From: Pseudisothecium myosuroides
Taxonomy: Eukaryota; Streptophyta; Bryopsida; Hypnales; Lembophyllaceae
Direction: 5' to 3'
DNA: 64,000 nucleotides
NCBI GenBank assembly: GCA_951799445.1
Contig: OX637293.1
Location: 26,040,001-26,104,000 of the forward strand
This document shows, piece by piece, positions 1-64,000 of the stretch; position 1 is the first letter of the stretch, and each line of letters starts with the position of its first letter. A program made the position numbers and the translations under genes. The notes beneath the pieces were generated by a model. It saw only the letters and a list, made by a program, of their open reading frames with translations. It did no database searches and was not told the DNA's origin.

Positions 1-3000
1 CCTTCTCTCCATTAAAAGCATCTTAGCCAAGGTTGTTGGACTCTACATTGTTGTTTTGTTTTCATTTTTTGCTTACGGCCTAAATTTGTCGTTTTCACAA
101 TGAAAAATTTATTAATTCAAACTCAAAATTTATTTTCACTATCAAATCTCAAAAAAACAAAAAACACACAATTTTTTTAATATCTAATTGACTTAGAAAA
201 CTCAAATGGTAGACTTGCGTAGAGTGGATTTTGGAGAATAATTTCTTTGTGACTTTATATAGGTACTCCTTATATTCAACTAGCTCGTACCCTAGAGAAA
301 TTAGCTTCATTCAAACCTTCAATTCATCCTAATCCTCACTTTTTTCATTCCCTAGAAACACATTTATAGCTCCCAGCTTGAGATTCAAAGCTCTCAATCT
401 AGCTTCAAAGCTAAGTACTTGAATTTGGATCCACAACCTTAAATTTAGGTTCAATGTGTTTGGGCAGTCTGCTTTTACGTCACAACCTTCATCTTGAAGC
501 ATGCCCGTGCCACTTTGGTGAGCAAGTGGGACATTGAGGGTGATTCTTCAACCCTTGCAAAAGACTAGGTGTGAAGAATTGGGAGTCCCGAGCGGTCAGA
601 GCATTGTAGTACTTTTCTCGGAATAAATTGGATGGCAATCTATAAATGCTTAGAAATCTTGCACAAAGATGCATCCATGGATCCAAGGAATGCAAGGATC
701 CAAGTTGGGAGTCAAAAGATATGGCTCCTCAAAGTTGGCAGTGTCCCGGCCGCAACCCGAGGTGTAGGACATAGGAGTAGGTATTTGGGGATGATTCCTT
801 GAGCCAAATAGGGCATGCTACATATCATTGAAAAGGTTAAGAGATCAGCTTTCTAAATTGCTAAGGCTCATGAAGAGATGAGCTATGTGCTAAGACTTAT
901 GGGCATCCAAAGAGGCAGGAGTCCCGGACAACTACTCTCTCGAGGAACTTGGACTTTTGGAGGGCCATAACTTCCTCAATACTTGTTATAATGGGGCAGG
1001 TGAGTAGTTCACAATCATTTACAAAAAGTGAAAATTAAGAAAATGGGCTTGTGATTTGGATTTGGAGCTTGGAGCTAAAAGATATGCCAATGGGAAGTTT
1101 GGAGGGTCTTTGAAGCCCGGTTTCAGGAAGAGTTTGTGAAAATGGGTGGTCTTCCAAGAGGGGTGTGTCTTGGATGTTCTCGGGGACCTCTAGTAGAGAG
1201 GGGGGGCTGCCAAATGCCACAAAAAGTAATATGAAGAGGGGTGGTCTCACTCCTCACTCCCGCATGGTGCTATGGTGGGCCATAGTGGCCACGAGTGGTG
1301 AGGTGGAGCCTCACCAGCACTTGTGTGTTACTATGGAGTGCTTGTGCACTCTTTAATACTAGTTGGGTGGTGTCCTGCTCCACGCTAGGCCATAATGTGA
1401 GTCCCGGTGAGTGAGTTCCAAGGTGAGTCCCAAAATGAAATGGGTTGTCTTAGTGGGGAGTTGGGTCCCATTCAAGGGTGGTTAACACTGATGGGGAGTA
1501 GTGCCACCACCGAGTGTTTGGACATCAGTGGAAGTTCCGCCCCATATAATCAAATGACATGCCCGGTGTCTCGTGGGAGTTATATGTCGAGAGTCACAGA
1601 GGAATGGAGAACCTCGTGACTTGAGTTGCAACCTAATATTGCATATGTGTGGCATGAGCAGTATTAGAAGATCGTGACCTTTGGTGTCACTAAGGAGTAA
1701 AGTGTTTGGACAGCATTTGGAAGTGAGTATGAGGGACTTAATTGTCACTAAGGAGTGTGACATTTTAACCCCTAAGTACCCAAGCCTTTCCAAGTGTGTT
1801 TTTCCTATGAAAAAAGAGCATAAGCTTATAGTTATCTTCAATGAATCAAATTGTTTTCTTTTTCAAAATCTAATTGTATAGATGTTTAAAGAGCTTGCTT
1901 ATTAGTATGCATACCAATTTTGAGTGCAAAGTTGCATGGGAGTTGTGAAATTATAACAAGAGAAATGTGCATATTTTATTTTTAGTATACCATCCCTCAT
2001 CACAATGTTTGGCATATTTGTATATAAGAATTTTTGAGATTGGAGGTGACATGAACAACTAAAAATTGTGTTAACACACTAAAATGCCCTCCTAAAAACC
2101 TTAAAGTTCAAATGAAGAGTTATCAAACTCATTACACAATCCACCTTGTAATTGTTGAAAAACAATTTTTATTATAAGTAAAAATTGCAAATAACTCCAA
2201 ATCAGCAATTGAATGTTCAAATTTTCAATGGTGAAAATCATGAACCTAATTTATTCATTCCATTTGGACCATTTTCAAAGCAAATGGATAAATACAATTT
2301 TTTAAATCTCAATTCAAGTGAAATTGGCAAGCTTTACTTAAAAGGCAAGAAATCAAATAAAATTTGTAACCTATCCTCTTCCATGATGGTACATATATGC
2401 CTTTGAAAACCTTTCAAAAATCAAATATTTATCTTTTTCAATGAAACTTTAAAAAATTTCCATAGTTAACCTTCAAAACTGCTAGTAAATTTTTTTTAAA
2501 TGGTCAAAGGAGTTTAATTGACCTCACCAAAATGAGCTTGAAATTTTATAGAAATATATGGTTGATTGGAAAATTAAGGGTTAAAGAAACCTTTCAAGAA
2601 TTGATTGCATTTGGAGGGAGCTAAAGTCCTTAAAACAATTTTCACTCAATTTTTGTAGGAAGAAAAAATGGAATTCATTTCATATTTTTTGGACCTTCAT
2701 GGAATTAGTTACAAATTTTTGAAGTTAAAATGCAGTGATCACTAAAAGCGACAACCACTTCTTGAAATGTATACTTTTGATGCATTGAAGAAGGCAAAAT
2801 GTACCTCTATGTTAGTGGTTGCATTTAGACTGATAGGGTTGCTTTTAGAGCACTCTATCTTTAATTAGTGTATGACTAGGATGATTGGAAAGACATGGAG
2901 TTCTAAAAGAAGGGTGGTTAACTCAATTAAATTTTGGAAGTGGTGAACTCATAACATTATGTAGCCTTCATAGAGGTTGCTTTTGCTCTCTTCCAGCATC

Positions 3001-3300
3001 TATCTATGAAGTTCATCCATGTTGACGTGACTCACAACTTCGATCTGAACTAGCTCCAGGCTCCAAGCTACCCTGCACACTCTCCCAAAAGGAACAAATG
3101 CCATGTTTGAGAAAATTAACAAATGGGATGATCTGATCAGCCAGTTGCCCGTTGCTTGGCTCCCTTATCCATGTCAACTCCCTTTGTGTCAAACGCATAA
3201 TAAAACCAGCATCATGAAGCTATTACCATATCACCATTTTTCATTTTTTTGACCCACTCTTGGCTTGGTTGTTACAATCTAATAAATTTGACAAGCATTT
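1..3300. other. AT-rich intergenic DNA, no gene seen
   Basis: I see no supported gene here. Open frames are short, lie in both orientations and have no family resemblance. The stretch from about 500 to 1700 is less AT-rich and repeats the word GAGTCCCGG several times, but no coding frame runs through it. Confidence 0.5.
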
Positions 3301-3324
3301 TCTTAGCTAATTTGGGTGTGGAAT

Positions 3325-3405
3325 ATTTTCTACCATTCCATCTACTGGATGGAGTGATGTGGAATATTTAATATCATTTTGTCCAAGGGAGGGCACTTGT
3401 CCTTC
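3325..3405. repeat. Small hairpin with duplicated TGTGGAATATTT
   Basis: The word TGTGGAATATTT occurs twice, on either side of an inverted CCATTCCATC / GGATGGAGTG pair. The words resemble the hairpin at 6255-6331, so the two may be remnants of one small inverted-repeat family. Confidence 0.35.
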
Positions 3406-3409
3406 CTAC

Positions 3410-6230
3410 TACTGAATGTTATGCTAACCTTAAAAAAACTAAAACTTGGAACGCAAGGAAATCGCCACTTAATTAGGGATTGGGTACTAACCTCTGTTGA
3501 ACTCCAATTGAAAGCTAAATGATATGGGTCTTAGATGTGACCCTAAACTATTGGATGATCATGGAAAGAACCCAAATTGAATGGCATAATTGTAGGTTCA
3601 ATAGCTGGCGATGACATGTTTTTTAAGCTTATCAAGTATAAAATCAGCCTTTCTACCAGACGGAAAGACCTCTCAATGTGTTGTTCAACATGCTTGTGTC
3701 AAAAAAAATTAAAATATATAAAATGAGATTTGACAAGATCTTCTTTCAAATGGAAAATGATCAGGGACTAAAAATTAGATTGAAACTTTGAGAAAGTGAG
3801 GCCTATCTTTACTAGTATTTGATGAAACAAAGAGATTTGACTTCAATTGGTTGATGTACTGGATTGAGAGCTAAAAGTATCCCCATCCTGACTCGCCAAG
3901 GGGGATTGACTCTGGGAAATGGCGAGCCACGCCAAGTGGACTGCCCCACAACAAGGATGCAAAGTGCCAAAAACATACCGGCCACTTTAGAATTTAAAGA
4001 CCGCTTGGCCAAATGCCGAGTCTTGATCGAGAGTGGCACGCCATGTGATTTGACTTGCTTTTTTACTCCAATTTTGAGGTACCACTCAACACACCAAGGA
4101 AGGCAAAGGAGATGAGTGGGTGACATTGTTGATGTGACAAAGAGAATTTCTTGGTTGTTGTATGTTCTTGCCTCTCTTGAAGTCCGTCTTATAGCATTTC
4201 ACAGTGGGAGGCCACCACACACGCCAGCCATATTGGAAGAGCAAGCCATTGCTCTACTTGGAGCCCCTCCTTGGTGAGCAAGCCATGGAGATGCTCTAAC
4301 TAAGGTTTTGAACTCCCTAGCTCTTGAATTCACTAGACTGTGATTTAACAAAAACTTGACTTTTAATCGAGGCTCTAACTAACTGGAATTTTAGTTGGGA
4401 TTAGGTCTATACTGGATTTTGAAATTGAACTGGATTTTAATAACTGACAGACCCATGGAAATGGAAATTAAATGTGGCCAACAAATAAGATGAAACTTGG
4501 AGTTTTGAGGACGCTTCCAAAGAAACAAAACAAAGAATTAGTAGTTGGAGAGTTTAGAATGACATAGATATTTGATACTGGTGTTCAAAGCTTCGTCTTC
4601 ATGAGGGTTTTAAAAGATGAAAACTTGCATAAAATAAGAGGAAAAGACTTTAGAAAAAACATGAAGTGGTACAAAAAAATTCAAATAACATCTTTGCCGT
4701 TGGTTTGGACATAAAAAAAACATAAAATACTATGCAACGGAAGAAAGTACTAATTGACATAAATTTGCAAGACAAAGCCCTTGGGAAAATTTTCAAAGGT
4801 TTGACAAGTTGCCCCTAGTTGGAATTTTCACACTAGGACTAGTGCAAGAAACCAAATTAAAAAAAATATTAAAAAAACCCTCAAAAAATGGCCACAAAAA
4901 CATGCACATTAGAAAACAATACATATAATAATTGTAGAGATGGAAAATCTTGGAAAGGCTCCAAATTTTACAATATAGCAACCTGAAAACTCAAATGACA
5001 ATTGCACAAAGACCAAATTCAAATAAACACAATGGCCAAATTAGCAAAAAACACTAAGACAATGCGAAATAACAAGTTTCAAAGTGAAAATGGTGTATTT
5101 AGAAAGAAGACTTTTATGCACTTTAAAGGCCCCACTCTTTCTTGAACCTCAAGATTTTTTTGTAGTTTTTAAAGCGAATTTATTCCAAAACTTAAGAAAG
5201 TCAAATCTACGTTGATTGACTATTCTAGCTTTTGGAAAAAAGCTCCAAATCTAAAATCAATTGTGCCATTGGCTTTTAAAGGCCTACATTACTTTTCCTC
5301 CTCTTTTGTCTAATCATCTAGATTTGCAAAGTGAGCACAAATTCGAAACTGTAAAATCTTAGAATGAGGATTTATTTTTATCACAAATTTTGACTTATCT
5401 AGATTGTCAAAAAGGATTGGGAAGTAAACAAAGACCCTATTTGACCTTCATTTAGATGTCGGATGCTTCCAAAATGTTGGTCAATGGCTTGTTCCATTTT
5501 AACTCCTAAAAGCCCAAGGGGTTTGGACAGAACACAAATGTGTTATAAAATATAAGTTCTATAATTTTTTTGAAGTTTGTTGCAAAGAAGATAATATAAA
5601 GCACAAAAAGTAAAAAATATCCATATGGTCAAAATTAAAAAATTATTTTTAGATTCTCTCCAAATGAATTTTGAAGAAATAACTTCAAAAATTCACCCAA
5701 AATATAACTTCTATCTTCAGCATTTGATTTTTTTTCAATTGGTCAAAATTGTAGTTTCTATTGATTTGAGAGAAAATGCATAAGATTTAGTAACACTTTC
5801 TCCAAATAATAAATTTTCAACACTAGCCGCAAATACTAAACTCTTTGTGCTATTTCTCTTATAATTTTTGTTTGACTGTAGCGATTTTAGTTTTGAATAT
5901 AAATACAGAAAGACAACCCAATTTTTAAAATTAAAAAAAAAAGGTTTGAAAAAAAAATTTCTTTGCCTGAAAAATTTGTCCGAAGTTGGGCAACAACCAA
6001 AAAATGGTCGTTTGAGCGCTTAGGGGTTAAAAACTTGTTTGTAACTAATGGAGGTATCCATTTGGATCTTTGCCTCTACCAAAATTCCATGAAACTTATT
6101 GGAGCTTATTACTATCACTCAAAACTTCTATCTTATTTATTGAAAAAATTTACAACAATTTTAGGTATTTTTAAAGAATTTTACCATAGTTGGTTGTAGT
6201 GGTCGACTTCCATAACATTTAGTAGTCACA
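3410..6230. other. AT-rich intergenic DNA, no gene seen
   Basis: This is long AT-rich sequence without a supportable coding frame. A somewhat GC-richer island lies at about 3880-4300, but its open frames on the two strands are short, overlap each other and match nothing I recognise. Confidence 0.45.
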
Positions 6231-6254
6231 CTGACTACTGCCTCCTCCCTAATG

Positions 6255-6331
6255 GAATAATGTGGAATATACCACTTCATTTCTTCCGGAGGATGAAATG
6301 CTGTAGTATATTCCACACCATATTAGTAGCT
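6255..6331. repeat. Imperfect hairpin with TGTGGAATATAC arms
   Basis: The left arm contains TGTGGAATATAC followed by TTCAT. The right arm contains ATGAA followed by GTATATTCCACA. The centre is GA-rich. This looks like a small inverted-repeat element or its remnant. Confidence 0.45.
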
Positions 6332-6478
6332 ACAAGGACAGGTGGCAATCCACACAAGACTTGTCAAATGTGTATTTAGTTAGCAAGTTCAGTGATGTGG
6401 TACTTCCAATTTCATCAAAAATATAAAATTAAGCTTCAACACTTAGTTTCATACAACTATGAAACACGGGGATGCTAG

Positions 6479-6528
6479 CATGTGAGCTTGTGAGCGTGAG
6501 CCTGTGAGCCTGTGAGCCTATGAGCCTC
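6479..6528. repeat. Octamer minisatellite (TGTGAGCC)n
   Basis: About six slightly varied copies of an 8-bp word, GTGAGCCT, stand in a row. There is no coding context. Confidence 0.75.
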
Positions 6529-6599
6529 CACGTTTTTATTCCATTTAGGGTTTGTAAATTTGTCAACGACCTATGACCGTGGAATTAGATGTAAGGATC

Positions 6600-7430
6600 T
6601 TTGGTCCAAATGAACAACAAATGAATATGTCACTATGCAATTTGTACTAAAAAATTGAACTAATATATTTCCAAAAAATAAGATATAGTCAAAATAGATC
6701 ATGTTTGTAAGCACACGGTGAAAATAAATGTAGTCGTTTAGAATGTCTCACTATAAAGCACGTGCATGTAAAATTGCAATACATCATAACACCATCATAG
6801 GGATGACATTTATGAGGTCTAAAAGAGAAGGAGCAACAAACGTGGGCCGTAGAAGCTAAATGTAATCTAGCAAGTGGCAACAAGCAAAGGCTCTAAACAT
6901 TATAAGCACTAGATTATGAACAATGTTTTTGAATGATTAAGTGATAAATGTAGTCTTCATCAATGGCCTTTATGCAAAATTAAAGGATGAAAATGGTCCA
7001 CCTATTATATTTTATTTTTATAACTATGCTTTAAAAATTTTAAAATATATATTTTGGACTTAAAATATTTAAAATAAACATAGTAGTCATATCATATACA
7101 CCAAATAAATGTATTAATCCCAAATGATCTAAACGACAGTTTTTCTAGTCAATGCCCCTTTTTTTTAATTGTCTTTTTTCACAATTTTAAAAAATAAAAA
7201 TAAAAATGATTTTAAGAAAATAGAATACATAATAAATCCAATGGTAGTAGTTTTATAGAATTCCAAGTTAAACTCCGCTTTGTGGAATTTTATAAAGTTT
7301 AGTGGTGAAGTGCGATTCAAGGCTCATGATTTACAAAAGATGCAATATCCCACAACAATATGCACATTGTCTCCACATAATAAAAAATAATGGATAAAGG
7401 ATCCATACCATCTGAAAGATAGTTAATAGA
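6600..7430. other. AT-rich intergenic DNA, no gene seen
   Basis: I see no coding frame, repeat array or RNA gene in this stretch. Confidence 0.4.
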
Positions 7431-7439
7431 CATGCCTAA

Positions 7440-8440
7440 ATCAGCCACTGTAACATCAAAAAGCTTTTCTGTCTTACTAGCCAACTACCATACACTCCAC
7501 ATTTCTAGCCACTTCATCTTCATAGACGTGTCCATTGCTGAAGTTGCCAACATCCGAAGCTTTTCTTCAATCATCTCTAAATTTTCAACATAAATTTCAT
7601 AGTGATGAGTTTCATAGTTTCATATGATTTTTTTTCACTTGCTCCAAGAAAGGTGTTGCGTGCTTAGAATCTACAATGGGGAGCTAATTCTTTAGTTCTG
7701 AATAAAAAGCTACTTTCACCATCTCAACAACTTTAGAGACCCATTCATCAAGTATTCAAATGTACTTGCAATTCAATCTACTGGATTGGATACTTCTCAT
7801 AAATTTTCTGTGAGCCGAAACAACAACATCCCCCAACTCTTGTTGTACAAAGTAAATGATGTATAAGAATAAGCAAAATTGCACATGATGACAAATATTA
7901 CATATAGTAGACCAACATAATACTAATTCAATTTAACAACAAGAACAAATAAAAAATGATAATGAAATATAAGGAATCACCAATTGACTTCATATAATGT
8001 TGCCAACATAATTGCAATGTCCTCATTGACCTCCAAAACAATACTTTCAATAGCCTAATGCCACATGAAGTTGTCCGCATGATTGCGGTTGATAATAGGC
8101 AACCATGCTTGCAAATGGTGATTGCCATTCCACTCCAAAAAAATCTTGCTAGAAAAAACTTTGAGATCTTCATCATTTTTGAATTTTTTTCTCAAATGTA
8201 GCATTTGCCCACACCTAGTAGGCACTCCACAATTTAATAATATCATTCGTGACATTTACTATCGTACCCTTATTGTTTTCCAAGGCCACATAGAAAACTC
8301 CATTTTCTTCCATGTAACCACAAGTAACAAAGTGTGAAACAAGTCCTGACAACTGTCCAAAAAATCATACATAATAAAAGAATATTGATTTTTGATTTTG
8401 CCCTTGATTCCTTAACCTCTCGAGACAAGAAGAAGTGTTT
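7440..8440 (-). pseudogene. Decayed mobile-element coding relic
   Basis: Reading the minus strand from about 8440 down, protein-like sequence runs through several breaks. It begins with a stretch containing CGYMEENGVFYVALENNKG. A stop follows just before VWANATFEKK. The frame then shifts at the run of seven A residues near 8185, and continues through FLEWNGNHHLQAWLPIINR to a TAG at 8055-8057. Beyond it lies IESIVLEVNEDIAIMLATLY. Downstream pieces such as VDSKHATPFLEQVKKNH and HHYEIYVENLEMIEEKL sit near 7560-7720 in shifting frames. The pattern reminds me of the C-terminal half of repetitive transposase-like proteins in non-seed plants, but I cannot name the family. Multiple stops and at least one frameshift show it is dead. 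Confidence 0.5.
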
Positions 8441-8639
8441 ACAATCTTCATCGTTAAAAAGTTATGCAATTGTAATCTCGACTGATCTTTAGAAAGAAGC
8501 TAAAGTACAACAATTAATCTTCGTGCTTGTGGATCTTTTTGTGTCAACATCTTTGAAATAATGTTTAAATCAAGATTTAAAAAATTATGGTTAATGTATA
8601 TGTATTGTACAACATATAATTCAATATAATAGCTATTAA

Positions 8640-10150
8640 TAGCTATGCACTAAGAAAGCCCAATTTTTTTTGCATTTGATCAAATTGTAGCATAAGTTGC
8701 AAGTAAATTTGAATCCCCAAAATTTTGGCCGTTAACAATTGTGCATTAGAAAGGCAAATTTTTTTTAGCATTTGACCAAATTGTAGCATATGTCACAAGC
8801 AAATTTGAACCCCCAAAATCATGGCCATTAACAATTGTGCATTAAAAAGGCAATTTTTTTTTAGCATTTGACCAATTGTAGCACATGTTGCAAACAAATT
8901 TGAACCCCAAAAACCATGGCCATTAACGGCTGTGCATTAGGAAGTCTTTAAATTTTTTAGCATTTGATCAAATTGTAGCATATGTTGCAAGCAAATTTGA
9001 ACCCCAAAAATCCTTGCCATTAACGGTTGTACATTAGAAAGTCCCAAAAAATTTTAGCATTTGACCAAATTGTATTAAATACTGCAAGCAAATTTGAACC
9101 TCCAAAACCGTAGCCGTTAATGGCTGGGGTTTAAGAAGGCAAATTCTTTTTCAGCATGTGACCAAATTGTATTGAATAATGCAACAAATTTAATCCCCCA
9201 AAACCATAGCCGTTAACGCCTGGGGTTTAAGAAAGCAAAAAATTTCAACATTTGAACCTCCAAAACCGTAGCCGTTAATGGCTGGGGTTTAAGAAGGCAA
9301 AAAAATTTCAACATTTGAACCCCCAAAACCATAGCCGTTAACGGCTGGGGTTTAGGAGGGCAAAAAAATTTCAACATTTGAACCCTCAAAACCGTAGCCG
9401 TTAACGACTGGGGTTTAGGAGGGCAAAAAAATTTCAACATTTGAACCCCAAAAACCGTAGCCGTTAACGGCTGGGGTTTAAGAAGGCAATTTTTATTTCA
9501 GCATTTGACCAAATTGTATTGAATAATGCAACAAATTTCATCCCCCAAAATCGTAGCCGTTATCGGATGGGGTTTAAGAAAGCAAAAAATTTCAACATTT
9601 GAAACCCCAAAACCGTAGCCTTTAACGACTGGAGTTTAAAAAGGCAAAAAAATTTCAACATTTGAACCCCCAAAAACGTAGCCGTTAACGGCTGGGGTTT
9701 AGGAGGGCAAAAAAATTTCAACATTTGAACCCCAAAAATCGTAGCCGTTAACGGCTGGGGTTTAAGAAGGCAATTTTTATTTCAGCATTTGACCAAATTG
9801 TATTGAATAATGCAACAAATTTCATCCCCCAAAACCGTAGCCGTTAATGGCTAGGGTTTAAGCAAGCAAAAAATTTCAACATTTGAACCCCCAAAACTGT
9901 AGCCATTAACGGCTGGGGTTTATGAAGGCAATTTTTTTTCAACATTTGAACTCCAAAAACCGTAGCCGTTAACGGCTGGGGTTTAGGAGGGCAAAAAAAT
10001 TTCAACATTTGAACCTCCAAAACCGTAGCCGTTAACGGCTGGGGCTTAATAAGGCAATTTTTTTTCCAACATTTGACCAAATTGTATTGAATAATGCAAC
10101 AAATTTCATCCCCCCAAACTGTAGCTAGGGTTTGAGAAGGCAAAATAAAT
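8640..10150. repeat. Satellite with short and long units in a higher-order pattern
   Basis: About 19 units are marked by variants of GCCGTTAACGGC, itself a perfect 12-bp palindrome, followed by TGGGGTTTA. Marker spacing is about 92-98 bp in the first third. It then falls into runs of three or four units of about 62-64 bp separated by single units of about 96-98 bp. The long unit carries an extra segment containing CCAAATTGTATTGAATAATG. Minus-strand open frames here are only the periodic repeat translated, so I do not annotate them as genes. Confidence 0.9.
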
Positions 10151-10331
10151 TTCATCATTTAACCAAATTTTAGCATATGTTGCAAGCAATTTGGCAACAT
10201 CTAATCAAACTCATGTTGATTTGGAAGCCACTAATTGTGAGTGCATCTACAAGAGAAGACAAGCTCTTTATACAAGTGTGGTAGTAGGAGGTAAGACAAC
10301 TCATGTGGGATATGTAAATTAGGATTACAAC

Positions 10332-10772
10332 GAGCTCAACTACTCATACCTAGTTAAGTCAAAAGCAGGAATTGTATTCAATGTACGACTTTGGACCTCA
10401 TTTTGGCATAGTAGAATAACTTTTTTAAGAAAATTTTCAACTGAAAAAAGTTAGTAAATAAAGTTAAATTTTATTTCTAAAAATCCATTTGAGATTTCAA
10501 GTCTTAAATCAAATGTTATGAACAAAACTGGAAGGGGCTGGAAGGGACATTTTTTTTAACATTTTCAAACATCCTCTTTGAATTTTGTCCATAACTTTCT
10601 TTTGGAGGCTCAAAATTACAAAAAAAAATTTGGAGATGGAAGTGATCTTGATTTACCAACTTTTTTGTATTCAAAGGATTTTGAAAAAATTATTCTACTA
10701 TGCCAAAATGAGGTTTGAACTTCTACATTGAACACAATTCCTGCGTTTTGACAATGAGTGGTCAAGCTCTCA
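10332..10772. mobile_element. Long foldback (inverted-repeat) element, copy 1
   Basis: Two arms of roughly 200 bp are inverted copies of each other. The left arm holds GACCTCATTTTGGCATAGTA and the right arm holds TACTATGCCAAAATGAGG. The centre holds GGAAGGGGCTGGAAGGGAC. No coding sequence is present. A second copy lies at 35761-36213. Flanking sequence at 10250-10330 is also shared, in inverse orientation, with about 36215-36300. The structure fits a foldback MITE, and a transcript would fold into a long hairpin. Confidence 0.75.
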
Positions 10773-11279
10773 TTTTTTAATTGTCTTATTTTCTTTTAGG
10801 ATTCATGACAGATAGTGAATTTCATTATAAAAACAACCTTTCAACCATTCAATCTCACTAAATGTCAATGAAGTAATTCCTTCATTCAACCATAAAAAAA
10901 GATTGATGATAGATGGTCAAATGATAGTTAATATATGGTTTAATGAATTGTTATTGGATTCTTTGGATTTTTGGCAATCCATCTTCACATTTATGTGTAA
11001 ATTTGTTTAGTTGGTCCTAGATTTAGCAAAAAAAATTGTCACTTTTTTTTAGCTAATTTAAGCCAAGCTTACTATCTGAGTACGGCATTTGTTCAAGATG
11101 ATTGTGGATGGACTTGGAAGTGGAGTTAATCTCGTAAAACAAATGCAATCAAGTGGCAACTTTGGAAACTAATTTATCATGTTTGATCACGTGAAGAGGG
11201 TGAAATCATAGACAACTATTTTTTGTCACATCTATAACTTTATTTATTGCAAAATCATGACCATTGTTGTTTGTGATAC

Positions 11280-12360
11280 ACAGACTGAAGGCACCAAAGG
11301 CCTGCTCATTTTTGGCGTTGTCCAAATAGGTCATGGTAGAAAATGAGGTGTCGGATCCAACCTTCCAAGGATTCATGTGTGATAGTGCTCAAGCCATCTT
11401 CAATGCAGTTTGCATTGTGTATGGGTCATGGGTTCCATTTGTTCCAATGGTAGACCGTAAAAGGATTTGCTTGTTCCACTGGGCAGTAAATATGTACAAG
11501 CATACAAAGATGCTAATCACCAGATAATTATAGAACTAGCATGTCCAAATCTACAAATAGTTCAAGGATGCAACATCAATGTCTGAAGTAGACAAGATGT
11601 TTCTAGAAATCAAAGCTTGGTGTACTTCTCTAGAGTTGCATTAGAAGTAGAAATTTGTGAACTGAAGGATTAGATCACACTATGGTACTATCGATACCGT
11701 CAGTGGGGTGGATTTATGGAAACGGTATTACCTTTAACCTCATTTTTTTTCTATTTTTTACCCTAAATTCTAAATTGGAATCCGTTTGAATAATAACTGC
11801 ATTCATCATCTTTGCAGAAATTGAAAAAAGAGGAACTAAAAGATGTCCCAATGTGCAACCTTGAAGAAACAGTGCACTACAAACAAATACAAGCTTCTGA
11901 AAAATGTGGGTCTAACATGTTAGTTGCCACATATAATGACTAGATTTGAGCCTTCATGTAGATGACCAATTATAGGGCTTACTCTATGGGGGCCCTTTTG
12001 AAAAAAGTGAGGGAAAAAGCCCGTCTAAAAAGGATTTAAAATTAAAGAGAGCTATGGCATTTGGAAAGAGAAAGAAAATTGCAAATGCATTCAACAAGAT
12101 GCTTGAAGCAAAATACTTATGCATTCAAATTCCACACTTGGAGGGAAAAGAGGTTTTCGGATCTAGCAAAGGAAAATGGATCTTTTGATCAATTTTGAAG
12201 GTGATATTCATCATTCCAACAAGGTTAACTTCTCTCATCTTCATATTCAAATTAGATTGTCCATTGCTAGAATGCAACTTGGGACTGTACAATTGAGGAG
12301 TTTAAAGCAAATATGCCCTACTCCTAATCTGTGGTGGAAACGGATTGCAATACATTAGAA
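11280..12360 (+). pseudogene. Decayed mobile-element transposase relic
   Basis: Plus-strand protein-like segments follow one another with stops and frameshifts between them. The clearest is at 11333-11527 and includes GFMCDSAQAIFNAVCIVYGS and DRKRICLFHWAVNMYKHTK. Further pieces read YRYRQWGGFMET (near 11690), NLEETVHYKQIQASEKCG and VNFSHLHIQIRLSIARMQLG (12200-12290). Their order and spacing fit one protein interrupted by an intron or decay. The wording resembles a multicopy transposase-like family I associate with liverwort and moss genomes. I cannot assign a superfamily. At least three stops make it non-functional. Confidence 0.55.
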
Positions 12361-12767
12361 CACATAGCAAAAATTTCACACAAGTCAAGGAAGCAATGTC
12401 CCCTACATACAAAGGATAAAAGAGTGAGTATAAAGGTACGGTAGTTCAAATTAAGAATTTTTGGTTTTGTAAAGACCAAATTGCATGATATGCCATATTC
12501 TTACCCGAGTAGAGATCCCCAAGGTCTAGCTTGTTCTTACTGATACTAATTTTACTTGTACCAAAATCATTGAGTTTGAATAAGCTAGTTTCGCCTACAG
12601 TCTACCAAACCAATGTCACCTCATCGTCTTTTCACCTTGCCTAGGATATTTGAGCATAAGTTGTGGATTTATCTTTGACCAGCACATGCTGAAAGAATCT
12701 CTTCCATTCAGAATGGCAAGCAAATTTGTCAAAGTAGTAATTAAAATCACTGCAATAGTGGGAAATT

Positions 12768-13310
12768 CCTAGAAATTACCCAACTTGTGGTAAAATCTCA
12801 CTAAAAATCAGATTAGCTTTTTTTATGCTAATAAGATTCCCCACCAAGTTTCAAGACATTCCGATAGCCAAAAGTGCCCAAACTGGCGAGATTCCCCGAA
12901 AATTAGCGAAATTGGAGTTTACGGTGGAGTTGACTTGCATACCGGGAGCATACGAAATCAGAATGAAGTCAAAGCTAGGTCTTTTCTTACTCCCCCATAC
13001 CTACTAAAGAACCTAGGCTAGTTACTTTTCTCAGAAAAGTCAACCTCCAAGATTTGGATTTTTACCCCGTTTTGGCATTCAGTTAGCGGTAGGTTATGTT
13101 GCATTTTTTGGAATTTGGTTAAGGGATGGGGGATTCCCCAGGAGTAAAAATGGCCTTCTAAAGCCAACGACGCAATCGGTTTTCAATTTGGAATTAATCT
13201 CCAAAAGTTAGATGTTTGGACCAGCGTAGAAAGTCAAAAATTGAAGATTAGGATGAAAATCTTAGTCGATAAGTTTACAACTTAGGAAAAGAGGCATTAG
13301 AAAAATAATG
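12768..13310 (+). mobile_element. LTR fragment related to the large gypsy element
   Basis: This stretch aligns by eye with 45838-46380 in the same order. Shared words include AAAATCTCACTAAAAAT, GACATTCCGATAGC, a GGCGAGATTCC word, TAATCTCCAAAAGTTAG and AGGATGAAAATC. It covers only the part of the LTR upstream of the TATA box. The TATA box, mini-exon and LTR end are absent, so it is a truncated piece. Confidence 0.8.
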
Positions 13311-13775
13311 AAGCTTCCATAAGGCCGCGAGTTTGAAAACTTCTCAGATCTTTTTTAGGACCAGCCCGCTAGTTGCCCGTAAGTAATCATTGCAGAGATA
13401 TGCTGTTAGGAATGGTAACAGCATGATTGCGGCTACAACTGTTTTTTGGAGGGAAGAGATCGTGGCTCACGCCTCAAGAGCGGGAAGGGAGGAGGTTACA
13501 TCCAAACGTGGCTTTCCAAAAACGCGGGACCCGTCCTGGCTACTTCTTATCCAAGTTAGCTTTCTTCATTAGGGTTCTGTTGAAACTCTGTTACCTCTTG
13601 TTTGCGATTCTGTTAAAGCTCTATCGTCTCTGGCGACTTTCTTCAGCTAGGGTTTTTGACCTCTCGGGGCTCTGATTATTGTTGGCCACTGTTTTAGACT
13701 ATGTTGCTTTGGATTCTGTGTCGAATCTGCATGGCAAGTATCTGAGTATTGTGAGTGATCGTAAAGTATACACCA

Positions 13776-16009
13776 ATGAGGCCCCGAATCCAGATTCAAA
13801 GTATTGTTCTGTGCACTCAAACAACAGAAGAAGGTGACTACATTCCTAGAAGAATAGATGTGAATTCATGGGTTGCTTTGTATCCAGGGACAAAGGGTGG
13901 TCATGCACAAGATTCAAGGAAGTATGGTATTAGCACTATTGCAGGTGCATGGAAGGCAAAGGTTATTGAATTTCGAGTTGCACCAGGAACGAATTCCATC
14001 AAAGAAGTAAAAGTCATGCACGCATACATGCATCGTCAACTTCAACTTGATCCAAATGCACAAGCGTTGGATGCAGCTTGCAATTGTAAGAAAAATGTCT
14101 CCATGTTTATTCAAGTTCATACATGCTATCTTTGTTTTTATGCTTACTTCTATGAGTTCTATCTGTTGGAATATGTTTACAGATGTGATGAAACAAGTTT
14201 TTTTGCACAGTTTGGAGACTTATCATTCCAGTTACTTAATCAATATTTATATTGCTAAGATGCTATTATCATGATCACAATGATGATCTCCACGTCTTAG
14301 TGTGCGTCACAATGGATCAAGTTGATAGATTATGTGTAATTGCAATGAATTTCTTGAAAACAAAATGCATGTATGATGCTTTCAGAAGTTAAAAGTTCCT
14401 GTAGTCACCACTTGTCTAAGGTGGTCACTGGTTGGTACATTTCGTAGACGCAACTTCTTTGTTACGTTGATTGTGGTACATGGAAGCATCTCACCTCTAT
14501 GCATGTCTGACTTTAATGAGCTAGCTGTGTTGTCAGTCCGGAGTTCTTCATCTTTGAAACCCTAGCTATTATTGCATATTCTTGTGGGAACCACGCTGCT
14601 CTAATTCATTTTCATTCGGCTTTTGAACAATGTTACTTGAAGTGTAGGATAGAGTCTGCCTTGGAAAGTTGGAATCTCTCTAGTTCTAATTTGATCTAGA
14701 GTTCTTTTGATTGATCTAGAATTCATGAATGAACTGAGTCCTCATTCTGACAATGTAATGCTTTTTGTAGCTCGTAGTGGACATTGTGGATGAAATCACC
14801 ACTTGTCTGAATTGGTCCCTGGTTATGACTGGTCATCCAGTTCATACATGCCATGTTTGTTTTTATTTTCACTTCAATCTGATTGAGCCTAATATTATTA
14901 ACCTAACTTTCAAAGCTTCTAAACGCTTTTACAGATTTGAATTACCCAGCAACATATACTAATCTAGCTTTCAATGCTTGTAAATGCATTTACAGATGTA
15001 TATCCAACAACATATACTGACTGGATCGATCCACTTAGCATCATGGAACCCATTTGTGTCGTCCATGCCGAAGTCGGGGAGGCTCAAAGAGGAGATTGCA
15101 GTCACAAGGAATTATTAGAAGATTCCATTTTCTTTTATAATGCTTCTTATTACCCTGTACAAGGTGGATATGGCTACATTGAAGCAATCCCTTTGCCTGA
15201 TTTCAATGACCCTGCTTGGCCTTTGCCAGATATGGCCACAAGTGAAGCTTTCAGAGCTCGATTGCGGGATGATATAAGAATGTCAATGAAACCAAATACT
15301 GGCAGTCGAGCAACACATATTAGCTGGTTCATGCCCATAGCAGTTATGGTTGATTTATTTGCATGCGCATCAAATATACACAAGACACGCACTCTATTTG
15401 TATTCAAGGAAATGTCTCCAAAGCTACTAGATTCATTGATGGACCAAGGCTGGAATGAAAAGGGCGTGTTGGGAGCTGATTACATAAAATGCAAAGTAGA
15501 TCTCCAAACATTGAGCTTCAAATATCACATTGGAAGATCTACCTTGTATGCCAATTTTCAATACAACAGGTGGAGAATGAATGAAGGTCAATGGCAACAA
15601 ATGGATCAAAGTGAAGCGATTGATATTGTTACCGTTAATTGCGAAATGGGAGACTGGAAGGAAGGACTTCAAGTTGGATCGAATTGGAGTTTGGACTCTG
15701 TACGAAGTGAAATCCAAATGATATTAGGGTCGATTGATTTCACAATGTATATCTTAGAAAACGGACATCTTGCTCAGAAGGTATGTTGTCAATCTTTCAT
15801 TAGTTTATAGTATTCAATTATGCTAAATCATTTATTCACCATTTTTTATTTTAAAGTCACACCTACTTTTGAATTCTAAACTTGCCAATTCACTTTGAAT
15901 TGGTTTTTATTCTTTTTTGTAGGTGAATCGCAGGAATGAAAAGAAAAAAGTGGTCACAGATGTCTTACCGCCAAAGAAATTACAACTTATTTTAGATGCA
16001 AATCATTGA
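13776..16009 (+). CDS. Three-exon gene of unknown family, about 393 aa
   Basis: The model joins 13776-14085, 14996-15780 and 15923-16009. All three exons keep one frame, and every intron has GT and AG ends (GTAAGA...TTTACAG, then GTATGT...TTTGTAG). The total is 1182 nt, giving 393 residues with no internal stop. Exon 1 contains GGHAQDSRKYGISTIAGAWK. Exon 2 contains WIDPLSIMEPICVVHAEVGE and GYGYIEAIPLPDFNDPAWPL. The last exon is short and basic (RRNEKKK) and ends DVLPPKKLQLILDANH. I recognise no domain. The start at 13776 is the first ATG in frame. The 3' end converges with the broken gene at 18271-22337. It could be a host gene or part of a mobile element, and the intact frame argues for recent function. 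Confidence 0.6.
14090..14995 (+). repeat. Internally duplicated intron with repeated 3' splice sites
   Basis: Intron 1 of the gene at 13776-16009 contains related segments. GTTCATACATGCTATCTTTG (near 14117) recurs as GTTCATACATGCCATG (near 14842). CACCACTTGTCT recurs at about 14406 and 14801. The acceptor region ending TTTACAG recurs at 14176-14182, 14928-14934 and 14989-14995. The last two are followed by similar exon-like sequence 61 bp apart. Only the last keeps the exon 2 frame. Confidence 0.6.
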
Positions 16010-16252
16010 GAGCCACTAGAGAAGCAAGCCGGTTGTTTGTCAAAGAATTCTGCAATGCAAAGCATCTATGGAATATCGATCGATGGTTATCGCTGTTTTT
16101 TGTTCTTTAGCTTCACCAGTATCTCTCCAGTTTGCAACGTTATATATCTAGTTCTTGGAAATTCATTCTAGATGACAGATCAAGGAACGATAATCAAATA
16201 TTGACTAAACTTTTAATGCACAATGTTTGAGCTGCAAGAGCAAAACTTTTAG

Positions 16253-16510
16253 CTGGATGGACATTAAGATCAAAATTTCAGATCAAAACTTCTGGCTGGA
16301 TGGACATTATGATCAAAATTTCAGATCAAAACTTCTAGCTGGATGGACATTAAGATCAAAATTTCAGATCAAAACTTCTAGCTGGATGGACATTAAGATC
16401 AAAATTTCAGATCAAAACTTCTAGCTGGATGGACATTAAGATCAAAATTTCAGATCAAAACTCCTGGCTGGATGGACATGATGATCAAAATTTCAGATGT
16501 TCAGATGATA
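16253..16510. repeat. 43-bp tandem array, six copies
   Basis: CTGGATGGACAT begins at 16253, 16296, 16339, 16382, 16425 and 16468, an exact 43-bp period. Each unit also holds GATCAAAATTTCAGATC. The array starts about 240 bp after the stop of the upstream gene and may lie in its 3' untranslated region. The open frame across it is a by-product of the repeat. Confidence 0.92.
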
Positions 16511-16519
16511 GTGGATTTG

Positions 16520-17480
16520 GTGCAGAGATGATTTCAACTTCGTAGCTTGCACATGATAGTGGATCTAATCCAAAGATTCATGGAACTGGAGCTCTATTTA
16601 CTGGACAGTAAGTGGTTTATTATATAGTAAGTGGTTTTTGCATGATTGTTGAAATGGACTGAAGTTATTAGGTAGCTGGCTAGCTTTGCTTCAAAGATCC
16701 CAGATGATAGATTATCAATTCATTTGTACAAAACTACAATTATGCAGTTCACATGTACTGACTACCAGAAGTTGTAGAATTAACCCACATTAATTTCAAT
16801 GATGGCTCGTGGACTGTTCACATTCCCTGCTATGAACGGCATAAGCATCCACTGGCATCCTCAAGCGTCTCCTGGTCTTCATGATTCTTATATTCCAATA
16901 TATTTTATGAGTGTTGAGCAATGTATTGATCACAGTTGCTGAGCCTTTCTCATCTTTCTTGCAATTTTACTACTTGGACGAGTCATTGTTGCTGTTTTCC
17001 TTGCAGATATATCGCATAGGTGTATGCAGTTATTGTACCAGCATGGTGATTCATGATTCGAGTAAGTATAGATATATAAAGCTAGTGATTTGGTCACTCT
17101 AAAATGTTACTGAAAGCAGGAGCAGGAGCTCGGAAGTCAGAACCCCCTTGAATGGTGGGCTTATTGTTGAAAAGGGTGGGGATTTTCTGCCTAAACTTGA
17201 GGAAATCTTCCACTTCTGAGTTCAGTTGAGTTCTGACATCTTTGTGGCTTAATTAAGTGATTTGAGTTCATCTTCATTTTGTGCATGCGGGATGTTTTAA
17301 TCGCTCGGAGTTAAGAATGGCTGTTGTGCATGTGAAGACTCGAATTTTGCCCAGGTCTACTGCTCAGGGGTTCACTGTAGTTGATAGATTCTCAATTCTT
17401 GGTGCATTATTGCATTTTGACCTTCGAGGTTGGAATCAAATCGCTGAGAGTGCGCATCTGCTGCCCTGATCGCACCTGGG
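16520..17480. other. Intergenic, one weak exon-like end
   Basis: I see no complete gene. A plus-strand frame from about 17119 to a TGA at 17217-17219 follows an AG and reads like a terminal exon. It is short and matches nothing I know. Confidence 0.25.
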
Positions 17481-17482
17481 GC

Positions 17483-17772
17483 TCAAAGTGAGGCCTTGTT
17501 GAAACTTGCGGAGGAGGAATCTTTCGCCCAGTTTTCAAGAACTTCCTGAAGCCACGGCCTCGGAGGGAATATTTCGAAGGCGCACACTCCATGCTCTAGA
17601 ACACTTTCTATTCCAAATACGAATGTAAAACTGAATTGTTTCCATTTTGGCACTGGATTGGGCTGTCTAGAAAACACATACCCGGAAGCGATCAGACCAA
17701 TCACACAAGACAGTAGTTGTATGGAAGTGTTGCAGCCCAATGCACCATATAGAGGCACCAGCACCCCAAGAG
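17483..17772 (-). CDS. Possible terminal exon of a membrane protein
   Basis: On the minus strand, a pyrimidine-rich acceptor ending TTTACAG is followed by an open frame of about 96 codons to the stop at 17483. It encodes a hydrophobic stretch (LGVLVPLYGALGC, then LLSCVIGLIASGYVF), probably one or two membrane-spanning segments. A second semi-hydrophobic part and a serine-rich tail follow. I found no convincing upstream exon, and I do not recognise the family. It may be a relic. Confidence 0.3.
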
Positions 17773-20044
17773 CTGTAAAGACAAGAAGTTCATCATGTAC
17801 AAAGCGCAGGGTCCGCAAGCCGCAATCAACTTGAACCTCATTCTGGTGCTGAATCTTCAGTCGAGTTCTGAATGGGTTATGGACGGTTTTGCTAGTACAA
17901 AACCACGTTGGACGACTGGTTCTTTGAGCCTATCTCTAGTTGCACAGTGCATAATGCATTTGGAATCAAGACTGCAAATCTCGGCAACTTGTGGCGACAT
18001 TCAAAGCTCACACCTTCAAATTTAGTAAAGTAGGCAAGTTAATTCAACCCTTATCCACTGGCAATATTCAATTACTTTGTTCCGTTATTTCCATTTCAAA
18101 ATACAAAATTTAGCATGGTTCCATAATTGTATTGAAAATATTTTTGTGAGGTCAAAGTACAGTACAGTAAGCATTTTCAACTATTGCAGGTACCTAGAGT
18201 CAGCTTGGGGGCCGTGGAGACTTGATCTAGATGCCCAATGCAAACTTGGGGGCCGTGTAGAATTTCCGAATTACTGTGTTCCAAACTGAGCTGTAGAAGT
18301 TGAACTGTCAGATGCATGAATTGTAGCTACAGTTTCTGAATCATTTACTTCATGACCATCAACGGCTTGAATTGGCATCCACTTGGAACCAATCCTCTCA
18401 CATTTTTGACGCCATAGCATGCTGTGTGCTTTTGCAGAAGAATTCAGTGATGCTTCTCTCCGCCTCTGAATTTGTGCCTGTGTTGTAAGCCATTCCTCTC
18501 CTTCATGCATTTCACTTTCAACTGCATATTCTGCTTGTTCTCGAAACCTATGTTGTATGATGCGATACTAGTGTTGGTAAGTCTGCAGCAGGGGGCTTTT
18601 CTTGGATTTTCCACCTCCGTGTTGGGTATGGCGTTGGTAAGCTGCTTTTGCGGCGTAATGCGAATATTCCATACCTTGACAACTCCAAATGGACAAGCTA
18701 CCATATTGTTCCACAAACCAAGGTGCGTGCTTGACAAACGTATGCTGCATTTTAAAAACAACAATTCAATTCCGGTTTTCAATTATAGATACTTTATGGA
18801 AGTTCAACAAAAAATTTGATAGTTGAAATTAATCTAGTTGGCACGTATTGGAGCTCTATTCACTGCAATAAGCATTTCAAAGCCAATTCAAATCTAGAGC
18901 AAGTTTTAGAGTCAGCTTACAATATAATGCGTAACTTGATGTTCTCCAAATGCTCTAATGAAATCTTTACCCCATTGGTCTACCAAAGCTTTGAATTCTT
19001 GCCTTTGATTATCATCCAGAAATAGGCCACAGAAATATGGTTTCAGCTTGTCAAGCCCTTGCCATACGTCAAGCTTTGCTCTTTTATTTCCACCAGAATC
19101 AATGAAATTCTTTTCTGCTCCAACAACATCCATATATAGCTTTGGTGAGCCATTAGGTAGGATTGATTTTTTGAATAGTCGCTCTGCATGGGCCCCATTG
19201 AATGATGGTTTACTGGGAACACTGTTCTGTCTCCCAGATAATTGATCATCTTTAAAAATAATCACATTACCTCCGTGCGCACCTGTAGATGAGATCACCT
19301 TTTCCATTTCTTCAGTTGCTTCGTTTCTGATTCCCTTATCCCGAATACTCCAGATAAACTGGAAATGAAGGTGCACTATTTTTTCTATTATCCTATTGAA
19401 GGCATGTAAGGTGCACATGTGTACTCTGTCCATTGGGATTTTTAGTATGGGCTTCCAACGTCCAGCTGTAGCCATTCCAGTGAGAGGCTTTGCTTGATGC
19501 CTTGTAGAGAATAAGCCTCCATCCCAAGAGATTGGCCTTCTTTTTGATGCTTCCATTGCTTGGTCAACAGACCCAATGATTGGCTTTGAACATCCTTGAA
19601 GGCAATCAATGCATCTCTGTTGAGCACAAGCTCCATGACTTAAAGAGTACATGCATTTAATAGTTTTCATGTCAGCACTTAGATGCCATTCTACACTGAA
19701 ATCGCCAATTCTAGGTACATAGAGCTTTTGACCTCCTTCTTGAGCTTCTATAATACTTGGAATTTGGGTTTGATTAAATACCCATGAGAGAATGTCATGA
19801 GTTTCCTTCGGTACTTGAAAACAACCAATCGGCCATATCTCTCTTTCAGACTGAACGGCAAAATATTTTGGGCTACCTTTTGGAATGTCCAAGTTAAGTG
19901 CACGATTCATCAATGTAATGCTAATTCTTTCAAGCTTTTGGCCATGCACAATTTCGGCCTCATCTAATTTTAGAACAAATATTAGAGGCTTTCCTGCCAC
20001 TTCTGAAATAGAAAAAGAATCACAATGTCAATGATTGCTTCAAT

Positions 20045-20900
20045 GAAATAGAAAAAGAATCACGATGTCAATGATTGCTTGAATGACAGACTAGATCAAC
20101 CACTGAGGCTTCAATTAAGGTTTTTTTTGGAATAGCAAGGCTAATTGATCGAATTAAGCTAGCTACTCCAAATTTTGCCTCACAGTAATGTAGCAATCCA
20201 AATTTTCACGTGAAGTTGGGACGAGTTGATTGTCATCTGGAGTTGCATTAGCTTTCAAGATGTGAATGGGTAGCATTAGCTTTCAAAATGTGCTCGGTCT
20301 AATTACATGGAATTTGTGTGGCTAGCACTTCTTACATGGAGATACAATATCACCTATCGAATAGAAGGCTCAGCTTCAGAAGATACTCATATCAGGTCAT
20401 TTATTGTTTTTTCATACCAATTCTCAATCCCGTTTCAAATTTTATTTGTTATTGTGGAAGTGTCAAAATTGCAAAGCAATTTTGAGCAAGATGTAACTGC
20501 ATCATAAGAATTATTGAGCCTCATGTGAAAGCGAGTGAGGAAGATCTGAAAGCCATTGTACAGAAATTAACAAATGGGAAGGCAAGGTAGCATTGGTACT
20601 TGGAACTTGATTTGTATCTGCCGGTATTGGTATGTTATTAATAGAATCGATAATTCGTTAAAATGACAGTATTCCACAAACTTGGCAATTTCACATTACA
20701 CTATGCGGTCTGAAATCTATAGTTTGTCCTAGAAATGAATGGAAAAATGGCGTATGGAATACCGCCATTTAACAAAATTTTCCATATTAGAGTTAAAGAA
20801 TCATTGATGTCAATGATTGCTTGAATGACAGACTAGATCAACTTGAAAATAATTGGTTAAATTTCTTTTTGAAATAGCAAGGCCAATAGAATTAGAGTTA
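20045..20900. repeat. Direct repeats flanking a segment inside intron 1 of the minus-strand gene
   Basis: The words GATGTCAATGATTGCTTGAA, GACAGACTAGATCAAC and GAAATAGCAAGGC-like sequence occur near 20060-20150 and again near 20795-20885. A further partial copy lies at 20005-20045. The repeated block overlaps the 3' end of the intron, so the interval may have arisen by duplication of intron sequence around an insertion. Confidence 0.55.
20652..20780. mobile_element. Small inverted-repeat element (MITE), GTTAAAATGG family
   Basis: The ends are AATTCGTTAAAATG on the left and the inverse of TTGTTAAATGGCGGTATTCC on the right. The interior shares GCGGTCTGAAATCTATA-like and GAATGGAAAAATGGC words with the copy at 32606-32735. 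It lies in an intron of the gene at 18271-22337 and has no coding capacity. Confidence 0.7.
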
Positions 20901-22339
20901 AAGATGATTGATTGTACCTGTTGGCGTGATTTGATACAGTTATACCATAGTTCTTTGGACTTGTTCAACGTCGACAAAAAAAGAGTTATTCTCTGTCAAT
21001 TTCACGTGCATTGAATCTTTTTTTTTTAATCCTTTTTTTGAAGGAAACTCCATTGCATTGTTGATTGAATAATATCCACCAACGAAATCAGCTAGCTTTG
21101 AGTTCATTTCTCTTCGAAGAAGAGAGATATGATATGGCTTTGGAAGGCAACCGATACGTAAACCTTGGCCTGCAGCTTTAGCACCACTGACAAACTTCTT
21201 GTACACTGCAGCATATGCACCTTCAGTATTTCCAGGTCTGTCACATGCTGCCAAAATCTCAAAAGCTCCTACTTTCTCGCCAATCTTGCAAAGATACTCA
21301 TTAGTTACATCGATGCCCACTGATTTTAAGGCAGGAGAGTTCAACATCGACTTTACTTCAGTCTTTGAAAAAATGCTTGCAAGAAGTTTTCCTGATTCTA
21401 CTTGCTGTTCTTCTGTACCGTGGAGTCTCTTCTTTTCATGATTAAGCGCATTGCTTGCTCGAATTTCTTGTACACTTTTAGGTGCTAGTATAGATCGAGC
21501 TATTCCACGCAATTTTTTTGCGTGACCACCTGTTGGTGACAGAGTAGATATATCTCTGCGCTTCCGAATCTGCCTTCGATATCCATATGGGGTGGATTCA
21601 ATTCGGGACCATTTCTATTGCAGTTCAGACAAACTTTTCAAGGTTTGCTCGTGCTCTATTTTTTGTTTCTGAAATTGAACTGCATGATTGAGTTCTAAGG
21701 ACTGTAGTTTTTCAGCATGGTCTCTATTTAAGATGTCAATGTCTGATTCAAGAGCGTTCTCTGCTTCCATGCTTTCTTCGAGATCTTTCGTCAATGCACA
21801 AATACGTTCATTGTGTGATTCTCTTAAAGTATTTAAAGTACTTTCTAGCAAACAAGTCTGTGCAAGGACTCGTTGCAACTCTGCTTTTGACACTTCACAT
21901 TCTACGACAAATCTACACTCTGATTCCCTCAAACTGTTGAGCTCATTGCTCTGTTGCAATAAGGAGGAAGTAAGATCGTCAATACTTTGCTGCATGCTAT
22001 CATTTTCGAGCAGTAATTGTCGTTTTTGCAAGTCTAGTGATTTTGCAGAGCCTTGTAATTGTAGTGCATAGCCTAACAGTCCATTCTCTCCCTCTGCAAC
22101 AAACTCTAGCAAACTTCTTATATTTGAAAATTTTGGGCGTTTTCCTGATGAATCCGGAGGATAAATTGACCCTTCTAGCCACAGATCAATGTTACAGTCA
22201 CCAGCATTTTGTCTCTGAGCAAACTCAGACTTTGGATTTTGCTCATGAATCAAACGGCCACGTCGAATCAATGGGCGATACTTTCCATCGATTGATACCT
22301 GGACCTTGTGAGGTGGTTCCCCTACATTGTCATCCATCT

Positions 22340-23215
22340 CCTACATTCCACGTTTACATGCAAATTTTTGCAACTAAATTGCACACACCTAGTCTGGTTG
22401 CTAATGAGGGTTTGTGATCAGTATTTGCGTGACAATGCAATATTAAAAACTCATAAAAGGATTTCAATGATACCAAGGATAACACAAACTGTCGCACTAA
22501 TGTAAAATTGGCTTCAGGTCAATTCATCAGCAATTTCTAATTCAACGTACTGAGCAACCAACTCACCAACTCAATTGATCACTCAACCATTTGGTTTCAA
22601 TTTCAGAACTTAGCAAGTTTCTGACTGAACTGAAGAAGCAAATCAGATAGTGAACAAGTTCATAAATTCTATTTTTGGTAAAGCAATTGAGTGAGTTTCA
22701 AACTTAATTGAACTGAAGAAGCAAGGCAGTGAACAAATTCGGTTATCAGTAAAACAACTGAGAAAGTAGACTCAACAGGCAATTGACGTACTGAACTGAA
22801 TAAACTTCAGCAACCAAATCAACTTGCAAAATCCATGTTTCATTGTTTCAGTTTCAACATCAAATTTTATTATAGACGTGCTGAACCGCAGGCAACCAAG
22901 CAATTTTTTGGCGCTTTACTTGAATTGAACATAAGCCCCGCCAAGCAAAGCCGCAAAGAAGCAAAGTCTTACTGGCGCGAAATAAATGGCGCCACATAAA
23001 TGGCGCGGAGTGCACAGATGAATGAAGAATCTGATATTGAGGCAATCAAGGTCATGATTATTCAACGGGCAGGTGAGATCAAGAACCAATCAGCGTCGTT
23101 CTTGAAGAGCTGCCCCCATGATTGCCTGCGCGAGAATAGGAGATTACTGTGGCCTCGCGATATAGTTAAGTACCCTATTTCACAATTAAAAGATTATATT
23201 AACGATCTTTATTAG
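22340..23215. other. Upstream region of the minus-strand gene, E2F-like sites
   Basis: There is no gene here. Words such as GAACTGAAGAAGCAA recur near 22630 and 22720. TTTGGCGC lies at 22907-22914, and GGCGCGAAA (inverse TTTCGCGCC) lies at 22974-22982. Further GGCGC words follow to about 23008. These match the plant E2F site consensus TTTSGCGC. They sit about 570-670 bp upstream of the ATG at 22337. Confidence 0.4.
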
Positions 23216-23257
23216 GCCTCATTTTCTTTATAATGGGGGTGAGCACCCTTGGAAATG

Positions 23258-23265
23258 TATATAAG
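23258..23265 (+). promoter_or_regulatory. TATA box of the LTR remnant
   Basis: TATATAAG is preceded by GTGAGCACCCTTGGAAATG. It is followed by GGGGGC and a CT-rich stretch. The block corresponds closely to 46421 in the large element. Confidence 0.6.
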
Positions 23266-23736
23266 GGGGCTCATTTTCCTCTCACAAACACCCCTTGTAG
23301 CCATATTTTGGCTCATTTTACACAATTAGGTCCATTTAGTTGGATTTTGGCCGTTTTAGGCCATGTTGTCAAATTTGTGTGTTTTTGAAGCATTTTTAGC
23401 TTCATTGTTGGTGTTTTTGGAGCTCTCTTTGAAGGACATTGGGGTCCTTTCAAAGCTTGCTCTTACTTATCTTGTTGTGGTTTATTGCTGGTTTATTGCG
23501 TGGTTCTTATTACTTGGCACTAATCCTAGAGAACGCCCCCTCCATACCTTGGCGATGCCGCTTAGAGGGCCCTCTAGTGCCTAATTGTTGTTGCATGGGC
23601 TTAAGTGGAGACTCTTTAATTGAGAAGTTTTTCCTAAGTTTGTGTATATGTGTTATTTGGCCTTGGTTAGGTGCTAGTTAACTCTTGACGTGGTACTTCG
23701 GCTTCTCTTGTGCCCCGGTTCTATAGATTTTTCCTT

Positions 23737-23985
23737 GCACGGCAAAGCTTTGACTTTGCTTCGTTTGAGTTGTCTTAGAAAATTGGAGATTTATCAAAGC
23801 ACGGCGAAGCTTTGACTTTACTTTGTTTGAGTTGTCTTAGAAAATTGAAGATTTATCAAAGCACGGCAAAGCTTTAACTTTGCTTCGTTTGAGTTACCTT
23901 AGAAAATTGGAGATTTATCAAAGCACAGTGAAGCTTTGACTTTCTTTATTCCAAGTTTAGTTTCCAAAACATTTGTTGTGAATTT
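23737..23985. repeat. 62-bp tandem array in the LTR, four copies
   Basis: Units start at 23737, 23799, 23861 and 23923. Each opens with GCACGGC(A/G)AAGCTTTGA, or GCACAGTGAAGC in the last, and contains TTAGAAAATTGGAGATTTAT. Confidence 0.9.
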
Positions 23986-24129
23986 CCAAGTTTAGCATCC
24001 AAAAACTAGTACTTAGCCCCCAAGGTTCACATGTGATTTAAACCTTTAGCCCCCCCCAACAAAGAAACGAGCCTTGTTGTAGAATATTTAGAGAGAGACC
24101 AAATGTGAAAGAATTGAGCAGTTGTCCAA

Positions 24130-24340
24130 GAGCCCCAGTAAGCAAACTGCCGAGACCCCAACCCATCCAGAGCCCTAGTAAGCAAAACTGCCGAGACCCC
24201 AGTCCATCCAGAGCCCCAGTAAGCAAAACTACCGAGACCCAGCCCAGCTAGAGTCTTAGTAAGCAAAATTGCCGAAACCTAGCCCATCCAAAGCCCCGTA
24301 AGCAAAACTGCCAAGATCCCAATACATCCAAAGCCCATTA
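24130..24340. repeat. About 41-bp tandem array in the LTR, five degenerate copies
   Basis: AGCCCCAGTAAGCAAA-like words begin near 24130, 24171, 24212, 24252 and 24292. Each is followed by a CTGCCGAGACCCC-like word. Confidence 0.8.
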
Positions 24341-25105
24341 GGAGACCCCAGCCGTGAAAAAGAAATTGCCGGTCGCCTCCTAATCAGGAGTCGCCACGTG
24401 GCCGCGCGGGAAAGGGGTCGGACCAACCGGAAGTCGCCACGCGTGAAGGGTGCCGGTCGGGGTTCGGGAGAAGGGCCCTGCCGTATGGACTGATGGTCTA
24501 ACTGCCTCGTTCTGGCCAGTCCGTGAGTCAAAATTGTTGGAATAGATTTGGAACTCAAGCAAAAATTAGCACTAGAAGCAAATCGCTTAACATTCTAAAA
24601 AGAACATAGAATTAGCAAGGAAGAAGTAGGATTTAATAGGTAGGAAGTAATTAGGAAAGGAAATCTTGGGTGCAACATTTTTATTGCCAAAATTCTCTAA
24701 AGTAGTATGGTAGCTCTCAAAACTCAAATAAAGTAGAATGGAAGTAGAGAGAGATGAAGTGACAATTTAGAATTATGAAGTGGCAATTTAGAAGTTGAAG
24801 AGGATTTAGGAAGAGATAGGATTAGGCGGAAATCTAGGAAGAACAATTAGAACCATCAAAACTTGGATAGAATAATAATTGACCAAGGAGTTGAAGAGGC
24901 AATTATTATTGGAGAGTTGATTTCAATTATTTAGTTCAAGATTAGTCAACCCTTTGAAGTATAAATAATTGAATTAGAATAGTATAGAAGAGAAAGAGAG
25001 ATTAGAAGAAAAAAGAAAAGAAAAGTGAAGTTCAATAAATTGGCAAACCTTGTACTAAAACCCCTACTTTAAGTCGTGGGCAAAACTACCAAACAATTTT
25101 GAAAC

Positions 25106-25168
25106 ATGGCAAACGACAAGGAGTTTGAAGGGGTACACAATTATCTAAACAATGACACCAACTCCGAG
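25106..25168 (+). CDS. 21-codon LTR mini-exon ending at a splice donor
   Basis: An ATG at 25106 opens 21 sense codons rich in acidic residues and asparagine (NNDTNSE at the end). GAG|GTAAGC, a consensus donor, follows. If unspliced, the frame closes three codons later. The related LTR has a mini-exon of exactly the same length and ending residue at 48563-48625. Here no downstream ORF exists, so this copy is an orphan. The shared length, start and donor suggest that selection once acted on it. Confidence 0.5.
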
Positions 25169-26379
25169 GTAAGCTCCTAACTTTAAACCATCCATTTCAA
25201 TTTCTCAAAATAGGCATTTACAATTAGGACCGAACTCTTAAGCCAATTCAGAGTGTTTAGAATAGGAATATTCCAAAAACCAGGGTAGTAGTGTGGTAGA
25301 GTCTAGTTAGAGGTTTCCCAAACCATATCACACTTAGGATTTGGAGCTAAAACGAGTGAGATATGGGCGGATGAAGTTTATGAATAATATTGGATGAAAA
25401 TTAGTACATTTCATCCAAATGGAACAAGAATAGAAACTTAGGTAGAATCATAAATCTAGACTCTAGAAGTGAAACAAAAATTAGAATTCAAGTTGTAGGT
25501 TAGTAGAAAACCATGGATGAAGTTTGAAGTACCGATTAGCGGTCAAACTTCATCCATTGATAACTCCTAGTAGGAAGGTCCAATTAGCACGTGTCTTAGC
25601 ATTTTGGAAAGCTAGAATTAAGACTTACAAAGAAAAATTAACAAAAAATCTAAAAATAGTAATCTGCTCAGAGTAGCACCGAGCCATATAAGTAGGATAA
25701 AGATCAAATAATCACTAAAAGAGATAATCAAATAGAAGAATTAGATTTGGAGATAGGTATAAGGCACTTAGTAAAGTCCAGAACTAGTTTAACTTAGGAG
25801 AAATTCTTAATCATTTAGTAGCAACCAATGGATGAACTTTGGATTAGGATATGGATGAAATAGGGTAAAACTCATCCATCCAAGTCCAAACTTAGAACTT
25901 AGGTAGAAGTTTGCAATATAGAATCAGAGTCAAAAACTTGAAGTAAAATAGAATAAGGAAAGGGTTTAAATCTAAGGATGAAGTTTGGATAGACTTATAG
26001 AAGCTAGAACTTCATCCGTCCATAACTCTTGCTAGGAAGGTCGCATAATGTTGAATTTTATATTTTTAGAAATGGCATGAAATTCTCTATCTTTATGTTT
26101 GGCTAAATTTAGATTGTATCACCTTTCTTTCAAAAACCACCGTGGCCTAGTTGGTACGACCTAATTAGAGTAAAACTTGCAATTTAAGTTAGTTTTTCTT
26201 GATTTCTTAGTTTGTCTTGCAAACTTGTGTATGTTTAGGATTTAGAAAAGATCTACTGCTTGGAAGGCACAATAGATTTACGCTAGGCACCCATAGGACA
26301 AAAATCAAACCTAAAACTCAAGAGCCTGGTTGTACTCACTTATTTACCGAGGGTGGGTAAATAAGCGCTCACAATATTG

Positions 26380-28250
26380 CCTAAATATTTGAATATTTCT
26401 AAAAACCTACATCACACCTTAAACCCCACATGATAGGTTTCCCAAAACATGAAAACCTAGAAGTTGTTGAAAACAAAAAAATTGTACGCCAAAATGCCAA
26501 AACACTAACACCAATAGTTTCACATGTCTGAAATCTTTTGCGCACAAAAGAAAAACTATTTCAACACTCAGGTGCCAAATTAGACCTTCACGAATGGTAT
26601 CTTGGTATTGAAGCTTACATTAATGATGTGTGAATGAATTCTACGGATCAGAATTTCAAAGAGGAAAAGGCGGTCTTTTTGAATGCTATTGAATGTTATG
26701 TCCAAGAAGACTAACCCTGTGCAATCTAATAAATCCTAAAACTTTACATGTAGCCTCCAAGAGATTCAATGTCTATAAATACAAGCTCATTTTTTTTACT
26801 TAGCACTTTCAAACAAAGATGCATGTTAGTAGTTACATTTCTTCTAGTATATTGTATGGCATCTTTCAATCTATGGAAAATCTTGGTGCTCTGATTGCAC
26901 AATTGGACTCCTAGAGTTCTCTTTAATTGAAGATGCCTCCTTATGATTTTTGGTCATGGACTTTGTTACTTCTTCTTGTAGTTGGAATTTTGTACATGCA
27001 TAATTTATTAATTTCCTTAATATGGCCAGTAAATTTGCAAGACTTTATAATCTAGTATTTGTTTGGAGTATACTAGTCTTGGAGATGATCCAAGGTCACT
27101 TAGGACTACATTTTTAAGGGTTTTAGCCATTTGGTAGTATGCACAAGATTATCTGTATGTGTACCTCCTATTTTAGGTGGGTATTTTGCAAATTTGATTG
27201 GGACCTTCTATCTCTTGAATTTTGGCTATCTTTAAGCACTAATTCTACCCTTGAGGTTTCTAGTAAGATTTTTTGAAACCCAAGGGTCATTTTGATAATT
27301 GGATAAGTATAACTTGATCAACTTTGAATTAACATGCTTACTTAGGAGTTCTCTACACTAAATGAGCCTTGATGACAATTCTTGGGCTCACACATGCAAG
27401 GACCAATAACTTGCAAAGCAAATTTAGATACATTAACTTCTTCACATTTTATTGTTTTATGAACATGAATACAAATAAAAGTAATTGATCACAAACATTG
27501 ATTCAAATACTGTCAGAATATATTCAACTTGCAAAATAGTTTTCTTGTTATTGATCCAAATGCTCTTATACTTTATCTAACATTGCATCAATACTCTTCG
27601 ACTTTCTAAGCATTGATTCAAAATAATATCTTCAAATTGATTTAACATTTAAACCTCTATTTAACTTCCTTAACATTGGTTCTAAATTCCCGCCAAAAAA
27701 TGTACCATTCAATTTATTAGAGGATTATTTCTTGTAACGCCCTCTTGGCACACGAAATCCACGTAATTGATGATTACCGATTTTTTATTCATCGATCACA
27801 TATTTCATCCATTTTTATATGGATATTTGCAGCGGACAATCTCCTTGTTGTTGGGAATTTTGAAAATAAATAGCCATTCCTGACCGGGCTTTGCCCTCCT
27901 TGTCAGCCTGTTATTTTTGGAATTCCCTCCGCCTCAGTGATTGCCCTATATGTAGAACACTTAGAAATAAGGCTTGTATTACTACAGTGACTCTTAAATC
28001 AACTAAGGTTTGAAGAAACTAGAATACCAAGGAGACAAAAACATAAAGATGTGCTCAGACTGAGAGAGTGTGCTGTTGTACTACCAGATGATTCACCTCC
28101 GAATGTGGCCTTCAAGGTTCCCAAGTTTGCCTTCCACCAAATCCAAATGCAAAATACAAGGTGGAAAATCGCATTTACCTGCTAAATAGTACCGGCATGT
28201 TTTAAGCTTACGTGTTAACACAATTTCACAATCCCCAAACAAATTGCAGT
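26380..28250. other. AT-rich intergenic DNA, no gene seen
   Basis: I see no open frame with coding character, no array and no RNA gene. Confidence 0.4.
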
Positions 28251-28494
28251 CATATTCGTTAAATTGAGACAAAATAGACATTTTGAGACTTCAGCCCTAT
28301 TATTTGAGACCTTGATTCTAACAAATCAAAAATTTATGAACATATCAACCTTTATAAAATCAAAGGTTTGTGAATGTTGTAACATATTCAAGTCTTGATT
28401 CACCAAAAAAATTCAATATCAAACACTTATTATCATCTAAATGTAAAGTCAAAGATAATATGAGACTGCAAATTGTCTCATTTTAACGAATATG
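28251..28494. mobile_element. MITE with CATATTCGTTAAAT ends
   Basis: The left end CATATTCGTTAAATTGAGAC is matched by the inverse of GTCTCATTTTAACGAATATG on the right. The core CGTTAAAWTG links it to the other small elements of this region. No coding sequence lies inside. Confidence 0.65.
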
Positions 28495-28847
28495 GCTGGA
28501 GTGTTCAAAGGATGCTAGAAACAAAGACCAAGAATTATGTTCCAATACCAGGTGAACTTGTGAGGCCACTGAGCTTGCATATGATGATGAGGCTCCAATA
28601 ATTACCACAAATTCAGCAAAAAATCAAACAGGCAAGAGGAAAGTTTTGATCAGAATGCAGGCATATCATATACAGTACATCATCTTTTTTCTTGTGTGCA
28701 ACAATTAACATGATTTCAGTAACATTACAGCAATTCCAGATCTTTTGAACATAATAAAGAGAATCATCTCCAAGGGAAGGATTCTCTATGGTTACAATGA
28801 TCATATGGTGGCCTCTCCACGAAACAGATAGACCTCCATATGGACCA

Positions 28848-28971
28848 GGTAATTGCACAGCAGGCCAAATTATCAAAAATAATCGCCAGTTAGGACCTAC
28901 CGAGTTGTGGGCAGCAAGGTTGGTACTGACCGGCGACTATTTTTTATGACTTGGCCTGCTTTGCAATTACC
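28848..28971. repeat. 124-bp hairpin with about 50-bp arms
   Basis: The left arm runs from GGTAATTGCACAGCAGGCC to CGCCAGTTAGGACC. The right arm runs from GGTACTGACCGGCGAC to GGCCTGCTTTGCAATTACC. About eight mismatches interrupt the arms, and the loop is about 24 nt. It could be a MITE or a precursor-like hairpin. Confidence 0.75.
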
Positions 28972-29691
28972 AGACATAATGTCAATGTTGCATTATTTCC
29001 TAAAGGCTCTATTTCAACTATCCAATATTCAAAATCCAAATTTTATTGTGTATATTCCTGAAGGTTTTGTCTGCGCTTCCAATTATAGTAATCACATGCT
29101 CTAATTTTATAGCAATCAAAAGATAGTAATATATTTAGAGAGTCGTTTAGAGTGTTGTATTGATGATGCTCTAAGTGATACACCCTGCAGAGCAATTTGC
29201 CGTGTGCCCATCAGGTTATGTGTGGTACAGGGCGTTCCGCACTCGGGATTCTGCCCATCTGCCAACATACTGTAGTTACGTTACGTTTGCGAGTTGCCGA
29301 CGACTCGAGTGTCGTCGAGCATACTCTTCACAGGTGCATTAGCTTCAATTACAAGTTGTGCACCTTCTCTTCTCTACCACATATGCTCTTCTTGATCAAT
29401 TAATTTATCCCCCGTGTATACGATTGCTCTCTCCTTGCACTGAATTGCACTCAGTCATTTCGTATTCTATTCCCTTTTCGATCTAGATTTTCCTGAACAG
29501 AACGACCTGCAGCAGTATTCAAGTCCTGTCAGAGTCTCTCAAGATTGCCATTCTCCAGTTGTTTACTTCGCAACTGCAACCCGAACTTTAAAACCAACGG
29601 CATTCTTCACCATCGGCAGAATTTCTTGCAGCAAGAATCCCGAGGGTTCTTGGTATCAACTTGGCGATTTTGAGGTGAATCGGCAGTTGAG

Positions 29692-30092
29692 ATGGCCACC
29701 AAAGTCACAATAGTCATCGTGAACCAAACGAAATATGTGCTGATCATCAACGTGGGAACCCATTGCCTGGCGAGCTTGAAAGCGGGTGGTACGTGAGTAC
29801 AAGATCCAAGTGGACCTTCCAGGAGTTTGTGCTGGAAGCGGACAGCACGGATCACAACATTATGAAACTGAGTGTGAATTCCGATGACTGCTGTGATTAC
29901 CGACGCATCACTGTCACCGAAGTGGATGGCAAGCTGGATGCTCTTCGAGAACCTCGGCAACAGAGTGCCGATGCAAATTCTGACGCGGTGGTGGAGGCGG
30001 TTACCTCAAGATGGGGTCCAAGTTTGAGTGGCATACACAACTTGCTGGCAAAGTCAAGTTGGAAGATATGGTGATGGGTGAGGAGGTTTAGC
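29692..30092 (+). pseudogene. Small gene broken by two frameshifts
   Basis: An ATG at 29692 opens MATKVTIVIVNQTKYVLIIN. The reading then moves to a second frame with STRSKWTFQEFVLEADST and DCCDYRRITVTEV, and finally to a third frame with KMGSKFEWHTQLAGKVKLED and a TAG at 30090-30092. Each segment reads like real protein while the alternatives do not, so two indels are likely. The would-be product is about 130 residues. I do not recognise the family. A 34-nt GT-AG interval near 29793 is too short to be a normal plant intron. Confidence 0.45.
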
Positions 30093-30768
30093 ATCCATAA
30101 ACAGAGTGGCGTTTCAATAAGCACTTGATTGAGCACTAGGCGAGGCACTAGGTAGCTCTATTGCGGAACCTGATTGTGGATTTGAGGTGCATCGTCTGAA
30201 ATGGTGAGCACTGGATTTGGGTTACCTAGCTACCATAGCTTTGATGGGCATGTCATGATCTTGTAAATTGTGTGTCAAAATAGAAATTAAAAAAGAGTAC
30301 AGTAGTTATGGCTTAAAATTCAGCTCCTCTTCTTGAACGGATGCCTGTCAGGCTGTCACCTTTAGATTATAAGCTATGACCTCACTGAGACTAGGTTATA
30401 CAACATTTGAACTCAAAAAAGTCTCAATGTTTGTTTTTTAAGTTCAATAATCAATATATTTGTAAAATCATGGATCGTGGAGGAATCTTCTCTTTGCATA
30501 TGAATCATCATTTTCATTATGTTGCTGTTATTCAGAACTCCAAAATTGTGGCATTCAAGTGAGCACAGCTGTCACAACTAAAACTGGTATAGACCAAAGT
30601 TTCAAGATTGTCAATATTGTAAAATTAGCACAAATTTACAAAAGTTTGGGCCCCGAAAATTGTGACATTCTTCTGCACAAATTGAATTTCAAATTACAAA
30701 AACTAGGCGATCAAATGTCATGAAGGATGAGAAGGGATGCTGGGCAATTCTTCTCATTCATCATAAAT

Positions 30769-30946
30769 GGCCAATTTCATTAGAACAGGTAATATTCCTT
30801 TACAGTTCAGATGACCGTTCTGAAATCTATACCAGTTCTAGATGGTTCAAAACGCCTATTCTAAAGTCTATACCAATCCTAGAAGGTGAAAATGGCACAC
30901 CGTCAAAGTGGCACATGGAATACCACCATTTTAATGAAATTGCCCA
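30769..30946. mobile_element. Diverged MITE, GGCAATTTCATTAAAATGG ends
   Basis: The left end GGCCAATTTCATTAGAACAG and the inverse of the right end (CATTTTAATGAAATTGCCC) match imperfectly. The interior word TTCTGAAATCTATACC resembles the interiors of the copies at 20652 and 32606. Confidence 0.6.
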
Positions 30947-30949
30947 TAT

Positions 30950-32340
30950 AATAAAAATTGTGACATTCATCTATACAAAGCTTTAAAAACTATTATTGGA
31001 TTTATGTTCTAAGAACTTAGATTGCTATGGTTCATGTTCCTGGGTGCACACCTTGAAAATTGTTAGCTTGTTGGATTTTGCCAATTTACATAAACTGAGG
31101 TTATTATAAAGATAAATTTATGATGTCTCTTCATAAACAATCCAATATTCAAGAATAGTTTCCAAAAATCTTCCTTACAACAATTTTAAAACTTTAATAT
31201 GTCTTTGAAATGTTGATTTGCACAAAATTTCCCTTCAATGGTTCATCTTTTCTAATATCTTACTCTATCTTTATCAAACACTGTCAACATATCAATCTAT
31301 TTCAGATGCAACACTATGCGTCTATGAAGGCCAAATTTTGTCGGATTTCAAAATCATCAAAATCAACCAATAAGAGTGCTTAGTTCATTAAATTGGACCA
31401 CAAACCAAGCCCATAGGCTTACATTGAAATCCAAATTGATTCTTATTTTCATCCAAAGGTCGCTTGTGTGGCATTTTTGTGCGAGTGTTTTGGCACCAAA
31501 TTTTTGGGCCCAGGTTTAGGCCCAATTGCAAGTAATTGGTTGGCCAATTTTTTCACTTGGGCCCAATTTGAGTTGGCCTCATGGATTGTAAATTGAATCA
31601 ACTTCAAATCCGGCCCACACCCTACTATAAAGTGGCCCTAATTGAGACAATGTTGAGGGGTTTAACTCTTCTTTCTAACAGATGTCCCGTGCATCAACTC
31701 TGTATGTTTCAATCAATTCTATCAGCTCTCCACACGCTCCTTCTGTCTTAGTTTGAATTCCTTTATCGATTCTGTTAATCATTTTTCAATCCTATCAATT
31801 TTCCCTATCCTTCAACTAACAGTGGTGATTCAGATCCTCCTTCATAAGAGTCGGTGCTTCAATTCATTCATCATTTGCCAGTGTTTCCCACAAAGACTCA
31901 TCTCCACTTGTTGAGTGGAAAAGCATTTATTCAACAAACAAAAATTGCACGATACAAGAAGTAGATTTCACCAAAGTCTTCTAATTCAGAGCCATCCAAA
32001 ACTCCTCACAAAACATTACAAAGGCCTTCACAATAACATAACAATTTTGGAAGGAGTTCTTAACACATTGAGTTTCGAAGTCAACTTCCAATTCAAGGAC
32101 GAATCAAGCTACTCCAATCCTAACATTTTTATCTGACGTACCGACACCTTGAGGTCAAGAAAGAAATCCTTAAACAAGCAACAACAATCTTTTCAATAAC
32201 TCCTTGACGAGTGACGACAGCTCCTACTCCTCTTAGATTATGTATTTGCAAGAAGAAATAGCACATCATTCTCAGCCATATGAACTGAATCCAAATCATA
32301 TCATGTTTCTCTTATACAATATATCAGATGAGCACTAAGA
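30950..32340. other. AT-rich intergenic DNA, no gene seen
   Basis: I see nothing supportable. Open frames are short and low in complexity. Confidence 0.4.
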
Positions 32341-32348
32341 TGGTAACG

Positions 32349-32515
32349 TCAATTTCGTTAAATTGGCGATATTCCATCCCTATGGCGCAGTTGAGGCCGC
32401 TGAGCAAAACCAAAATCCATACCTGTCCTACCTGTTCTAGTATGTGGTCTGAAATTAGACCTCTGTAAAGATATATGTCACATTTTGTGGAGTATCGCCA
32501 ATTTAACGAAATTGA
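32349..32515. mobile_element. 167-bp MITE with 28-bp terminal inverted repeats
   Basis: The ends TCAATTTCGTTAAATTGGCG and the inverse of CGCCAATTTAACGAAATTGA match at 27 of 28 positions when extended to TCCA. It lacks any ORF. It lies only about 90 bp from the next element at 32606. Confidence 0.85.
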
Positions 32516-32605
32516 AGTTTGATGCATTCGTAGAACCTAAGAATATGAAACACAAATTGGCAGAGGCAAAAACTGTCCAACTCTTTATGACTTTACAGCA
32601 ACCGA

Positions 32606-32735
32606 CATTTCGTTAAAATGGCGGTATTCCATAAACTTGGCAATTTCACTTTCAGACAGTGCGGTTTGAAATCTATAAGAGTCCTAAAAGTGAATGGAAA
32701 AATGGCTTATGGAATACCGCCATTTTAACTAAATT
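32606..32735. mobile_element. 130-bp MITE with 22-bp perfect inverted repeats
   Basis: GTTAAAATGGCGGTATTCCA TA on the left is perfectly inverted on the right (TATGGAATACCGCCATTTTA AC). The interior is close to that of the copy at 20652-20780, so these two are the same family. Confidence 0.85.
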
Positions 32736-33522
32736 TCCCATTCAGCGCATTCTAAAGTACAATGCTTGCCGAAGCGTCCCCTCCAAACACTCACCTACCA
32801 ATAAGTCTTCGACACCAGACGCGCAACGTACTCCCACTGACTCATGGCAATGGTCGGCCTCCGGGATCGGCATATAATTCTCCAAACTTCAGCACTGACT
32901 GAAACTCATACACATCAAAATGACAAAATTCCACGAAATTGATGTCAAAAGTAAAGCCGGGAAGTAAAGGCTGAGTTTCAACGAACTGGAGCAGATAATT
33001 TGCATCGCCCGACTGATAAGTAGACTAGTTCCCCAACTGAAAGTCAACTGAACCGCACATTGATACGGTCCATCCTATTTAAATTTTCGAGGTCTCAGTT
33101 GACCACTTATAAACCCAATTGAGCACTAGAAATTATAGTTTAGTCACCTTAAGTACTAGTTTTCAGAGTATTAGTTCTGAGCACGTGGGCATAAATCGCT
33201 TACTAAATCAATGGTAATCATACATAGGTATTGTCCTAATCATCTCACCCATTCCTAGATGGGGGACGTGCTCAGAACACATTCAGGCAGTTATAGCACC
33301 CTCTACTTAGCTCAGAATGTCACATTTTCGGTGCTCTCAGAATCCGCCATTTTAATATCAAACTTTCGGACAAAATTTACAGGCCCGTCGATCACGGAGG
33401 TTCTTCAAATTCAACTCACAGCAGGAAGCATACTGTTCCAATCCGCAACAAATCCGAGCAGATAGCGTCTGATTAATTGACGTACGCTTGGTACTGAATC
33501 TTCAGCAGTTCCCAGGGCTGTT

Positions 33523-34062
33523 TCAGAGTAGAAACGATCCCAAGTTCATGAGCGCCTTGAATTCCCGAAAGTTGACCATCTGGTCTCCGTCATCGTCTAC
33601 GCACTGAATCATACTTCGGCAATCTTCCACCGACACCGTCTCATCGCCGAAGCCCACCAGCACGCCGTGCAGCTCCTCTGCGGAGATGAAGCCATTCTTG
33701 TCCAAATCGAAGACATTGAACGCCGACTGCAATTGAGCCGCGTCCCCGGCACTCGACCCCACCTCGACGTCTTCCACTGGCCGCGGGGACAGGACCATCG
33801 CCCGCGTGTTCAAGTCCATGAACTCTTGGAAGTCGATGAAGCCATCGCCGTTCGCGTCCACCTCGCGCATCAGCTGCTCGATCTCGACGTCGCTCACCTT
33901 CTGCCCCAGCGAACGCACCACCGCGCCCAGCTCTTCCTTGCTGATGCGGCCGTCGCCATTCTGGTCGAAGTAGCGGAACGAGTCCGTGAGCTCTTGCACC
34001 AACTGAGGAGGCAGGTTCAGGTCGATGCGCGGACCCATGGAATCCGTCCTCGCGTACTCCAT
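33523..34062 (-). CDS. Calmodulin-like protein with four EF-hands (179 aa)
   Basis: This is a calcium-sensor protein of the plant CML family. It would change shape on binding calcium and regulate partner proteins. Four EF-hand loops are visible: residues 33-44 (DQNGDGRISKEE), 69-80 (DANGDGFIDFQE), 119-130 (DLDKNGFISAEE) and 156-167 (DDDGDQMVNFRE). Each has acidic residues at positions 1 and 12. The fourth is least canonical, with methionine at position 7. The linker after EF2 (LSPRPVEDVEV) is longer than in calmodulin. The chosen start is the first ATG in the frame (34062). A second ATG at 34038 would give 171 residues and begin MGPRIDLNLPPQ. There is no intron, as is common in this family. 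The gene is markedly GC-richer than its surroundings. Confidence 0.93.
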   Translation of the reverse strand: MEYARTDSMGPRIDLNLPPQLVQELTDSFRYFDQNGDGRISKEELGAVVRSLGQKVSDVEIEQLMREVDANGDGFIDFQEFMDLNTRAMVLSPRPVEDVEVGSSAGDAAQLQSAFNVFDLDKNGFISAEELHGVLVGFGDETVSVEDCRSMIQCVDDDGDQMVNFREFKALMNLGSFLL

Positions 34063-34149
34063 CCCCCAAACCCACACAGAACGGACCCAAATCCACACAG
34101 ACACTAGTACGCTAATCTGCACACAGACTATTACACAGATCGACAATGT

Positions 34150-34900
34150 GCACTAGCTACACAATGTGCACAGAAACCAGTACGCAAATCTGCAACAGAG
34201 ACTAGTCATGCGCGCGCCACTAATGTCAATGAACCTCAGTACTTCTCGTGAATGTTCCGTTCTGGATTTGAGCTTTGCCTTCCCGCATCTCGGATCTTAT
34301 GCACTGGCCCATTTGTGAGCCCAGGTAGACCCCAGTGCTATTAACTTCGTGGAAGAATTTCGCTTCGGGTCTGGGCGTTTACACGCTAATCCGAGCGAGC
34401 GAGCGAGCTTGTTGCGGCGCGGTGGGACCGCCGATCTGGGGTTCGGAGCTTTTGACTGCCCGCTCTCCGGAGCCACTGAGCCAGTGTGCAAAGGGTTTTT
34501 TCATTGCAGACTGCTTTCGTCAAACCCTAAAGATAGGCGACATTGACTAATGGGGATCCGATTCAACCATGCCGCAAGGCTTTTCATTTGTCAAGAGGTC
34601 TGGTTTCCTGGGGCAGCTGTAAGTTAGAAAAAGTGGAGTACGACTCCTCGATGAGCACAGTATATCTAATAATGGGGCCATTGACGACTGAGGACGGACT
34701 GCGGAGGTGTCGCCAGAGAGCAGTGGAGCACTTGCTGAAGGCCGAATTATCGGTGGAGGACGCGTTTCTCGCCTTCCTGCGTGGGTCAAAGCTCGCCGGT
34801 GCCGCCAGCAGAAGAATTCGATGGCGTCTACGTTGATCATGTTGCGGCACTGGCACTCTAGGGCAGAGAAAAGAAAGGGGGGACTCCGGTGACATTAGAA
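34150..34900. other. GC-rich upstream region of the CML gene
   Basis: GC-rich DNA extends past the CML start. It includes a (GAGC)n run near 34398 and overlapping open frames on both strands. A plus-strand frame from an ATG at 34651 (62 codons, LRRCRQRAVEHLLKAELSVE) has coding-like composition but no recognised domain. I would not call it a gene. Confidence 0.3.
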
Positions 34901-35760
34901 ACCTGACGATTGACTTGAGGGCCATTTACACGAGCGCGAAGTTAGCTGAAGCAATCAGTTGGCTTCGCTTCTGCAGTGGCTCTTGCAAAGTCTAAAGTAG
35001 GGACACCCAAAACCGCCACTTTGGAATTGTCCATTTGTTTAAAAAAAACAAAAAAACGCCACTTTGTTTACTAATGAGCAGTTTCTATTGTTAGACTGGT
35101 AAAGTTTTCATATTTCTTTGTGAAGGTTTCATATTTACTTGTTGTTGGCAAAGTAATGAAAGCCGGAGTTTCCAATGCACAAAAGAATGCGATGTTTGCA
35201 TATGCAAAAGTTATGAAGGGTCAAATTTTTATTTGATAGATGTTCTAGAATCGTTTCTTTTACACACACACATGTTGATTTTAGAGATGTATAAAGGGTG
35301 ACGATGGCAGGTTTGACAAGGTGCAATTTTAGGTATACCTGACACATTTTGTTTTCCATAGATGACCTTATTTTACTCATATTCTAGTAGTTTTGAAGGC
35401 CATAAAACATTTTTGCTTTCACTTGGCTTGCTTTTGCTTTCTATTCATATTGGAAGCAAGTTTGTTTGTGCCTACAATCATGACAAAAAATAAATTAGGT
35501 TACTTGCAATAGTAACATTACTGTAGCCAGAGGTCACCTTCGTCGAAAAATAATTTCAAAGGCAAATAATTTTGAAAATTAACAAGTCACCTTGCCAAAT
35601 CCAAGGAAAATTAATTGTAAAGAAAGCCAAGATGTTGGATAAGATACCAATACAACTTGATGCCAATACATGTCCACTAAGTAATGGATGGAGAGGTCAT
35701 TTTAATAATAAAATCCATTGTCCATCATGAATCCTCAAAGGATATGGGACACTTTGAAGA

Positions 35761-36213
35761 TGAGAGCTTGACCGCTCATTGTCAAAACGCAGGAATAGTT
35801 TTCAATGTAGAACTTTAGACCTCATTTTGGCATAGCCAAATAACTTTTTTGCAAAAAACCTTGAACTAAAAAAGTTGGTAAATCAAGCTAAATTTCATAT
35901 CCAAAAATCTGTTTGAGATTTCAAGCCTCCAATAAAAAATCATGGACAAAATTCAGAGAGGATGTTTGAAAATGTTTGAAACTAAGAAAACATAATGTCC
36001 CTTGCGATTCCTCTCTGAATTTTGTCCATAAATTTTTATTGGCAGTTCAAAATTTCAAACAGATTTATGAAGATGAAATTTAACTTGGTCTACCAACTTT
36101 TTTTAGTTTAAAGTTTTTTGAAAAAAGTTATTTTACTATGCCAAAATGAGGTCTAAAATTCTACATTGAACACAATTTTTGCTTTTGACTTAGTTAGGTA
36201 TGAGCGGTTGAGC
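35761..36213. mobile_element. Long foldback element, copy 2
   Basis: This is a near relative of the foldback at 10332-10772. The left arm has GACCTCATTTTGGCATAGCC and the right arm TACTATGCCAAAATGAGGTC. The centre has GAGAGGATGTTTGAAAATG against CCTCTCTGAATTTTGTCC. Arms are about 200 bp. Confidence 0.75.
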
Positions 36214-37139
36214 TTCTACTAATCCTAATTTACATATCCCAATATCCCACATCGATTGTTTTACCTCCTATCCCCCCCTTCTATAAAGAGATTGTTTGTA
36301 GGTTTTCATTTACTCACAACAAAAGCAACTTTAAAATCTGTGTGAGATCGTTGCCGAATTCTTTTATTATTTTTTATTTTAATGCCAAATTTTTAAGAAA
36401 TGATATTTTAAAGTGCCTAATTGTGATCCCTACATATTCTTGCCTCAAATGTACTCCCTCTATTCATGAGAGTCTAGAGCCGCCAATTTTGAAAATACAT
36501 GTTTTCAATTCAATGAAAATTCACTATGAGAAACTTGTGTTTTTTTGGATGTCAAGGTTTTGACAGCCGCGTGTCGTGGTTGATGTTTTTCTATGTTTGT
36601 CTTGATGTCCAAAAAATTGCGTTGTTGTGGACATGGCAAAAACATTGAATTTGCATTCAGACATTAGCATGTTTTCCTCTAGACATCGCAAAAAATATGG
36701 GTCAATGGGGTCCTCAAAGGTCACCATGTGGCTGCTACCTGGGCGCGGGAAGCCACCTTGGCAAATTTTTCATCCACTGCATATCCGTGACGTGGCAATG
36801 ACGTGTCATCTGACGTGGAGGCCAAAATAAGGTGACATGGCACCCAGAGCTATTGATGTGGCATTTTCAAGAGTGACCTTCCCCATTGTTTAAGAATTGT
36901 AGTGATGTTGTATATGACATGAGCATGGACATCTTGTTGTCTTGGATGTCTTTGAAGACAGGTTCTAAGACGTATTTAGAGACGTCACCTTGGATGTCCT
37001 TCCGTTTTTTGAGACGTCAACTTCAATGTCTAGATATCTTGTGCAAAAACATACAGACGTCCGCTTTTCACCATGAATACCTTTTTCAATGTTTAGTATA
37101 ATGTTAATATGGAGAGCCACACGTGTCCTATATAATGCA

Positions 37140-37255
37140 CATATGCATTTCATAATGTCCAATACAACATGTCATACACCATACACAATACACCTTATAC
37201 AATACAACATACATAATACACCATATACAATATGTCATACAAAATATATCATATT
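37140..37255. repeat. Low-complexity ATACA-rich tract inside the CACTA element
   Basis: Words such as ATACACCATA, CAATACAACAT and ATACAATAT are repeated irregularly. Confidence 0.6.
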
Positions 37256-37299
37256 TGGCAATTATGTCACATGGCTTGAAAAGCCACTTGATGTGATAA

Positions 37300-37385
37300 T
37301 ATAAAGAAGAGAAGACAACCTCTTTATACAAGTGGGGTGGTAAGAGGGAAGACAAACCATATGGATTATGTAAAACGTAGAAATT
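37300..37385. repeat. Dispersed repeat shared with 10250-10330 and 36215-36300
   Basis: AAGAGAAGACAACCTCTTTATACAAG-like sequence followed by GGTAAGAGGGAAGACAA-like sequence also occurs next to both foldback elements (inverted at 36.2 kb). Here it sits nested within the CACTA element without a foldback. Confidence 0.6.
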
Positions 37386-40167
37386 ATGTTTCTACAAGGC
37401 AGTATGTAGACGTCTAGCAAGACGTCAGGAGGATAGAGTGAGTTGTCCACTTCTATGTCTCAACTCCTAGTGAATGTAATGAAACACACATTAGACAACA
37501 AAAGGTACAAGTTCACATTTGAATGGAGATGAAGACGATCTTGCTCCAATTTATGTCTCTCAAATCATCTTGAAGTCTCCATAGATTTCTTTACAAATGT
37601 CCTAATGTCTCATACTACGTCTTCAAACATGTTATAAAATCTCAAACTATATCTCATGCTACGTCTTGTGTGCATGCAATGTTGACGTTGAACCTAGCGC
37701 TTTGCCGTTCTACGATGTCAAGTTATTCAGTACATGTTGATGTCTCCCTTCATGTTCTTGTGGATGCTTTTGTATAAGTAGACCTTGTAAAGAAATTTTC
37801 TTTGCAAACACACACATCAATTCCCGAACATCTTTGTAGACATATCTTGAACCTCGTATATGGCATCTACATAACGCGTGCATTTGTTGCATTCACTATT
37901 CTAATCAATGTCGAAGCGGTGCATGATATACATAGGGAGTACATTTTGGCAAAGGCCTAGAGATGGCAAGAGCGTGAAGCTTTTTCTGTGACATAGAGGC
38001 ATTTGCACCCGGCAAAAACTGTGCATTACCCATCCAAACTAAGCTGCTTCCCACCCTTTGCGCAATTGTTGATGTCTGCTGTGAAGGAAGATGAACATTC
38101 TAGATGTCCACTGGAAGATTACATTAGACATTAAGCACAACCTCCATATAGCGGAGTGTGACATCGCACAATCAAATGTATTGTCATGATATGCACCTAC
38201 ATGTTCGAAACTTAGAAGGCAAACTTGTCACCCAAGACTCAAGTGTAGTAGCGTGTTTCACCCGCCAACTTCTTTGGGGTCTAGTGAATGGGAGGCCAAT
38301 GGTTTATTGAAACCACTACATTACCGTAGTAGGCAATGGCGCAATCCCTAAGTACAAAGTGTAGCATGTCCTTCACATCTCTCTGTGAGAAGATGCAGAC
38401 ATCACTGAGGATGTGTGAATGAAACATGAGGTTGTCCACCTCCATGTTTTCTAGGACAACCTCGTATCTGCAATGCAGTCATGAGGTAACACAAGTACTA
38501 GTTGCGAACATCAAATGTGACACGTGTCAAACGTCACGTGAAAGGAGAGGGCTACTCATATGACAGCCTTATGCATCATTTTCTCATTTTCCCAATGTGT
38601 TCTTTGTAAATGACTTTTTCACTAAAAGATGCCACATTTAATTATTTTTGGACTTTTGAAAGTCCAGAACTAATAATGGTCATCGAGAGGAAAAAAATTG
38701 GTCATCAGGAAATAATCCAAAACATTGAGAGTTCTATGCAAAACAGGATATCAATAGAAACATTGGGAGATCTGCCGATGTTTATTTTAGAAGATCTCCC
38801 AATGTATAGTCCAGAATTCATTGAATAGTCCAAAATTAGTTAAATATGGCATAAAAGCCAAGTGCAATGAAATGCAATCTTTGTTTTCAAACAAAGAACA
38901 ATGTACTTTCTTTCCATTTTTAAAACCTCTACATTATTTTTTTGTTGCACATGCATGTCTGCAGTCAAATATCCAACCAAAAATTCCAATTGAAATATCC
39001 GCGTGCCCCTTGCATTGAGTATGTGTGTTTCATGTAATCATAGACCTGTTTGTTGCACATGGTAGCACTCACTACTGGACAATCATGTGGACACAAAAAA
39101 GACAAAAGGGTACCTCAGGATTGTGTGGATATCACAGACAACAACAATTGTTTGTCAGGTGGATGTTACGCCGTTTGGCCAAATATGACGAAAAGCACAT
39201 CGGTCAACAAACGGTTCAACATCATAGTTGCAATATCATGAAGACAATGTTTCTAGATATAATGTCTGAAGAAACGTCAAGACGTCTCTGGTGACGTTTT
39301 TGGGAACATTAGAATTTGACCGTATGGGTAGCCCTGTATGCTGATGTGGCATGCCACGTCACTTAATTTCCACGTCATCAGACACATCATTTTTTTTCTG
39401 GGACTGCCTTTTTTCATTTTTAAAAACTTAGGCAAACATTTTATACCAGACCACATTAATTTTTTTAATTTATCCGTAGTGAAAATAGACCCTTGTTGCT
39501 GACGTGTCACTCCATGTTTTCACAAACAATCATTATGACATAAATATGTCATTAGTTATGTCTCTTGTAACATCGTTGTTTTTGCTGACAACAACTCGTT
39601 GGGAGTGTAGTATTCCACTATTTCCTGCAACATCTACAAAAATTTGCTATTTTGCTACATGCGGTCGTCAGACATCCCAATGTTTGGCTAGACATAGTAT
39701 GTCTGGCCGTGGATATACTGCGTTTTGGGTCAAACATCTAGAAAAACACAGGTTTCTTATAGTGATTTATGGTTTATTCATTTGATGTCCAATAAATACA
39801 TAAGGAAAGAATCTAAAGTATTCTTTTGACTTCCACCAAGATCCAACCAAGAATTATACTCAATTGCTTATTCACATGCATTGAGTTGTAGTTACCTTAG
39901 TGAGGTTGTAGAAATGACACATTTCATAAATCGTAGTGTATAAATAATAGGATTCAGATGAGGTTCAATTTGTGATTCTTGACCACCTAACCCACATTTG
40001 GACTGTCTAGGTTTCCTTATTGGTTTAGAGGTAGTGGATTCATACGAATTAAGAAGTTAGTGACATTGACTTTAGGAAGAGCTAGACTCTGTGAACTAAT
40101 CAAAATTTTCAAGAAGGAAGTCTTAATAGTTTAGGGCTGGATTACATACTATAATTAGGGCAGTTGA

Positions 40168-40200
40168 CACTAGTAGAAAATATGCCCTTGTAGACTAAGC
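40168..40200 (+). other. Unpaired CACTA-like end
   Basis: CACTAGTAGAAAATATGCCC has the look of a CACTA terminus. I find no inverted partner downstream, so this is a possible truncated end only. Confidence 0.3.
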
Positions 40201-40375
40201 TTTAATTAAAACCCACACTCACTAACTTGTTTCCACTAATGCACATTAGCTTTTGTGACTTCAATGGAATGGAAGAAACATTACTTGCCCCTTTGGCCGC
40301 GTACAATATTCATCAATGAATTTGGAGAATTCTTTATGATTCTCCACTCCTTTGATTCCACATGTAATTATCAAC

Positions 40376-40660
40376 TAAAGCAAGATTGGAGAAGGAGGAC
40401 TTTCTATGGTAGAGGCATCCAAAAGCATCTTTAGACCCAACGGCGTCCCTTTCTAGGAAGGGTAGTCATTTCAAAACCTAAATGTAGACAAACCATACAT
40501 AGTTTATTGTTTGTTGACCAGAATAATAAGCCATGTATGGTCCACCTAGATTTGTGTTTTAGAATTATTCCCCTTCCTAGAAAGGAACGCCATTCGGTCC
40601 TGGGACGCTTTCGAGTGCCTCTATCTTACCGTGACTCCCCTAATCAATTGTATCTTATCT
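40376..40660. mobile_element. Foldback element with about 100-125-bp arms
   Basis: The left arm includes GGTAGAGGCATCCAAAAGC, CCCTTTCTAGGAAGGG and AAACCATACATAG. The right arm includes GCCATGTATGG, CCCCTTCCTAGAAAGG and GAGTGCCTCTATCTTACC. The arms pair at roughly three quarters of positions around a short loop near 40515-40525. The plus-strand open frame here is a by-product. Confidence 0.75.
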
Positions 40661-40899
40661 TGGAGATGGATTACAGTGACAGAGCATTGCAGCTTTTTCC
40701 AGCAAATTCTTCGTGCATTGCAATTGACCGATAACTTACAATAGACAACGTATTCCCTATTAGGCCATTACATGGAACACTAAATGCACTAACTTGTTGA
40801 AATGGCAATTTTGGGAGTTGATACTTTAGTCTTTAGTTTCCAGTCTCTCAGCCCCACTTGAGTCATGGCAGACTTGAAGTGAAGCATCTCTCATGTTGC

Positions 40900-43800
40900 T
40901 CATCATTCCTTGGGTGCCTAATATTCTCTTGTTAAGGACTGTTCTCTTCTTTTCTCTTCTCTTCTGGACCACCTGGGGTCCTCAAAGTCTAAGTAAGATT
41001 CGTTCGTAGCAAACTTTGACATCCGTCCTTTTCTTTCAACACCCCGCCATTCTGCAAAGGAAATGGGGAGAAGAAACAGTGTGATTTTCAAATGTGACCC
41101 ACCCTTCACCTTAATTTTTGATGCCCAAGTGGTCATTCAAAAGTCAGGGAATACAAATTGAAGCTTAACGTACTGTACGTTGTTGGGCAGAATCAAGGAC
41201 CTTTGTCTTGACGGCTCTTCTCTCTTCATTGATGTCCTCTGGCTGTTGCTTGTGTTTCATTTGTGTTGCAGTGGAATTCCATTTCGCATTTGCTTTAATA
41301 ATGAATAAATAAACATTCATGAATAGCCTGTAGTGGCTACAACTGATTTATGTTTGGGACGGTGAGCTCTCTCGACACATCCCTGGATCCAACTAAGGTA
41401 AACCAGCCCATCATGGTCAAATGACCCATGATGGACACCTAATGACCCCATTCATAACATTGTTAATCAGCACAAGAGGGGTCCCTTTTTGTTTCGCCAG
41501 AAAGGGGAAGCCCCCCTGCATTGAAACTTCGTATTTCACTGTTGAGTTGGGCAAGTAGCCATTCACAGTCTCTGATTTCTGACACAACAGGATCAGAACC
41601 TCTCTTCAGCCAACTAATACTTTTGGTTGCAATATAACTATAGTCCCTCCAAGGCATTCCGAAAGGGATTCCGAAGCTTTATGCCCAATTAGCAATGTTA
41701 TGTTGTGGTTTTTCAGACCACAATCAATGCCTTACATGGTAGTTATGGAGTAATTAGTGAAATCTATAGGTACTTTCAACTTTTCAATGTAAAATTCTTT
41801 GTAAAAACTGATTTTTTAGGTCTTTCATGTTTGAAAATGTTCTGATTGCATTGGGTAGGAAGATGACCATATTGGATTTGATTTTGTTGGTCATGAGGTG
41901 GCCTACAGACCCCTATGGGCTAATCACTTCAGAAATTCAGAACTAATTCATACTTGGTCCAAAAAATAGAATTTCAAATGTCCTCACTATCTCTCACACT
42001 TATCTTTGTGAGGGAAAAAAATTGAAAAATTTCAGCAATGGCATGAGGGTAGACCCCAAAGTTTGACCATGATGGGCTGGTTTACCTTATTAACAAAGTT
42101 CAGACGTTCAAGTTGAGTTCACCAAACTACTATAGATGGCTGCAATTTAAGGGGCTTGTATCTCCTTCATCCAATGTTTGTTTTCAATGTTCCCCTTGAA
42201 GTCTAGTTATTGGGGAAAAAATTTCATGTCAATCCAAGTTGTTTTGAATGTTTGGGAGCAATTCGAAGTTCAAAATCCCAACATTTTTGGATTCTAGTGA
42301 ACTTCCGCAACTTGTTTCTTCTTCATACACTGTCCGTTTCCAATAATTGTTTTTTGTAAAAGTTGTGCATACTAGTCTAGTTTGTGTGGCTAAAATTGCA
42401 TATCACTTCAAAAAGATATGAATGACTGAGAAGCATTTTAGTAGAAAGAGTTTCAGCTTTAGATGTGTTTTTTTGCAACTTTTCTTGCTATTTTTTTACA
42501 TTTGAAAGTCATTTTGCAAACACAATGAGTGGATTCAATGATGTTTTCTTCCACCAATGTGTTTGTCTATTAATTTTGAATCATTTTTGAGTTTAAATAT
42601 TTTTCATTTGAAGAGGTTTAGAAATCGAATCTCACCTCCAAATGTGTTTCGAGGAAAATTTCAGCATCTTTTTTCTACACTAAAACATTATAATCTTGCA
42701 ATCTACACGGTCAAATGACTCCAAATTTGATTCACGTCATCTACATCACGTACACTACAAGATTGTACAGTTGATAATTTTATACCTTACTAACAGTTTG
42801 AACTATATCACTTCAAAAGCAATGATGTTTTTAAACCCAAAAAGGCCCTGGGCCTTGAAGGGCTAAGGCTAGACTAGGCGGGGTAGTCCAAATTTCCAAA
42901 ATTGTCAAGAAATATTATAGAATGCAATTTAGAAGAAGAATCTAATGATGACTCTCAAATAATAGTTAGAAAATAGGATCCATAGATCATATCCATATGG
43001 TAAGATCAACGTGTAACTACACCGATATTTTCGGTAAAATTTGATGTCAAAAATTGGAAATTCCTTATTAAGGTGATTATAGATTGAATATTTGTGATTT
43101 TCACAAGAATTATTTCCCTTGAAGTTCAAAATTTTAATTTTTAGTCATAGTGATTTTTGAACATATTTATTCTATTTTTTTTTCAAGTCGTTTTTGAAGA
43201 ATCACTTTTTCAACTGAAAAAGTTGTTTTTTGAGGCTAGACCTACAAGTATCCTTTGAATTATAGAATATGTGCAAAGCAAAGTCCTTAAAATCTATACC
43301 TTGCAAATGCTAAAGAAGTAAAGAACTTACACAAATATAGATCTTTCAAAAAAATTGAAGGATGGAAAAATGCATTTTTTTAAAACTTGGGATGTATTTG
43401 CATTCATCCGGTTTCAAAATTTGAACACTTGGTCCTTAACCCCTAAAGTTCCAAGGCCTTGTTTTCGTCAAAAAACATTCAAAATTGCCATTTCTAGTGC
43501 AAAGAGATTTTTTTTTAAATGGTCTTATTTTTGCATATTTAACTAATAGATCTTGAAGTAGACTAGTATGACAATGTGTGGAAAAATTTCGGACATTTTA
43601 ACTGCATAGATTTCAAGATAAGTGCACTCAAAGTGAAGATAACATGTTTTTTGGCACCATGGCAAACTAGTTTATGAGACTTTGAATCTTTAGAACTTTA
43701 AAACTCTAAATGATAGATTTTGAATTTTAAAAAATTGATCATGAAGAATTAATTTGAACATATAGGAAAAACAAAAGTTTTAAAAAAATGACTTTCATTC

Positions 43801-45050
43801 TTTACAAAATTATTAAACAGAAGAAGGTACATGATAGAAGGGGGAAAAATCACTAATACCTCTAAGATGGAATTAAAAGATGCTAATTCCAATGGTGAGA
43901 TTATTCTACCCAAAAAGATATTCTTGTGGAAATTTTTTTTTAATATGAAATTCAGCTCAAAAACAAATCTAATACATTATTTTCTCAAAAAGATGCTTTG
44001 ATTGCATGCATAATAAGATGCTCCATTACTTTCCAAATGGAATGAATCAAAGCTTTGCAAGTAGAAAGAATACAATCTATGAGAAATTAAATTTAAAAAA
44101 AAATTATTTCAAGTTTTTGTAGATTTTTTTGCCCGCCGAGTTCAATTTTGGGCTTATTGTGGTATAAATTTTGCTCCCAAGCAATTGAAATAAAATTTAC
44201 CTTCCCAAAAATCTAATAAGTTTTCCTATCTTATAAAAAAAATTCAACCAAAATTGAGCCTATAAAAACCTCCCCAATATCCATTTTGTCTCCCAAAGGG
44301 GCAATGGGACTTTAGGGATTAATGGGTTAAAGATGAATCAAGGTATCCAAGATGCTTTGATGTTCTAACATCTAATATTTCTCAGGATGAGAAAATATTG
44401 AAAATGAAAATGAATGAAAATATTGAGAATGAAAATGTTGAGCAACCAATTACAAAAATTCTTGAATCAATTGGAAGATTATCTTTTTAAAAGAAGTCAT
44501 ATATAAGTTTAAGTAGATATACTAGATTGATGGAGAAAATATGATGAAAGAATCAAATGCTGTTGGAAATTATTCAGTGTACCTATAATAAACCATGTGT
44601 GTATAAATTTCAACGCCCCTATCTTATGTGTATGTATGTTTGCACGTATTTGTATGTATGTATACAAATATATATGTGTGTATCCATACATATCTCTATG
44701 TGTGTGTATGTGCACGTGTATCAAAACTTTAAAAAATAATATTTTTAATTATTGAAATATTTATTTTTTAATATTAATTGGTTACAAAATATTGAAGAAA
44801 AAAACTAAGTATATCTAAAAAACAATTTTCAATCCTATTCATATTAAAAAAAATTAGGTTGTCTTAAAAATGAAAAAAGTATAATCAACTCTATTTATTG
44901 TTAGGATATCTCAAATATTGATGCACTGGTCATCTGGATATACTCCGTATTTTCTATAAATATTTGAAATACAGAAATACAGTAATATTTTATTTTTCAC
45001 CTATATTGGGGTCATTTCAAATGTTACTTGAGTTGGGAGTTTTTGTTATA
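40900..45050. other. AT-rich intergenic DNA, no gene seen
   Basis: No supportable gene occurs in 4 kb. Two TTGACCATGATGGG-type words occur in inverse orientation near 41410 and 42063. A TGTATG/GTGTGTAT microsatellite-like tract lies at about 44625-44720. Confidence 0.45.
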
Positions 45051-45055
45051 AGGTA

Positions 45056-45147
45056 CAGTAGAACCTCTCTAAGCTGATCGGTCCCGAACCAGTCTGACAG
45101 ATTGGTTTATAGAGGTTCATTGACTTAGAGAGGTGTGAGCTCCCAAT
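45056..45147. mobile_element. Pogo-like (Tc1/mariner) element end
   Basis: CAGTAGAACCTCTCTAAG is preceded by TA, the target dinucleotide of this superfamily. It is followed by GGTTTATAGAGGTTCATTG and CTTAGAGAGGT. From memory, plant pogo elements such as Lemi/Emigrant begin CAGTAAAACCTCTATAAA and carry the same inner words. The opposite end is not seen, so it is a fragment. Confidence 0.5.
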
Positions 45148-45987
45148 TTGTCACTTGGGACTCGTAGAATTATTTTTTTGGAAATTTGCAATTTAAGTTG
45201 ATAAAAGTATAGAAAAATCCATAAAAAGAGTGTAGAACCGAAATAGGGTTGTGTCATACCCATTATAGTATTTGGTCTAGATTTCTGTTTTTTACTTAGA
45301 ATCCCCCAAACCTTGCCTAAAAATGGTATAAAAATAACGGAAAGGTTAGATTTGGAGGATTCGAGTCACACAGCCCCAAAAGGGCTAAATCCCACTATGA
45401 ATGTGGCGATTCATGGCTAGGTCGGTCCGAGGGATCCACAGCGAGGCCACTAGGTCGGGTCCTAGAGTTAGATTTAGAATTCTCCATTAGATCGACGAAT
45501 TCCCAAAATCCCGATTGTTAGCATGTAGGAGCCACTCACGCAAGATCGGGCCTGTGAGGAATCTACAGCCCCAGGATGGTGTTCTAGGATGAATCCCATG
45601 CCAGGAGTCCAGCGGCGAAATCGGTTCGCCAAGATTCCTCCACCTGCAGAAGATTCCCGCACCGTCGCTAATTCAAGGAGATGTCCGGTTTAAATCTCCA
45701 TTGACCAATCGTGTCAGGTACGGAAACACACCCGCACGTCTTTCATGCGACTCCCTGAGAGGTCACGTGAAAAATCCCGGCATCTTCCGACTTGCAGAAG
45801 AACCTTTTTCCGGGTGGTCAACCCTCCTAACCTCCAACGGGAATTTCATGGAAATTACCCAGGTTACAATAAAATCTCACTAAAAATTAGACTAGCTTGT
45901 TTTATGTTAATAATGCGCTTCGTGAAGTTTCACGACATTCCGATAGCGGCAAGTACCCGAACCGGCGAGATTCCTCGGGAATTAACC

Positions 45988-46010
45988 ACGTGGCGGGGTC
46001 CCCGCCACGT
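45988..46010. promoter_or_regulatory. 23-bp perfect palindrome containing G-box/ABRE words
   Basis: ACGTGGCGGGG, a central T, then CCCCGCCACGT. CACGTGGC at 45987-45994 is a plant G-box/ABRE-type word. It lies about 410 bp upstream of the LTR TATA box. The LTR remnant carries GCCACGTGGC at 24393-24402, but there it lies downstream of TATA. Confidence 0.45.
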
Positions 46011-46420
46011 TGACCGGCATTCCGGGACTATACGATGGCGAAACGAAGTCAACCAAAAGTCCTTCCCAACTCTCTCGCACCTACCGGAGACCCTAGGCTA
46101 TTCACATTTCTCAAAATAGGAGACCCCCAAGATCTAGGATTTTACCACGATTTGGTTTTTAAACTAAATTAGCCTACGATGGGTTTTTGGCCTCGGTACG
46201 GGAGGAAGGGGATCTTGAACTAAACACGGCGTTCTGGATCCAACGGCGCAATCTGTTCGGCGATTGGAGCTAATCTCCAAAAGTTAGGATGTTGGTCCAG
46301 CATAGATGGTAGAAGTAGAAATTTAGGATGTAGGATGAAAATCTTTGAGGATGAGGATGAAAATCCCCGTTGATAAGGTTACCTTAGAACTCTAGAGGAA
46401 GGGGTGAGCCCTTGGAAACC

Positions 46421-46428
46421 TATATAAG
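46421..46428 (+). promoter_or_regulatory. LTR TATA box
   Basis: TATATAAG sits in GGTGAGCCCTTGGAAACC TATATAAGGG and matches the same block near 23258. Transcription of the element probably starts about 30 bp downstream. Confidence 0.65.
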
Positions 46429-46859
46429 GGCCCCATTTCTCTCTCTAGAACACCTCCAATTCTTGTTTTGGATCCGTGGGTCCAAGTTATTTTGGATATT
46501 TTGGCGTTTCAAGCCAAAAACCTCTATGGTGTTTTCGGAGCACTTTTGGCTCCATTGTTGCTTATTTTCAAGCTTTGAAGGTCCTTGGGGGTCCTTCAAC
46601 CTTGCTTTGTGTACTCTTTTGTGCAGTTTTTGTACTTTGTTGTAGGTGGAGAGCCTCTCTCTTCCTCTTGTACGTGTTGTGATCTAACTTGTGAAGTTAA
46701 GAGTCTTTTGTTTTGTATCTTGCACTAATCCTAAAGTCACCTCCCACCGTACCTTGGCGATGCCGCTTTGGGGGGCCTTTAGCGTGTGAGCGTTGTGTTG
46801 CCACGTGATCTAACTTGCCAGTTTTTCCCTTTGGAGTTTTTTTTACATCCTCTTCTAAT

Positions 46860-47330
46860 ATTCTCCTTGTTGAGTGGACCCCCCTCTGGGACGGCGAAGC
46901 TTTGGACCTCCTTGTACATGTTTTTGCTAAAGTTCTTCCAAACCCTTTTCTAATCTTCTCCTTGTTGAGTGGACCCCCTCTGGGACGGCGAAGCTTTGGA
47001 CCTCCTTGTACATGTTTTGCTAAGTTTTCTTCCAAACCCTCTCCTAATCTTCTACTTGTGAAGTGGACCCCCCTCCGGGACGGCGAAGCTTTGACCCTGT
47101 GTGTGTGTTTTCTTTTAAAGTTTAGTTTTCCCTCTTCTAAAGTCTCTCCTCTTGTGTGGACCCCCCTGGAAAACGGCGAAGCTTTGAACTAGTGACAAAG
47201 TAGAGTCCTAAAGCGTGTGTTAAAAGTGTAGACGGCGGAGCTTTGAACCCCCGGGGTGTCAAGAAGTCCTAAAGTTGGTGTTAAAACCAATTTGACGGCG
47301 AAGCTTTGCATCTACCCCGTGTTTAGTTCC
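46860..47330. repeat. About 94-bp tandem array with GACGGCGAAGCTTTG core
   Basis: ACGGCGAAGC begins at about 46891, 46985, 47080 and 47173. Shorter units begin at about 47231 and 47295. The core word is shared with the 62-bp array at 23737, although unit lengths differ. Confidence 0.88.
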
Positions 47331-47499
47331 AAAGTCTAGTTTTCAAGACCTTTGAGGAAACCTCCAGAGTTTAGCTTCCAAGATATGTAGGTTTCTTTGC
47401 ATTTGTTTAGAGTAGTGTCTTCAAAAGTTTTATGTAGTTTAGTTGTTTCCAAGGTCTTAGTAAGTTTAGTACCCCCGACGTTTATTTCCCCCATTAGCC

Positions 47500-47645
47500 T
47501 TAGCAAAAATCCAGTCTTAAAATAGCCTTAGCAAAAACCCAGTCTTAAAATAGCCTTAGCAAAAATCCAGTCTTAAAACAGCCTTAGCAAAAATTCAGTC
47601 TTAGATAGCCCTAGCAAAAATTTAGTCTTTTAGCCTAGCCGGAAA
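47500..47645. repeat. About 30-bp tandem array
   Basis: TAGCCTTAGCAAAAA(T/C)CCAGTCTT-like units occur five or six times. Confidence 0.85.
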
Positions 47646-47654
47646 TTCAGTTTA

Positions 47655-47880
47655 GACAGTCAGCAACATCGGGACCAGCATACAGCAGCAACATCAGGAC
47701 CAGCATCCAGCAGCAACATCAGGCCAGCATACAGCAGCACCATCGGGAGCCAAAAAAAAAAAAACATATAAAAAAATTAATTAATTAATTAATTAAATTA
47801 ATTTTTGACCAGCCCAGCCAGCCAGCCGGAAGCCAGCCAGCCGGAAGCCAGCCAGCCGGGAGGTGGTGGGCAGGCTCGGG
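47655..47880. repeat. CAGCAACATC array, TTAA microsatellite and CCAGCCGGAAG repeats
   Basis: Four CAGCAACATCAGGACCAGCA-like units are followed by an A-run and a TTAATTAA microsatellite near 47778-47803. Repeats of CCAGCCAGCCGGAAG then run to about 47860. Confidence 0.8.
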
Positions 47881-48562
47881 GTCCAGCACCCAGCCAAATT
47901 GGTCGCTCTTTTTTGAACTCAAATTTTTTGGTCTTTTTGGGTTCTGGTTTTTTGGGTTCTCTCAAACTAACGCAAAAATCAGACCTAAAACACCACAAAA
48001 TTGTAGGACTAACCTATTACTAGCTAGGGAAGGAGTAGGATTAGGGTTTAAATCAAAAAAGGAGAAGGGAGAAAAGAGCGGAGCACCACCGTACCTGCAC
48101 ACAAATTTGTTTCACCACTCACACCTACACACAATGGAAGGAAATTAGGGGGAAGGATGTGTTATAGGAGTGGAGAGGAGAGAGACGATAAATAGTGCCT
48201 AGCTAAGAGATTAGGTAGGAAATCTAGAAGAACTCTTTGCAACCGTTGGGAGGAGGATTAGGATGACACAAAGCAAAGTTGCGTAAGAGGGTAGGATTCT
48301 CATTTAAAACTTCACGAAGTTTGAGACTAGAAGCGTAAGACCACCATCACCACGGTTGGTGGAATAGTTCAAGAGTAGAAGGAAGAGGAGGAGAGAAAGA
48401 AAAGAAGAAGGAAATGGGGGGAAAGGGTTAGAACATCATACTTGTAAAACGTTTTCTTTTCTACAACTTAAGCCGTGGGCCTTAAAAAATAAAGCAAAAA
48501 AATAAAAAAATAAATAAAGACCATAACCCAAAAATAAAAGAAGACGATCGCGAGTGGCCACC

Positions 48563-48625
48563 ATGGAGCACGAGGACGCGCACGTGGACGGGGATGACGT
48601 CATTTCCGACACTAGCAGTAACGAG
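48563..48625 (+). CDS. 21-codon LTR mini-exon supplying a start codon
   Basis: The ATG at 48563 lies in GCCACCATGG, an ideal initiation context. Twenty-one codons follow, mostly acidic (MEHEDAHVDGDDVI, then SDTSSNE), ending GAG|GTGGGT, a usable splice donor. Without splicing the frame stops after three more codons. The LTR remnant carries an exon of the same length with the same final residue and a better donor (25106-25168). The exon ends in phase 0, which fits the acceptor ATGTGAAG|GGC at 50303/50304 in front of the ATG-less ORF. The intron would be about 1.68 kb and would remove the LTR end and primer site. The function is inferred. Confidence 0.5.
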
Positions 48626-48699
48626 GTGGGTCATTAAACTAATCCTAGTCGTTTCTCCCTACTTAGCATTTGTTTTTTCCTAATCAGCCCTTAGAGCGT

Positions 48700-49870
48700 G
48701 ATTAGCATCCGAGATTAGCGTGAATTAGAAGTTTAGATTCAAAAGTTGATAGATTAGGAATAGAGGTTTTCGAAAACATCTTATAATTAAGATTTGACCG
48801 TAAACTGACCGCGTTAGGCTAAGTTAAGCGGTAGGGGGTAGAACGGAGGAATTTTAATAAAAATTGAACCACAAGAAACAATGGACGGAAATTAGGATTA
48901 GATTAGAAGGAGAATTTAGGATAAAAATTAAAGATCAATGAACGGGTAAAAGCCTAGAATTAAATTAAGATTTTAATTAGGGAAGTTAAAATCCCAAAGT
49001 CGGAATTTGGAGTTAACTTTGGGAAGTAAAAAGTAGAATAGGAAATAGAGGTCAAAAGTAGAATCCACTTAGGAAGTAGATTGTTGAGTTAAAAATAGAG
49101 TTAAAATTAGAAGTCAAAACCCTAGGGTTAAAAGTTGGAATTAAATTTAGGAGGATAACATTTAGAGCTAATCTAGGATTAAAACGATAGGATTAAATTT
49201 GGAAGTAGAAGTCAAAAGTCAAAAGTCAAAAGATTAGATTAAATTAAAAGGTTAAATTTTAGTCAATTGAGGAGTAAAAAGTGAGAGTGAAAAGTTAGAA
49301 ATAGAAGTAAAATTTTAGAGTTAGTAGAAAAAATCTAGAGTCAAAGTGAAAACGTAGAGTCAAACCTAGAGGTTAAAATTGGGGATGAATTTTAGAAGTA
49401 AAAATTTAGAGTTAAAAGTCAAAAACCTAGAGTTGAATTAGGAGTAAAAATCTACAGTGAAGAGGGTAAAAATCCTAGAGTAGTTTAGAAATAAGAACAT
49501 AGAATTAGAGGTGAAACTTAGAATTATCTTAGAAGGTTAAAACTTGGAAGTTAGGAGTCGAAGTTGATTTAGAAGTAAAAACCTAGAGTTAAAAGTCAAA
49601 CGCGTAGAGTTAGATTTAGAAGGGTAACCTTAGAATAGAATAGAGGAGTAAAATCTTAGAGTTAAAAGTAAACCTAGAGTTAAATTCCGAGGATAAATTT
49701 CAGAGTTAAATTAGGAGTAAAAACCTAGAGTTAAAAGTCGGTAGTTAATATGTAAACCCAAGTTAAAAGAGTAAAAATCTAGAGTTCCATTTAGAGGTTG
49801 AAGATTAGAGTAAGAGTTAAACTTTAAAGTTAGTCCTTAGAGTAGAACTTCTAGGTGGAGTCTTAAAATC
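48700..49870. repeat. Purine-rich quasi-repeat in the LTR
   Basis: Words such as CTAGAGTTAAAAGTCAAAA and GGAGTAAAAA recur irregularly for over 1 kb with few pyrimidines on the plus strand. The corresponding part of the other LTR (24600-26000) is also purine-rich. There is no coding frame. It would lie inside the inferred intron. Confidence 0.7.
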
Positions 49871-50230
49871 CCATGATAGTCTTAGAGGTTCATGGAAGGA
49901 ACATAGGGGTTCCTCTTTTTACGTAGTTAGGGACGTTAGAAATGACGCCAACTACCCAGTCTACCCTCGACATAGGATAGATAGTTAGGGAGTCAGAATT
50001 TTACCATTACCCCTGAGCATTGCAGTTACCTTGTGAGTTACTACATGCATTCTAATTATTCGCTGCCATCCACGACACTTAGGAAACGTTAGCAAAAAAG
50101 ATCCATTGCTTGGAAGGCACAGTGGACCGTGCTCACATCACCCCCATATATTAAAAAATGTGGATAAAGGCATAGAACCTGGTTGGTGTTCGCTCTATTA
50201 CCAAGGGTGGGTAATCTTATGCCCACAGTT

Positions 50231-50250
50231 TTGGTGCGTCTGCCGAGAGC
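50231..50250 (+). other. Candidate primer-binding site
   Basis: TTGGTGCGTCTGCCGAGAGC follows the LTR end after a few bases. It has the form of plant gypsy primer sites of the TTGGCGCCGTTGCCGGGGA type but differs at several positions, so the tRNA cannot be named with confidence. Confidence 0.45.
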
Positions 50251-50288
50251 TGAAAACATTAGATTACAATTGCATGTTTGATTAACAA

Positions 50289-51308
50289 GTGTTGCATGTG
50301 AAGGGCTCTGAAGGGGACTCGGACTCGGGATCATCTGAGCCGTTTTCCAATACTAGGGGCCACTCCAACCTTGAGGTGTGGGCGTCTACTTTCCACGGCA
50401 TCCCCTTCAAGAGTTACTCTGACTTCGAACTTGGCCAGGGAGAAGAAGGCGTTGTCCAGATAATCTCATTAGCAGATTTGGCAACCGGGCCAAGGACGCT
50501 GAAGATATCCTTCGAGTATTGGGCGCATCTGGTTCGCCTCTACCTACACGACCCGAATCGGCATACTCCAGAGATTGCCCACGCAATCGCAGCAGGGTCA
50601 TTCGGGGTACCGTCACACAGTTTCCACAAGCACATCTGTTTCTATTGGCACCTAGTGGTCCACTTTTGGTTTTTCGAAAATCACTATGTGAGAGAGTGTT
50701 TTGGCTCGCGACTTCCATCACATCAGCGGGACGCGCCCTTGCAAGAGCTGCCGCACATCGACATACGCTATAAGGCCCCGAAGCCCCTCTTTGACGGCCA
50801 ATTGTATCGATTCGACGCGTCAGACATCGAAAACCTTCAGGTATCGGAGAATCCCTACACTTGTCTCCAACACTTTCGATCGTGGCACGACCGCGGTGGC
50901 CATCTCACCAAAGAAGGGTGCAAGGGCAGCTCGACCCGCTACGTGCCCTTCCACGCCGCCACCGTGCACCAGCTGAGCTACATCGCCGAATATCACTCAG
51001 CTTGTGAGCCGTGCCAAGACGCCGAAGACATCCGAGTGGCGCTCAATACAGCACCGGGGCTCGAAACTTTGCATCAGCCTTGATTTCACCCTCTCTTCTA
51101 TCGGTACTCGTGTCGGGAAAAGAGGACACGCTTCGTCCGTATCAAGAACGCTACATTCTTTATGAACGAAGCCTCTTGGACTCGCCACCAAGCGTCCATC
51201 GACCGCATCGAGAGGGAACAAGCCCCTTACTTTTTCGAATACCGGCCAACCGCTACGGAGATTGCAGCTAGCTTGGCCCTATATGGGACAGATCTAGTAC
51301 CCGTCTAA
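50289..51308 (+). CDS. Extra ORF upstream of gag, no ATG, one in-frame TGA
   Basis: The frame is open from the stop at 50283-50285 to a TAA at 51306-51308, except for a TGA at 51081-51083 (one step from CGA). It encodes about 335-340 residues. The N-terminus is acidic (GSEGDSDSGSSEP), and the middle holds WAHLVRLYLHDPNRHTPEIA and FYWHLVVHFWFF. The C-terminus holds RHQASIDRIEREQAPYFFEY. No methionine occurs before the TGA, so translation needs either a non-AUG start or an upstream exon. The phase fits the mini-exon at 48563-48625. The position between LTR and gag recalls ORF1 of Ogre/Tat elements. Homology to that protein is not shown. Confidence 0.6.
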
Positions 51309-51426
51309 TATTTCCAGCTTGATTACGTATAGTGTGGATTTGATTTGGTATTTGTATTGTATTGACTTACTATATATATATATGCGTGGATTTGATTGGT
51401 GTATACCTCGACTCGCCTAGAGTTAG

Positions 51427-54400
51427 ATGCCACCAAAGTCTTCCAAATCCCCGAGACCCAAAAGGGTAGCACGACCGAGAGGCGGAGGCGGGAGTTCGTC
51501 CCGACTAACGCCACCAACATCCCCTACGGCATCAATCCGGGAAGACCTTAATTCGCCCGAACCCCTAATAAGGGTAGGCTCACCGGGGAATACAGAAGAG
51601 GAAATCCACCTCCCCGAACCTGTCGAAAGAGTAAGTGCGTCGGACTCATTCGGAGAGATGGACGGCCACGAGCCTCTTAGACCTCCTGCTCCGCTCAACG
51701 CCGGCGATGTTCCGCCAGCAGCGCCCTTCGTACTAGACATCGACCCGATGATGCTACCAAGAAGATTGCCCATCGTGGTACCGGAAGGACTGCGGGAAGT
51801 GCCTATCCCTCACAACCTACCCAGATTTTTGGGGGATAGGGACGATGATCCCACAGCCCACGTGGAAAAGTTCGAGGAAGCTCTCATATCCAGTCTGGTC
51901 ACTAACCCTAGCTACTATTTGATTTGGTTCCCCAGCACGTTGGTAGGAGCAGCTTACTCATGGTATAGATCTCACGGCGAAGGTGTGTTTACCACATACC
52001 AGCAACTTCAGACGGCCTTCCTCCGGAAGTTCCGACCGGCAACGGGGCAACAGCATGCTCTGGCCGCCCTAGACCGGATCCGTAAGGACTTCACGGAGGA
52101 TGTGACTTCCTACATCACGAGATTTCAAATGGTATGTACTCGTTTCGTGGGTAATCTACTCAACAACGACACAATTCGATACTACTTCATCAAGGGGATT
52201 AACAACCCTCCACTCATTCGAGACATTCTGGCACGTAGGCCAGAAACTCTCGAGGACGCTGTCCGCGCAGCATACGATGTCGAACTCATCGAAAAGGAGA
52301 ACGATTGGATGGTACGGCAAGGGTTGGACCCCATCCCAGCTTTCATCCCGGTCCATAACCAAGAGATAAGTATGGGGCCGTACCACTCGACCACCCTCAA
52401 GGTAAATCCACTATCTACCCACGAACCCATGCTAACGCTAACCGCACCTGTCAATGAGTTACGAACAGAGATGCGACAAGCTTCGGGGGACATGACGTGA
52501 GCGGTGCGCGAGCTAGCCAATCAAATGGCGTTTCTAGTTCGAGGACAAGCCCCGCCAGCTCGTCCAAGATACCATGAGTCGGGTCAGCACGCAACCACCA
52601 TGTGGTGCAACCATTGTGGCCAGAAAAATCACACGCCTCCCTTCTGTCCGCTGTTGAAGGACGATCCTCCACCACCACGACCGCAAGAACCACAGCCGTA
52701 TCGACATCCCAATGCCGCACGTCAGGGACGATCCAACCCCGCTGACGGATGTCCCGCTTGCAAGAGGCGACATGCCCCAGGCGACTACTGGGCTCAAAAC
52801 AACATCAGGTGCAAACGTTGTGATGGCCCCCACCCCACGATCCGGTGTACAACGGCGGATAGAGTCATTCCATTGGAATTTCCTAAAGCAGACTACGCCA
52901 AGCAGGCGCAAGACAACCAGAGAGGCGTCCGCTTTGCCGACCCCGTTGTGTCAACCGGACCACCAAATATGTACTATGACCATGCCAACAACAGACAGAC
53001 ACAAAAATCCCCAGCGGCAGTCCAAACTGCCCAAGGTACCATTCCGTTGAACCCAGCGTTGCCCCCTCAAGTGACACAGGATGCGAGGTTTGTGGCAGCC
53101 ACCATGGCAGAGTCCTCTAGGGCTCATGAGTGTCATCGGAGTATGTACGTCGCAGTTGAACCCGAGGGAGTCAAGCCGGCGAAGGATACCTCACATCAAG
53201 AAGTGTTGCCCGCTCTCGTAGTCACGAGAGGAGGAGCACAAACGATCCCTCCTCCACTACCCGAGCCTGGAATTATAGATTCCCCTGATTCTAGTTCCCA
53301 TAGTGGCATTCCCCTGGAATCCTCTCAAGACTCCCCTCAGTTCTCTGACCTCCAAAGTACACTAAGGGACACGGCGAAGGAGGTACGCTCCCACGAGAAT
53401 CTCTCCACTCGCACTGAGATGGACGAGAACAAATACCAATTCGTCCAACAGGGAGATGCCTTCCCTCCCAGGGTTCTTCCCCATCGGCCTAAAGCCCGAA
53501 GAACTAACAACCCCTCTGGCCCCTATGACTTGTGGGAGGATTTGGCACACACCAAGGCAAACATTTCCTTTGGACAGCTGGTCAAGACCTCTCCCGCCTT
53601 ACGCAAGCAGCTAAAGGAGGGGGCCACCATTCCCCGCGCTCCTAAGCTCGCCTCTGTTAACCGAGTTGCGTCCCAAGTCATCCCCGAAGAGCTGGAGTCT
53701 GACCTTGAAGAGTCTACCCCACTAGTCAAGACGTCCCGCAAGAACCTTCGAACCACTTTGGAGAGCTTTGAGGCGGTGGAGATTGAGGTCGAAATAGTCA
53801 ACAAAATCATCCCCCGGACCCTAGTGGATGACGGCAGCGGCGTCAACATCATGCCAGCCTATACCATGCGCAAGTTAGGTCTAGAGATTACGCACCCTTC
53901 TTGCGTGACCCTCAAATGCGCTGATCAGCGATCGGTCAAGACCATTGGCCGAATCAAAGACCTCCGGATTTAGACCGGGGGAGTCGATTACATTGTCACC
54001 TTTGAAGTCTTGCCACTCAACGAGGAGGCCACCAGTCCCTACCCATTACTCTTGGGTCGGGGGTTCCTTTGCCAATGTGGCGGGGTAGTAGACTGGGGGA
54101 AGACCCAACCCACCTTCACCTACGGGCCAACCGAGGCAAGGACGAAGATACCAATTGTCTCCAACGACCCAGCTCTACGGGGGCCCCAAGAGTTCGTATA
54201 CACCACCATCCAAACTATGCAGGCCTCGACAACCACTGACCTAGGTAAGATGAAATGCTTAGGCTTAGGTCTGTATGGGTTGGAAGACAATACGCCATTC
54301 GAGGAATGGCTTCAAGAGCACCCCGACTCCAGCGAAGATGCGTTGGTCATCATCTGCACCTCCGCAATTCAAAACGATCCAAGCACTGCACAAGGTACAG

Positions 54401-55260
54401 CTATCGAAGCCTCCACCGATAGCTTGGATCCAGAGAATGGAGCCGAATTAGCCCCTACACCAGAATCCGGCCAGAGAAGGATACTCAACCACGAGGTCAG
54501 GGCAAATGCCAACCACCACCTTGGCGACGACCACCAAGTCCGACACGTCCTGCACCGAATAGTTGCTCTACGGCCACCACGTTGGCTGCAACTCGGTCCT
54601 GAGGGGACACGGACAGCCTTCACCGTCATGACTTCAGGTATCACTTTTCCCCACCGACGCGGCCCGCTCCAAATCACGTGTTCCCATTGTTCTGCACCTC
54701 CTAGAAACCATTATTGCGACACGGGAGGAACATTGGTCGCCCCCAGCAACGCCCCCCACGTCATGGGTGAAGATCTACCTCCAACTCCAAACACGTCCGA
54801 GCCGATGCGCTGCCAACTCCAAGAGATTGAGGATGGTGACCCGCAACCAGGGGACTATCTCAGTGACGAGGACAACAGCCCTATTGCGATCCGCGATTTC
54901 CCATTCAACTGTCATCCTCCAGAGGGGTGGATTCCGGGAGTACATGGCGAATGGGGAGAAGTCCTAAAGCTGACCAACGAGGAAGAGATTGCCGACACCT
55001 TGTCAGCCATGCACGAGGTAGCAACGGCCTCTGTTGAAGTCATCCCGTACGGAATACACAACGCTCCGCACGCCTGGCAGCAGCAAGTAAGGGCTCTAGA
55101 ACCGCCACGGTAGCAGGAGGAGGACGAGCTGCAGCCACTGGTAAGTCCTGCAGCACCTACCACGCCTGATAACAAAGAGCAACCACCCACTGGCCAGGTA
55201 CTAGGTATCTTTGCCACCACTCTTCTCCAAGCCATGGCTTGTTGGTTTCTGGGCGCCTAA
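51427..55260 (+). pseudogene. Ty3/gypsy gag-protease frame with three in-frame stops
   Basis: One reading frame of 1278 codons runs from ATG 51427 to TAA 55258-55260. It is broken by TGA (52498-52500), TAG (53971-53973) and TAG (55111-55113). Residues about 130-285 form a retrotransposon gag domain (FLGDRDDDPTAHVEKFEEAL, AAYSWYRSHGEGVFTTYQQL). A zinc knuckle C-x2-C-x4-H-x4-C (CNHCGQKNHTPPFC) sits near residue 394. A second cysteine-histidine cluster (CKRCDGPHPTIRC) follows. An aspartic protease lies near residues 785-890, with active-site-like VDDGSGVNIMP and later PLLLGRGFL. The second stop falls inside the protease. No reverse transcriptase, RNase H or integrase follows, so the element is either non-autonomous or has lost its pol region. 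Confidence 0.85.
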
Positions 55261-55539
55261 ACCGTAACTGGTTACGATTATTAATAATATAAGGTTAGCC
55301 TTATATTATAGATGATTGTGTAAAAGGCCTATTTAGCCCTCCAGACAAAAAAAATTTAATAGCTAACCTCTTGTTATTCACAACGGATAGTAAGAAAGCT
55401 AGAAAATCCCCCCCCCAAAAAAAAAATACCAAAAAAATGAAAGCTTGAAAAATCTTTGAAATCCTAAAAAATTGAAGGTTCTAAAAGTTCACGATTGCAT
55501 GATCTTCCAAATCCCTATGGGATTTTAGAATTAGGAAAA

Positions 55540-55640
55540 ATACAGAGAGGTGGTTGTTATTTCGGAGCCAGGTCAAAATCTAACAGTCTCCACTCTCTGG
55601 CACAGAGTGGTGGTTGTTATTTCGGGACTAATCCATCTAT
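55540..55640. repeat. Direct repeat of GTGGTTGTTATTTCGG
   Basis: Two copies lie about 60 bp apart, at about 55550 and 55611. Confidence 0.75.
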
Positions 55641-55789
55641 CCTTTGGGGAAGAATCAAGAATATTAAGATTTTTGAGGATGGTTCACATCTAACGTAAAA
55701 GTAAAAGCCGCGGGGCCAAAAGCCGCAAGGCCAACCAACTTTGTTGACCGTTCTAGCTTGCCTAACTCTTAGTAGGACAGGAATACGTC

Positions 55790-55870
55790 GAGTGTGTTGG
55801 GAATTGCTCACATTTGAGCCCAACACATGAGTGTGTTGGGAACTGCTCAGACCTGAGCCCAACACATCAC
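55790..55870. repeat. Duplicated hairpin TGTTGGG...CCCAACACA
   Basis: Two tandem units each fold as GTGTTGGG / CCCAACAC with an inner GCTCA / TGAGC pair. They lie between the gag-protease frame and the 72-bp array. This could be a 3' processing or terminator-like structure, but nothing proves it. Confidence 0.5.
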
Positions 55871-55991
55871 CAACCTGTCAGAGTTAGCGTCATGTGGAAG
55901 ACAGATGACCTTTCACTTAGATTAGGTACTTGTCAGACCGTCATAATAGAAGCCACATAGTCGGATGAAAAGGCGGCTGAAAGTTGACACT

Positions 55992-56275
55992 CGTCCCTTG
56001 CTAGACCGTCGAACCTGCTGATATGCTAACGAGGCGGCTAGTTTAAGAAGGGGCATTGGCGCTCGTCCCTTGCTAGACCGTCGAACCTGCTGATATGCTA
56101 ACGAGGCGGCTAGTTTAAGAAGGGGCATTGGCGCTCGTCCCTTGCTAGACCGTCGAACCTGCCGATGTGCTAACGAGGCGGCTAGTTTAAGAAGGGGGCC
56201 TTGGCGTTCGTCCCTTGCTAGACCATCGAACCTGCTGATATGCTAACGAGGCGGCTAGTTTAAGAAGGGGCACTA
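55992..56275. repeat. 72-bp tandem array, four copies
   Basis: CGTCCCTTGCTAGACCGTCG starts at 55992, 56064 and 56136, and in a slightly changed form at 56209. Because 72 is a multiple of three, the minus strand shows an apparent 24-residue protein repeat. I regard that as a by-product. Confidence 0.92.
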
Positions 56276-56438
56276 GATACTAGACCGTTGTAATAATGCA
56301 GAAGGCTTAAAAAACGGCTAGTTTAGGACTGACACCTTACATCATGTCCCCCACGTTAGGGTATAAGAATGGGGGGGGGCAGCCCTCGTATTTTTAAGCT
56401 ACTGGCAGCGTCATGTGCAGGTACCGCTCGAGTAGCAC

Positions 56439-56651
56439 ATGGATCATGGATGGTTCAACCCGCCAACAGTCTTACCAGTCGCACTTCAGATCAAAATTCT
56501 CTGTGTTGAGAAACGTAGCTTCTCCCACTTCCTCATCTCTCACTTTGGTTTTAATTTCTTCCTCCGTGTGCTTCAGCATCCTTGGCCTGTGCAGATTTCC
56601 GTTGTTAACTATGGAGAGATCTGGGAAAGCATCATTTACGTCCTAGTCTAG
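56439..56651 (+). CDS. Short ORF, unrecognised
   Basis: An ATG at 56439 opens 70 codons to a stop at 56649-56651. The product is rich in aromatic and hydrophobic residues (FSHFLISHFGFNFFLRVLQ). It follows a TATA-like GGGTATAAGAATGG near 56360 and could be an exon of the repeat region. I do not recognise it. Confidence 0.2.
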   Translation: MDHGWFNPPTVLPVALQIKILCVEKRSFSHFLISHFGFNFFLRVLQHPWPVQISVVNYGEIWESIIYVLV

Positions 56652-56919
56652 CATTCTCTCGAACAGCGGAGTGATTTCACAGTCTTCGGGCGCCTGCGCC
56701 CTTCTATCTCCCCCCTGCCCTGTCTTCGTTATCTTCTCCTCGCTTATTTCCCTACATGTCGTCCTTGGTTCACATTCTTCCTCTTGTTCAGTCTCCTCAG
56801 GCTTCTTCTTTTTCAAAACCTGCCCTTGCAGGACGAACCGTCAGTTACCATTCATAGTTGCGCGTCAATTGGAAAAACCGGATAGGCTCCCATCTTCCCA
56901 AAGAAAAGCCAAATTGCAA

Positions 56920-57595
56920 CTGGAAGCATGAAATACCACTAACACACGCCAAGCCCAAAAAAAATTGGTAATGTAATAGAGGCAAGGCTGGAGACAACCC
57001 ACCCCTCGAACCAAGAAAAAATTACCCCCAAGCCGCGACAAGCAGCACCAAAAACAGATACAATAGAGCATCTTCCTATAGAAGATGCCAGACTGAAACT
57101 ACTGTCCCACGAGATACCACTAAGGTTCGCAAAACCCCAAAAAATTGGTAATGTAGTAGAGCAAGATCTGCAGATAACCCTTGAAGCAAAAAATAACACC
57201 CTCAGCCACGGTAAGCAAAGCCACAAACAGGTACGACAGAGAATCTATCTAAAGAACAGACCGACTGAAACTGGAAGCAGGAGACACCACTAATAGACGC
57301 GAAGCCAAAAAAAATTGGGTACGTAATAGACCCATCCACAAAAAAATCCCCCCCACGCTAAAAATAACACCCTCAACACGGCAAGCAACGCCAAAAACAG
57401 GTACAAGACAGAATCTATCTAAAGATCAACCAAATTGCTACTAGAAGTAGAAGACACCACTAATAGACGCAAAGCCCAAAAAAAAATGGGTACGTAATAG
57501 ACCAAGAACTGCAGATAACCCCCCTCGCCAAAAAAAATTGGGAATGTAATACAGCAAGAACTGCAGATAAACCAGATGAACATTGGAATCCTATG
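56920..57595. repeat. About 175-bp tandem array, nearly four copies
   Basis: Each unit has a GGAAGCA-G-GACACCACTAA-type start, then AAAAAAATTGG(T/G)TA(A/C)GTAATAGA and CTGCAGATAACCC, and ends near CAGAATCTATCTAAAG. The minus-strand open frames are repeat by-products. Confidence 0.85.
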
Positions 57596-58088
57596 AATAG
57601 GAAAGCGACAAAAAACAATGACGCCGGGAATAGAATAGACCGCTAAGCAATTCAGCTCATGCTGCAACGGAGAGTTACTGAGGACTTCCTCGCGACTTCT
57701 CCGCGACTTCTGCGCGACGGGTGCGCCACTTCTAGGCTTTTTTAGTCATACATGCCGACTATCCTCAACGCTCCCTTCATTAGATGCCGTCCACTTCCGG
57801 TCAAGGTCCCAAAAAAGCGGCTTAGGGCCCTAAACACTCCTGGCCACTGCTTACGAACTGCTTCAGGCTCACACCTACAGGCTCGATGAGCTCCGCTTGG
57901 CTTACAATTGCAAACATACAGAAACATAGAGAAATAGCTGGTAGAGCAATGAAACTAAAACGTCGGTCTGCCTGAGTCCACGCACCTAGAACGGGAGGGA
58001 GCAAAACTAACCAACCACGGAAAAATCATGATTCATGACAGGTGAGAAAATCAAATGTGACACGAGAATGAGACTGAGCTCCACTTAC

Positions 58089-60490
58089 CGTGCCAGACTG
58101 AACACCTGGAACACTTGCTCGCATCCCCTCCGCCAGGTTTGTGATTCCGGGGCTGGTTTCGCGCCCCTGCCTCTGCAAACTTACACTTTCAGCTTTGCTA
58201 GTGTGAGGCAACAACAGCATGATGAAACACTGAGCGCAAGAGGGCCGTCTGGGTGATTCATAAAGGAAATACACCTCTAGAGAAACGATGTGTTAGAAAA
58301 GTGCTTACCACCTCAAAATCTTCTGGTACCTTCTCTTTCCTCCCGGTTGCCCCTTTCTTCTTCACTTGTTGACGTGCTGCCACCATCTTTGCAGACTTGA
58401 GCTTCTGAGCATCCGTGTTCCAGTACGCCATGAGGTTGTTCAACTGGTCGTCGTTGACGTGAGTAGGAGGCTTCTTGCATTGGCCATTATTCCAACGATA
58501 TTTGAGACGAGATCGCTCGGACTTCAAAAACTGGGTGACACAACCATGGAAGCCCACCATGCTCAAGGGATACCCAATGTACTTGAACTCGCCATCAAGA
58601 GCGTCCCTCAGTTTCTTGAGTGTGTGCGGCTTGTGCTTAGACCATTGCACCACGCTGACATCCAAAATTTTTGGCACAAAATCCCTGAGAGCTTCGTCCC
58701 ATGCATTCTTACCTTCACATGTAGCATCCACTTCCCCACCTTCCAGGACAAACACGCGGTTCGGCTTGTTACCTGTTGTGGCCCGGTGGCGACTGCTCTG
58801 CTTGTAGGCCGATTTACATTTCCTCCTCACCAAACGGTCGTCGCTGTTTTGGGACGCCCCAGGGCCACTCTGTGCGGGCCAGGCACCTGAGAAGGGCGCA
58901 CTCTAATTTTGGACGTAATGCCCGGGTACCCAAGCCCAGTTCGGATCAACGGGGGGCTGTGCTGGAGGCGGGGGCGGTGGTGCTACAGCCTTGGCCGGCG
59001 ATGCCACCCGCTGAATTGTCTTCTTCCTCTTCCTCCGGGGGTCCACCAAAGGTTCCTCCTCCTCCTCCTCCAGGTCCAAATTGTCCTCGGAGGAGTCATA
59101 AACATGTTCCGCCAGCTCTGCAAAGGGTGCATTGGCCACACGGGAGGGGTAAGTCGCCTTTCTGTGAGGGCAATTCAGCGGCAACACACCCAAGCTTTCT
59201 GCACTTCCTAAAGCAGATATGAACCCCCCGCAACTTGAATGCAAAGACAATAAAGGCAGAATACGAAAACAAGAGTGCAGCCTAACCCAACGAATTGTAC
59301 CACATCCAGCAGACAAGGGCGCAGTCCATTTCCTATACCCTAAATCCTAAAACCCGAAGCCAATTTCAAAGAATCGTGATGCCAATTTACCTGCGGCTGC
59401 TGCGCCCTTGCGAGATTGCCGCTCAACATGTGTACAAGCAATTGCTAGATGCATCATACCTTTGGCGATGGCCTCGTCATTGGACTCTGTCGCCTCGGAG
59501 AAAGAGTCGTGGCCGCTTGTCATCTCGCAATACTGCGGACCTCGTCCACCCGCCCGCTATGATCTTCGCGACTTCCTCCCCTGTCGTCCTTGAAGGCCCC
59601 GCCGCCGTGAACTCCTCCACACAGGTCCGGATTCTTTGCTCCCCGCAATGCGAGGCTTAGGCGGCTTCAGCTTCACGATTTCCTCCTCATTGCGGCGCAA
59701 CACAAGCTCTACTCATGCTACAGAAAATGGAGCATGACACGCAAGAGTGACGGACAGAAGCAAGCTAATGCGGAAAGCAAGCAACCAGGCGATGGCAAAG
59801 GCGCGAGTGCACTCTCGGCATTCAGAAGTGGAATGCTTAGGGTTTGGCCCCCACCCACCAAGCAGTGTACTCGCGCAGACACTGCGAGGAGGGCTTCCAC
59901 GTGGCCGCGATGGTAATCATACCCGGTTTCTAGTAAACCGACTCCCTTTCACTGCTCCACTACCGGAAAACGACTAAAATATGACTGTTTCCCAGTTGCG
60001 TGAACGTCAGACGTGATGTTACGTGACTTTTCCGGCACTAGGAACCGACTGCTAAAAGACGGCCCATCACTGGAAAAGCCTCTCCCAATGTGTAATAATG
60101 GCGAAACCCTAGGGACGCGCCGTCATTGCGCATTGGGGACTGTGCAATCGTAATTGACGAAGAGAACGGTAAAGCGGTAAAATCCACTCATATCCACTGT
60201 GCTTGCCAAGTCCTGTCGACCTTGGAGAGTTCTGGAACGCCTCCATAGTGCTCGGCAGCCGTGTCTACAGTATACTACTGTTCATGAGAACATGATGACT
60301 CTCTAAAATTTGTGAATGCAGGCGTTTAGGAACCGCGAATCGCAACTTACAACACCATTTTTGCCACCTGCACGGAACCGATCACAGGCTCCAAGGCCTT
60401 GTTCATTTCCGCCACCCGCCGGTCCCGCCACAGCTCATACTCGCTTTTTGGATGCGGAGGATCGTCCGATAGCTCGATCGGCGACTCCAT
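58089..60490 (-). pseudogene. En/Spm (Ptta)-like transposase gene, at least four exons, two in-frame TAGs
   Basis: Minus-strand exons 60490-60368, 59706-59460, 59207-58309 and probably 58274-58089 join in matching phase. Exon 1 begins MESPIELSDDPPHPKSEYEL, the E-x-x-RDRRVAEMNKAL type start seen in plant repeat proteins. Exon 2 has IVKLKPPKPRIAG and PVWRSSR and a TAG at 59557-59559. Exon 3 has an acidic run (residues DNLDLEEEEEE), a proline tract and a TAG at 58903-58905. It then has FVPKILDVSVVQWSKHK and LKSERSRLKYRWNNGQ, and finally QLNNLMAYWNTDAQKLKSAK. The last part resembles the Transposase_24 / Ptta-En-Spm domain. I see no full downstream end. Two stops make it a probable pseudogene. Confidence 0.55.
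59958..59985 (+). other. Unpaired CACTA-like end within intron 1
   Basis: CACTACCGGAAAACGACT resembles a CACTA terminus. I see no inverted TTTTCCGGTAGTG partner. TTTTCCGGCACTAG near 60028 is close but does not end in TAGTG. Confidence 0.25.
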
Positions 60491-60499
60491 CGTCGCAGG

Positions 60500-61740
60500 T
60501 AACTGCTGTCTCGCTCTCGCCCCTTCTTCCTCTCTTTCCTCCTGTCGCCACACTTGCAGGACTGGGTCCGTCAAGACTCTCCGAGTTCTTTGAATCGGCC
60601 AACATGGAACGCGCAGGCACTCCGGCAATTTGGCTCGATGGCCTGCCGTCCTCCACCACGCAGGATGCCTGGTCGACCAAAGAGCGGCGCATGCAGAAGG
60701 AAACTCATGGAGTTTGAATTCCCTCTGCGTGTATGTGCTTATACTTGCCGCGCGTACGTCAGATAGTGGGTATGAAGAAGGAGGGTGCATTCTGGCGGCT
60801 CACAATTAATTGCCGGACACCAGCAATTAGTGATCGAAATCTCACCGACTAGACTGCCTCCTCCCCGGCAATCTTGCACATGATCTGGGTTTGAGTGTAC
60901 TTCGTGGCCCCCCATGATTGACAGCCGCCGCCTTTATGACGCAGCTGTTCATGCCGATGTCTGGTAGTCGGTGACAACAGGGCAGGCCAGGTCCGAAGGT
61001 GTCCCCCGACTTTCGCGGAGGAAAGCAGAGCTCACACCGTTCTTGACATTGTCGCTCAGAATTGTCCTCCAGAAGTCGACAGGCAGTCGTCCTCTATGAT
61101 GACGACTTTGCCGTCACTTCCTCCTGTCATATTGTAGTCCCTTTACAGTGACAATGACATATGGAGGCCGATTTTTGGACTTGCTGTGCCATCCGCGTTC
61201 CTTGTCTGGCTTCCAATTCTGTTTCACTTCTCGGCTCCCAAGACGTTTTCATGTTCATTTGATGCTTACGGGGCTCACAACCTTGCCAGCATAACCAACA
61301 AAGTCATCTTCTGCCTTGCTTCGATGAATTAGCCGGCAATGTGGGTGCTTATTCACTTCATTTCATTTTTTTTGTGGCCTCGAATTCCAGAATGACGCAT
61401 GGTGCTCAGTGGTTGAATATGTCAGTTGGGAGACTTATGCTCTTATGCAGAGTAAGTCGGTGTATTCCAAATTGTTTGAGGGCTTCCCATCCCAGGATGA
61501 CGGGTGAATATTATTGGTTGGAAGATTGGGTTTTTTTGGAGACTCAGATGTTGAGGAAAAGTAATAGCGTGTATTCCATTTTGTCCTAGTTTACGCTTGT
61601 GGGATGACGGTTTAGGCCGAGTTTACCAAATTTCCTTTACTTCAAATCAGAGCATGCAGATACGGAGTGGAAGGTGGGTACCCCATTCCTCCGTGACTCT
61701 TTGTTCCGTTTGAAAACCCAGTGTTCTGCTCATCCTGTGA
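60500..61740. other. Intergenic or repeat DNA, no gene seen
   Basis: GC content is moderate. I find no supported coding frame beyond the first exon of the gene that ends at 60490. Words such as CCTGTCATATTGTAGTCC and CAGTGACAATGACATATGG near 61125-61165 form a loose inverted pair. Confidence 0.35.
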
Positions 61741-61754
61741 GTTGCTCTGTCATG

Positions 61755-61890
61755 TTGCAGTCATGTAGAAGTGGCGGGAGACATATTGAAGTCATGCGTC
61801 AGTGGCGACAATCACTGTGAAGTCATTCTACAGTGGCGGGAGACCTTTCGAAGTCACTTTGTAGTGACGTTATTCATTAGTCTGTCGCAG
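61755..61890. repeat. Degenerate tandem units with GTGGCGGGAGAC
   Basis: Three units of roughly 35-40 bp contain GTCAT...AGTGGCG(G)GAGAC...GAAGTCA. Related pieces recur near 62840-62885 and 63290-63345, suggesting one larger repeat structure. Confidence 0.6.
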
Positions 61891-62019
61891 CCAATCTCAG
61901 CGGTGAATTCTTTACTCAGCGGAATGCCCCCTGGAGGCGAAGAGCACATCGTTGCCCCTTAATCCACTCTGAGTGATTCAAAAGAGGTATGCCTTTTGCG
62001 TGCGCACAGAGTTGTAGCT

Positions 62020-62034
62020 CTTAGGGTTTAGGGT
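62020..62034. promoter_or_regulatory. Telo-box-like TTAGGGTTTAGGG
   Basis: Two tandem TTAGGGT words are the inverse of the plant telo-box AAACCCTA. They lie about 45 bp upstream of the ATG at 62076. A similar word in inverse orientation lies near 59336. Confidence 0.4.
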
Positions 62035-62075
62035 GCAAGCCTTCCATCTTGTGTTGTTTTACAATACAGTACGCC

Positions 62076-62573
62076 ATGCCAAAGCAGAGGGTCCTCCAAG
62101 CTGCGCCGCTGTTCCGCCGGAAGAGACGTCAAGTGGTAAGCTCCGGTTTAGACCAGGAAGCAGACAGATCGAACACAGCGCGGCTGCTTAGTCCTCGGGC
62201 TTCAGGGGACACTTGTACAATTGTGGTGCACGTACGAAGCCCAGGCACCCCGAACGTCTACCCCACAGAAAGAACAGAAACATCGATTGGCCCTCGAGAC
62301 CAAAACGAGGCACCATGTAGCCAACCCACCTCCAAACCGCAGCTGGTGCTTGCCGACACTGCCGAGGAGGATAGGAAGCCAATTGTCAATTTCCGTGCTC
62401 CTGTAGAGGAGGCAATAGATCAAAATGTCACGATGCGTGCATCAGATGAAAATGCAGCAAATGCTTCGCCAGTAGAAGGGGTTCTCGGCTGCGAACCCTT
62501 TGTCGCATTGGGGGAACCAATCTCCAAGAAACGCAAATTCTCTTATGCCGATATGTTGCGATTTTTGAATTAA
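62076..62573 (+). CDS. Small ORF or exon, 165 aa, possibly nuclear
   Basis: The first in-frame ATG is at 62076, just after TTTTACAATACAG, which resembles a splice acceptor. The product is hydrophilic. It begins with a basic stretch (PKQRVLQAAPLFRRKRRQ) and ends with SKKRKFSYADMLRFLN, which contains a likely nuclear-targeting KKRK. No domain is recognised. It may be the terminal exon of a mobile-element gene, since it lies between repeated GTGGCGGGAGAC words. Confidence 0.35.
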   Translation: MPKQRVLQAAPLFRRKRRQVVSSGLDQEADRSNTARLLSPRASGDTCTIVVHVRSPGTPNVYPTERTETSIGPRDQNEAPCSQPTSKPQLVLADTAEEDRKPIVNFRAPVEEAIDQNVTMRASDENAANASPVEGVLGCEPFVALGEPISKKRKFSYADMLRFLN

Positions 62574-62599
62574 TGGAAAAGTGTTGCTGTGTTGCAATT

Positions 62600-64000
62600 T
62601 TGGGCAGTATGATACTATGATGAGTATTTGTTGAATGTGCAGTCACCCCCTGACGCCTTGATTTATTGAATGGCCGCTCATGAGTGTCTTTGCAGTGGTC
62701 ATTGGACTCCGTCATCCTTGTGCACTGCCACTCTCCACAGTGATGTGCACCGTCGTCTTAGCGATTGTGAAGTCACTCAGAAGTCATATTTTAGTCATCC
62801 AAACGTCATATTTAAGTTGTTCACCCGCTCAGGTTTCTCATGTTGCAGTGATGTACAAGTGGCGGGAGACACGCTCAAGTCGACCTTGCGTCAATGCTCC
62901 CAAGTGAATGTCAGCGCGCGGAAAATCTAATTCCATTTTTCGACGGAATCCTCCTTTTGAAGAGCTTCGTCTCACGTAGGAATATTTCTTGTCATCTTGT
63001 ACCTCTACTATTACAAGAGGTCAACGCAGAGTGGATTTTGATTTGGCATCTTCTCCATGATGACAGTAAATCGAACTATGCGCTGTTGTCATTGCAGTCT
63101 ATGGAGTTTCTTGGGAAGGCTACACCCATCTTCTGTTTGTCTGTGAATCCCCTAGGACATTTACTCCGTCGTGACCTTTTGTTGTTTTTTTACGCGTAGA
63201 CAGGCTGCATAACTAACTGTACCGAGTTTTGGCTGATGGAGCAAGTCGTTCATGAGTCATACCCTAGTCATTCAATCGTTGAGTCATGTCATTTTGCAGT
63301 CAAGTCAGGGTAGCGTGAGTGACGCTGAAGTCGCAGGCCGTCGGCTGGGCTCAGGCGTTCGGGGAAACGCAGCATCGTGAACACCCTTGCGGTGTTTGAA
63401 GGCGCGTTTAAATTGTTGTACACCATAAACGCATAGTCTCTGCCTTGGGGTCCTCTGTCGCAGCATAGAGTAAGTGAATTCCCTGTTATACTCCCAAAAA
63501 CCACTCTAAAGTATAACAAAATGACTCTAAAGATCAAACCCACGAGATTCTGTGAAGTGTCTAGCTCTATTCCCAACTTAAGCTCAGCCAGTCTCCAATT
63601 TCTACTTTCCGGTCCTAGATCTAAAACCGGAAACAACAACACACCCAAAAAATCGACCAGACCTCTCTCTATCTCTTCCGGCCTGTCAAGCTATTCGGTC
63701 CTGTAAACTTCCAAAACCCAGGATCCTTCAACTTCAGATCCTGGAACTTATCTGGACCAATCCGATCCGGTCCTCTCACACGTACTCTCACTCTACTCCG
63801 GTTTAGTTTTACCTCTGTTTCACCATCAGAGGGTTCGCCGCTTGCTTTTGAGAGTGGCAGGCCCGCCACTCCTTCCGTGACTTATAGTGGCTGAAGACCC
63901 ACTTCTCTAATCCACTACTTCCTACACTAGCGCGGATCCGGTTTGATCTCTCACAGCCACCCGGACAACGATCCGATTCGCAGGTCACACAAAGACCCCC
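62600..64000. other. Intergenic or repeat DNA, no gene seen
   Basis: Open frames are short. A minus-strand frame at 63289-63648 has protein-like composition but no recognised motif. The last 300 bp is rich in CCGGTCC and TCCGATCC words, possibly the leader of another retroelement cut by the window edge. Confidence 0.3.

Follow-up and report, generated by a model that had tools for sequence, protein, structure and literature searches.

How would a protein be made from an open reading frame (ORF) lacking its own start codon? The question is raised by a 64,000-nucleotide stretch of moss DNA (C7:26040001-26104000; the genome comprises 387.9 Mb and 222 contigs), here called the window; its coordinates are used throughout, and the parts of the LTRs and of the element described lie on the + strand. 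An LTR of about 4.4 kb, an ORF without an initial ATG (ORF1, 50304..51308) and a gag ORF (51427..52500) together make up the 5' portion of an element of Ty3/Gypsy type. The gag ORF has Pfam matches to Retrotrans_gag (PF03732, E 4.6e-10) and Ty3_capsid (E 3.1e-08); its frame has stops at the 52500 end, at 53971-53973 and at 55111-55113, and finishes at 55113. No Pfam match to a reverse transcriptase or integrase was obtained in the 17 window frames scanned (two of them overlapping), and no 3' LTR of this copy was found within the 64-kb window. The window copy is decayed and defective, and what we propose below concerns the family to which it belongs.

The 5' LTR (LTR1) spans 45835..50227. Its 3' boundary is good to a few bases: in 37 of the 39 other genomic copies the match ends at 50227-50233, the exceptions being L068, where it stops at 50217, and L073, where it continues beyond. 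The 5' boundary is approximate and was taken from the alignment with a diverged second LTR, the 5' part of which lies at 12745..13265 and the 3' part at 23215..26372 (boundaries approximate), interrupted by an insertion of about 10 kb. A TATA-like box (TATATAA, 46421..46427) is a candidate promoter, and the equivalent place in the second LTR is at 23258. Elsewhere in the window, at 33523-34062, there is an EF-hand protein whose best database relative belongs to the moss Ceratodon purpureus (72% identity), which points to a moss as host.

The ORF1 frame opens at 50286, after a TAA at 50283-50285 and 18 nt upstream of the exon start that we predict, and closes with a TAA at 51306-51308. An earlier note on this DNA had stated that the frame lacks an ATG before its TGA, and this is correct: the frame is open from 50286 to the TGA at 51081-51083, and the sole ATG among its 335 codons comes later, at 51162. 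At least 149 stretches in the genome match ORF1 at 33-100% identity (147 scored of 178 candidates), a number that includes several pieces of single copies. Among the 27 near-full-length copies that are at least 88% identical to that of the window, the matched part contains no stop in 16, and in 15 of these the frame stays open for 331-344 codons; the TGA at 51081 is accordingly a flaw of the window copy and not a trait of the family. In 11 of 13 ORF1 sequences no in-frame ATG occurs between the upstream stop and a point 30 codons beyond the start of the match. Between the ORF1 of the window and that of L073, the NG86 estimates are dN 0.37 and dS 3.4, the latter saturated. ORF1 looks conserved and under purifying selection.

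As to its function, ORF1 matched no Pfam or NCBIfam family. RNase H families gave no match to the window ORF1, the L073 ORF1, P0100 or P0101 at E values up to 10, and the plant mobile domain was not found in ORF1. A search of PDB sequences returned no convincing relative (two chains, E 0.17 and 1.3), and an AlphaFold2 model computed from a three-sequence alignment had a mean pLDDT of 35.

A possible source of the missing start lies within the LTR. At 48563..48625, LTR1 reads as a mini-exon of ATG plus 20 codons (MEHEDAHVDGDDVISDTSSNE), in the start context GCCACC-ATGG. The mini-exon runs into GAG|GTGGGT, so that the GT of a predicted splice donor (GTGGGT, 48626..48631), which is non-consensus, falls at 48626-48627; without splicing, the frame stops three codons further on, giving 24 codons. 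The second LTR has an ATG at 25106 that opens 21 codons (25106..25168, MANDKEFEGVHNYLNNDTNSE) ending at the donor GAG|GTAAGC. Both exons had been described in the earlier note, and we find them as it described them, with GAG as the last codon in each. Compared by themselves, the two mini-exons are identical at 26 of 63 positions, and 6 of 3095 positions match equally well. Downstream of LTR1, the AG at 50302..50303 is the predicted acceptor; the codons that follow it (GGC TCT GAA) continue the mini-exon in phase 0, as had been claimed.

From these signals we consider it very probable that the LTR mini-exon is spliced onto the ATG-less ORF1, the spliced RNA being the ORF1 message and the unspliced RNA the template. 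The LTR would thus carry a short protein-coding first exon. A part of the transcripts begun in the LTR would be spliced, the donor after codon 21 being joined to the acceptor about 75 nt past the end of the LTR. The roughly 340 codons of ORF1, upstream of gag, would in this way be preceded in phase 0 by an AUG and 20 acidic codons, and the mini-exon would supply the start that ORF1 has no AUG of its own to provide. Splicing would also take out the LTR end and the primer-binding-like site that follows it; with this site removed, the spliced RNA would make the ORF1 protein but lack the usual priming, whereas the unspliced RNA would retain the site and serve as template. We infer the splicing itself, its partial extent and the separate tasks of the two RNAs; the role of the unspliced RNA follows from where the primer-binding-like site lies. 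A difficulty is posed by the ten short upstream ATGs between the TATA-like box and the mini-exon in the window leader, which a nearer transcription start or another intron might explain.

The predicted intron (48626..50303) is 1678 nt long and A-rich (38%), not U-rich. It holds both the LTR end and the primer-binding-like sequence TGGTGCGTCTGCC... (50232..50249, the end coordinate being nominal) just past it, so that, as proposed earlier, splicing would remove both. A primer-binding-like pattern occurs at all 16 ORF1 loci, 69-92 nt before the acceptor at 15 of them and 200 nt before it at L111; these distances place it within the predicted intron at 16 of 16 loci. A branch-site-like sequence, TTGATTAAC, is present at 50278..50286. 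At the equivalent place the 16 loci have CTAAC (10 loci), CTAAT or CTAAG (2) or TTAA followed by C, T or A (4); the motif begins 18-28 nt ahead of the exon and is CTAAC-like at 12 of the 16. The acceptors are in-frame AGs that we chose by alignment. At L105, TTACTAAC...TTTTTATAG opens the ORF1 frame exactly. Among nine loci of diverged type (36 pairs), the mean ungapped identity over the 28 nt before the exon is 0.46, compared with 0.28 in the upstream flank and 0.36, then 0.29, downstream.

The earlier note had expected the ATG, the 21-codon length and the donor to be conserved above the surrounding sequence. Using 48390-48680 as query, we scored and aligned 40 LTR1 copies, the window included, of 681 candidates. 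The mini-exon contains neither an indel nor an in-frame stop in any of the 40; the stops and frameshifts that would have spoken against a coding role are absent. The ATG is present in 38 (L044 and L063 have lost it), and all 40 keep the donor GT. Conservation above the surroundings, as the note had expected, was not borne out within this family: the rate of change in the mini-exon is no lower than in much of the LTR (0.317 changes per site, with 22% of LTR windows as slow or slower). Changes at the three codon positions number 11, 3 and 6, without an excess at third positions. Past the LTR end, only the window and L073 have the primer-binding-like site; the other 38 copies continue into other sequence, as would be the case for 3' or solo LTRs, and unconstrained decay of such copies is probably the cause of the unexceptional rate. 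In the second LTR family (20 of the 39 other listed matches plus the window copy), the mini-exon has no indel and the donor is GTAAG in 21 of 21, and the ATG is kept in 18; many of the changes alter the protein. A length of 21 codons is common; across divergent types it ranges from 16 to 24.

The genome contains 979 occurrences of the pattern GCCACCATGG, compared with 106 for the reversed control; of its first eight places (L001-L008), L001-L004 are LTR1 mini-exons of 21 codons with their donor. Seven loci fetched with this pattern were considered as background and rejected, as the three candidates among them (L001-L003) are themselves LTR1-type mini-exons. For the L110 type of LTR, a first look gave 1713 candidates; the 40 that were scored all match at 97-100%.

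Because the test of conservation within one LTR family failed, the comparison was made between families, by reading the DNA upstream of ORF1 at 14 further loci and L073. Mini-exons were sought as frames of 15-25 codons, at least 30% acidic, with a donor score of at least 1.5; these limits were chosen by us once the first cases were known, and the donor matrix, also our choice, was not fitted. An LTR1-type mini-exon with a phase-0 donor is present at L098, L099, L106 and L073. Other types have 21-codon mini-exons of different sequence: MEQEDVHADVDKVISDTGSKE at L102, MEREDVHVDVDEVISDTGSEE at L110 and MDQVEEFEEVQENRFEDTSPE at L103. Further lengths are 23 or 24 codons at L105, 17 at L107 (under looser criteria) and 16 at L111 (a candidate). 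In all six of these types the donor is again in phase 0. L104 has ATA where the ATG is expected, the sequence of L100 starts inside the exon and the donor is lost, and L109 is decayed. No acidic mini-exon was found in the upstream DNA read at L101; with the acidity rule dropped, L101 and L109 have non-acidic frames from ATG to donor. The sequence taken for L108 does not include its mini-exon; this part is covered by L087, which is LTR2-type with ATG and GTAAGC.

The mini-exon of L103 is the best of 2338 positions when compared with the LTR1 mini-exon (31/63), and also the best against two LTR2 copies (40/63 and 37/63). LTR1, L102 and L110 align without gaps over the 63 nt of the mini-exon, whereas the upstream flank of LTR1 requires more than 120 gap columns against L102 and L110. 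Synonymous changes among the pairs of these three amount to 5/13, 7/14 and 5.5/10, compared with 23-25% expected (P 0.15, 0.03 and 0.02 with rounding, the pairs not being independent). The putative exon and its donor, together with the branch-like site, the acceptor and the phase, are found again across diverged families.

L073 and L074 lie on the same strand, 12.3 kb apart, and do not differ anywhere in the 1849 nt compared. If they are regarded as the two LTRs of a single element, their identity indicates that this element probably moved recently. It has the mini-exon, donor, acceptor and an open ORF1 of 341 codons without Met; the sequence after this ORF1 does not read as gag. The LTR1-type mini-exon occurs with ORF1s that are 43-100% identical to that of the window, and an L110-type match lies about 1.6 kb upstream of a 95% identical ORF1 on C1. 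LTRs and ORF1s therefore seem to have recombined.

ATG is depleted in ORF1 beyond its missing start. Five ORF1s contain 4 Met codons in 1634 (P 2.7e-10 at an assumed 2%), compared with 24 in 1226 in the gag-frame pieces of the window. Out of frame, the same five have 20 ATGs, whereas 41.2 are expected when synonymous codons are shuffled (z -5.2). This deficit is the largest among eight triplets; the seven others range from -3.0 to +4.5, and the shuffling therefore misses part of the signal. Taken singly, the five ORF1s give P values of 0.011, 0.010, 0.064, 0.004 and 0.060. In the ORF1 of L104, ATG is absent from all frames over 325 codons; the exception is L103, with 14 out-of-frame ATGs versus 18.0 expected. 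The L105 copy is short (290 codons). The deficit was not seen in two gag-frame pieces. ATG is also scarce in the leaders upstream of the mini-exon (10 versus 16.3 and 12 versus 23.4, together P 0.0016); of two control regions, one is somewhat low (75 versus 90.2) and the other is not (87 versus 78.6). Since four of the five ORF1s have hardly any ATG in whatever frame, scanning ribosomes could pass through them and reach gag.

Tentatively, and with more doubt than conviction, we suggest that the mini-exon may act as a switch, one splice choice allotting a transcript to ORF1, to gag or to the genome, with the AUG-purged ORF1 as a path for scanning. ORF1 would be read as protein only when the mini-exon provides the start; were the AUG of the mini-exon skipped or bypassed, the AUG-poor ORF1 would let scanning proceed to gag. 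Phase-0 joints on both sides would permit swaps of LTR and ORF1 types between families, as the mixed combinations suggest.

A shortage of ATG is also expected under leaky scanning, and bears on the alternative that ORF1 is started at a non-AUG codon on unspliced RNA after a shunt or scan, the mini-ORF being a regulatory upstream ORF (uORF). There is a precedent in ORF I of rice tungro bacilliform virus (RTBV), which, according to the covered part of PMC5902531, starts at AUU. The relatives of ORF1 bear on this as well: ORF1 alone as a protein query found none, and a two-sequence alignment as query found two unnamed database relatives, both of which start with Met at the acceptor position or just before it, which counts in favour of this alternative and against the splicing of the mini-exon. 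However, it leaves unexplained why a donor, a branch-like site, an AG and a matching phase recur in diverged families, and why the open frame runs exactly into GAG|GT. We regard it as unlikely.

The phase of the frame bears on a second alternative, in which gag translation is tuned by the mini-ORF, acting as a uORF or cis element, and the resemblance to splice signals is due to chance or is a relic. The 24-codon peptide of the unspliced frame and the unexceptional conservation within the LTR1 family would be in keeping with it. However, when the mini-exon criteria were applied to 15 loci (L108 left out), a frame in phase 0 was found at 10, and frames in phases 1 and 2 at 0/15 each; with an acidity cut-off of 20% the count in phase 0 rises to 11 of 15, with still none in the other two phases. 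Shuffled sequences satisfied the criteria in at most 0.3% of 300 per sequence, the figure for the 2.1 kb that precede the window ORF1, shuffled by dinucleotides, being 0.3% of 300. On both strands of the window (128,000 strand-bases), a single sequence satisfies them, the LTR1 mini-exon. This alternative also leaves a 340-codon ATG-less frame under apparent purifying selection without a start, and we judge it very improbable. Least probable of all is that the mini-exon is a common first exon for several acceptors (ORF1, gag or pol): an AG directly precedes the gag ATG in 7 of 9 gag-bearing sequences (window, L112-L115, L119 and L120), but it is missing in L116 and L118, there is no other sign of a second acceptor, and we give one at gag low odds because the AG is not conserved.

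Splicing of the mini-exon onto ORF1 is, by contrast with these alternatives, the reading that we prefer, and the evidence supports a putative mini-exon pattern that reaches beyond the window copy, in a large retrotransposon family. If true, the LTR would be promoter, terminator and protein-coding first exon, and splicing, by taking away the primer site, would part messenger from genome in a single step. Proteins of this kind would be overlooked or shortened in annotation that runs from ATG to stop.

In alpharetroviruses and insect errantiviruses, a start in an upstream exon is spliced onto the downstream env ORF; env lies downstream of pol, and the upstream codons come from gag or the leader, not from an LTR exon. 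For plant elements, no description of an LTR-encoded start exon was found in the titles and openings of abstracts covered, mostly from the open-access literature.

Among moss elements, Tat B (structure #4, PMC10508981) likewise has a separate ORF upstream of gag, as here with ORF1 at 50304-51308 and gag from 51427. The upstream ORF of Tat B, however, contains an RNase H, for which we found no match in ORF1, and the main text of PMC10508981 makes no mention of splicing, intron, translation or start codon. Elements of the Ogre/Tat group commonly have additional ORFs and large non-coding regions, and Ogre transcripts are partly spliced (PMC6317226, in the sections covered). The Ogre intron known from those sections lies between GAG-PROT and RT, and 57% of Ogre elements have the plant mobile domain, which our search did not detect in ORF1. 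In BARE1 (Copia), translation and replication draw on distinct pools of RNA, and splicing is partial; in the covered part of that source (PMC3735527), however, the intron is one of 104 nt at the end of gag, which yields a Gag-only RNA and does not supply a start codon. Retrosat2 ORF0 is an extra ORF ahead of gag-pol in an element with LTRs of more than 3.2 kb. The covered part of PMC3485330, from which this is taken, does not describe the supply of a start by splicing; Retrosat2 is, moreover, a grass element, placed with Del/Tekay in the covered sections of PMC6317226.

The closest precedent appears to be P4 of RTBV, the start of which likewise comes from a spliced leader uORF. In RTBV, as given in the covered part of PMC5902531, splicing of the pregenomic RNA fuses the leader uORF to the distal ORF IV (P4) and so enables its translation, and ORFs I and II are free of internal AUGs, which permits leaky scanning. 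RTBV (Caulimoviridae) differs in being a plant pararetrovirus with a distal acceptor, whereas here the donor exon would lie in the LTR and the ORF upstream of gag. The ORF1 of the moss elements is also AUG-depleted, L103 excepted, and its start by splicing is predicted from sequence signals. RTBV would thus parallel both the simplest reading of our data, in which a spliced uORF provides the start, and the second idea, in which AUG-free ORFs are left open to scanning.

The genome-wide search for the mini-exon pattern GCCACCATGG returned 979 places, compared to 106 for the reversed pattern used as control. Four of the eight first-listed places (L001-L004) are the mini-exon of LTR1, the LTR of about 4.4 kb in the window; the repeat family to which LTR1 belongs may therefore account for a large part of the excess over the control.

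LTR types were found in varying pairings with types of ORF1, the ATG-less frame upstream of gag (loci L106 and L110, and positions 39111886 and 39113607 of contig C1 of the same genome), as if the two had been swapped between elements. One pair of LTRs, L073 and L074, lies at a spacing of 12.3 kb and exhibits no difference across the 1849 nt compared. In this element the ORF1 frame is open, and the sequence after ORF1 is not readable as gag; the element is perhaps a recently moved, non-autonomous derivative.

Direct repeats with a GGCGAAGCTTTG-like core are located in the leader regions of LTR1 (46837-47191) and of the diverged second LTR (23725-23943); their periods differ between the two. 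The second LTR also contains an insertion of approximately 10 kb (13265-23215).

In the window, the stretch directly upstream of the gag ATG (51366-51426) holds a TA-rich run and, after it, a GGATTTGATTGGTGT-like block. Both precede the gag ATG in nine of the eleven sequences compared (the window, L112-L116, and L118-L120), the remaining two (L117 and L121) being without gag at that place. Together, the run and the block may serve as an internal promoter or as a signal of some other kind. Beyond the end of the gag frame are a 72-nt tandem array (55978-56272) and an additional repeat cluster (56856-57573). Farther along, a minus-strand frame (58258-58902) has a weak match, below the curated cut-off (E = 0.0088), to the plant transposase family Transposase_24.
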